From IMG/VR virus record IMGVR_UViG_3300030110_003855, positions 1-40,289 of that record: a stretch of DNA of 40,289 nt; one strand, given 5' to 3'. A program made the position numbers and the translations under genes. Position 1 is the stretch's first letter; each line of letters opens with the position of its first letter. The DNA comes from a virus. Positions 1 to 40,289 of the stretch are shown here, piece by piece. The notes under the pieces were generated by a model. The model was given only the letters and a program-made list of their open reading frames with translations. It was not told the DNA's origin and did not search any database.

Positions 1-235
1 TTTTATCTCTTTCTGACAACATCCACTGACAATTGTTTACACTGTGCCCCATTAATTCTATTAATTGTTCACACATTTCACTGTTAGCGTCTGGTCTTAT
101 ATTGTATAGATGTACTGTACCATAAGTATGGTCTAACACCCACACAAAACTTCTTTTATTAATTTTAGTCGCATGATTTCTTGCCGCTTTTTCGTCGTCC
201 CTCATTTCATGCCATGCTTTTACTGAATCACTCAT
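1..235 (-). CDS. Hypothetical small protein, partial (runs off left edge)
   Basis: An open minus-strand frame starts with ATG at 235-233 and stays open for 78 codons to the window edge, so the C-terminus is missing. The visible protein begins MSDSVKAWHEMRDDEKAARN and continues with a charged helix-rich start, then a WVLDHTYGTVHLYNI stretch that looks like two beta strands. The start overlaps the stop of the preceding 73-aa gene by 8 nt, which suggests translational coupling. I do not recognise the family. It belongs to the minus-strand run of small early-type genes downstream of the promoter-like motif at 641-665. Confidence 0.7.
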   Translation of the reverse strand, partial: MSDSVKAWHEMRDDEKAARNHATKINKRSFVWVLDHTYGTVHLYNIRPDANSEMCEQLIELMGHSVNNCQWMLSERDK

Positions 236-449
236 CGTAATATTTATTAGTTGTTACATTTAATTTATTAGCGATATGCCTAGCGACGTTTGCCATCAAA
301 TAACTGTGAGCTTCATTGTATTCATCACCTTCAAGGTTTTTGAAAGTGTCGTCGTCTAGTGCCCATTCGCACGCTTTATATATTTCGTGTTCTATTAGAT
401 ACTCTGCAGTTTCTTTTGCTTTAATATCCATTAATTTTGTATAACTCAT
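228..449 (-). CDS. Hypothetical 73-aa protein, early region
   Basis: Reading from ATG at 449-447 the protein is MSYTKLMDIKAKETAEYLIE and onward, acidic and helical, ending NVTTNKYYDE. An in-frame GTG at 467 would add six residues, but it lies inside the stem of the hairpin at 465-547. The ATG has the A/T-rich leader (gataaaaATG) seen at most starts here, so I prefer it. It lies downstream of a promoter-like motif and a strong structured leader, and its stop overlaps the next start by 8 nt. No family recognised. Confidence 0.7.
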   Translation of the reverse strand: MSYTKLMDIKAKETAEYLIEHEIYKACEWALDDDTFKNLEGDEYNEAHSYLMANVARHIANKLNVTTNKYYDE

Positions 450-464
450 ATTTTTATCTTTTAA

Positions 465-574
465 CACTACAGTTGGAAAGGGAATTACCTTTTTAACTTA
501 GAGAATTCCAGTTGGGAATGGTAATTGTAGTCCCTTTCCTTGTAGTGGAGTCACCGTCTATGCCCAGTGAACTC
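465..574 (-). ncRNA. Candidate structured leader or small RNA (two adjacent hairpins)
   Basis: Two hairpins abut. The first (465-547) has three successive stem blocks: CACTACA at 465-471 with TGTAGTG at 541-547, GGAAAGGG at 475-482 with CCCTTTCC at 532-539, and AATTACC at 483-489 with GGTAATT at 520-526. An inner ATTCC/GGAAT hairpin at 505-519 forms the tip. The second (548-574) pairs GAGTCAC with GTGAACTC, leaving one bulged base. The element lies between the promoter-like motif at 641-665 and the 73-aa gene, on the same strand, so it should be in that transcript. There is no U-run after it in the minus direction, so a simple terminator is unlikely in that orientation. Function unknown; the pairing is direct observation, the RNA role is inference. 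Confidence 0.45.
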
Positions 575-640
575 GGTTTCTTTTTGCATAGTTGTAAATT
601 TCTTTTAATCCCTGTAATTATTATTACATATATTTATTAG

Positions 641-665
641 ATTATCCAAAGATAATCGTAATTAG
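641..665 (-). promoter_or_regulatory. 25-bp promoter-like motif, copy A
   Basis: On the minus strand it reads CTAATTACGA, seven variable bases, then TGGATAAT. It is one of four ungapped copies (others at 1673, 2347 and 2486). It lies 14 bp beyond the stop of the 139-aa gene and upstream of the structured leader and the 73-aa gene, as expected of a promoter. Confidence 0.65.
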
Positions 666-678
666 TTTGTAATGCGTA

Positions 679-1098
679 CTATTTCTTGTAATTCTTTAAA
701 TAGTATTCTAACATATAATTCATTCTTGCTATTTGGCTACCAATTAAAGTTCTTGCTTGAGCAATATACTTTCTAGTTACTAACTCACCATCACCTAAAT
801 ACATATACCTTTCATTTCTTTTATAAATTGGATTTATTTGATATGGTGACCATGCGCCATTTTGTTTTCTTACATAACCGCTTTTAAATACAGCTATTCT
901 TAGTTTATCATTAGTTGGTTTTCTACCTTTATTCCACTTAATTACTTGTTTAGTCCAACAAGTTACTGGAAATTCAAATTCTCTGGTGCCATTTTTAGCT
1001 TGTCTTTGTGTAGTTACCTCACGAATATTATACTCGATTAGTAATCTTCTTGCGTAAGCATTTTCTAACGCCTCTCTTTCTTGTCTATATTTATTCAT
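679..1098 (-). CDS. Hypothetical basic protein, 139 aa
   Basis: The start is ATG at 1098-1096, giving MNKYRQEREALENAYARRLL. The same frame stays open upstream to a TTG at 1170, but those codons are simply the tRNA gene read as protein, so the shorter start is right. The protein is rich in Arg, Lys and Tyr, with a helical N-terminus, a middle segment around VTCWTKQVIKWNKGRKP, and a C-terminal helix ending YYLKNYKK. That composition would suit a nucleic-acid-binding protein, but no domain is recognised. It directly follows the tRNA, with 14 nt between the tRNA 3' end and ATG, so the two are probably cotranscribed and separated by tRNA processing. Confidence 0.7.
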   Translation of the reverse strand: MNKYRQEREALENAYARRLLIEYNIREVTTQRQAKNGTREFEFPVTCWTKQVIKWNKGRKPTNDKLRIAVFKSGYVRKQNGAWSPYQINPIYKRNERYMYLGDGELVTRKYIAQARTLIGSQIARMNYMLEYYLKNYKK

Positions 1099-1112
1099 AG
1101 TTATTAATTTAG

Positions 1113-1185
1113 TTGCGGGAGATGGAGTCGAACCATCGACCTCAAGGTTATGAGCCTTGCGAGCTACCAACTGCTCTATCCCGCC
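1113..1185 (-). tRNA. tRNA-Met(CAT), initiator-type
   Basis: A 73-nt cloverleaf is readable on the minus strand. Acceptor GGCGGGA pairs with TCCCGCA except at position 1-72 (G1 opposite A72). The D stem is GAGC/GCTC with an 8-nt loop, the anticodon stem CAAGG/CCTTG holds the loop CTCATAA (anticodon CAT), the variable loop is AGGTC, the T arm is GATGG-TTCGACT-CCATC, and the discriminator is A73. CCA is not encoded. The unpaired 1-72 and the A11:T24 pair in the D stem are established hallmarks of bacterial initiator tRNA, whereas elongators have a pyrimidine at 11. The anticodon stem keeps G30:C40 and G31:C39, but the third initiator G:C pair (29-41) is A:T here. Confidence 0.93.
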
Positions 1186-1188
1186 ATT

Positions 1189-1281
1189 TTATACGTAATC
1201 TAGTAGTAATTCTTGTAAAGTTTCGAGAGTAATCTCACCATTTACAAACATTATCCAGTAATCTAATTTATTATCTTCCAT
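1189..1281 (-). CDS. Hypothetical 30-aa microprotein
   Basis: ATG at 1281-1279 overlaps the TAA of the upstream 80-aa gene by one base (TAATG). The same kind of junction occurs at several secure gene pairs on the plus strand. The product begins MEDNKLDYWIMFVNGEITLE and ends ELLLDYV: a hydrophobic WIMFV core strand followed by an amphipathic helix. It ends 3 nt before the tRNA. The coupling supports real translation despite the size. Family unknown. Confidence 0.55.
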   Translation of the reverse strand: MEDNKLDYWIMFVNGEITLETLQELLLDYV

Positions 1282-1523
1282 TATTTCTTAAATTGTTTAA
1301 TCCACTCAAAATCCTTTTGAAATTTAGAGTCATTTGGTGCATATTTATTCCACTCATCTACTAATTCTTCAGTCCATCCACCATTATCTGCTACTTTTTG
1401 CTCAATAATATCCGCTTGATATCTACCATTTTGATAGTATCTATGGTCATCCGCCATCATATAAGTATGGTCATGGTGTTCAAACATTTCTTGTAGTGTT
1501 AAATCTTCAAAGTATTTAGGCAT
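1281..1523 (-). CDS. Hypothetical acidic protein, 80 aa
   Basis: The protein begins MPKYFEDLTLQEMFEHHDHT and ends FEWIKQFKK. It is acidic and aromatic-rich, with a cluster of His and Asp near residues 15-27 (HHDHTYMMADDHRYY). That cluster could bind a metal, but no known site signature is present. Its start overlaps the end of the 46-aa ORF upstream by 8 nt, and its stop overlaps the 30-aa ORF downstream by one base, so it is the middle of a tight three-gene cluster behind the promoter-like motif at 1673-1697. I do not recognise a family. Confidence 0.7.
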   Translation of the reverse strand: MPKYFEDLTLQEMFEHHDHTYMMADDHRYYQNGRYQADIIEQKVADNGGWTEELVDEWNKYAPNDSKFQKDFEWIKQFKK

Positions 1524-1656
1524 AGTTATTATTTTTTATAGTGTAATAGTTATTATATTCTTTAGTGTATAGTATTTTATTTAATATTATTGTTTTATTA
1601 AACATAGTTAATTGTACTTGGTTGTGTGGTAAGAATTTTATTTTATTTTTATTCAT
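1516..1656 (-). CDS. Hypothetical 46-aa protein, first gene behind motif B
   Basis: ATG at 1656-1654 opens a frame encoding MNKNKIKFLPHNQVQLTMFN and onward, ending KNNNYA, rich in Asn, Lys, Ile and Tyr. It begins 16 nt beyond the promoter-like motif B and overlaps the next gene by 8 nt, the same overlap size as at 228-235. An internal Met at residue 18 is an alternative start. The AT-rich composition means a chance ORF cannot be excluded; position and coupling are the main support. Confidence 0.45.
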   Translation of the reverse strand: MNKNKIKFLPHNQVQLTMFNKTIILNKILYTKEYNNYYTIKNNNYA

Positions 1657-1672
1657 GTTCTTTCTTTATTAT

Positions 1673-1697
1673 ATTATCCAACTTTATTCGTATTTAG
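1673..1697 (-). promoter_or_regulatory. 25-bp promoter-like motif, copy B
   Basis: On the minus strand it reads CTAAATACGA, seven variable bases, then TGGATAAT. It sits just upstream of the 46/80/30-aa gene cluster, tRNA and 139-aa gene, and just downstream of the stop of the 31-aa membrane-protein ORF. Confidence 0.65.
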
Positions 1698-1702
1698 TTT
1701 GT

Positions 1703-1798
1703 TTAGCAAGGGCAGAATATCCATAGTGCCACGTAGAGTAGTAAGAATAATCCTACTACAAAAGATATTTGCGCTGTAATTTCTAATATTCTTTTCAT
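1703..1798 (-). CDS. Small membrane protein, 31 aa
   Basis: The minus-strand ORF from ATG at 1798-1796 encodes MKRILEITAQISFVVGLFLL and onward, ending YVALWIFCPC. It is a short basic start followed by one transmembrane segment (about residues 8-28) and a Cys-Pro-Cys end. It follows a second small membrane ORF by 10 nt. Single-span microproteins of this kind are common in phage early regions, where some act on host membranes, but the role here is unknown. A real hydrophobic segment with a basic N-terminus is better than expected by chance. Confidence 0.5.
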   Translation of the reverse strand: MKRILEITAQISFVVGLFLLLYVALWIFCPC

Positions 1799-1808
1799 AT
1801 TTCTTATT

Positions 1809-1988
1809 TTAATAGCAACAAATGTCCACTGTTATTCCAAACGCTATCATTCCATAGATGAAATACGCTATTCCACCAAACGCTACTGTTCCAAGCGCAG
1901 TCATCACTATATCCATAAATATATTAAATGGATGAGTGTTGTGTACATATTTATACACTTTGTTGTAAGTTAATTTAATTTTACTCAT
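1809..1988 (-). CDS. Small membrane protein, 59 aa
   Basis: ATG at 1988-1986 follows an A/T-rich leader. The product begins MSKIKLTYNKVYKYVHNTHP, a basic 20-residue head, then a long hydrophobic stretch (about residues 23-57, FNIFMDIVMTALGTV, then AFGGIAYFIYGMIAF) able to form one long or two short membrane spans, and ends DICCY. It lies downstream of the 75-aa gene and the tRNA-like hairpin in the same transcription direction, and just upstream of the 31-aa membrane ORF. No family recognised. A membrane role (superinfection exclusion, host takeover) is only a guess. Confidence 0.6.
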   Translation of the reverse strand: MSKIKLTYNKVYKYVHNTHPFNIFMDIVMTALGTVAFGGIAYFIYGMIAFGITVDICCY

Positions 1989-2012
1989 AATTGTTATTTA
2001 TTTAATATTAGT

Positions 2013-2055
2013 TCTCTTGTGAGTAATCGAAACCCACCTCTGCTCCAAGAAGAGA
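2013..2055 (-). other. tRNA-like mini-hairpin (acceptor-like stem plus T-arm)
   Basis: On the minus strand a T-arm look-alike, TGGGT - loop TTCGATT - ACTCA (2020-2036), is flanked by AAGAGA and TCTCTT, which can pair as an acceptor-like stem (2013-2018 with 2050-2055). No D arm or anticodon arm fits in the 13 nt between the 5' strand and the T arm. The 3' flank after the stem starts AACTAA, as does the 3' flank of the genuine tRNA at 1113. It may be a decayed tRNA or a minimal RNase P-type substrate. The structure is visible; the role is inference. Confidence 0.4.
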
Positions 2056-2074
2056 TTTGAGATAGAAGTAATTA

Positions 2075-2302
2075 TTAAACTACTTCTTTATCTCTTAGTA
2101 CAGTTGGAATACTTGTTGAAGAAGTATAACTTTTATACTTTATAAAACAATTCATTTCACTTAATTTATCTTTCATAATTTCCCACACTTTATCGTGATT
2201 ATATTTGAAAGTTTTTCCATTTTGAAATTCTACATTTATTGTTTGATTTTTACCGATTAGTGACTTTCTCACTACAAATCTTTTACTTGTTAATACTGAC
2301 AT
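2075..2302 (-). CDS. Hypothetical basic protein, 75 aa
   Basis: ATG at 2302-2300 lies 44 bp beyond the promoter-like motif C. The product begins MSVLTSKRFVVRKSLIGKNQ and continues with alternating strands (TINVEFQNGKTFKYNHDKV), a helix (WEIMKDKLSEMN) and a Lys/Tyr/Ser segment, ending LRDKEVV. The pattern of two strands, a helix and further strands suggests a compact alpha/beta fold. No family recognised. It is the first gene of the minus-strand transcript that also carries the tRNA-like hairpin and the two membrane microproteins. Confidence 0.7.
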   Translation of the reverse strand: MSVLTSKRFVVRKSLIGKNQTINVEFQNGKTFKYNHDKVWEIMKDKLSEMNCFIKYKSYTSSTSIPTVLRDKEVV

Positions 2303-2346
2303 AGTTTTTAATTTTAAAGTTATTTATTTATTTTATTTACATTACT

Positions 2347-2371
2347 ATTATCCAATTGTATTCGTATTTAT
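2347..2371 (-). promoter_or_regulatory. 25-bp promoter-like motif, copy C
   Basis: On the minus strand it reads ATAAATACGA, seven variable bases, then TGGATAAT. It lies 44 bp upstream of the 75-aa gene start. Confidence 0.65.
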
Positions 2372-2485
2372 ATTGTATGTTTGTAAGTGTGTAATTGTTT
2401 ACTCATTAAATTTAGTTGAATAGTGTACCGCACTCACTCACATTATATAATAATAGTATATAATTCATAATAGTTATTTGTATCT

Positions 2486-2510
2486 ATTATCCATTATATA
2501 TCGTAATAAG
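2486..2510 (-). promoter_or_regulatory. 25-bp promoter-like motif, copy D
   Basis: On the minus strand it reads CTTATTACGA, seven variable bases, then TGGATAAT. It is the outermost copy at the divergent junction. No convincing gene lies between it and copy C (only an 18-codon frame), so it may drive a leader RNA or simply reinforce copy C. Confidence 0.6.
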
Positions 2511-2550
2511 ATTGTAATAAATATACAAATGAAATACGATGTAAGGTGAA

Positions 2551-2690
2551 TCAGGAAAAAGCTGAATAGTCCCTGAAAAAAACATAAAAGATATTGCAGA
2601 ATGCTATGAAATCTGCATATATATACGCAAAAACCTAAGAAAAAATGGGAGGCCCATGAAATATAAACGCGTTTTCCTTAGATAAAGGCG
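2551..2690 (+). ncRNA. Candidate structured RNA at the divergent junction
   Basis: Three hairpins follow one another on the plus strand: TCAGG/CCTGA (2551-2555 with 2572-2576), TGCAGA/TCTGCA (2595-2600 with 2612-2617), and a compound stem. The compound stem pairs CGC 2626-2628 with GCG 2688-2690, CTAAG 2635-2639 with CTTAG 2677-2681, and AAAA with TTTT 2672-2675. It encloses a tight ATGGG-AGG-CCCAT hairpin (2645-2657) and a single-stranded tail. G/C bases here are concentrated in the paired blocks despite the AT-rich surroundings. No known RNA family recognised; strand and function are uncertain. Confidence 0.4.
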
Positions 2691-2873
2691 GCAAAAAGGA
2701 GAGGCGCTACACTACCCTAACAAATATGTAATATTTTTTTTTAAAGTATGACATTAGCCTATATAGATAATATAGTAATACGCTATTGTCACCATTTAAG
2801 TAAATTTTCGCTTTTATATGTGAGTATATATAGTATAGCGAGGTACGCCTTAACTAATATAAAAGAAATTAAT

Positions 2874-3425
2874 ATGCCTATAATTTATACTTACCCAAAA
2901 GCAACTCCTAAAGCAACAGATCTATTAATAGGTACTGTAGTGGAAGATAACAGTGCGGCAACCGTAACTAAAGGTAACCCAACTGTAAGTTTCCCTATAT
3001 CTAAAGTTCAGAGTTTATTCAACATGAATACAACAGATACCACTGTAGCTTTAACAACAAACCAAATAAAAGATGCGTACAGTAACCCTATCACTTTATT
3101 AGCAGCACCTGGTGCTGACAGTGTATTAAACATACAACAAATATCAATATATGTAGAAGGTGGTACAATCGCGTTTGACTCTGATTATGATTTTCAATTA
3201 GCAGGTCCTTGGGAAACTGCTGGTGATATAACTATAGACAAATCAATAATAAATGTTGCAGCCAATACTAAAACTTCTTGGGTAACAGTACCAACAAACT
3301 CACTCGTAATGGAAGCTAATGCGGCTTTAGTATTAAGCGTAGGAACAGAAAATATTTCAAATGGTAATGGTTTAGTGTATGTAAATATAATTTACAAAAC
3401 ACAAGAATTATCATCATCATTTTAA
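2874..3425 (+). CDS. Putative virion structural protein, 183 aa
   Basis: I place the start at ATG 2874 (MPIIYTYPKATPKATDLLIG) rather than the in-frame ATG at 2748, because the intervening sequence is low-complexity and the inner ATG has the usual A/T-rich leader. The opening (YPKATPKATDLLIGTV and onward) resembles the short conserved N-termini of marine phage tail and fibre proteins, and recurs in spirit at the start of the 241-aa fibre protein (11932). The rest is beta-rich with Thr, Asn and Ser, as in fibre or decoration proteins, ending SSSF. It is the first gene of the plus-strand run. A virion location is inference; the attachment partner is unknown. Confidence 0.6.
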   Translation: MPIIYTYPKATPKATDLLIGTVVEDNSAATVTKGNPTVSFPISKVQSLFNMNTTDTTVALTTNQIKDAYSNPITLLAAPGADSVLNIQQISIYVEGGTIAFDSDYDFQLAGPWETAGDITIDKSIINVAANTKTSWVTVPTNSLVMEANAALVLSVGTENISNGNGLVYVNIIYKTQELSSSF

Positions 3426-3467
3426 ACCCGGCAATAGTGCCAAATAACCAGTAAATACCAATATATT

Positions 3468-3758
3468 ATGACGTATTTTTACACGACTAGATCGTGGAGT
3501 AGTCAACCACAAATATCCGACGAAACCATTAATTCTTGGAAGCATTTAGCTGAAAAGAAACATTGGAGAATCGTTGAATTACCAAACGGTTTTTATCAAA
3601 CCGAATACCAAGATCCAAATAATAAAGATACTTGGAACGACGTAACCAGACGTGAAACACTAGAAGGAGCAGAAAAAGCAATAGACGCCTCTATTGAACA
3701 TTATGCTAAAAAACTAGAATTCATAAATGGACCAAAGGTCGTAAAAACCTTTAAATAA
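3468..3758 (+). CDS. Conserved hypothetical phage protein, 96 aa
   Basis: The protein begins MTYFYTTRSWSSQPQISDET. A central segment, WRIVELPNGFYQTEYQDPN, followed by TWNDVTRRETLEGAEKAIDA and an SIEHYAKKLE helix, gives a plausible beta-beta-alpha fold. I recall similar small proteins in marine phage genomes, but no function is known to me. It lies just upstream of groEL with a 34-bp AATTT-rich gap. It is read with the structural genes but is not obviously structural itself. Confidence 0.7.
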   Translation: MTYFYTTRSWSSQPQISDETINSWKHLAEKKHWRIVELPNGFYQTEYQDPNNKDTWNDVTRRETLEGAEKAIDASIEHYAKKLEFINGPKVVKTFK

Positions 3759-3792
3759 TTATATACAACAATTTAATTTAATTTAATTTAAT

Positions 3793-5346
3793 ATGGCAGA
3801 AGCAATAGTCAAAAATCTATCTTTTGGCCAAGAGGCTAAAAGTGGAGTATTTAAAGGAATCAAAAAACTCACAAACGCTGTTAGCTCCACATTAGGAGCT
3901 AGCGGTAAGTGTGTAATGTTTGAGGATAGTAACGGGAAACCCGTGATAACCAAAGACGGTGTAACAGTAGCAAACTCAATTATTCTACTAGATCCAGTGG
4001 AAAATATGGGCGCTACGCTTCTAAAAGAAGCAGCTAGACAAACTGTCAAAGAAGCTGGCGATGGAACAACAACGGCTACAGTACTAGCGCGCTCAATTTT
4101 AGAAGAAGCTTACAAAGTTGATGATACCGAAAGAAATATAAGAAATGGGATCAATAGTGGTGTTAAAAAAGTAATTGAATACTTAGAAAAAGAAACCACT
4201 GAAGTAAAAAATGAAATGATTGATCAAGTTGCAACCATCTCATCCAACAATGATAAAGAGTTAGGGGAGATAATAGCAAGTGCTTTCAAAGAAGTTGGCA
4301 AAGATGGTGTGGTAAGCATGGAATCAGCTGGTGATGAAATAACATCATATGAAATAGTTGATGGTGCAACATTAGATAAAGGATTAACTAATTTTCATTT
4401 TATAACGGAAAAAGACAAGGGGATAGCAGAATTAAATAACCCACTTGTTTTATTGGTAGAAACTAAATTACCTAACGTTAGAAAAATACAAAACGTATTA
4501 GAATACGTAATAAAAAATAATAAGCCATTGCTTGTTATAGCAGACGCTGAAGATCAATTAGTATCTGCGTTAGCAATGAATAAAGTTAAAGGTAACATCC
4601 AAGTTAATATAATTGGTGCACCTAACTTTGGGATAAACAGAAAACAAATGTTCACTGATTTAGCATTAATAACAGGTGCTACAGTTATAAATGAGGATTT
4701 AGGTGATGATATAGATCTTATTGAACCAGAACATTTAGGTACATGTTTAAAATCTACTACATCTGATAATGAGACAATTATTCGTTTCAATAAAGATAAT
4801 GAAGAAATAGATCAAGTTATAATATCATTAAAGGAAAAGATAGATAAAGAAAAAGCACCCGCGATGAAAATTCGTTTAGAAAAAAGGTTAGCTTTTTTAA
4901 ATGGTAAAGTAGGTATTATAAAAGTTGGGGCTAATTCAGAAGTAGAATTAAAAGAAAAGAATGATAGAGTAGAAGATGCTATCTGTGCTACAAAAGCCGC
5001 TATTAAAGAAGGTATAGTACCTGGAGGTGGAATCGCACTTCTAAACGCTAGCAATAAAATTGAAAGTAATAGCAAAGGTGAACAAGCTTTATTAAAAGCA
5101 ATCCAATCCCCTTTTAATACTATAATGCATAATGCTGGATTTGAAAAGTATGATATGCCAAAAGTAAAAGGTGAAGGATATAATGTGGTTACAGGAAATA
5201 TGGTAAATATGATTCGCTCTGGAATAATAGATCCTTTGTTAGTAACTAAAAGCGCTTTAAAAAACGCGGCTTCCGTAGCAACTACTATATTATCAACTGA
5301 TTGTGTAATTAATAACTTAAGGGTTGGTGATGAAAGCAATAGGTAA
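3793..5346 (+). CDS. groEL: Phage-encoded chaperonin GroEL (Hsp60), 517 aa
   Basis: GroEL forms ATP-driven double rings that fold proteins in a chamber capped by GroES. The ATPase signatures are intact: ITKDGV with Asp55 (E. coli Asp52), the AGDGTTTATVLA phosphate loop with Asp90 (E. coli Asp87), and DRVEDA with Asp394 (E. coli Asp398) followed by IVPGGGIAL. The length is slightly below the bacterial 540-550, and the usual C-terminal Gly-Gly-Met tail is absent. In the apical substrate/GroES-binding face several hydrophobics differ by my alignment: the E. coli Tyr199, Tyr203-Phe204 and Leu234 positions are Leu, Phe-His and Gln. Start at ATG 3793 (MAEAIVKNLS). It overlaps groES by 17 nt, in the order EL-ES, the reverse of bacterial groESL. 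It is likely an active chaperonin tuned to phage clients. Confidence 0.97.
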   Translation: MAEAIVKNLSFGQEAKSGVFKGIKKLTNAVSSTLGASGKCVMFEDSNGKPVITKDGVTVANSIILLDPVENMGATLLKEAARQTVKEAGDGTTTATVLARSILEEAYKVDDTERNIRNGINSGVKKVIEYLEKETTEVKNEMIDQVATISSNNDKELGEIIASAFKEVGKDGVVSMESAGDEITSYEIVDGATLDKGLTNFHFITEKDKGIAELNNPLVLLVETKLPNVRKIQNVLEYVIKNNKPLLVIADAEDQLVSALAMNKVKGNIQVNIIGAPNFGINRKQMFTDLALITGATVINEDLGDDIDLIEPEHLGTCLKSTTSDNETIIRFNKDNEEIDQVIISLKEKIDKEKAPAMKIRLEKRLAFLNGKVGIIKVGANSEVELKEKNDRVEDAICATKAAIKEGIVPGGGIALLNASNKIESNSKGEQALLKAIQSPFNTIMHNAGFEKYDMPKVKGEGYNVVTGNMVNMIRSGIIDPLLVTKSALKNAASVATTILSTDCVINNLRVGDESNR

Positions 5347-5590
5347 AAATATAGTAATAGAAATAATAAAAGAAGGTTCTACTAAAACAAAAGGTGGTTT
5401 AATATTAAGTGAAACCCACAAAAATGATATTAGGTATCGTCAAGCAATTGTTAAATCAGTTGGTACTCTTGTAGAGGGTATTAAAGAAAACGATACTATA
5501 TTTTATGATAAGCACGCTGGTCATGGAATAGAAATAGATAAAACTAAGTTAAACGTTATAAAAGAAAGTGACGTAGTAATTGTAGCATGA
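5330..5590 (+). CDS. groES: Phage-encoded co-chaperonin GroES, 86 aa
   Basis: GroES caps the GroEL ring as a heptamer. The start is ATG 5330 (MKAIGKNIVIEIIKEGSTKT); in-frame GTG 5327 and TTG 5324 are weaker choices. The mobile loop that docks on GroEL is recognisable (about residues 16-30), with the hydrophobic GGLIL tripeptide region equivalent to Ile-Val-Leu of E. coli GroES. The barrel follows (YRQAIVKSVGTLVEGIKEND), and the C-terminus KESDVVIVA matches the family ending. It is about ten residues shorter than E. coli GroES; the roof-loop region appears trimmed. It overlaps groEL by 17 nt and the next gene by an ATGA junction, so all three are probably translated together. It presumably partners the neighbouring GroEL. 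Confidence 0.93.
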   Translation: MKAIGKNIVIEIIKEGSTKTKGGLILSETHKNDIRYRQAIVKSVGTLVEGIKENDTIFYDKHAGHGIEIDKTKLNVIKESDVVIVA

Positions 5591-6030
5591 GATTAGAAGC
5601 TAGTGACATTAAAGAGTTAAACCTTCTAAAGCATTATAGAATTATACGTAAATGGGCTTGTAGAAATAATGATTTAACTGATGCAGAACTAGAGCTTTTA
5701 ATATACTTAGATTGTAAAGATATTTTTTCGAAGCATGACTTTGAGATCGGTACGTATTCTTATAGTTGGGACAATAGACGCTGGAACAAGTTATTAAAAA
5801 ACGATTGGATTGTAGTGTGGAGACATAGAAACCGCACAACACAAACCTATCATTTATACAAAGTTTCTTTTAAGTGCAAACAACTTATAAATAGAATGTA
5901 CCGTATCATGCTTGGAAAAGATGATATACCAATCAGTGAAAGAAGGAATAAAATAATTAGAGGTACCACATATATGGATAAAGTATTAACACGATCCATA
6001 GAAAATGTAAATAAAGATAAAAATAGATAA
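5587..6030 (+). CDS. Putative winged-helix DNA-binding protein, 147 aa
   Basis: The protein begins MRLEASDIKELNLLKHYRII. The order of helices (KHYRIIRKWACRN; LTDAELELLIYLD; SWDNRRWNKLLKNDW), followed by a two-stranded wing-like stretch (IVVWRHRNRTTQTYHLYKV) and a helix, fits a MarR-like winged-helix domain. The C-terminal 30 residues are basic. Residues 30-40, TDAELELLIYL, match the usual MarR-type second helix pattern. It overlaps groES by 4 nt (ATGA), so it is part of the chaperonin operon. It could regulate the late genes or act on host transcription, but sequence alone does not say. The fold call is by pattern, not by alignment. Confidence 0.55.
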   Translation: MRLEASDIKELNLLKHYRIIRKWACRNNDLTDAELELLIYLDCKDIFSKHDFEIGTYSYSWDNRRWNKLLKNDWIVVWRHRNRTTQTYHLYKVSFKCKQLINRMYRIMLGKDDIPISERRNKIIRGTTYMDKVLTRSIENVNKDKNR

Positions 6031-6032
6031 TT

Positions 6033-6779
6033 ATGCCAAGTACAGAACCAGGTAAACAAGATAACTTAAATACAGCAACAGCGTTGTTTTTTAAAGGTAG
6101 TCCTTTTAAATTAAAAAGTCAAAGTCCACTAAATGAGAATGGTATTAGAACAGCTATGTCAGATAAATTTAAAGCTGACACTGATGCGATCGTAAGTAAT
6201 TTACCTAATGTTAAGTTTACAACTGGTGCAGCTTTAGATGACGCTCAGAAAACTTATAGTGCTATGACTACAGAATATAAAAATAGTTTTAGTGGTGCAG
6301 ATAAATATTGGAATAGTATAGAACCTTCAACTACACCAGCGCCAGGTACGTATATAGGTAAAAAAATTAATGAACAGTGGGATCCAAGTGCTAACTCTGG
6401 AAAAGGTGGATATGTAGAAAGTAGAAGCACACGTGGTTGGGAAGTAAAAAAAGAAAAAGCTATAACTGAAGGAAAAACAAAAAAAGCTAATAGAATAGCT
6501 GAAAGAGAAGCAAGGTGGCATGAAAGACAAGGTAATGTAAAAGACGCTTCAGGAAAGTATGTTCCCGCTCCACCTAAACAAACATCAACTACCCCTCCAC
6601 CAACACCAACACCATCCCCAAAACCTGTGGAATTTAAAAATAAAGATCCATATATAAAAAAGAGTGGTGGGTATGAAGCTTTTAACAAAAGAGTTGAAGA
6701 AAATAAAACAGCAAATAAAATCTTAGGTATACCCGATTTATCAAACATAACTGGTAAAACATCATTAATAAAAAAATAA
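6033..6779 (+). CDS. Hypothetical protein with SPF motif and Pro-rich linker, 248 aa
   Basis: It begins 3 nt after the winged-helix gene with MPSTEPGKQDNLNTATALFF. Residues 18-33 carry a FFKGSPFKLKSQSPL segment, one of the shared N-terminal SPF motifs in this region. A helical, charged middle follows, then a Pro/Thr/Ser-rich linker (about residues 178-197) and a basic C-terminus ending KTSLIKK. The composition (disordered, basic, linker-bearing) suits a virion-internal or scaffold-associated protein. No domain is recognised. The large open frames antisense to it are explained by its repetitive Lys/Pro codons. Confidence 0.65.
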   Translation: MPSTEPGKQDNLNTATALFFKGSPFKLKSQSPLNENGIRTAMSDKFKADTDAIVSNLPNVKFTTGAALDDAQKTYSAMTTEYKNSFSGADKYWNSIEPSTTPAPGTYIGKKINEQWDPSANSGKGGYVESRSTRGWEVKKEKAITEGKTKKANRIAEREARWHERQGNVKDASGKYVPAPPKQTSTTPPPTPTPSPKPVEFKNKDPYIKKSGGYEAFNKRVEENKTANKILGIPDLSNITGKTSLIKK

Positions 6780-6782
6780 ACT

Positions 6783-7343
6783 ATGAATTATACAAAATCA
6801 ACAGCAGTAGGTTCACCTTTAAATTTTTTAGGTTGGGGCGCTCAACAAGCACCTGCTAAAGCATATGAAAGAACAAGGGTAGAGAATCTTCACTCTTTTG
6901 ATAAAAGACGTAACAATCCAGCTGGATCAGATGTTAGGCTTGAGGGTTTTCAACCAGGAGGAGATACTAGTAAATTTGTACAAGATAAGTTAAGTTCTAG
7001 AAATATGTTTACAGGTGCTGGATCAGTACAAGCGGCTAATCCAAACACTTACAACCAAAGTAATATACCACCAGCATCAGATTATACAACAAGTGATTTT
7101 GCTATGACGCAAATGGAGTTAGGTGAAGGCGGTTATGCACCTGGCTACGTAGCTGAAAATCAAGCTGCATTCGCTGGAACAAGTAATTTACAAGGAACAT
7201 CAGCTCCAACACCCACGCCACAAAGTAATTTTACAAGCAATGAGCAGAGCGTCATACAATCGTTGTTTGGTGCGTCTGGTTTAACTGGAGCGAGTTCTCT
7301 ATTAGGAGGTGGTTTACCAGGTCATTTCAACTATGGAGGATAA
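6783..7343 (+). CDS. Hypothetical protein with GSPL motif, Gly/Ser-rich, 186 aa
   Basis: It starts MNYTKSTAVGSPLNFLGWGA, so the SPL motif lies at residues 10-13, as in neighbours that open with SPF or SPL. The rest is low in predicted structure: an Arg/Asn-rich stretch (RRNNPAGSDVRLEG), a long Gly, Ser, Thr, Pro and Gln-rich middle, and a hydrophobic Gly-rich C-terminus (SLFGASGLTGASSLLGGGL). It is tandem with the previous gene (3-nt gap). Likely a virion-associated protein; function unknown. Confidence 0.65.
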   Translation: MNYTKSTAVGSPLNFLGWGAQQAPAKAYERTRVENLHSFDKRRNNPAGSDVRLEGFQPGGDTSKFVQDKLSSRNMFTGAGSVQAANPNTYNQSNIPPASDYTTSDFAMTQMELGEGGYAPGYVAENQAAFAGTSNLQGTSAPTPTPQSNFTSNEQSVIQSLFGASGLTGASSLLGGGLPGHFNYGG

Positions 7344-7370
7344 AATATTTAACAAGTAAAAACAATAAAC

Positions 7371-7574
7371 ATGAGAGAAGACAAACGACACACAAAAGCA
7401 TCAAAACACAATTCAGTAGGGATTGTAGGGGAATCTCATATATGGGATGGTCCTTTAGGTCAAGCAGGTAGAGATCATGCTCCTGGCTCAAGTAGGGGTT
7501 GTAAAGGTATGAAACTTAAATTGGATCCAGTACCTTATTCTGGTGGTCCAATAACAATGAAAGCCCAAGGGTAA
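7371..7574 (+). CDS. Hypothetical basic 67-aa protein
   Basis: The product starts MREDKRHTKASKHNSVGIVG and ends PITMKAQG. It is Gly, His and Lys-rich, with one Cys (SSRGCKGMKLKL) and little hydrophobic core, so it is probably disordered or part of an assembly. It is separated from its neighbours by about 20-30 bp and is read in line with them. No family recognised. Confidence 0.55.
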   Translation: MREDKRHTKASKHNSVGIVGESHIWDGPLGQAGRDHAPGSSRGCKGMKLKLDPVPYSGGPITMKAQG

Positions 7575-7595
7575 ATTTCATAAAAATTAAGTGAT

Positions 7596-8051
7596 ATGAT
7601 AAGTGAACACATCTCACTTTCAGAGGGTGTAAGAAGCATAACCGCTAAAAGACTAGGGTTAGATAACACACCTAATGAAGAGCATCTCAATAACATGAAG
7701 TTATTAGCGGTGAAAGTATTTGAACCATTAAGAAAATTTGTTGGGGGACCAATACGTATAAATTCATTTTATCGTGGACCAGAACTTAACAAAGCAATTG
7801 GTGGAAGTTCAAAATCGCAACATTGTAATGGGCAAGCAATGGACATAGATGATACATATGGACATATGTCTAATGCTACTATGTACAATTATATAAAAGA
7901 AAATTTAGATTTCGATCAGATGATTTGGGAATTTGGTACAGATGAAAACCCAGATTGGGTTCATGTTAGTTACGTAAATCCAGGAGAAAATAGAAATAGG
8001 TGTTTAAAAGCCTATAAGGTCGATAGAAAAACAGCATATAAACAAATATAA
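7596..8051 (+). CDS. Peptidase M15 family endolysin-type peptidase, 151 aa
   Basis: M15 enzymes are zinc peptidases that cut peptide cross-links of peptidoglycan (D,D-carboxypeptidase or L-Ala-D-Glu endopeptidase). The zinc signature is clear: SQHCNGQAMDID gives His76 and Asp83, and PDWVHVSY gives His123 with Asp120 placed as the catalytic acid. The INSFYRGPELNKAIGG segment before it is also typical of the family. There is no signal peptide, so export through the holin at 11475 would be needed. It is a single-domain enzyme of the usual short length, without a cell-wall-binding domain. It probably serves lysis; a virion-borne entry role is possible because it sits among virion-like genes. Confidence 0.9.
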   Translation: MISEHISLSEGVRSITAKRLGLDNTPNEEHLNNMKLLAVKVFEPLRKFVGGPIRINSFYRGPELNKAIGGSSKSQHCNGQAMDIDDTYGHMSNATMYNYIKENLDFDQMIWEFGTDENPDWVHVSYVNPGENRNRCLKAYKVDRKTAYKQI

Positions 8052-8061
8052 ATAAAACATT

Positions 8062-8898
8062 ATGGCAAATTTAGGAACAGCAAGTATTCCAATTATACCA
8101 AGTACTACTATTAATATACCCAAACCAGGTTTATTATATACAGGTGCGTCAACTAACGCGGGTGGGGCAAACACAACTTTAACCCCTGAAGCAGTTTCAC
8201 CAGCTACAACTTTTAATATGGTAAGTGTTGGTGATATAGTTTACAATACTACTGTTAGTCCTAATACTATTGGTGTAATAACAGGATTAAATTATACAGG
8301 AAGTAATATTACTTCTGTAGACACAAACATTACATGGAACGACGGTGATGATTATAATATATATCACGCATACAAAGTTTCAAATATACCTCCAGCGGTA
8401 GATATTAGTAGTCTATTAGTTGGGGATGGTACTCTAACCTCTTCAATAACCACAAACACAACAGATGGTGTAAATGGTTCTTACACTGGTGCTACGTTTT
8501 CAACAAGTGGTTCTGGAACAGGAGCAGTTATAGATGTTACTGTAAGTGGTAACGCGGTTACAGCGGTTGATGTAACTACAGCAGGTTCAGGGTATGAAGT
8601 AGGTGATACATTAACAGTTGCCACTGGCGTTATTGGTGGATCAGCTGCTTTAGTTATTACTTTAGTAGATGAAGATATAACAGGTGATGCTGCAAATGTA
8701 ACCGATATACTAAAAAATCAAGGTATGGGTGAAATAGGTATTTACACAAAAGACGCTGGTGATATTACTGGTGTTGATAGCATGGGTAATACATTTAGCA
8801 TTAGTCCTTTAGCAGGAGATACATTACCGTTTTTTGTTTCACGAATTAATACTAGCTCAGCAAGTGCTGCACTAGTAGGATTCATTAACCCCTCATAA
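8062..8898 (+). CDS. Putative virion structural protein with beta repeat domain, 278 aa
   Basis: The protein is Thr, Gly, Ser and Val-rich and beta-predicted. Residues about 136-195 hold a pattern common in phage fibre and baseplate-like proteins: STSGSGTGAVIDVTVSG followed by TTAGSGYEVGDTLTV. The N-terminus (MANLGTASIPIIPSTTINIP) and a C-terminal segment (SSASAALVGFINPS) look like surface-assembly parts. It begins 10 bp after the M15 gene. Likely a decoration, fibre or neck-appendage protein; the exact location in the virion is not visible. Confidence 0.6.
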   Translation: MANLGTASIPIIPSTTINIPKPGLLYTGASTNAGGANTTLTPEAVSPATTFNMVSVGDIVYNTTVSPNTIGVITGLNYTGSNITSVDTNITWNDGDDYNIYHAYKVSNIPPAVDISSLLVGDGTLTSSITTNTTDGVNGSYTGATFSTSGSGTGAVIDVTVSGNAVTAVDVTTAGSGYEVGDTLTVATGVIGGSAALVITLVDEDITGDAANVTDILKNQGMGEIGIYTKDAGDITGVDSMGNTFSISPLAGDTLPFFVSRINTSSASAALVGFINPS

Positions 8899-8900
8899 TC

Positions 8901-9119
8901 ATGGCATATAAACAACATAACTCACCTTTTCCTAAAAAAGAGGATTTTCCTGAAATAAAAGAAGAAAATAAAGGAAAATTTACAGCTTGGGCAAAAAGAA
9001 ATGGATATAAAGATGCATGTTCTGCTGCTAGCGCTGTAATGGCAAAAACAGATAACTATAGCGAAGAAGTTGTAAAAATGGCAAATTACGCTAAAAACTT
9101 TGGATGTAGTTCAAAATAA
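8901..9119 (+). CDS. Small protein with SPF motif, 72 aa
   Basis: It starts MAYKQHNSPFPKKEDFPEIK, with the SPF motif at residues 8-10. The remainder is a small helical unit (KFTAWAKRNGYKDACSAASA, then EEVVKMANYAKNFGCSSK) with two Cys. The next gene but for 27 bp starts MAYKQKGSPLHK, so the two share their first residues nearly identically while the rest differs. A shared N-terminal tag is the best reading. Function unknown. Confidence 0.65.
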   Translation: MAYKQHNSPFPKKEDFPEIKEENKGKFTAWAKRNGYKDACSAASAVMAKTDNYSEEVVKMANYAKNFGCSSK

Positions 9120-9146
9120 TTATTTAACAATTTAAAAATTAATACA

Positions 9147-9506
9147 ATGGCTTATAAACAAAAAGGAAGTCCTTTACATAAACACATGGTAAACTCATGG
9201 GAAGAAGAAGATGTAAAAAGAGGTAGAAAATTAGAAGCTGAAGGTCATAAAGGTCATGCTGAAGCATTATATGATGATGCACATGATAGTTATAACTGGA
9301 AGGGTGGAAATGATGGTTCAGAACCTTTTCATGCAGAATCAAGATATTTAAGTGAAGGCGGAGACGTTATAGACGAAACTGCTCAACGTATGGGATCTTG
9401 GATGTCTAAACATTCTAATTCTAGTGCATTAAATTACGGTGTACATGACGCGGACACAGAAGACATGCCTTTAGATAACCGCATGGGTAATGTAACTAAA
9501 AAATAA
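9147..9506 (+). CDS. Small protein with SPL motif, 119 aa
   Basis: It starts MAYKQKGSPLHKHMVNSWEE, nearly the same first ten residues as the gene before it, then diverges into an acidic, His-rich helical protein (EGHKGHAEALYDDAHDSYNW) ending MGNVTKK. No catalytic signature is seen. Repeated His-Gly and Asp-His pairs could bind metal, but this is weak. It is another member of the SPF-tagged set. Confidence 0.65.
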   Translation: MAYKQKGSPLHKHMVNSWEEEDVKRGRKLEAEGHKGHAEALYDDAHDSYNWKGGNDGSEPFHAESRYLSEGGDVIDETAQRMGSWMSKHSNSSALNYGVHDADTEDMPLDNRMGNVTKK

Positions 9507-9571
9507 AAACGGAGACAACCGTATAAACACTATATATTTATTTATTTATTAACAATTAAAAACAAACAATC

Positions 9572-9880
9572 ATGGCAAAATTTATATCAATAGAAACTGC
9601 TGATGCAAATAGAGGTACGCTTCTTATCAATACAGAGAATATCTTTATTGTAGCACCAGGAGATGAAAGCGCCGGTGGAGCTGATGCGGCTACAGAATGT
9701 ACTATTTTTCAAAATGGTCTTACTAGTCAAATCACTTTAGTAACCGGTGGAGGTGCAAACAACACAGGAACGTTGGTAGCGCAGCAAATTCGCAAAGCAA
9801 TTACAGCTAACCCAGGTGGTCAAGTTGCAGCTGTTAGAATGTTAGATGGAATGAGTATAACTTCTATGGTTATAGCATAA
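9572..9880 (+). CDS. Small putative structural protein, 102 aa
   Basis: The protein begins MAKFISIETADANRGTLLIN and alternates short beta strands with Gly/Ala turns (FIVAPGDESAGGADAATECT, TLVTGGGANNTGTLVAQQIR), ending MLDGMSITSMVIA. The compact beta fold without charge clusters resembles small capsid decoration or neck-type proteins. A 65-bp A/T-rich leader precedes it, holding a weak ACGG/CCGT hairpin near 9510. No family recognised, and it has no SPF motif. Confidence 0.6.
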   Translation: MAKFISIETADANRGTLLINTENIFIVAPGDESAGGADAATECTIFQNGLTSQITLVTGGGANNTGTLVAQQIRKAITANPGGQVAAVRMLDGMSITSMVIA

Positions 9881-9890
9881 TTCTAATTTT

Positions 9891-10049
9891 ATGACATCAA
9901 AAGGCTTAGGTGATACAGTAGAGAAATTTACAACAGTTACCGGAGTAAAAACTATCGTTGACAAAGTTTCGCAGGGTTTAAATATACCCTGCGGCTGTCA
10001 AGGTAGAAAAGAAGCGTTAAACGCAATATTTCCTTATAAGAAAAAATAA
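9891..10049 (+). CDS. 52-aa protein with Cys-Gly-Cys motif
   Basis: ATG 9891 opens MTSKGLGDTVEKFTTVTGVK, followed by a helix and the segment IPCGCQGRKEALNAIFPYKK. The CGC..RKE.LN..FPY ending is one I recall from several marine and flavobacterial phages, usually at the C-terminus of small proteins, so I regard it as real despite the size. The two Cys could join a metal site if the protein oligomerises. It fits exactly between its neighbours (10-bp and 5-bp gaps). Confidence 0.75.
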   Translation: MTSKGLGDTVEKFTTVTGVKTIVDKVSQGLNIPCGCQGRKEALNAIFPYKKK

Positions 10050-10054
10050 TAAAA

Positions 10055-10387
10055 ATGGCTCCATTTAAATTTCCAATGGGTGGCGGAATTAAATTAAAAC
10101 CACCATACACAACAGATAATACTCCAATATACACAGTGGAAATGGAAGATGGTATTTTAGCCAAAGCTAATAATAATGGTACTATTATTATATCAGAAGA
10201 ATTACATCCAAGCCAAAGCGAAGAGGTAATTAATCATGAAAAAGTTCACCTAGAACAAATAAAAAGAGGTGATCTTAACTATGATGATACATATGTGTAT
10301 TGGAAAGGTAAAAAATATTTAAGAAGCAAAATTCAAGAGGGTAATAAAAAACTTCCTTGGGAAGCTGAAGCTTATAGAAGAGCATAA
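10055..10387 (+). CDS. Minimal HExxH metallopeptidase-like protein, 110 aa
   Basis: The C-terminal half carries HEKVH (His61, Glu62, His65), the zinc-binding and catalytic motif of gluzincin-type metallopeptidases, then a GDLNYDDTYVYWKGK strand region and PWEAEAYRRA, where Glu103 or Glu105 could be the third ligand. The N-terminus (MAPFKFPMGGGIKLKPP) precedes a short beta segment. At 110 aa it is a very small version of the fold. Possible roles are virion maturation or local processing; the substrate cannot be read from the sequence. The opening MAPFKFPMGG is loosely like the SPF-tag openings. Confidence 0.6.
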   Translation: MAPFKFPMGGGIKLKPPYTTDNTPIYTVEMEDGILAKANNNGTIIISEELHPSQSEEVINHEKVHLEQIKRGDLNYDDTYVYWKGKKYLRSKIQEGNKKLPWEAEAYRRA

Positions 10388-10406
10388 CTACTAAACAAAT
10401 AAAAAC

Positions 10407-11471
10407 ATGGCATTTAAATTATCACCAGGAAGAAGTCCTTTTAATAAAACAGGGCACGGAATTCCAAGTCCTTTATTAGGATTAACTAAGCAACAAAGAC
10501 AACAAAAGAAAGCAATGAAGAATCTTGTTAAAGAAGGTGCTACAGAATTTGCTATTGAAAGCGGTGGTGTCGTAGCTACTAAATATGGTGGATCAGGTAA
10601 ACTAGATAGGTTATCAAGAAGAAACATTAGACAATTTTTTAAAGGAAAAGATCTAGATAATGAAATAAATACTCGTAAAAAAGTTACTAGAGAGGGTTCT
10701 GTTTTATTACATACAGATAAGCCTGAGCACAGCCATCCTCATAAAAAAGTACAATTAAATACAAAAAAAGAAGCTCTTGATGCTGCAAAAATTAAGCCAT
10801 TAGATGATTCAGGAAGAGTTTATACAAAAGTAGAAGGTAGTGATTTTGAAACTCGTACACCAATTGATGGTGGTACACAAATTACAAAAGGTTATACAGA
10901 AACTTCTCCAGGTAGAAAAGTAGAAAAAGTTGCTAGTACAAGTAAATATCATAAAAGTTTAATGCCTGAGTTTACTAAACTTAAAGGAAATTTACCCTCA
11001 GGAGTAACTAATATAACTGAATATGGTAAATGGAAAGCAGATAAAGCTGGTTATGGTGCGAAGAGTAGAGTAAAAACAGATACTAGTATAGAAAGATCCG
11101 TAAAAGACATAAAGCTTGAAAGAAAAGATCCAGTAGAATTAAAAATAGATAAACCATCTTTAATACCAATGCCTACCAGAGTAACTGGTGGTGGTGACGA
11201 TAGCTCTGTAGATAAAGATCCATTAGAAGGTAAAAAGTTAAGAGTTGGTGAGTTAACAAAACCACCAAAAGAAAAGAAAAGAAAACAGCCTAAACCGCCA
11301 AGGGTGAAAAAAGAAATACCACCAAGAGTTAAAAAAGAAAAAATTCCTAAACCACCAAGAGAGAAAAAAATAAGAGAAAAGAAAATAAAACCAGAAAAAC
11401 CATCTAGAGGTCAAAGGTTGGTTGAGAAAGGATTAAGCAAAGGTGGAGTTTGTCCTCCTTGTGATTGTTAA
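10407..11471 (+). CDS. Basic virion-associated-type protein with SPF motifs and CPPCDC end, 354 aa
   Basis: It starts MAFKLSPGRSPFNKTGHGIP and then SPLLGLTKQQRQQKK, so it holds an LSP, an SPF and an SPL element in its first 25 residues. The middle is Lys, Glu and Thr-rich. The last 90 residues are an extreme Lys/Pro tract of repeated PPR(V/E)KKE-like units, followed by GGVCPPCDC at the very end. The basic tail suggests nucleic-acid contact, for example DNA packing in the capsid. The terminal Cys cluster could bind metal or form disulphides. No catalytic domain recognised. Confidence 0.65.
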   Translation: MAFKLSPGRSPFNKTGHGIPSPLLGLTKQQRQQKKAMKNLVKEGATEFAIESGGVVATKYGGSGKLDRLSRRNIRQFFKGKDLDNEINTRKKVTREGSVLLHTDKPEHSHPHKKVQLNTKKEALDAAKIKPLDDSGRVYTKVEGSDFETRTPIDGGTQITKGYTETSPGRKVEKVASTSKYHKSLMPEFTKLKGNLPSGVTNITEYGKWKADKAGYGAKSRVKTDTSIERSVKDIKLERKDPVELKIDKPSLIPMPTRVTGGGDDSSVDKDPLEGKKLRVGELTKPPKEKKRKQPKPPRVKKEIPPRVKKEKIPKPPREKKIREKKIKPEKPSRGQRLVEKGLSKGGVCPPCDC

Positions 11472-11474
11472 ATC

Positions 11475-11927
11475 ATGGCAAAGAAAAAATTTAAAGATAC
11501 TAAAGTTGGTGCGTTTTTATCTAAAGCTGCTCCAGGTATTTTAGGTTTAGCAGGTGATGTATTACCAGATGCTGGTGTTTTTGGTTTAGTTAAAAATTTA
11601 ATAACTAAAGACAAACAACTACCACCTGAAGATAAAGAAAAAGCATTAAAATTATTAGAACAAGATATGGTTGAAATGCAAGAAATATCCAAACGCTGGG
11701 ATAGTGACATGAAATCTGATTCATGGCTTTCTAAAAACACGCGACCAATGTCTTTAATATTTTTAACTGTTTCAATGGTTGTATTAATATTATTAGATAG
11801 TTTAAATATAGAATTTAGCGTTGCAGAAGGATGGGTGACATTATTACAAACACTTTTAGTTACAGTATATGTAGCCTATTTTGGTTCTCGTGGAGCTGAA
11901 AAATTTCAAACTATTACAAAAAAATAA
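11475..11927 (+). CDS. Holin, 3-TM (GTA_holin_3TM-like), 150 aa
   Basis: Holins open the inner membrane so that the endolysin can reach the wall. The protein has a basic start (MAKKKFKDTKVGAFLSKAAP), a moderately hydrophobic N-terminal helix (about 11-42), a charged helix (47-85), then SWLSKNTRPMSLIFLTVSMV opening a transmembrane span at 91-109 and a second at about 119-137 ending YVAYFGSRGAEKF. The KNTRP then LLQTLLVTVYVAYFGSRG order is the pattern I associate with this holin superfamily. It is separated from the M15 peptidase by 3.4 kb, so the lysis genes are dispersed. Confidence 0.8.
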   Translation: MAKKKFKDTKVGAFLSKAAPGILGLAGDVLPDAGVFGLVKNLITKDKQLPPEDKEKALKLLEQDMVEMQEISKRWDSDMKSDSWLSKNTRPMSLIFLTVSMVVLILLDSLNIEFSVAEGWVTLLQTLLVTVYVAYFGSRGAEKFQTITKK

Positions 11928-11931
11928 CTAA

Positions 11932-12657
11932 ATGCCAAAAATAAGTTCATATCCAAAGGATACTAATGTTACAGACAATGATGCGTGGATAGGTACCGAT
12001 AGTTTAAATAAAACAACAAAACAATTTACTGCTAAAGATGTAGCATCATATTTAAATTTAAATGCTAAAATTGAAATAGGTGGTCAAATGTTTTATAATT
12101 TTAGTACTATTGCTAGTCCTAGAGCCACAGGTACTATATCTTTCACCGCTGGTGGTGGGGATAATACTGCATTTTCAGCTATAAATTCCTTAAAGGTTGC
12201 CGCAAAAGATATTGGTGGGCAAACGGTTAATGATTTTATGGCTTATTTAGTTAATAGTAATATATTAATAACCCAACAAGATGCACTTAGCAACTTTGGC
12301 CATTATACAATAACATCATGGGGAGCTTCATCGGAAACTAATTTTTATGATTTAGGTCTAAATTATATTGGTGGAAGTGGTAGTATAACTGAAACAGTAT
12401 ATGCAATGTTGCAGTTTGATACTAGTAGCACAGGTGCTTCAGCTGAAACCTGGACACAATCATCCTCAGCAGCAACTTGGAATGTAACACATTCATTACA
12501 TAAAAAACCATCTGTAACAGTTGTTATAGGTGATCCTACAAATTACACTGTAATTATACCTGAAATAGTTTATGGTGATGGTACTGGAAACGATCTTGAT
12601 TCAAAATTACAAGTTAAGCTATCCGCAGCTAATAAGGGTTATGCTTACTTAAATTAA
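11932..12657 (+). CDS. Putative tail fibre / appendage protein, 241 aa
   Basis: The N-terminus (KISSYPKDTNVTDNDAWIGT, then NKTTKQFTAKDVASYLN) is the short attachment-type module that starts many marine phage fibres. The rest is beta-rich with Thr, Ser and Gly, and includes a WTQSSSAATWNVTHSLHKKP segment of the kind found in phage side-fibre tips. It begins 4 bp after the holin and precedes two larger fibre genes. The receptor or virion site is not visible. Confidence 0.65.
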   Translation: MPKISSYPKDTNVTDNDAWIGTDSLNKTTKQFTAKDVASYLNLNAKIEIGGQMFYNFSTIASPRATGTISFTAGGGDNTAFSAINSLKVAAKDIGGQTVNDFMAYLVNSNILITQQDALSNFGHYTITSWGASSETNFYDLGLNYIGGSGSITETVYAMLQFDTSSTGASAETWTQSSSAATWNVTHSLHKKPSVTVVIGDPTNYTVIIPEIVYGDGTGNDLDSKLQVKLSAANKGYAYLN

Positions 12658-12680
12658 AACATTTAAAATAAAAAAATATA

Positions 12681-15032
12681 ATGGCAATACAATTTTTAAA
12701 TAACGTCGATTTAGGCTTTTATAGCAGTGAAGGTCTAGCAATTCAATCCCAATCTGCGGAACCAAGTACTACACAAACTGGTGCGGTATACTATGATACT
12801 GATGATAACTCATTAAAAATATATGATGGTGGATGGAACGATATAGGTGGGTCATGGACTATAGAAGATGGTGCTGGTAATTCTCAAACAATTGATATTG
12901 GTAATACATTAACGGTTTTAGGTGGTACAGGAGTTACAACTGCTGTAAGTGCCACTGATACTTTAACAATTACAGCAACTGGTTCTTTATATGCTTTTAA
13001 AACTATATCAGTTTCAGGTCAATCAGACGTTGTAGCTGATGCAAGTGATGATACTTTAACGCTTGTTGCAGGTACAAATATGACTATCACCACCGACGCA
13101 GGTGCTGATTCTGTAACCTTTAATTCAACAGACCAATACTCAGGTACTGTTACTTCAATAACGCTAGCTGCCGATTCAGGCACTGGTACAGCAATAACTT
13201 CTTCAGGAACATTTACGTTTTCAGGTGGTACTAACGTAACCACTTCTGTAACTGGTACTACAGTAACAATAAACTCAGCTGATCAATACTCAGGTACTGT
13301 TACATCTGTTGGCACAGGAGATGGTTTAACAGGTGGAACAATTACCACGTCAGGAACAATAGAAATTGATTACAGTGGCACAGACAATGCTATTCTAGTA
13401 GCTGGAGATTTAACAGGTACAAGTATAGCAACTAGTGATGTGATATGGTATAGTGATGCTAGTGATGATGTTATTAAAAAAGGTAATGTTTCAGATTTAC
13501 CTTTTGATGCCTCAGGTGGTACAGTTACTTCGGTTAATTACACCCACCAAGGAAATGCGTTTACAGTAGGTGGTGCTCCAGTAACAAGTAGTGGTACTAT
13601 AGCTGTTACTATGGCGGGATCTTCCTCACAATATATTGATGGTGAAGGTAATTTAGCAACATACGATAATGGTACTGTTACTAGTGTATCGACAGGTGAT
13701 GGCTTAACAGGTGGACCAGTAACAACAACAGGTACTATTGAGGTGGATTACGCAGGTAGTGATAACGTTGTGCTTGCGGCTGCTGATGGAACAAGTTTAA
13801 CCGCCGCAGCAACCGATAAAGTATTAATGAGTGATGCAAGTGATGATAACGCTTATTATGTTAACTTATCTCAACTAAAAACTTATATAGACAGTGGTGG
13901 AACAGTGACTAGTGTAACTAGTGGAAATACTGATACCATAACTATAGGTGGAACAGCTACTGCTCCTACCGTTGCAGCTAATACAGCGGCTGTAGCAGAT
14001 GCTAGCGCAAACCTAGCCACAGGGGATCAAATATATGATTTTGTAACCGGTCAAGGTTATGGAACTGGTACGGTAACTTCAGTTACTGTTGCTGGTGGTG
14101 ATGGTTTAACTAGTTCAGGATCACCTATTACAACAAGTGGTACAATAACATTAGCTCTTGATTATGCAGGTACAGATAACTATATACTTGTACCGGCTGA
14201 TGCAACAGCTGCCGCAGGGGATAGCATAGCATTTAGTGATAGTGATGATTTAGCTACAGTAAAAGAATCAACTTTTGGAGATATACCAATGGCTGCTCTT
14301 ACGTTAGTAAAAGCTTATATAGATTCTGCAACAGCAGGGGCTTTAGTTTTTCAAGGGGGTTATGATGCATCAACAACGGGTCCTAATAGTTCAGCAGAAA
14401 AAGGTTGGACATACGTTGTAACAACAGGTGGTGATGGTGGTGGTTACTGGTCAGTTGATCTAGAAGTTGGGGATTTAATTATCGCAAATGATGATAATCC
14501 ATCTAGTGAAGCTGATTGGACAGAAGTACAAAAAAATGTAGATTTAGCAACAGCTTCTAGTGTTGGTATTGGTAATGTAGTTCCAGGAAGTACAAGTACA
14601 GTTACAGCACCATATTCAAGTGGTACCGCTACATTAGACGTTGTAGATAGTACAGCGAGTCAAAAAGGTGCGGTAATCGTTGAGGGTGGAACTGGTGTTA
14701 CAGTAACTTATTCTTCTGGTACAGCAACAGTTGCAACAGACGGTGGATCAAGTAAAAAAATAACATTAAACTCTGCAGACGCTTGGATAAGTGTTGGAAC
14801 ATCAGGTGATGTGAAAACATATACAGTGGACTTAGATAATACCAATGTATTTGGTACTGGTGTTTCCGCTGAAAATATTATGGCTGAATGTTATAAAGCT
14901 AGTGATGGCACAACAGCATTCCCTGAAATAGCAAGAACTACAACTGGTACCACTAATCCAGCAATTGATTTTGCTTTCTTAAATAGCCCAGCAGATAGTG
15001 ACTATATAGTGTTATTACACAATGTTGGGTAA
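12681..15032 (+). CDS. Repetitive tail fibre protein, 783 aa
   Basis: It begins MAIQFLNNVDLGFYSSEGLA and has an AVYYDTDDNSLKIYDGG module typical of phage fibres. Residues about 155-500 hold six variable repeats opening GTVTSV and often continuing GDGLTGG and TSGTIE.DYAGTDN. The C-terminal 280 residues change character (ADWTEVQKNVDLATAS region, then a compact tip ending YIVLLHNVG). The Gly, Thr, Ser and Asp composition suits a long trimeric fibre shaft. Its first seven residues are the same as those of the next gene. It is probably a receptor-binding fibre; repeat number may vary between strains. Confidence 0.8.
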   Translation: MAIQFLNNVDLGFYSSEGLAIQSQSAEPSTTQTGAVYYDTDDNSLKIYDGGWNDIGGSWTIEDGAGNSQTIDIGNTLTVLGGTGVTTAVSATDTLTITATGSLYAFKTISVSGQSDVVADASDDTLTLVAGTNMTITTDAGADSVTFNSTDQYSGTVTSITLAADSGTGTAITSSGTFTFSGGTNVTTSVTGTTVTINSADQYSGTVTSVGTGDGLTGGTITTSGTIEIDYSGTDNAILVAGDLTGTSIATSDVIWYSDASDDVIKKGNVSDLPFDASGGTVTSVNYTHQGNAFTVGGAPVTSSGTIAVTMAGSSSQYIDGEGNLATYDNGTVTSVSTGDGLTGGPVTTTGTIEVDYAGSDNVVLAAADGTSLTAAATDKVLMSDASDDNAYYVNLSQLKTYIDSGGTVTSVTSGNTDTITIGGTATAPTVAANTAAVADASANLATGDQIYDFVTGQGYGTGTVTSVTVAGGDGLTSSGSPITTSGTITLALDYAGTDNYILVPADATAAAGDSIAFSDSDDLATVKESTFGDIPMAALTLVKAYIDSATAGALVFQGGYDASTTGPNSSAEKGWTYVVTTGGDGGGYWSVDLEVGDLIIANDDNPSSEADWTEVQKNVDLATASSVGIGNVVPGSTSTVTAPYSSGTATLDVVDSTASQKGAVIVEGGTGVTVTYSSGTATVATDGGSSKKITLNSADAWISVGTSGDVKTYTVDLDNTNVFGTGVSAENIMAECYKASDGTTAFPEIARTTTGTTNPAIDFAFLNSPADSDYIVLLHNVG
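13143..14180 (+). repeat. Six degenerate coding repeats in the tail fibre shaft
   Basis: Repeats open with GTVTSI/V at about 13143, 13293, 13516, 13672, 13900 and 14067. They share a beta-strand rhythm and partial sequence (GDGLTGG, TSGTI, DYAGTDN) but not exact DNA identity, so they are protein-level repeats rather than recent tandem duplications. Confidence 0.7.
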
Positions 15033-15049
15033 ACATTAAATTAAATTAA

Positions 15050-18000
15050 ATGGCTATACAATTTTTAAATACCGGAAATTTTCCAGATGATGCCCAATTG
15101 ACTTTTGGAAACTCTTCAGATTTAAAAATATACCACGACGCGGGAGCTAGTACTTATATGGAAAATACTAGCGGCGATTGGTATATTATGCAACGTACTG
15201 ATAATGGCAACATGGTATTTCAATGTGATGATGGTGATAATGGTGACACAACATATTTTTCATTAGATGGTGGTAGTGCTGAGCATAGTGGTGCTGAAAT
15301 AACAGCATTATATACTAAATTTCCAGATAAATCCAGGATAGCTTTAGGTACTGGAAAAGATCTTCAATTATATCACGATGGAACACATAGTTATATTAAA
15401 GCGCTCAATACGGGAGATTTGTATGTTCAAAGCGATAATGATGATGTTGTAATTCAAGCTGCTGATGATGTCTTTATATATACTCAAGCTGGAGAAGATG
15501 CTATAATAGCAAGAGGCGAGGGTGGTGTTTACCTTTACTATAATAATAGCGAGAGACTTCAAACAACAAATGCAGGTATTGATTTTACAGGTAGTGGAAA
15601 TTTTACAAAAGCTACTAGTGGTAATTCATTTGTTCTTACCGCAACAGATTCAAATGATAACCAACCATTAGAAGTTGTTGGTACGAGATCAGATGAAAAT
15701 GGTCCAATGATTTCAATATATCATAATCAAGGATCAGGTAACGCTACTGATGGTGATCTGTCAACTTTACGTTTTAATGCATTAAACAGTGCTGATGAAA
15801 AAACACTATACTCAAAAATAGGTTTTAGAGCTAACGATGTAACTGACGGAACTGAAGATGGTGCTATAATATTTGAAACAAAGGCTAATGGTAGTGAGAT
15901 TCTTCAATTAACATTAGACACGAGTTCAGGTGATGCAAGAGCAACTTTTGAAGGTAAAGTTGGAATTGGGACCGCAACCCCTTACGCAAAACTAGATGTA
16001 GTTAATGGTACTAACAATAATGAAGCAGCAGACGCTACTGATTTCAGGTTTGTTGCAGCTAATAGAGCTATTACTACAGAAAGAGCTAATATGGAAATCT
16101 ATACCAATAACGCCCAAGCAGCAGATTTAGGTGGTAGTATAGGTTTTGGTGGTAGACATACAGATTCGTCTACAAATGATAGTTTATTTGCAACAATAAA
16201 AGCTGGTAAATCAAATGCTACAACTGGTAATTATTTAGGTTATTTAGAAATTGGTACATCAGATGCGGCAAGTGATATAACACGAAGATTTCATATAGAT
16301 AGTACAGGAGCAACTTTTGCAGGGACTGTTGAAGCTGGAGGAACAATATCACAAACATCTGGAAACATCCTTGGTAGAGGATATTTAAATCTTCAAAATG
16401 GATATGGAGCTGCTAATGGAATTTATTTATATGGTAATCCTGCTATGTATAGAGAGGATGCTAATACCTTATATTTTCCATTAAATGCCGCAACTTTTGC
16501 AGGTGCAGTAACCATAGATAGTATAACAGAAATTGGTAGTGACACAGATAAGTTTTTAATGTCTGATTCAGGTACCGTTAAATATGTTAGTGGTGCTAAT
16601 CTTAAAACATATATTGGTGCTAGTGGACCAGATGGAAGTGGTACTGGAAATACAATTGCAAAATGGTCAGATAGTGATACCCTTACAGATTCTAGTATGA
16701 CGGATGACGGATCAGATATTACCGCAACCGTGGATGGGTTCTATATTGAAAGCGGTGATTTAAGAATACAAACTTCAGATAACACTTCAGGAAAAATATA
16801 TTTAGGTAAAACTAGTGGTACACAAGCAAGTTCTTTAATAGATGCTAGTCATAATTTAGAAATTGATGCAGCAACTTATACCGGTACTGGTCACTTATTA
16901 TTAAGAATAGATAGTGTTACAAAAGCAACTATAGATAGTAGCGGTGTAACATTGAATGATGATACAGAGGTACAGGGAGCTCTAGAGGTTACTGGATCAA
17001 CTGTAAAGATTACTAACGCATCTTTTCCTAGTCTGGAAATTGGGTCTGGTGGGCTTTACAAAATTCTTAAAGATACTAGTAGTGGAAATACCCTAGAGAT
17101 TTATAGTGGTGCACTTACTCCTACTATTGAAATGAATACAACTGCTGATGCAACTTTTGGAAATGATGTAAGTATCCCATCGGGAGGGTTGAGTTTTGAT
17201 GATCTCGGTTCCGCATTTACATCATATGATAGTAATTTTTATTCAAGATTTACACGTGATGACGCAAATTTACAACTAGGGTTATTTAGAGCTGGTGGTG
17301 GTGCTGGCGATGGTGGTGTTTATATAGGTGGTGATTCTGGAGGATTTAATATATATTCTACAAATTCTGATGATACAATAAATACTCAGATATTAGATTT
17401 AGACATGAGTGGTAACCTTCAAATTGATGGTAGTATTGATTCAGATGGAACATCAACTAATACTTTTGCAGGCGCCGTAGATGCTACAAATTTTTTAATT
17501 AACGGTGCTCAGGGTTCAGCTAATCAGGTAATAACATCAACAGGTTCAGGTGTTGCGTGGCTAACCCCATCAGGAGGTGGCGGAGGGTCTTCACAGTGGA
17601 CAACAATTGGTAGTAATATTTATTATAACACTGGTAATGTGGGTATAAATTTATCCTACCCTAAATCACGTCTTCATGTTGAAGGAACAATTAAACAAAC
17701 ATCCATAAACGCAAGTGAACAAGGTTTTTTTACTTCTGAAAGTGATCCTTATATAAAAGCAGCAGGTTATGGTAAAGGAAGATTTGCAGGTGCTTCAGGC
17801 GCTGACAATGTTGTTCAAACATACGCAGGATTTACTGAGACAGGAAAAATAGTTGAAACAAGAATAACTCGAATCGTAAAGATAAACGCTAATTCTTGGG
17901 GATCTCAAAATGCTGGTAATGGAAGTAATCAAGTAAGATTAACTAATAAAGTAACTGACGGAGTAATTATACCAATGAGTGTTACGGTAAGACTAAATGG

Positions 18001-18742
18001 AACTTCTCCTTTAAATGGTAGTGGAAGCTGGGGAAGTGAAGATTACCCTATTCAATTAATTATGTATGGGGGTAGTACTTCAGGAGATAAACCTTGGGTT
18101 GTTCTTGGTGGTATACCTAAAGCAATCCTAGAAGACACAAACATTAATAATAGATATTATAAAATACCTTTTGATTACCCCAACGTCGGATACAACACTT
18201 CAGCAGCAGATCGTTGTTGGACTAATAGTGGTTCAGGTAGCCCAGGTAATATAGGATATTCAAATAACCTAGCTTTTATATTACAGGGAACAACAGCTAT
18301 TAAAAATAATAGTAGTTTAGATGATATGTACGTTCATGTGGAATATGTACCAGTTAATGTAAATTCCTGGGATACTCATTTTAATAGAGCGACAAAGAGT
18401 CAAAGTTACGGCTATAACACTAATGCTGTTACGGCTTTTTATATGAGTAACAATCAACAAAGTGGAATTTGTGGTGCAGGATATGCTAAACCAGCAAATA
18501 ATATAAAATATTGGCACAATGGAAGAAAACTTTATCCACAAGTAGGAAATACAATTTATCAATCTAATTCTGATGGAACCCCTAATCTTACAAATGCGGG
18601 TAGGGCTTATAACGGGTATTATTATTTATATTCTTCTGGAGGTAAAAGATATTATTTAAGAGTATACTCCACACCAGGTGGAACAGGACCCGGAGGGGTT
18701 ACTCTTTCAACTAGTTGTAATATTCCACCACCAACATCTTAA
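15050..18742 (+). CDS. Giant tail fibre protein, 1230 aa
   Basis: The start MAIQFLNTGNFPDDAQLTFG shares MAIQFLN with the preceding fibre. Repeated units with SSDLKIYHDAG and GKDLQLYHDGTHSYIK are the family's shaft modules. GKVGIGTATPYAKLDV (about residue 303) and NVGINLSYPKSRLHVEG (about 863) are the collar-like motifs often seen near fibre tips. The C-terminal 250 residues are Gly, Asn, Ser and Tyr-rich (NGYYYLYSSGGKRYYLRV) and probably form the tip. Unlike many such fibres, it has no S74 chaperone domain at its end; that domain instead appears in the gene at 37385. Likely the main adsorption fibre. Confidence 0.8.
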   Translation: MAIQFLNTGNFPDDAQLTFGNSSDLKIYHDAGASTYMENTSGDWYIMQRTDNGNMVFQCDDGDNGDTTYFSLDGGSAEHSGAEITALYTKFPDKSRIALGTGKDLQLYHDGTHSYIKALNTGDLYVQSDNDDVVIQAADDVFIYTQAGEDAIIARGEGGVYLYYNNSERLQTTNAGIDFTGSGNFTKATSGNSFVLTATDSNDNQPLEVVGTRSDENGPMISIYHNQGSGNATDGDLSTLRFNALNSADEKTLYSKIGFRANDVTDGTEDGAIIFETKANGSEILQLTLDTSSGDARATFEGKVGIGTATPYAKLDVVNGTNNNEAADATDFRFVAANRAITTERANMEIYTNNAQAADLGGSIGFGGRHTDSSTNDSLFATIKAGKSNATTGNYLGYLEIGTSDAASDITRRFHIDSTGATFAGTVEAGGTISQTSGNILGRGYLNLQNGYGAANGIYLYGNPAMYREDANTLYFPLNAATFAGAVTIDSITEIGSDTDKFLMSDSGTVKYVSGANLKTYIGASGPDGSGTGNTIAKWSDSDTLTDSSMTDDGSDITATVDGFYIESGDLRIQTSDNTSGKIYLGKTSGTQASSLIDASHNLEIDAATYTGTGHLLLRIDSVTKATIDSSGVTLNDDTEVQGALEVTGSTVKITNASFPSLEIGSGGLYKILKDTSSGNTLEIYSGALTPTIEMNTTADATFGNDVSIPSGGLSFDDLGSAFTSYDSNFYSRFTRDDANLQLGLFRAGGGAGDGGVYIGGDSGGFNIYSTNSDDTINTQILDLDMSGNLQIDGSIDSDGTSTNTFAGAVDATNFLINGAQGSANQVITSTGSGVAWLTPSGGGGGSSQWTTIGSNIYYNTGNVGINLSYPKSRLHVEGTIKQTSINASEQGFFTSESDPYIKAAGYGKGRFAGASGADNVVQTYAGFTETGKIVETRITRIVKINANSWGSQNAGNGSNQVRLTNKVTDGVIIPMSVTVRLNGTSPLNGSGSWGSEDYPIQLIMYGGSTSGDKPWVVLGGIPKAILEDTNINNRYYKIPFDYPNVGYNTSAADRCWTNSGSGSPGNIGYSNNLAFILQGTTAIKNNSSLDDMYVHVEYVPVNVNSWDTHFNRATKSQSYGYNTNAVTAFYMSNNQQSGICGAGYAKPANNIKYWHNGRKLYPQVGNTIYQSNSDGTPNLTNAGRAYNGYYYLYSSGGKRYYLRVYSTPGGTGPGGVTLSTSCNIPPPTS

Positions 18743-18763
18743 AATTAATTAAAATAAAATAAC

Positions 18764-18814
18764 ATGGAAAATAATATATGCCCTTTATGTAATGGTTACT
18801 GTGGGTTGTGTTAA
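18764..18814 (+). CDS. 16-aa four-cysteine micro-ORF
   Basis: ATG 18764 sits behind an A/T-rich leader like other starts here, 21 bp after the giant fibre gene, and encodes MENNICPLCNGYCGLC. The four Cys form two CxxC pairs (6/9 and 13/16) separated by three residues, enough to coordinate one metal ion such as zinc or to act as two redox pairs. It ends at Cys. Length alone makes chance possible, but the regular spacing is striking. Confidence 0.35.
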   Translation: MENNICPLCNGYCGLC

Positions 18815-18875
18815 GGTAAAAACACTAAAAACAAGTGACTATATAAATAACGAATAATAATTTAAATTTAATCAA

Positions 18876-19190
18876 ATGACAAAAACAGAAAATAAACAAC
18901 AATTAACGACTGAAGAACTAAAAAAAGTTCAAGATTTAGCACAAAAATCTAATAATTTAGTATATGATTTAGGGTTACTATCAATTAGAAACAATGCTTT
19001 AACTCAAGCTCACGCGGCTGTAACTAAAGAAATGAATGAGTTAAAGGCAGATTTACAAAAAATCTATGGAGAAGTAAATATAGATTTAAAAGATGGAACT
19101 ATTAGTCCTCTTGAAAAGAAAGAAGAAGAAGAGGTGAAAGAAGAAGAATGTAAAGATTGTCCTGAAGAAAAAGAAGAAGATAAAAAATAA
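18876..19190 (+). CDS. Coiled-coil phage protein, 104 aa
   Basis: The protein starts MTKTENKQQLTTEELKKVQD and is one long predicted coiled coil with the segment VYDLGLLSIRNNALTQAHAA, ending in a very acidic Glu/Lys tail with ECKDCPEEKEEDKK. Proteins with this layout are recurrent in marine and flavobacterial phages near packaging genes; their role is unknown to me. Its stop overlaps the next start by one base (TAATG). Confidence 0.65.
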   Translation: MTKTENKQQLTTEELKKVQDLAQKSNNLVYDLGLLSIRNNALTQAHAAVTKEMNELKADLQKIYGEVNIDLKDGTISPLEKKEEEEVKEEECKDCPEEKEEDKK

Positions 19191-19420
19191 TGGAATCAGC
19201 AGTTGTTAGAAAAATAAGTATAGGTTCTGACTATAAAAACGAAGCTATGCATTATTCTTTAGGTCAAACAGTATATGGTGGACATGAGATCTGTGATATA
19301 TTATTTGATATTGATGACAATTCTTACAACATTTTTATTAAAAAAAATGACGAGGTATTACCATGGAAAAAATTTAATTCCAATATGGCAATATCCGTAG
19401 AGTATGATTTAGAATATTAA
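19190..19420 (+). CDS. Hypothetical 76-aa protein
   Basis: Translation opens MESAVVRKISIGSDYKNEAM at a TAATG junction and continues as a small beta protein (HYSLGQTVYGGHEICDILFD, then SYNIFIKKNDEVLPWKKF), ending VEYDLEY. The layout of a short strand, a helix and further strands is similar to other small phage proteins around terminase genes. It is coupled to the next gene by another TAATG. Function unknown. Confidence 0.65.
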   Translation: MESAVVRKISIGSDYKNEAMHYSLGQTVYGGHEICDILFDIDDNSYNIFIKKNDEVLPWKKFNSNMAISVEYDLEY

Positions 19421-20025
19421 TGAAAAGCTTGTATAAATTTATTATTAAACCTATTAACACTAGGTATAATAATAAAAAGAAAATAGGTGATAAAAATCTT
19501 ATATTAAATACTAAAATTGAAAATCATAGGTTTGTTAGTAGGGAAGCTATAGTTATAGAAACACCATTAGCATTTAAAACAAATATAAAACCTGGTGATA
19601 ACGTAATAGTTCATTTCAATGTATTTAGAAGATTTTATGACATAAGAGATAAAGAAAAAGATAGTTCATCTTTTTTTAAAGAAGACTTATTTTTTTGTGA
19701 TCCATCTCAAATATATCTTTACAAAACAAAAAATAAATGGTACACACATTTAGACTATTGTTTTGTTAAACCTATTATTGACAACAACCTATTAAGTCAA
19801 AATAAAGAAAAACCTTTAACAGGTATATTAAAACATAGTAATAACACTTTAAAAAACTTAGGTGTTAACAAAGAAGATTTAATAGGTTTTAAACCTATTA
19901 GTGAATTTGAATTTATCGTTGATAATGAAAGATTCTATTGTATGAAATCAAATGATATTGTAATTAAGTATGAATACGAAGGAAACGAAAAAGAATATAA
20001 TCCAAGCTGGACAACGAGCTGTTGA
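19420..20025 (+). CDS. Tandem GroES-like co-chaperonin-type protein, 201 aa
   Basis: Two copies of a GroES-like beta-barrel pattern can be traced. The first spans about residues 6-103: FIIKPINTRYNNKKK, then REAIVIETPLAFKTNIKPGD and NVIVHFNVFRRF, with the IKPGDNVIVH element that mirrors the VKxGDxVIF of GroES. The second spans about 115-187: FVKPII, PLTGILKHSN, NKEDLIGF and EFEFIVDNERF, again barrel-like with a terminal DIVIKYEYEG. I recall proteins of this type being annotated as GroES-like in marine phages. It sits just before the terminase genes, far from groEL/groES. Whether it caps the phage GroEL is inference. It overlaps the next gene by 56 nt. Confidence 0.5.
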   Translation: MKSLYKFIIKPINTRYNNKKKIGDKNLILNTKIENHRFVSREAIVIETPLAFKTNIKPGDNVIVHFNVFRRFYDIRDKEKDSSSFFKEDLFFCDPSQIYLYKTKNKWYTHLDYCFVKPIIDNNLLSQNKEKPLTGILKHSNNTLKNLGVNKEDLIGFKPISEFEFIVDNERFYCMKSNDIVIKYEYEGNEKEYNPSWTTSC

Positions 20026-20245
20026 TGAATTAATCAAAGTAGCTAAAGAAAAAATTGTTGATTCAGAAGATGACGTATCAGCAGATAGATTAAAAAACGC
20101 TGCTGCTACTAAAAAACTAGCTATATTCGATGCTTTTGAAATTCTGTCTAGAATTGAAGAAGAAGAAAACTTACTTAATGATAAACAGAGTGAAACAAAA
20201 AAAACTAATAGTTTTAAAGGTTTTGCGGAAGGAAGATCAAAATAA
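19970..20245 (+). CDS. Putative terminase small subunit, 91 aa
   Basis: Start ATG 19970 (MNTKETKKNIIQAGQRAVDE). The protein is helical, with the segment ADRLKNAAATKKLAIFDAFE and a charged coiled-coil end. It directly precedes the large terminase (TAATG junction) and has the size of a small subunit that would recognise DNA and assemble as a ring. The 56-nt overlap with the upstream gene is unusually long but the reading frame is good. The call rests on position and helical character, not on a motif. Confidence 0.6.
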   Translation: MNTKETKKNIIQAGQRAVDELIKVAKEKIVDSEDDVSADRLKNAAATKKLAIFDAFEILSRIEEEENLLNDKQSETKKTNSFKGFAEGRSK

Positions 20246-22464
20246 TGTACGAGCAAACACTATATAGAATAGTAAACAATCATATAAAACCTAAATTGCT
20301 ATCTAAAAATAATAGATATAATAAATGGCAATATGGTTATGATAGAGAACATGATGTTGTAATCATTAGTAAAACAGGTAAGATAGGTGATATAATTGAA
20401 ATACAAGGATTAAAAATTGCATTACCTCAACAACCTAAAGAAATAACTAAATTTAATAGTGACAAATGGGAGGTAACTCCACAACCAAAAGACCTACAAA
20501 GAATTAAAACAATTTTTGATTGGAAAGAATATCCTGAATCATTTAAAGAAAAATGGTTTAATTATATAGATGATGAATTTGATAGAAGAGAAAATGGGTT
20601 TTGGTTTATAAACAAAGGAATTCCTACATATATTACAGGTACACATTATATGTATTTACAATGGTCTAAAATAGATGTTGGTAATCCTGATTTTAGAGAG
20701 GCTAATAGATTATTTTATATTTTTTGGGAAGCTTGTAAAGCAGATGAAAGATGTTATGGAATGTGTTATCTTAAAAATCGTAGATCTGGTTTTTCTTTTA
20801 TGGCATCTGGTGAGTGTGTAAACATGGCTACTATATCAACTGATTCAAGGTTTGGTATATTATCAAAATCAGGTCCTGATGCTAAAAAAATGTTTACCGA
20901 TAAAGTGGTACCAATATCAGTCAACTACCCTTTCTTTTTTAAACCGATTCAAGATGGTATGGATCGACCAAAAACAGAATTAGCGTATAGAGTACCAGCC
21001 TCAAAGTTTACTAGAAGAAAACTAGAAACTAACGAGCAAATAGAAGAAATTACAGGATTAGATACTACTATAGATTGGAAAAACACTGGTGATAATAGTT
21101 ATGATGGTGAAAAATTAAAACTATTAGTACATGATGAAAGTGGTAAATGGGAGAGACCTAATAATATTTTAAATAACTGGAGAGTAACAAAAACTACGTT
21201 AAGATTAGGTAGTAGAATTATTGGTAAGTGTATGATGGGAAGTACATCAAACGCTTTAGATAAAGGTGGAGATAATTTTAAAAAATTATATGATGATTCA
21301 GATGTCACAAAAAGAAACGCCAATGGACAGACTCGCTCAGGATTATATTCTTTGTTCATACCTATGGAATGGAATTACGAAGGATACATTGATTCTTATG
21401 GGTTACCTGTATTCGAGACGCCTAAAAAACCTATAGAAGGTCCTCATGAGGAATTTATTTGGACTGGTGTAATAGAGTATTGGCAGAATGAAGTAGATGG
21501 TTTAAAAGAAGATCACGATGCTTTAAATGAGTTTTATAGACAATTTCCTAGAACAACTCAACACGCTTTTAGAGATGAAGCAAAACAATCTTTATTTAAT
21601 TTAACTAAAATATATCAACAAGTTGACTACAATGAAGATTTAAAAAATACATCTGTAGTAACACAGGGTAATTTTCAATGGGAAAATGGAATTAAAGATA
21701 CTAAAGTTGTTTTTCATCCCAACAATAAAGGTAGATTTTTTATTAGTTGGACACCACCACAACGTTTACAAAATAAAATTTTTACAAAAAATGGTAGAAA
21801 ATATCCAGGTAATGAGCACTTAGGTGCTTTTGGTTGTGATAGTTATGATATATCAGGAACAGTAGATAATAGAGGATCTAATGGATCTTTACATGGTTTA
21901 ACCAAGTTTTCTATGGAAGATGTTCCACCAAATATATTTTTTTTAGAATATATATCACGACCACCAACAGCCGAGATATTCTTTGAAGATGTTTTAATGG
22001 CTTGCGTATTTTATGGTATGCCGTTGTTAGCGGAAAATAATAAACCTAGATTATTATATCATTTTAAAAGAAGAGGTTATAGAGGATATTCTATGAATAG
22101 ACCAGATAAAGTTTGGTTTAAACTATCCACCGCAGAAAAAGAAATTGGAGGAATTCCTAATTCCAGTGAAGATATTAGACAAGCACATGCTGCTGCAATT
22201 GAATCTTATATAGAGGATTTTGTAGGGTATCAAGAAGAAGGTTTATGTGGTAACATGTACTTTCAACGTACATTAGAAGATTGGGCAAAGTTTAATATAA
22301 ATAATAGAACAAAACACGATGCATCAATTAGTTCAGGATTAGCAATTATGGCATGCAATAAAAATCGTTATGTTCCAATGGCAGAAAAGATTAATAAAAA
22401 AATTGATATTAAGTTTGCTAAATTTAATAACAAAGGAAATATATCACAAATAATAAATAGATGA
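20245..22464 (+). CDS. terL: Terminase large subunit, 739 aa
   Basis: TerL pumps and cuts phage DNA. ATPase motifs: Walker A-like KNRRSGFS (177-184) and Walker B LKLLVHDES (291-299) with Asp297-Glu298. Nuclease acidic residues: Asp532 in FGCDSYD, Glu597 in LLAENN, and Asp692 in TKHDASISSG, the expected order of the RNase H-like active site. Both domains are present, so packaging and cutting are complete in one protein. The length is in the range of crAss-like terminases. It overlaps portal by an ATGA junction. Confidence 0.93.
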   Translation: MYEQTLYRIVNNHIKPKLLSKNNRYNKWQYGYDREHDVVIISKTGKIGDIIEIQGLKIALPQQPKEITKFNSDKWEVTPQPKDLQRIKTIFDWKEYPESFKEKWFNYIDDEFDRRENGFWFINKGIPTYITGTHYMYLQWSKIDVGNPDFREANRLFYIFWEACKADERCYGMCYLKNRRSGFSFMASGECVNMATISTDSRFGILSKSGPDAKKMFTDKVVPISVNYPFFFKPIQDGMDRPKTELAYRVPASKFTRRKLETNEQIEEITGLDTTIDWKNTGDNSYDGEKLKLLVHDESGKWERPNNILNNWRVTKTTLRLGSRIIGKCMMGSTSNALDKGGDNFKKLYDDSDVTKRNANGQTRSGLYSLFIPMEWNYEGYIDSYGLPVFETPKKPIEGPHEEFIWTGVIEYWQNEVDGLKEDHDALNEFYRQFPRTTQHAFRDEAKQSLFNLTKIYQQVDYNEDLKNTSVVTQGNFQWENGIKDTKVVFHPNNKGRFFISWTPPQRLQNKIFTKNGRKYPGNEHLGAFGCDSYDISGTVDNRGSNGSLHGLTKFSMEDVPPNIFFLEYISRPPTAEIFFEDVLMACVFYGMPLLAENNKPRLLYHFKRRGYRGYSMNRPDKVWFKLSTAEKEIGGIPNSSEDIRQAHAAAIESYIEDFVGYQEEGLCGNMYFQRTLEDWAKFNINNRTKHDASISSGLAIMACNKNRYVPMAEKINKKIDIKFAKFNNKGNISQIINR

Positions 22465-24866
22465 TTTATACTAACACAAATAGTTCTTTCCCAAGTCAAG
22501 TGGTTCCAAATGCAGAAAAAGCATCATGGGAATACGGCTTAAGAGTTGCACGCGCTATAGAAGGTGAGTGGTTTGGTTCGGGATCAGGAACCGCTGGGGG
22601 TTATAGATTTAATGCTAATTTTAATAATTATCATAATTTAAGACTTTACGCGAGAGGAGAGCAATCAGTACAAAAATATAAAAATGAATTATCTATAAAT
22701 GGAGATTTATCATATTTAAATTTAGATTGGAAACCGGTTGCTATTTTACCTAAGTTTGTGGATATTGTAGTAAATGGAATGTCAGAAAAAAATTATGATA
22801 TAAGAGCATACGCACAAGATCCTGAATCTATGAAGCAACGAACTGATTATGCTAACATGATATTTTCAGATATGCAGGCTCAAAGTTTTCTTACTAACAT
22901 GGAAGAAACATTAGGTGTTGATTTATGGAACGTAGAAGATAAAGAAAATTTACCAGCTAATAGAGAAGATCTTCAATTACATATGCAATTAGATTATAAA
23001 CAATCAGTGGAGGTTGCACAAGAAGAAGCTATTAATAATACGTTAGCAAAAAATAAATTTGATTTAGCTAAAAGAAGATTTAATTATGATTTAGTAACAT
23101 TAGGAATAGGATGTGTAAAAACAAGTTGGAACAAATCAAATGGTGTAACCACTGAATATGTAGATCCGGCAAACTTAGTTTATTCTTATACAGAAGATCC
23201 TAATTTTGAAGATATTTATTATGTGGGTGAGGTAAAAAATATTAGTTTACCAGAATTGAAAAAACAATTCCCTAACTTAACAGCGGCTGAGGTAGAAAAA
23301 ATACAAAAATACCCTGGAAATACTGATTATGTTAGAAACTGGAATGGTAGAAATGATCAAAACAATATTCAAGTTTTATATTTTGAATATAAAAGTTATG
23401 TAGATCAAGTTTTTAAAATTAAAAGAACACCTACTGGATTAGAAAAAGCTTTAGAAAAAACAGATATATTTGACCCACCACAAAATGATACATTTAACAA
23501 AGTATCTAGAACTATAGAAACCTTGTGGAGTGGTGCTAAGATATTAGGTCACAATCAAATGTTACGTTGGGAGCAAAGTGAATCTATGACTAGACCTAAA
23601 TCAAATATAAATAAAGTATACATGAATTACTCTATTTGTGCTCCAAGAATATATAAAGGTAGAATAACATCTTTAGTTAGTAGAATAACAGGTTATGCTG
23701 ATATGATTCAGATAACTCATTTAAAATTACAACAAGTTATCGCAAGGATGGTGCCAGATGGGGTGTTTGTAGATGTAGATGGTTTAGCAGAGGTTGATCT
23801 TGGTAATGGAACAAATTATAATCCACAAGAAGCATTAAATATGTATTTTCAAACTGGTAGTATAGTAGGTAGATCTTTAACTCAAGAGGGTGATTTAAAT
23901 AGAGGAAAAGTTCCTATACAAGAATTAGCAACATCTTCTGGTCAACAAAAAATTGCAAGTTTAGTTAGTACGTATAATTATTATTTACAAATGATAAGAG
24001 ATGTAACTGGATTAAACGAAGCTAGAGATGCTAGTACACCTAGCAAAGATGCTTTAGTAGGTTTACAAAAAATGGCCGTAAATCAATCTAATGTAGCAAC
24101 TAGACATTTAATGCAGGCAAGTTTATATTTAACATTAAAAACTTGCGAAAATATTACTTTAAGAATTTCTGATAGTTTAGAATATGGATTAACTAACGAA
24201 GCATTGCAGTCTTCTATTAGTAGTTATAATGTAGGTACATTAGAAGATGTTAATGATTTACACTTGTATGATTTTGGTATTTATCTAGAATTAGAACCAG
24301 ATGAAGAAGAAAAAGCTAAGTTAGAAGAAAATATACAAATAGCTTTACAATCTCAAGGTATTGATTTAGAAGATGCTATTGATATACGTCAAATTAAAAA
24401 TCTTAAATTAGCAAATCAATTACTAAAACTTAAGCGTAAAGAGAAAGCTATTAAAGATCAAGAAATTGCTCAAGCTAATATACAAGCTCAAGCACAGGCA
24501 AATGCTCAAGCTGCAGAAGCGGCGGCATTAGCTGAAACACAAAAACAACAAGTTCTAACAGAGCAAAAGCAACAGTTAGCACAAAGTGAATCTCAAATGG
24601 AGATACAAAGAATGCAAACTGAAGCCCAACTTAAACGTGAACATATGGAAATTCAATTTCAATATGATATGCAATTGAAAGAAATGGATGTTCAAAAGGA
24701 TGCTCAGAAAGAACAATTTATAGAAGATCGCAAAGATAAGCGAACTAAAATACAAGCCACACAACAAAGTGAGTTAATAGATCAACGTAATAGAGATTTA
24801 TTACCTAAAAACTTTGAAAATCCTGATAATTTAGGAGGGTTTGGTATGGAGCAATTTGCTCAATAA
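22461..24866 (+). CDS. Portal protein, 801 aa
   Basis: The portal is the dodecameric channel at the capsid vertex through which DNA moves. The position directly after TerL, the ATGA overlap, the large size and the content fit: an N-terminal mixed part with SWEYGLRVARAIEGEWFGSG, a wing/stem region near LQQVIARMVPDGVFVDVDGL and LSTPSKDA-like helices, and a long Gln-rich coiled C-terminal helix (about residues 676-770) typical of large podovirus portals. No catalytic function. The length is close to crAss-like portals. Confidence 0.85.
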   Translation: MIYTNTNSSFPSQVVPNAEKASWEYGLRVARAIEGEWFGSGSGTAGGYRFNANFNNYHNLRLYARGEQSVQKYKNELSINGDLSYLNLDWKPVAILPKFVDIVVNGMSEKNYDIRAYAQDPESMKQRTDYANMIFSDMQAQSFLTNMEETLGVDLWNVEDKENLPANREDLQLHMQLDYKQSVEVAQEEAINNTLAKNKFDLAKRRFNYDLVTLGIGCVKTSWNKSNGVTTEYVDPANLVYSYTEDPNFEDIYYVGEVKNISLPELKKQFPNLTAAEVEKIQKYPGNTDYVRNWNGRNDQNNIQVLYFEYKSYVDQVFKIKRTPTGLEKALEKTDIFDPPQNDTFNKVSRTIETLWSGAKILGHNQMLRWEQSESMTRPKSNINKVYMNYSICAPRIYKGRITSLVSRITGYADMIQITHLKLQQVIARMVPDGVFVDVDGLAEVDLGNGTNYNPQEALNMYFQTGSIVGRSLTQEGDLNRGKVPIQELATSSGQQKIASLVSTYNYYLQMIRDVTGLNEARDASTPSKDALVGLQKMAVNQSNVATRHLMQASLYLTLKTCENITLRISDSLEYGLTNEALQSSISSYNVGTLEDVNDLHLYDFGIYLELEPDEEEKAKLEENIQIALQSQGIDLEDAIDIRQIKNLKLANQLLKLKRKEKAIKDQEIAQANIQAQAQANAQAAEAAALAETQKQQVLTEQKQQLAQSESQMEIQRMQTEAQLKREHMEIQFQYDMQLKEMDVQKDAQKEQFIEDRKDKRTKIQATQQSELIDQRNRDLLPKNFENPDNLGGFGMEQFAQ

Positions 24867-24895
24867 ATTTTTTATTAATTTTATAATATTATATT

Positions 24896-26179
24896 ATGTC
24901 AAAAACAAAAAAAGAAGAAGTGGTTGAAAAAACCACAGATGAAATAAAAGAAGTTAAAACGGCTTCTGAAGATGTTCAAAGTGAAGGTGGTGATATGAAA
25001 ATGAAAAAGAAGGTAAAACCAACTTTCAAAAAGAACACGGGTGAAAATAACGTTACAAAAATAGACTTATCAAAGCCCCCAAAATCTGAACAACAAAAAG
25101 TTGAAGAACAAGTAGAACAAACTAAACAAGAAGACGATGCCATTCCAATCGGAGAGACAAAGAAGGTGGATGTGGGAGAACAAACCGGAGATAGCACTAA
25201 AGTGGACGAACAAGTACAAGAGTCCAGCGAAGATGCTAAAACTGAAGAAAACCCAATCCAAGAAATAAACGAAGAAGAACCTAAGGAAAAGGTAGAAACG
25301 CAAGATGGTAGAACACCAGTTACATCACAAGAAAACAGTGATGTAGTGTATATGCCAGACAGTGTTAAAAAACTTGTTGACTTTATGGATGATACAGGTG
25401 GATCTATTGATGATTATGTAAGATTAAATGCTGACTATTCAAAAATAGATAATAATACTTTGTTAAAAGAGTATTATAAAAAAACTCGACCACATTTAGA
25501 TAATGAAGAAATATCTTTTTTAATGGAAGATAATTTTTCATATGATGAAGAGGTTGATGAAGAGCGAGCTGTTAAAAAGAAAAAACTAGCTCGTAAAGAA
25601 GAAATTGCAAAAGCCAAAAACTTTTTAAACGGTTTAAAAGACAAATATTACGAGGAGATTAAATTAAGACCCACGGTGTCTAATGAACAAAGAAAAGCAA
25701 TGGACTTTTTCAATGATTATAACAAGCGAGAAGAAGTAGCCAAACAACAGCATGAGGATTTTGTTGATACTACTAAAAAAATGTTCTCTGATGAATTCAA
25801 AGGTTTTGATTTTAGCGTTGGAGAAAAGAAATTTAGATACGGTATTAAAGATGCAAATAAAGTTGGGGAATCTCAATCAAATATTAACACATTTATTAGG
25901 AAGTTCTTAAATGAAAAAGGTGAAGTAAATGATTATGCAGGATACCACAAAGCTATTTATGCCGCACAGAATGTTGATACTATTGCCAAACATTTTTACG
26001 ATCAAGGTAAAGCAGATGCTACAAAAAATATTATGAAGCAATCTAAAAACATTGATGAAAAACCAAGGCAAGCACCTGAAGACGTTTACGTTGGAGGTTG
26101 GAAAGTACGAGCAGTAACTGACGGTACAGATCTCAGCAAGTTAAGAATTAAAAAACCAAAGTTTAATAAAAACAATTAA
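24896..26179 (+). CDS. Putative capsid scaffolding protein, 427 aa
   Basis: The first 150 residues are acidic, low-complexity and Glu/Lys/Val-rich. The rest is helical with charged heptads (KKKKLARKEEIAKAKNFLNG, KKMFSDEFKGFDFSVGEKKF) and a short conserved-looking end (QAPEDVYVGGWKVRAVTDGT). Position between portal and capsid and the helical-acidic composition are the usual signs of a scaffold, which is removed as the capsid matures. A protease domain is not seen in it. Confidence 0.7.
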   Translation: MSKTKKEEVVEKTTDEIKEVKTASEDVQSEGGDMKMKKKVKPTFKKNTGENNVTKIDLSKPPKSEQQKVEEQVEQTKQEDDAIPIGETKKVDVGEQTGDSTKVDEQVQESSEDAKTEENPIQEINEEEPKEKVETQDGRTPVTSQENSDVVYMPDSVKKLVDFMDDTGGSIDDYVRLNADYSKIDNNTLLKEYYKKTRPHLDNEEISFLMEDNFSYDEEVDEERAVKKKKLARKEEIAKAKNFLNGLKDKYYEEIKLRPTVSNEQRKAMDFFNDYNKREEVAKQQHEDFVDTTKKMFSDEFKGFDFSVGEKKFRYGIKDANKVGESQSNINTFIRKFLNEKGEVNDYAGYHKAIYAAQNVDTIAKHFYDQGKADATKNIMKQSKNIDEKPRQAPEDVYVGGWKVRAVTDGTDLSKLRIKKPKFNKNN

Positions 26180-26190
26180 AATTAAAAATC

Positions 26191-27612
26191 ATGGCAAAAC
26201 CATATATTCCTTATCCTGCTACTTTAACGCCTAGCGCAAAGCAGCAGTTGCTAGTGGATAATTATTTAAACTTCGCCGATGGTGGAGGAAATGATTTCGC
26301 ACAGCAATATCTCCCTGAGATATACGAACAGGAAGTAGAGAGATACGGTAATCGTACTATCTCTTCTTTCTTAAGAATGGTTGGCGCTGAGCTTCCAATG
26401 ACTTCAGATCAAGTAATTTGGTCGGAGCAAAATAGATTACACATTGCGTTTAACGCAGGTGTATCATTTGCAGATGTTACGGATGCTACTTTAACAGTTC
26501 CAACCGGACACGCATTGAGAAAAAACCAAACTATCGTTTTAACAGACGGATATAATACTGCTAAAGGTATTATTGGTGCGGTTGCTACAACTTCAGTAGA
26601 AGTTTATAACTATACTGCAGCTGACTTCTCAATTTTTACTAACGATGAAGCACTTTCATTATTTGTATACGGTTCAGAATTTCCAAAAGGTTCTGAAGGT
26701 ATGGAAGGCGCTGTACAACCAGCATTCACTCAATTTAACAACTCACCAGTTATTATAAAAGACAAGTATCAAATCTCTGGATCTGATGCTGCTCAAATTG
26801 GTTGGGTAGAAGTTGCGGCTGAAGATGGTACTTCAGGCTTTCTATGGTACTTAAAATCTGAAAGTGAAACTAGATTAAGATTCGAAGACTACCTAGAAAT
26901 GGTATGTGTAGAAGGTGAACTTGCGGCTGCTGGTTCTGGTGCTATTGGTGTTGATAACACTACTGGTCAAGGCTGGACTGCGGATGTACACCCTAAAGGT
27001 ACACAAGGTATGTTTGCGGCTATTCAAGATAGAGGTAATGTATACCAAAATTTTGATGCTGCTCAAGGTATCGACGATTTCGATGAAATCCTTAAACAAT
27101 TAGACACACAAGGTTCTATTGAAGAGAATATGATGTTCTTAAATAGATCTACTGCTTTAAACATTGATGATATGCTTGGTAGCATTTCACAAGGTGGTTA
27201 CGGTGGTGTAGCTTATGGTGTTTTTGAAAACTCTGAAGAGATGGCACTTAATTTAGGTTTCTCTGGTTTCAGAAGAGGTTCTTATGACTTCTATAAAACT
27301 GACTGGAAATATTTAAATGATGCTTCTACAAGAGGATTAGCAAAAAATATCGGCGGTGTTTTAATACCTGCAGGTACTTCAACTGTCTATGACCAAATTC
27401 TTGGTACAAACATTAGACGACCTTTCTTACACGTAAGATATAGAGCGTCTGAAGCTGATGACAGAAGAATGAAATCTTGGTTAACAGGATCAGTTGGTGG
27501 AGCTTACACTTCAAGTCTAGATGCAATGGAAGTTCACTTCCTTTCTGAAAGATGTTTATGTGTTCAAGCAGCTAACAACTTCGTCTTATTCACACAGACT
27601 CAAGACGTTTAA
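26191..27612 (+). CDS. Major capsid protein, 473 aa
   Basis: The protein starts MAKPYIPYPATLTPSAKQQL and shows features of a HK97-type capsid: a long helix near residues 20-60, a core around RIRFEDYLEM-like strands (LRFEDYLEMVCVEGEL), and a C-terminal domain with RPFLHVRYRASEADDRRMKS. Position after the scaffold and before a strong terminator, together with better codon evenness than its neighbours, fits the most abundant virion protein. The length is close to crAss-like capsid proteins. The role is by context and composition; no signature motif is decisive. Confidence 0.85.
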   Translation: MAKPYIPYPATLTPSAKQQLLVDNYLNFADGGGNDFAQQYLPEIYEQEVERYGNRTISSFLRMVGAELPMTSDQVIWSEQNRLHIAFNAGVSFADVTDATLTVPTGHALRKNQTIVLTDGYNTAKGIIGAVATTSVEVYNYTAADFSIFTNDEALSLFVYGSEFPKGSEGMEGAVQPAFTQFNNSPVIIKDKYQISGSDAAQIGWVEVAAEDGTSGFLWYLKSESETRLRFEDYLEMVCVEGELAAAGSGAIGVDNTTGQGWTADVHPKGTQGMFAAIQDRGNVYQNFDAAQGIDDFDEILKQLDTQGSIEENMMFLNRSTALNIDDMLGSISQGGYGGVAYGVFENSEEMALNLGFSGFRRGSYDFYKTDWKYLNDASTRGLAKNIGGVLIPAGTSTVYDQILGTNIRRPFLHVRYRASEADDRRMKSWLTGSVGGAYTSSLDAMEVHFLSERCLCVQAANNFVLFTQTQDV

Positions 27613-27620
27613 TAACAATT

Positions 27621-27661
27621 AAAAGCAAAGGGATCTTCGGATCCCTAGGCTTTTATTTTTT
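27621..27661 (+). terminator. Rho-independent terminator after the capsid gene
   Basis: AGGGATC - TTCG - GATCCCT forms a perfect 7-bp stem with a UUCG tetraloop. It is extended by AAAAGC (27621) and GCTTTT (27649), then followed by a T-rich run. It lies 8 bp after the stop of the major capsid gene. The stop and this hairpin would cap a high-level capsid transcript. Confidence 0.85.
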
Positions 27662-27683
27662 AACTATTTAATTATATTATATT

Positions 27684-28520
27684 ATGACAAAAAAAGCAAA
27701 ACAAAAAGCAGAGGTGTTTGTTGAAAAGGAAACTCAAGTAATTGACAAACCTATAGCAAAACCTAAAAACCATTCAATTAATAATGGGTGGGAAATAAAA
27801 AGCAGGAATTATTATTTATCAAATAATCAATCTCCTTTAACCTTTACATTGGCTTCAAAACACACACAAAGATTTCCTTTAATGTGGTTTGATAAAGAAA
27901 AAGGTTATCAAAGAGAACTACGTTATGCAACTAATCAGAAGTCTCCCTTTGTAGATGAACAAAAAGGAGTAGCTACGTTAGCGCATATAGTTTTTGAAGA
28001 TGGGGTTTTACATGTCCCCAAAGAAAAACAGAATTTACAAAGACTATTATCTTTATATCATCCAGGCTTAAATAAAATTTATAATGAAATGAAACCTATT
28101 ATAAAAGCCACAAGTGAATTAGAAGATATAGAATTAGAACTTAATGCTGCAACAGCTGCATTGAACATGGAAATTGATCAAGCAGAAGCAATAATGAGAG
28201 TAGAAGAAGGTTCTAAAGTTGAAAAAATGAGTTCAAAAGAACTTAAAAGAGACTTAGTATTATTTGCTAAGAGAAAACCTAAGTTATTTTTAGAACTTGC
28301 TAATGATGAAAATGTTGAGTTAAGAAATCTTGCATTGAGAGCACAATCCGCTGGGATTATTAAATTATCTCAAGATCAAAGAACTATTCATTGGGCGAGT
28401 AATGATAGAAAGTTACTTACAGTACCATTTGATGAAAATCCTTGGTCAGCATGTGCTGCATTCTTTAAGACAGATGAAGGTGTAGAAGTTTTTAAATCAA
28501 TAATGAAAAAACTTAAATAA
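27684..28520 (+). CDS. Conserved phage protein, 278 aa
   Basis: The protein starts MTKKAKQKAEVFVEKETQVI and includes a WEIKSRNYYLSNNQSPLTFT segment, a short beta region, and helical parts (IELELNAATAALNMEIDQAE; LVLFAKRKPKLFLELANDEN). I recall similar proteins in marine phages directly after the capsid gene but know no function. It lies between two hairpin terminator-like structures, so it may have its own transcript. Possibly a head or neck protein. Confidence 0.65.
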   Translation: MTKKAKQKAEVFVEKETQVIDKPIAKPKNHSINNGWEIKSRNYYLSNNQSPLTFTLASKHTQRFPLMWFDKEKGYQRELRYATNQKSPFVDEQKGVATLAHIVFEDGVLHVPKEKQNLQRLLSLYHPGLNKIYNEMKPIIKATSELEDIELELNAATAALNMEIDQAEAIMRVEEGSKVEKMSSKELKRDLVLFAKRKPKLFLELANDENVELRNLALRAQSAGIIKLSQDQRTIHWASNDRKLLTVPFDENPWSACAAFFKTDEGVEVFKSIMKKLK

Positions 28521-28530
28521 CACATTATTA

Positions 28531-28560
28531 TATACGGGCTCATTTATTTGAGCCCTTATA
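28531..28560 (+). terminator. Possible terminator or RNA-end hairpin
   Basis: GGGCTCA - TTTATT - TGAGCCC forms a 7-bp GC-rich stem flanked by TATA/TATA ends, 16 bp after the 278-aa gene. The following T-run is weak (TTATATAAATT), so it may instead stabilise the transcript end. Confidence 0.55.
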
Positions 28561-28582
28561 TAAATTAAATAAAAATATTACA

Positions 28583-29530
28583 ATGGCCATAAACGTAGAT
28601 CAGGTTTACAAAACAGTCTTATTAATAATAAATAAAGAACAAAGAGGTTATTTAACTCCAGATGAGTTTAATAAAATAGGTAGGCAAGTACAATTAGAAA
28701 TATTTGATACTTATTTTGATACCTTGAACCAACAAATACGTGTGCCACAAAACGATAGTGACTATGCTAATCGTGTTAAATCAGTTAATGAAAAAATAGA
28801 AATCTTTAAAAGAGTAGGTGCTTGTACTTATACAGCTGCTGATCTTACTATTCCTATTTCTTATCAAAACTATGGATACTTTACAGTACCTAGTTCTTCT
28901 AGTACCCCTACCGCAAACCAATCGTTTGCCTCTGTTAATTTACAAACAGATTATGAAATCACAAGTTTTACTCAAGCTCAAGCTGAAGATAGTACAGTAA
29001 CCGTAACTAAAGATGGTGTCTTAATGGATTCATCACTATGGAGCATTACCGGTGGTAATTTAGTACTTACACCCACAGTTGCAACAGGATCTACATTAGT
29101 AGTAACAATATATCCTAAAGATTTTTATAAATTAGGTACTATTATTTATAACGAAGAACAAGAGCTACAACCTATCACAAGATCAGAGTTAATAAAATTA
29201 AATTTATCTTCATATACAAAACCATCAACAGCTTTCCCTGTTTATTTATATGAACAAGATAGAGTTATAGTTTATCCAGAAAGTATTAAAGATAATATAC
29301 AAGCGTCTTATGTTAAAAAACCAAACGATCCAGTGTGGAATTTTACATCGCCAAGTGGTTATTATGAATACAACCCTACTACATCTGTAGATTTTGAACT
29401 AGACCCTCAAGAACAAACAAATGTTATATTGCAAATTTTACTATATGCTGGAGTTGTTATAAAAGACCCAAGTATAGTACAAGCTGCAGCTCAAGAAATT
29501 GCACAACAAGAACAAAACGAAAAAATATAA
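28583..29530 (+). CDS. Putative connector / ring protein, 315 aa
   Basis: The protein starts MAINVDQVYKTVLLIINKEQ; the segment RGYLTPDEFNKIGRQVQLEI is a helical opening, followed by a beta region with TVTVTKDGVLMDSSLWSIT and FYKLGTIIYNEEQELQPITR. It is the first of two similarly placed genes before the large tail protein, the position where crAss-like phages encode ring/connector proteins under the portal. No signature motif is decisive, so the call is by context. Confidence 0.6.
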   Translation: MAINVDQVYKTVLLIINKEQRGYLTPDEFNKIGRQVQLEIFDTYFDTLNQQIRVPQNDSDYANRVKSVNEKIEIFKRVGACTYTAADLTIPISYQNYGYFTVPSSSSTPTANQSFASVNLQTDYEITSFTQAQAEDSTVTVTKDGVLMDSSLWSITGGNLVLTPTVATGSTLVVTIYPKDFYKLGTIIYNEEQELQPITRSELIKLNLSSYTKPSTAFPVYLYEQDRVIVYPESIKDNIQASYVKKPNDPVWNFTSPSGYYEYNPTTSVDFELDPQEQTNVILQILLYAGVVIKDPSIVQAAAQEIAQQEQNEKI

Positions 29531-29536
29531 TAAATT

Positions 29537-30763
29537 ATGGCAGGAATAAAACCACCTAACAACGGTTTGATAACAGAATCAAATCAGCAATATTACGCGG
29601 GAAGAGCTATGATTCATGTAGAAGACCTTGGAGGTCAAACGGTATTTGATTTTAGTAGCTTTAATACAGAGTTAATTTATTATAGTAACAGCACAACAGA
29701 CACAAATTTTAGTTTAAACAATCAAAGGTTTTATGTAAGTGTTGATGGATATAATTGGACTGAATATACTACGCAAAATAATTCTAATTATATAATAACA
29801 TCGGTAAAAGGAAATATAGTAACATTACAAAATGCTATTGCACAAAATTCATTTTTTATATGTGAAATAAAAGAACAACCTAAAGAACAAAATTTTCAAA
29901 GTTATGCTTATACTAAATTAAAAGATATTATTGAAAACTTTTTGATAGCCTATGTTGGAGAAGATAAATTAATACCAAATGTAAAAAGAACTGATGTAAT
30001 TTTTCATGCTAAAAGAGGTTTACAAGAGTTTAGTTATGATACTTTAAAAAGTATAAAATCACAAGAATTAACTTTACCAAACCAAAGTTTAAGTGTTATT
30101 ATACCTCAAGATTATGTAAACTATGTTAGTTTAAAATGGATTGATAATCAAGGTGTATTACATCCCATATATCCAGCAAATGGTCTAACAAGTGATCCAT
30201 ATGAATCACCTATTCAAGATGATGATGGTGTACCAACTCAAGATAATTTTGGTAGTAATATAACAGGTACTTCACAAACAGAAGAAGCATGGAGAACAGC
30301 TAATGATAAATTAATAACTCAAAATTGGACTAATGATTATTGGAGAGGTTATGCAGAAAATTACGATGATCCTTGGTATTTTAGTAGATGGGCTTATGGT
30401 AGAAGATATGGGTTAAATCCTGAAACGTCTCAATTCAATGGTTGGTTTACTATAAATGAAAGAGAAGGAAAATTTTCTTTTAGTAGTAATTTAAAAGATG
30501 CTACAATTATATTAGAATATGTCTCTGATGGCTTAGCATATGATTTAGATACTAAAGTACCTAAAATGGCAGAAGATGCCTTATATGCACATATAAATTA
30601 CTCTATACTAGCTAGTAGAATCAATCAACCTGAGTACGTTGTTCAAAGATGGAAAAGAGAACGAAGTAATAAATTAAGAAATGCTAAAATAAGATTATCT
30701 AACATAAAGTTAAATGAGATAGTCCAAGTAATGAGAAATAAATCGAAAATAATTAAATACTAA
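29537..30763 (+). CDS. Putative connector / tail tube-like protein, 408 aa
   Basis: The protein starts MAGIKPPNNGLITESNQQYY, has an early beta part (GRAMIHVEDLGGQTVFDFSS), a helix-rich middle (LKDIIENFLIAYVGEDKLI, then TDVIFHAKRGLQEFSYDTL) and a later mixed part with VPKMAEDALYAHINYSILAS and a very basic C-terminus. It overlaps the next gene at a TAATG junction. Similar large connector proteins occur at this place in crAss-like phages; the ring/tube role is inference. Confidence 0.6.
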   Translation: MAGIKPPNNGLITESNQQYYAGRAMIHVEDLGGQTVFDFSSFNTELIYYSNSTTDTNFSLNNQRFYVSVDGYNWTEYTTQNNSNYIITSVKGNIVTLQNAIAQNSFFICEIKEQPKEQNFQSYAYTKLKDIIENFLIAYVGEDKLIPNVKRTDVIFHAKRGLQEFSYDTLKSIKSQELTLPNQSLSVIIPQDYVNYVSLKWIDNQGVLHPIYPANGLTSDPYESPIQDDDGVPTQDNFGSNITGTSQTEEAWRTANDKLITQNWTNDYWRGYAENYDDPWYFSRWAYGRRYGLNPETSQFNGWFTINEREGKFSFSSNLKDATIILEYVSDGLAYDLDTKVPKMAEDALYAHINYSILASRINQPEYVVQRWKRERSNKLRNAKIRLSNIKLNEIVQVMRNKSKIIKY

Positions 30764-33700
30764 TGCCAGAAAACAAAAATAGTTTTATTAAATCCAAGAT
30801 GAATAAAGACTTGGATGATAGACTACTTCCTAATAATGAATATCGGGATGCTGAAAACGTTGCTGTATCCAGGTCCGAAGGCAGTGATGTCGGGGCTTTA
30901 GAAGCTATACTAGGTAATAAACAAATAAATGTTACTGGAGCTAGTGGAAATAAAATTATTGGACAATATACCGATGAAAGTAATGGTTATATTTATTATT
31001 TTGTTACGGATTTTGATGGTGGATTAACTGATAGAGCCGCTTCATCTAATTTATGTGAGATAATAAGATATAATACTAGCACTAATAACGCTAAAACTTT
31101 AGTTCGTGGGAGTTTTTTAAATTTATCTAAACAATTTCCTATATATGGAATTAATTTAGTAGAAAGTTTATTATTTTGGACTGACAATAAAAATCAACCA
31201 CGTAAAATAAATGTAGATAGTGCTGTTACTTTTGACGCTGACTCTTCAACTCCTTATTATACAAATGAAGATCAAATATCTGTTGCTAAATACGCACCAT
31301 GGAATGCTCCTGAATATATAAATTTAAGAAGTACTTTAACTCCATTTCCAGGAACTATGTCTAATGCTGCGGATCCTGAAACAACAACTATAGGTTCTTT
31401 AGATTGGACAGAAAATAATTTAAATGTATCAACATATCAAAATGGAGATGAAATACCACACGTAGAAAATGCTACGGATTGGGATGCTAAAAATACAGAT
31501 CAAGAAGGATGCTGGTGTTATTACGATAATGATTTTAATAATAGCGCTACTTATGGAAAACTATATAATAAGTGGGCTGTTTTAGATTCTAGAGGTTTAG
31601 CACCTATAGGTTTTGCTATACCTACCGAATCACAATGGGATACTATGATAAGTGGATTAAGTGATGCTGGTACTCAATTAAAAGGTATACCTACATGGAA
31701 AACAAGCGGTGGTGTTCCAGGTAATAATTCTACAGGATTTGCAGCTGTAGCTAGTGGAGAAAGAGATCCAGGCGCTACATTTGCTAACATTGGTGAGCAA
31801 GCAACTTATTGGACAAGTGATGATAGTGATGATGATTACTATAAACTAGAATATGATTCAGCTAGTGCTACAAAAGTTACTGCTCCTGGAAGTAATCCTA
31901 GGTTAGCAGGTAGATCAGTACGTTGTATAAAAAATGCTGGATATAGAGGGTGGCAAGGTGATCCTGAGTTTTTAGTAGATAAATTTGTTAAATTTAGTTA
32001 TAGATTTAAATTTGATGATAATGAATATTCTTTAATAGCACCATTTAGTCAAGATGTTTTTATACCTCAACAAGAAGGTAGATTTCTTACAGTACTAGAT
32101 AGTGATGGAAACATAATCTCTAGCGATGAAGACGCTGCGTTTAGAACAACTGTTGTAGAATTTATGCAAAACAACATCAATAATGCTATACTAAATATTG
32201 AATTACCTTCTACAGATATTTTAGAAGATTATAAAATTAATAGATTAGAAATTATATTTAAAGAATCTGATGGTTTAGCTTATCAAGTATTAGAATCTAT
32301 CCCTGTAGATGCTAGTTTTAAATCAAGTTTAACTAATACAAATGTATATCAATACAATTATCAATCAACGATACCATTTAAAACGTTACCTCAAGATGAA
32401 AATACTAGGGTTTTTGATAAAGTACCAGTTAGGTCTTTAGCACAAGAAAGTTCAGGTAATAGAATTATATATGGAAATTTAACTGAAGGATACTCTGCAC
32501 CAACTGCTTTAGATTATTATGTTAGCATTGGAGAGAAAAGCGCACAACAAACAACAGAATACCCTAATCATTCTATTAAACAAAATAGAAATTATCAAGT
32601 AGGTATAATTTTAGCTGATAAATATGGTAGACAAACTGATATAATATTATCTAGTTATGACGGTAAATTAGATGCAAGTGGAGATCCTCAACCTGGTTCT
32701 AATATTTATAATAATTATAAAAATGTTGCATTTGCAAATAATGTTGAGGGTTGGAATGGTGATAATTTAAAACTAAACTTTAATAATACTATACCAGAGC
32801 AAATAAATTTCTCAGCAATTAGTGGTTATCCAGGTGCTTATGCTAGCGGTACTTATTACACAGTAGCTGCTGCTAATGCTGCTAGTGCATATTTTGAAGA
32901 TTTAAGTAGTCAAGATGTGGGGTATGTGGCTCCAACTGGTGATATTTTTACATTTTCCTTTTCAGGTTTAGAATATGACGATGCTAATGATGCTGCGAAT
33001 ACTTATGATTTTTTTGTAAATAACGGTGATGGGTGGAAAAATGGTTTTAGTTATTCTATCGCCGAAGGTACTGATAATGAAGTAGAACTAACTTATGATC
33101 AAAGTGGTACTGATAATGTTACTTTAACAAGTAGTTCTGAAGTAAGATTTCAAATTTACTATGGTAATTCTTCTACGCCAGGTCTTAATAAAAGATTTAA
33201 ATCTAAAATAATAAATATAAACCCTTGTGATCCAATTGGTAGTGGGTGTGTTGAAGAAATGACAGTTGGAGCTGATGCTCCATATCAAGTTGGTAGATAT
33301 ATGAGAGGAAAATATAAAGATTATACAGAAATAACAGCTGTTAGCGGTATAAGTGGTATTTATCCTAGTCAGTATTTTACAGTAGAAACTAAAGATCAAG
33401 TAGCAGATACTTATTTTTTCAAAGCAAATGGAACAACTGATAGACCAGAACCTGAATTACCAACAACAGGTGGAACATGGGCAACTTATTCAATAAACCC
33501 AAATGGTTGGTATACATATAGAGTTGCTATAAAACAACAAGAACAAGAATATTATAATGTTTATTTACCTGGTATAGTCAGTGGTTATCCAATTGTTTCA
33601 AACACGGATGAACAAGGTGAAATAGGTTTTATTACTTTAATAGCTGATAATATAAATAAAGTACCTAGAAACCTTCAAGAGGTTGGTCCATTAGATGATC

Positions 33701-35604
33701 AATTTAATAGCGACGTTAGAATGTATGGTAGAGTAACTAACACTTTGTACAATGCAAGTAACAACCCTGGTAATCAACAATTTATACCAAGTAGTAATTC
33801 TGATAAAGTTGAATTAATAGGGACAATTGCAGACGTATTCCCAGGTATTGCCGCTGGAAGTGATGCAGATGAAATAAATCAATATTGTATTTATGATTAT
33901 TTATCTAAACCATATATAGCTAAGTTTACAACCCAAAAACCAATTGGTTTAGATGAAGATGCGTATGAGATACCAGTATCACCTAGTCCATATCCGGATG
34001 ATATGAATTTAGCGGTTTATGAAACAAAACCTGTTATATCGCGGTTAGAATTGTACTGGGAAACTTCAACCGCTGGATTAGTATCAGATTTAAATTATAA
34101 TGTACAAAACGAAAGTGGGGCAATAACTGGTCTATCTAGTATAACAGTTTCTTTTAATGAAGGTTTGGTTAGTGGAAGTGATATAACAAATGATTTTTTT
34201 CCTACAGCGGGTGGGCAAAATGTTACTGATACAACAGCTACTTTACAATCAGTGTTTTCTAAAGATACAGGAGGTAATTTAAACGTTAATGAAACAAGCA
34301 AATTTACTTTAAATAATGGAAGTCAAACGGGTTCTTTTAAAGTTACAACAAACGGAGTGTTTTATGCAAGTGAGGATAATGCTAACACGGGGTATTTTGA
34401 ATTTACTATACAGTTTACCCAGTCTGATGGTACAGCTTCTACTCAAAGCTTTAATACTACGTTAGAAAATATTAACCCAATTATAAATTCATACTCACAA
34501 CCAACACCAACACTAGGGTCAGCAACTATATTCACAAACGGTGCGGGACCAACTGGTGTAAACGGTAGTGCAGATGCATGTCAAAGATATTTATTCCCAT
34601 CAGCTAGTGGAGCTGGTTGGACGTTAACAGCTTTAACAATAGACGGGGCAAGTCAAACAGTTGGTAGTTATTTTACTATTAATACTCAGGGATCAAATAG
34701 CACGGCAGATTGTTTAACAGATGATCCAGCAACAAGTAATTATGGTTTTGGAATGACAACGACTGGTGGTTATACGTTAGTAGCTAGTAGTACATATGTT
34801 GTTACAGCTACTTTAACTGATGCATTAGGTGCTGCGGTTTCAACAGATATAACATTTACTGGACCTAGCGATAGATACGATGGTAGTATAATAAACTCTT
34901 CGTTTGATGTATGTGTGGGTAATCCTAAACCTAATACAACTGGAAACACAACTGGTTCATCATTAGTACTACAAAGTAGTGGCGCTAATGATTGTACATC
35001 GGGAATGACAACAACAAACCCTATATGGATTGGAACATTCCAAAATTGGACAACTGATGCAATTACATTATTTGTTAGAGTAGGTAAAGTATTTGGGGCA
35101 GGATCGTCAACAATTAGTGTACAATTTAAAAATGCTCGAACTAGTACTACATCAGCTTTTGGAGAATATATAGATCAAGATGCTCCACCAGTAGATATTA
35201 CAGGTGGTGCACCAGTGGCGCCTTCATTTACAGGTACAGGACCTTCATATACAGGGTATTCAAATTATAGAAAATTAGCTTACTTAGAAGCTTTTAGTAA
35301 TGCTGCTAATGTAGTTAATGCTGGAATTAAACCTGGTCAAAAATCACCAGGGACGGGTACACCATATGATTATACGAATTGTGCTATAACTAATGCTTAT
35401 GTTACTATCCCTGAAGCAAATGGTAGTGGTTATCAAATAAATATAGTAGCAACAAAAGGAAGTCTTTCAGATGATATAGCAACTATTCCAAGTGGTAATC
35501 TGGTATCAATGGACCCAACAACCTATACCAATCCACCTATGTATGGTGACGGTGAAACACCTACAGCAACATCTAGTTCTGGAGAAACTGGACCTGAATT
35601 GTAG
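30763..35604 (+). CDS. Large tail protein with inserted Fib_succ_major (lectin-like) domain, 1613 aa
   Basis: The first 200 residues (MNKDLDDRLLPNNEYRDAEN, then SLLFWTDNKNQPRKINVDS and YYTNEDQISVAKYAPWN) resemble the stabilisation or tail-hub proteins of crAss-like phages; this homology resumes at GDPEFLVDKFVKFSYRFKFD (about residue 399). In between, at about 215-391, sits a domain matching Fib_succ_major: YNKWAVLDSRGLAPIGFAIP, TESQWD, NSTGFAAV, ATYWTSDD and RLAGRSVRCIKN. This fold is related to C-type-lectin/FGE proteins. The C-terminal half is a series of Thr, Ser and Gly-rich beta domains (for example ATIFTNGAGPTGVNGSAD). Likely a tail structural protein with an added host-binding display domain. 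Confidence 0.75.
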   Translation: MPENKNSFIKSKMNKDLDDRLLPNNEYRDAENVAVSRSEGSDVGALEAILGNKQINVTGASGNKIIGQYTDESNGYIYYFVTDFDGGLTDRAASSNLCEIIRYNTSTNNAKTLVRGSFLNLSKQFPIYGINLVESLLFWTDNKNQPRKINVDSAVTFDADSSTPYYTNEDQISVAKYAPWNAPEYINLRSTLTPFPGTMSNAADPETTTIGSLDWTENNLNVSTYQNGDEIPHVENATDWDAKNTDQEGCWCYYDNDFNNSATYGKLYNKWAVLDSRGLAPIGFAIPTESQWDTMISGLSDAGTQLKGIPTWKTSGGVPGNNSTGFAAVASGERDPGATFANIGEQATYWTSDDSDDDYYKLEYDSASATKVTAPGSNPRLAGRSVRCIKNAGYRGWQGDPEFLVDKFVKFSYRFKFDDNEYSLIAPFSQDVFIPQQEGRFLTVLDSDGNIISSDEDAAFRTTVVEFMQNNINNAILNIELPSTDILEDYKINRLEIIFKESDGLAYQVLESIPVDASFKSSLTNTNVYQYNYQSTIPFKTLPQDENTRVFDKVPVRSLAQESSGNRIIYGNLTEGYSAPTALDYYVSIGEKSAQQTTEYPNHSIKQNRNYQVGIILADKYGRQTDIILSSYDGKLDASGDPQPGSNIYNNYKNVAFANNVEGWNGDNLKLNFNNTIPEQINFSAISGYPGAYASGTYYTVAAANAASAYFEDLSSQDVGYVAPTGDIFTFSFSGLEYDDANDAANTYDFFVNNGDGWKNGFSYSIAEGTDNEVELTYDQSGTDNVTLTSSSEVRFQIYYGNSSTPGLNKRFKSKIININPCDPIGSGCVEEMTVGADAPYQVGRYMRGKYKDYTEITAVSGISGIYPSQYFTVETKDQVADTYFFKANGTTDRPEPELPTTGGTWATYSINPNGWYTYRVAIKQQEQEYYNVYLPGIVSGYPIVSNTDEQGEIGFITLIADNINKVPRNLQEVGPLDDQFNSDVRMYGRVTNTLYNASNNPGNQQFIPSSNSDKVELIGTIADVFPGIAAGSDADEINQYCIYDYLSKPYIAKFTTQKPIGLDEDAYEIPVSPSPYPDDMNLAVYETKPVISRLELYWETSTAGLVSDLNYNVQNESGAITGLSSITVSFNEGLVSGSDITNDFFPTAGGQNVTDTTATLQSVFSKDTGGNLNVNETSKFTLNNGSQTGSFKVTTNGVFYASEDNANTGYFEFTIQFTQSDGTASTQSFNTTLENINPIINSYSQPTPTLGSATIFTNGAGPTGVNGSADACQRYLFPSASGAGWTLTALTIDGASQTVGSYFTINTQGSNSTADCLTDDPATSNYGFGMTTTGGYTLVASSTYVVTATLTDALGAAVSTDITFTGPSDRYDGSIINSSFDVCVGNPKPNTTGNTTGSSLVLQSSGANDCTSGMTTTNPIWIGTFQNWTTDAITLFVRVGKVFGAGSSTISVQFKNARTSTTSAFGEYIDQDAPPVDITGGAPVAPSFTGTGPSYTGYSNYRKLAYLEAFSNAANVVNAGIKPGQKSPGTGTPYDYTNCAITNAYVTIPEANGSGYQINIVATKGSLSDDIATIPSGNLVSMDPTTYTNPPMYGDGETPTATSSSGETGPEL

Positions 35605-35636
35605 TAAGTAACTAAATAAATAAGTGATAATAAAAA

Positions 35637-36962
35637 ATGGCAACAAGCGTAGATATAAAATACTATAACACCTATATTCTTAAGAAGATAGCTGATACAA
35701 CTACTTATGGTACTTCATATAATTGGTATATAGAAGAATCAAGAATAAGAGGTGGTTATAACAATGTATCAACTGGTCTAGCACCAAGAGCTTTTATTGA
35801 AGCTGAAAGTAATTTACAACAGTCTCTGGGTAATTCTTTAATTTATTCAGGTGTGTTTAATTCTAGAACTGGTATTAACCAAACAAACGTGTTTAACGCT
35901 GGTAAAGATATAACTAAATCTGTAGATCCTTCAAAAGGAACAATACAAAAATTACATGCTGAAGATACTAATTTAATTATTTTTCAAGAAAGAAAAGTAA
36001 ATAGAGCTTTAATAGATAAAGACGCTATATATACAGCAGAAGGATCACCTATTCAAACCACATCAAATGTGGTTATTGGGCAAATATCATCCTATTCTGG
36101 TGAGTTTGGTATATCCACAAATCCAGAATCATTCGCCGTATATGGTTATAGAAAATATTTTACTGATGCGGAAAAAGGATCAGTTATGAGGTTATCAAGA
36201 GATGGTTTAACTGAAATATCTAATTATGGTATGTATGATTTCTTTAGAGATCATTTATCTAACTTAGGTAATGGTAAAATAATCGGTGGATGGGATATAC
36301 ATAATAAATGTTATACAGTATCGATTCAACCACAAGCAGCATTCTCTGATGGATCCACGTATAAAACATTAAATTTTGATGAGCAAGTATTAGGTTGGAC
36401 AAGTTTATTTAGTTATAAACCAGATGATATGTTTAGTTTAGGTAATAATTTTTACTCAACAACTAGTGGTCACAGTGACACAAAAGATGGTACTATTTAT
36501 CAACACTATGTAACTCAAGATGATGCTGGTTCACCTATACCTAGAGCAACTTTTTATGGGACAACAAGTAATTCAAATATCACAACAGTGTTTAATATAC
36601 AACCATCATCTGTAAAAAGATTTAAAACTATAAATTATGAAGGTGGACCAAACTGGACATTAGAAAGTTTTATAACAAATGAAGATACAGCAAACGCTGT
36701 AGCTAAATACTCAGTACCAACAACGTTGGCTGATATGGAAGCTTCATTATTAGCAAATAAATTTAAAGCAAAAGAAGATAAATATTTTGCAAACTTAATA
36801 AATACATCAGCCGCAACTAGTGGTGAGGTTATTTATGGTAAATCAATCTCTGGTATAAAGGGGTTTTATGCAATAGCAAAATTAAGTGTAGTTAACGATG
36901 CTTCGTCTGGTACGAATGAATTGTTTGCAACTTCAACTGATTTTACAGAATCTTCTTATTAA
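35637..36962 (+). CDS. Tail protein (stabilisation-like), 441 aa
   Basis: The protein starts MATSVDIKYYNTYILKKIAD and is beta/mixed, with GLAPRAFIEAESNLQQSLGN, DTNLIIFQERKVNRALIDKD and KYFTDAEKGSVMRLSRDGL, motifs like those in the C-terminal part of the crAss-like stabilisation protein. It may be a natural split of a larger protein, since it directly follows the 1613-aa gene. Ending ATSTDFTESSY. No enzymatic motif. Confidence 0.6.
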   Translation: MATSVDIKYYNTYILKKIADTTTYGTSYNWYIEESRIRGGYNNVSTGLAPRAFIEAESNLQQSLGNSLIYSGVFNSRTGINQTNVFNAGKDITKSVDPSKGTIQKLHAEDTNLIIFQERKVNRALIDKDAIYTAEGSPIQTTSNVVIGQISSYSGEFGISTNPESFAVYGYRKYFTDAEKGSVMRLSRDGLTEISNYGMYDFFRDHLSNLGNGKIIGGWDIHNKCYTVSIQPQAAFSDGSTYKTLNFDEQVLGWTSLFSYKPDDMFSLGNNFYSTTSGHSDTKDGTIYQHYVTQDDAGSPIPRATFYGTTSNSNITTVFNIQPSSVKRFKTINYEGGPNWTLESFITNEDTANAVAKYSVPTTLADMEASLLANKFKAKEDKYFANLINTSAATSGEVIYGKSISGIKGFYAIAKLSVVNDASSGTNELFATSTDFTESSY

Positions 36963-36972
36963 ATATAATTAT

Positions 36973-37380
36973 ATGGAATTAAATATTCGTCGGTTAAAAG
37001 AAACCGATTGGGATACGTTAGTATCTTGGTGGTCAACTTGGCCAGAGTGGGAAAACCCACCTCAAGACTTTTTACCAGATAACGGTAAAGGTGGTTTTAT
37101 GGTAGAAAAAAATAACACACCTATTGTAGCAGGATTTTTATATCTTACTAATTCAAAAGGAGTGTTGTTAGAATGGATCGTTTCTAATCCAGAGTATAGA
37201 GATAAAGATAGAAAACAAGCTATCGAGCTATTAATTAACGGGGCAGAGAACGTAAGTAAAGAATTAGGATATAAATATATGTTTACTATTGGTAGAAATA
37301 AACATTTAATTGATATTCATAAAAAATTAAATTGGAAGGTTGATAAAAAACCTTCATATGAAATAATAAAAAATATTTAA
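36973..37380 (+). CDS. GNAT-family acetyltransferase-like protein, 135 aa
   Basis: I start at ATG 36973 (MELNIRRLKETDWDTLVSWW) rather than an upstream in-frame codon inside the previous gene. The order beta-alpha-beta with the segment GVLLEWIVSNPEYRDKDRKQ (acetyl-CoA-binding part of GNAT) and a helix with AENVSKELGYKYMFTIGRN fits a GNAT domain. The P-loop-like RxxGxG is not perfect, so substrate and activity are uncertain. Phages sometimes carry GNATs near tail genes; a role in modifying a virion or host protein is inference. Confidence 0.65.
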   Translation: MELNIRRLKETDWDTLVSWWSTWPEWENPPQDFLPDNGKGGFMVEKNNTPIVAGFLYLTNSKGVLLEWIVSNPEYRDKDRKQAIELLINGAENVSKELGYKYMFTIGRNKHLIDIHKKLNWKVDKKPSYEIIKNI

Positions 37381-37384
37381 GAAT

Positions 37385-38323
37385 ATGGCAGCAGTAACAG
37401 CAATAGTCGCGGGAGGAGCGGCAATAGCATCGGGCGCAATTGGCGCAGCAGCAGCGGGTAGAGCCGCAAGAAAAGCAGGTTCAGCAGCGGCAAGGGCAGA
37501 AAAAAGAGTTAAAGATGTAGAAAGAGGTAGAGCATCAATAATAAACCCTTATTCCCATGTGTCGAGCACGAGTCATCTAGCGGAGAACGTATCAGATATG
37601 GCTAGTAATCCTTACGCTAATTTAGGAGTTGCTACCCAAGCAGCAGAGATGCAAGCGGAAGAAGCAGATATAGCATTAGCAAATACACTAGACACGATTA
37701 GATCTTCAGGTGCTAGTGCAGGTGGTGCTACAGCTTTAGCTCAAGCCGCATTAAAAAGTAAAAAAGGTATTGCTGCTGGGATAGAGCAACAAGAAGTAAA
37801 CAATGAAAAATTAATGGCTCAAGGAGAAGCTAAGCTTCAAGATATAAAAATGAGTGAAGCACAAAGGATGCAAATGATAGAAATGAGTGAAGCACAAAGA
37901 TTACAAGCTGCAACAGCTCAAGGAAGAGCTTATGAATTTGAGGCTAAAGAAAATAGAGATGCTTCTGATTTAGCTAGATACTCTGCTACAGCTCAGAATG
38001 CAAGACAAAGACAAGCTGATGCTAACGCCGCTAAGACTAGCGCTATTACAGGTGCTATAGGGCAGATAGGTAGTATAGCGATGATGGGTGGTGGTGGTCC
38101 TCCGGCTTCTGACAGAAGATTAAAAGAAAATATAAAACTAATAGGTTATTCACCAAGTGGTTTAAAAATATACAACTTTGAATATATTAATAAAGCTTTT
38201 GGTCAAGGTATTTTTCAAGGTGTTATGTCAGATGAAATACCAATGGGTGCAGTAATAAAAAACAAAGACGGTTATGATAGAGTTGATTATTCTAAAATAG
38301 ACGTTGAATTTAAACAAATATAA
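37385..38323 (+). CDS. Putative ejection protein with S74-type C-terminal chaperone domain, 312 aa
   Basis: The N-terminus is Ala/Gly-rich and hydrophobic (MAAVTAIVAGGAAIASGAIG), followed by a coiled-coil body with a short tandem duplication (two MSEAQR units near residue 160) of the kind seen in phage ejection proteins. The last 71 residues match the S74 intramolecular chaperone: SDRRLKENI with Ser242 and Lys247, the catalytic pair, then GLKIYNFEYI, GVMSDEIP and GYDRVDYSKIDVEF. S74 domains normally trimerise tail fibres and cut themselves off at that Ser; here one ends an ejection-like protein. Confidence 0.75.
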   Translation: MAAVTAIVAGGAAIASGAIGAAAAGRAARKAGSAAARAEKRVKDVERGRASIINPYSHVSSTSHLAENVSDMASNPYANLGVATQAAEMQAEEADIALANTLDTIRSSGASAGGATALAQAALKSKKGIAAGIEQQEVNNEKLMAQGEAKLQDIKMSEAQRMQMIEMSEAQRLQAATAQGRAYEFEAKENRDASDLARYSATAQNARQRQADANAAKTSAITGAIGQIGSIAMMGGGGPPASDRRLKENIKLIGYSPSGLKIYNFEYINKAFGQGIFQGVMSDEIPMGAVIKNKDGYDRVDYSKIDVEFKQI

Positions 38324-38325
38324 TT

Positions 38326-40289
38326 ATGGCAAAATATACAATACCCTCTGTTTTACCTTCAATTAAGTTTTCGGCTCCATCAGTTCGTAAAGACGCATAT
38401 ACTAATCCTCAATATATCAGAGATAGAAGCTTTGAGGTGTTTAACAAGGGAATGCAAGATGCTATTAAAGGAGGTTTATTAAGTCGAGAAAAGAAATTAA
38501 AAGCTATTAAAGAGGAAAAAGCAGCACAAGAGTTGTTAAATAAAGAAGCTATGGAATATGAATTAAACCAACTTAATCAAGTACAGGGTTTAGTTAATAC
38601 TGGAAACACTACGTTTGATACAAATAAAATGGATTTTTTCTATGCTTTAAAAGAAAAATATATTGATATTAAAAATGATATTGATAAACACCCAGAAAGA
38701 AGAAGTGCTGGTTTAAGAGCTATGTCAGAATTAGAAGGTTTAATGACTCAATATAAAACCGCGGCACCATCTTTAATAAAAACTATAGGTTTATTAGATC
38801 AACAATTAAAAATACCACAAGGAGAAAAAGGTAGTATTTGGTCTCAATCACCAACAGATCTACAAGTTATGTTAAAATCTATAACAGGTCATGGTGGAGC
38901 AGATGTTGGTTTAGTTGATAATAAAGGAAAATTATTTTTATATATGCCACCTCAAACCTATACATATAATGGTAATGAGATAACTACTAAAGGAGCTCAA
39001 ATGGATATTGGGTCTTTTTTAAATATGGAATCTAGAGGTGGAGAGTTGTTTGAAACTATGCCAGATTATACTAAAGAAACTTTAGATATTATAAACGATG
39101 CTATTACAGTAGATGGTCAGGTAATGGGAACTTATAGAGAAAATGAAGAGGTTATTATACCAGGCACAAATGCCGCAGGTGGTAAAGAAGCTGTAAATAT
39201 GTACACATGGAAAAGCTCTATGCCTAATAGACAGGACCCAAGTGTTAAGGATGTAATGTCACCGTATTTAAATATTCCTGGTTTAGTAATGAAGGATAAT
39301 CAACCTATACCAAATCCTTTTTATAGCAGTGTTGATCCTTCAAAAAATGATGTTAATGGTAGAACAGCTGCAATGATAGCTACAATACAAATGGGTGGTT
39401 ATAATGCATTGCTTAATCCACCGATTCAATCTGGTGGAGCACCAGATAATGATATGGCTGTTATATGGACCGATGCAATGAATAAAGATAGTGAGTGGGA
39501 TGCTGCAGATCCATTAAAAGTTAGTGAAGCTTTAGGATGGTTAGCTGAAAATGGTATATCTCAACTAGAAAATAAACAAGGTTATATAGGACAAAGTAAA
39601 CCTTATACTTATAAACCTGGAGGTGATGATGATGGTGATGGTGGTGGAACAGAAAGAGAAAGATCTAATAGAAAAATATATAACAATGTTAGTTCCGCGT
39701 TTGGAAAAGCTTTTAACGCGTACGGTAGGGGAGATTATGATAAATTAAAAGATTTACTTGAACCCATAACTGGTATTAAAGACATGACCGTTGTAGAAGA
39801 TCCTGATGGTAAAGAATATGACTTTATATTAAAAAGTAAAACTACATCTACCGGTAAACAAGGAGATATATTAAACTTTAATGTTAGACAACCAGGTGAA
39901 CTAGATAAGATATTACAATTTTTAGGTTTAGTTGGAACTCCTACCGCTAAAGGTGGTGGTGATTTTGTTTCTTATGGAGGAGAAAAAATAGATTGGTCCC
40001 CATCACTTAAAAACTTTAGAAAATCTTTAGAAAATTATGACGGTGCAAATGCAGAAGATGAAGTAGAAAACTTCTTAACAAGCCATAAGTTTGATGTTGA
40101 AACGTTAACAGAAGATGGTAAGGCTAGTGGTAAATCACAAAAAATGACAATAGCTGAAATGTATGGTGTTGATCCTAAGACTGCTGATTTTCAAAGAAAA
40201 CCGGGGAGAGAGGTAATTGAATTACCAAATGGAGTACAAATAAAGATTGATAAAGATGGTAACTGGAAACAAGAGTTGTTAAACGTATT
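38326..40289 (+). CDS. Large virion-type protein, partial (654+ aa, runs off right edge)
   Basis: The frame opens at ATG 38326 with MAKYTIPSVLPSIKFSAPSV 3 bp after the previous stop and is unbroken to the window end, so the C-terminus is missing. It is helical and charged at first (SREKKLKAIKEEKAAQELLN), then mixed, with a Gly/Asp-rich linker (GGDDDGDGGGTERERSN, about residues 430-447). Position after the putative ejection protein suggests another internal virion or tail-associated protein. I do not recognise a catalytic domain in the visible part. Confidence 0.75.
   Translation, partial: MAKYTIPSVLPSIKFSAPSVRKDAYTNPQYIRDRSFEVFNKGMQDAIKGGLLSREKKLKAIKEEKAAQELLNKEAMEYELNQLNQVQGLVNTGNTTFDTNKMDFFYALKEKYIDIKNDIDKHPERRSAGLRAMSELEGLMTQYKTAAPSLIKTIGLLDQQLKIPQGEKGSIWSQSPTDLQVMLKSITGHGGADVGLVDNKGKLFLYMPPQTYTYNGNEITTKGAQMDIGSFLNMESRGGELFETMPDYTKETLDIINDAITVDGQVMGTYRENEEVIIPGTNAAGGKEAVNMYTWKSSMPNRQDPSVKDVMSPYLNIPGLVMKDNQPIPNPFYSSVDPSKNDVNGRTAAMIATIQMGGYNALLNPPIQSGGAPDNDMAVIWTDAMNKDSEWDAADPLKVSEALGWLAENGISQLENKQGYIGQSKPYTYKPGGDDDGDGGGTERERSNRKIYNNVSSAFGKAFNAYGRGDYDKLKDLLEPITGIKDMTVVEDPDGKEYDFILKSKTTSTGKQGDILNFNVRQPGELDKILQFLGLVGTPTAKGGGDFVSYGGEKIDWSPSLKNFRKSLENYDGANAEDEVENFLTSHKFDVETLTEDGKASGKSQKMTIAEMYGVDPKTADFQRKPGREVIELPNGVQIKIDKDGNWKQELLNV

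Follow-up and report, generated by a model that had tools for sequence, protein, structure and literature searches.

Why should neighbouring late proteins of one marine phage, unrelated in their bodies, begin with the same few residues? The question is raised by a record of an uncultured marine podovirus (40,289 bp; this whole stretch of DNA is called the window here), in which five proteins carry Ser-Pro-Phe or Ser-Pro-Leu (SP[FL]) near their N termini. The shared start is a tag on late proteins, modular in build, particular to one lineage and conserved as a peptide. From the comparisons described below, we consider it fairly probable that this lineage-specific SP tag is capsid-targeting-like and loads accessory proteins into the virion.

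The virus and its phage group

The virus is also represented by a longer record (G001, 67,976 bp), 99.3-100% identical over the window; at least two further tagged genes lie in that record (99-100% identical), outside the window. The phage group is identified by a block of head genes on the plus strand (20245-30763) that encodes the terminase, the portal (22461), the 24896 protein, a candidate major capsid protein (26191), the 27684 protein and two head/neck proteins. The terminase, portal and capsid proteins tie the window to the Flavobacterium elemo phages, Maribacter phage Panino, MW202828 and the Pervagoviridae (phi38:1, phi40:1), with a portal 34-41% identical to those of phi40:1 and elemo and a terminase 45% identical to that of elemo. 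Homology of these three proteins, together with the order of the head genes, places the virus among the Pervagoviridae/Elemovirus-related podoviruses. The relatives surveyed here are marine podoviruses that carry the window's portal gene at about 65% identity, a group that is widespread.

A phage GroEL (3793-5346, plus strand) and groES (at 5324) neighbour the tagged cluster; GroEL is not thought to be the partner of the tag. An M15 peptidase endolysin (7596-8051, plus strand) lies inside the cluster and a holin-like protein (11475-11927, plus strand) ends it, both marking a late-gene context. A second, longer GroES-like protein (PHROG co-chaperonin, 19420-20025) stands directly upstream of the terminase and is kept in related phages. 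The fibre-like proteins at 12681-15032 and 15050-18742 both start with a MAIQFLN anchor, a second case of a shared start, of the usual fibre type.

Five neighbouring proteins with a common start

All five open reading frames begin where the original prediction had placed them (6033, 6783, 8901, 9147 and 10407), with the motif within the first 31 residues. Three have orphan bodies. The 248-residue protein at 6033-6779 (plus strand) has the N-terminal motif FKGSPFKLKSQSPLN and a tag, FFKGSPFKLKSQSPLN, at residues ~19-34; it showed no Pfam or PHROG match and no relative beyond its own virus. The 186-residue protein at 6783-7343 (plus strand) joins the tag MNYTKSTAVGSPLNF (VGSPLNF) to a Gly/Gln-rich body. 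The 354-residue, Lys-rich protein at 10407-11471 (plus strand) carries two copies of the motif (MAFKLSPGRSPFNKTGHGIPSPLLG; MAFKLSPGRSPFNK..IPSPLLG), and a search for relatives beyond its own virus gave none.

The widest family is that of the 72-residue protein at 8901-9119 (plus strand), in which the tag MAYKQHNSPFPKK precedes a helical body. Across 25 aligned members Ser8 and Pro9 never change, whereas the residues around them and the length do, and the SP tag is present on 45 of the 49 unique copies of the family. In the structural model the tag is disordered (pLDDT ~47-53) and the body forms three helices with moderate confidence; a PDB search with the body fold gave no match. A relative 72% identical to this protein lies on a contig of a Flavobacteriaceae MAG (L300, PANU01000065.1), which hints at the host group, or else at a phage contig binned there.

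The 119-residue protein at 9147-9506 (plus strand) bears the tag MAYKQKGSPLHKH on a body unrelated to that of 8901. As had been predicted, the likeness between these two proteins is confined to residues 1-12 (66.7%), and no pair of bodies among the five proteins is similar at E<1. Neither megablast of the region against phages nor tblastn with a tag peptide gave a match.

A further protein of the region (10055-10387, plus strand; 110 residues) contains an HExxH motif (HEKVH ... PWEAEAY) and belongs to a family of putative metallopeptidases that many related phages encode and that is assigned to PHROG families without known function. Its start in the window's virus is divergent (MAPFKFPMGGGIKLKPPY); in relatives it reads MSFKLKSPF, MAFKLNSPF or MAFKLDNPPY, so that the family is SP-tagged in some relatives and begins with MAFKLxNPPY in others.

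The motif is enriched at the N termini of late proteins

The core of the tag is M-x(0-8)-SP[FL]-x-K, often doubled as SPFQKxFxxKSPL; a second copy occurs in 25 of 67 tagged clusters, mostly at +10, and the typical strong form is MSSPFQKxFxxKSPL. The leading Lys/Phe-Lys of the motif as originally drawn is common but not required.

Within the window, SP[FL] falls in residues 1-35 of 5 of 37 plus-strand genes, against a mean of 0.39-0.51 and a maximum of 3 in shuffled proteins (Poisson P about 2e-4). Among 591 protein clusters, dereplicated from 162 related loci and the window, 69 carry it in the first 35 residues, compared with 8.4-10.6 (8-11; maximum 19) after shuffling. The original prediction had staked itself on shuffled proteins and on related genomes; the motif proved far more frequent than in the former and is present across the latter. 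Its density in the relatives drops five-fold along the protein, from 4.4 per 1000 positions at the N terminus to 0.86 in the middle and 0.79 at the C terminus. No excess was found in control phages, with observed against expected counts of 3/3.9 in cultured relatives, 13/10.8 in other marine phages and 0/0.9 in cyanophages, or in a sister lineage with a different start, GRT (1 observed, 1.9 expected). A general feature of cultured relatives is thereby ruled out. The SPLTY of the 27684 family and the SPxYF of the GroES-like protein are core sequence and were excluded as tags.

In twelve long records, 53 of 539 late-strand genes are tagged and only 1 of 312 early-strand genes (Fisher P=5e-10). 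Tagged genes are concentrated in two places, from groES to the terminase and beyond a giant protein of 2300-2700 residues. Genes were called by a simple longest-ORF rule, so single start codons may be off. SP[FL] is written in 48 DNA spellings, with serines of both the TCN and AGY types; since the codons vary freely, the peptide is the conserved level, and a DNA-level element at gene starts is ruled out.

Homologous bodies carry exchanged tags

In a sister lineage (L215-L217, G007), whose portal is 47% identical to that of the window's clade, bodies of the DUF6321, 8901 and YPSAYAN types recur under another start. In the window's clade they bear SP[FL]; in the sister lineage they start with [KRP]GRTKK (MATKGRTKK, MPGRTKK, MAKKGRTKK), and that lineage is essentially without SP tags, with one in its whole set.

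A third kind of start is found on marine contigs classed as T4-like by the resemblance of their genes to those of cyanomyophages. Here DUF6321 and CWxG bodies begin with MIGFKEFITE, MDTFKQYISE, MKSFLEHLTE or MKTFKQFINE, assigned to the class of T4 capsid-targeting sequences (CTS) with a loose pattern, and the adjoining genes have the same kind of start; T4 ipII and ipIII begin MKTYQEFIAE. The exchange is visible at the junction itself, where near-identical bodies follow swapped starts (MTYIQNNSPFLK-TAAWTRKEGKDPKGG, MKSFLEHLTE-TAAWTRKAGKNPTGG and MAK-TAAWTRKEGKDPKGG). Counting against a capsid address, DUF6321 bodies can also exist without such tags, since all three are missing from 66 of 86 DUF6321 proteins and the start of the DUF6321 protein in the cultured cyanophages S-BM3, S-RIM2 and S-8S29 is not T4-type. 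We regard tag exchange as the deciding evidence for an address tag.

Tagged bodies resemble phage cargo

Most tagged proteins are small (median 102 residues), and their bodies are more basic than other late proteins (K+R 0.21 vs 0.14, P=9e-11). They include DUF6321 and CWxG domains, the 8901 domain, DUF5872-like YPSAYAN domains (a weak Pfam match) and many orphans. The large probable ejection proteins of the window's clade are without the tag, which counts against a virion-loading role. By inspection, the tags are polar and basic with no hydrophobic stretch, and lack the features of secretion signal peptides (Sec, Tat, lipobox cysteine).

Among reference-phage proteins, a search for homologues of tagged bodies found only the 8901 domain in Crassvirales and the 27684 family. 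In cr128_1 the 8901 body is contained in the orthologue of crAss001 gp45 (E=1.7e-11); in cr127_1 it forms the N terminus of a 576-residue protein with partial similarity to gp45, and in cr50_1 it stands alone as a 72-residue protein adjoining the head genes. The link to gp45 runs via cr50_1 and cr128_1, the direct profile match of 8901 to crAss001 gp45 being short and weak. In crAss001 particles, both the capsid and the tail contain gp45 as cargo (PMC10172136).

Two observations concern the wider family of bodies. Tagged proteins at L156:2311-2832 and L097:1784-2179 contain repeated SPxxMGH units (KSPAKMGHSPLEGH...), possibly several tandem copies of the tag. Small basic domains (DUF6321, YPSAYAN, LRxWF, CWxG) recur, singly or strung together, in many marine phages (L233, L237, L294, L299), as if drawn from a common pool of cargo modules; in P-SCSP2 a YPSAYAN protein lies between the scaffold and capsid genes.

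What the tag may address

That a short conserved start on unrelated bodies acts as an address tag, the central claim of the original prediction, is strongly supported by the enrichment, the restriction to late genes, the conservation at protein level and the exchange of tags. Four destinations had been offered. The best supported is the capsid interior, and scaffold docking would be a plausible route into it.

A destination on the outside of the virion is unlikely, although variable bodies on a short common N-terminal anchor are typical of fibres. The tag would then be a docking peptide of decoration, head-fibre or collar proteins, in keeping with the MAIQFLN start of both fibre-like genes and with the position of the tagged genes near fibre, lysis and head genes. 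Against this, the tagged bodies are small and basic, and their homologues carry T4-type sequences for targeting to the capsid interior or form part of a Crassvirales cargo protein.

The basic residues around the motif, and the many basic bodies, could instead reflect binding to DNA or to a host protein, after delivery or in the producing cell and unrelated to packaging. We judge this slightly more doubtful still: SP[FL] differs from the classical SPKK DNA-binding motif, and an assembly partner better fits both the late-only distribution and the replacement of whole tags by unrelated sequences on homologous bodies.

The tag may include a processing site, also among the four, but as its main role a site for a maturation protease or other N-terminal processing would be improbable. 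Prohead protease does remove the N-terminal peptide of T4 internal proteins (PMC9958956), and the HExxH protein at 10055, a member of the cluster, bears the tag in some relatives. However, a constant SP[FL] with variable flanks is unlike a cleavage consensus, a second copy at +10 is frequent, and no prohead protease of the S77 (PF03420) or S78 (HK97) type was detected in ten related, possibly incomplete records (T4 control for S77 positive, 4e-113). Any cleavage of the tag would therefore be made by something else.

Recognition by the phage chaperonin, another of the four destinations, is disfavoured to the point of being very improbable. The groEL and groES genes adjoin the cluster and all surveyed SP-tagged genomes encode GroEL, but so do the Flavobacterium elemo phage, Maribacter Panino, MW202828 and the GRT-tag lineage (L215), which are without SP tags; moreover, the usual target of GroEL is exposed hydrophobic surface, not a fixed tag. 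Chance or composition, conceivable for a motif just three residues long, is ruled out by the shuffles and control phages and has a negligible probability given the clade- and position-specific occurrence and the invariant Ser-Pro of the 8901 alignment.

Under the capsid-interior reading, the tag would bind a component of phage assembly, such as the portal, the inner capsid surface or a scaffold/core protein like 24896, and this binding would pack accessory proteins into the head during assembly. The packed proteins would probably be ejected with the DNA for a role early in infection, like the internal proteins of T4, and their bodies would turn over fast while the tag persists. We give slightly less than even weight to a broader model, in which tailed phages of different lineages exchange cargo domains and re-address them with lineage-specific N-terminal tags, SP[FL], GRTKK and the T4-type start being three non-homologous addresses on one pool of small basic bodies. 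Were it true, virion-loading tags would form a code of general use that can evolve, each tag with its cognate receptor in assembly, and the sequence would suffice to read it.

If the capsid-targeting reading is right, lists of tags would predict dozens of orphan phage proteins as virion cargo without proteomics, making them candidate counter-defence or take-over proteins, and would supply a short peptide with which proteins could be loaded into phages of marine Bacteroidota. Capsid-targeting tags would also have arisen in unrelated sequence forms that are swapped on common cargo bodies, so that the selection of internal proteins by phages becomes testable.

Relation to known packaging systems

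The literature searched held no description of the SP tag, which may still be described somewhere, and we found neither a cultured phage with the tag nor virion proteomics of any tagged phage. Among cultured relatives, Cellulophaga phi38:1 and phi40:1 and Flavobacterium elemo have terminase, portal and capsid genes homologous to those of the window; the late proteins of Pervagoviridae/Elemovirus, unlike those of the window's clade, are without SP tags. In phi40:1 (L083), gp069, gp077 and gp080 are small virion proteins detected by mass spectrometry and encoded upstream of the head genes, with no SP tags; two of the three are very Lys-rich, and gp069 and gp080 are basic like the tagged bodies.

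The crAss001 cargo proteins gp45 and gp46 share with the tagged proteins a setting in Bacteroidota phages and, through the gp45 orthologue of cr128_1, the 8901 body as a domain. They are, however, large dedicated ejection proteins without the SP tag, and no short common tag has been described for them. In phage P1, the N-terminal 30 residues of DarB suffice to package a reporter (PMC9024508); the N termini of the P1 Dar proteins have no common consensus, whereas the SP tag is one motif on dozens of proteins.

The nearest parallel is the T4 CTS, a sequence of ~10 residues that sends proteins to the prohead core, foreign ones included (PMC9958956, PMC3012670). Like the CTS of ipII and ipIII, the SP tag is a short conserved N-terminal peptide on otherwise unrelated, fast-evolving, basic late proteins. 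The two differ in phage group and are unrelated in sequence (SPFQKxFxxKSPL against MKTYQEFIAE): the SP tag does not fit the CTS consensus MK[TS][YF]xx[FY][IL]xE and has no [LI]xE cleavage site. By this analysis, the SP tag appears to work like the T4 CTS without being a member of that family.
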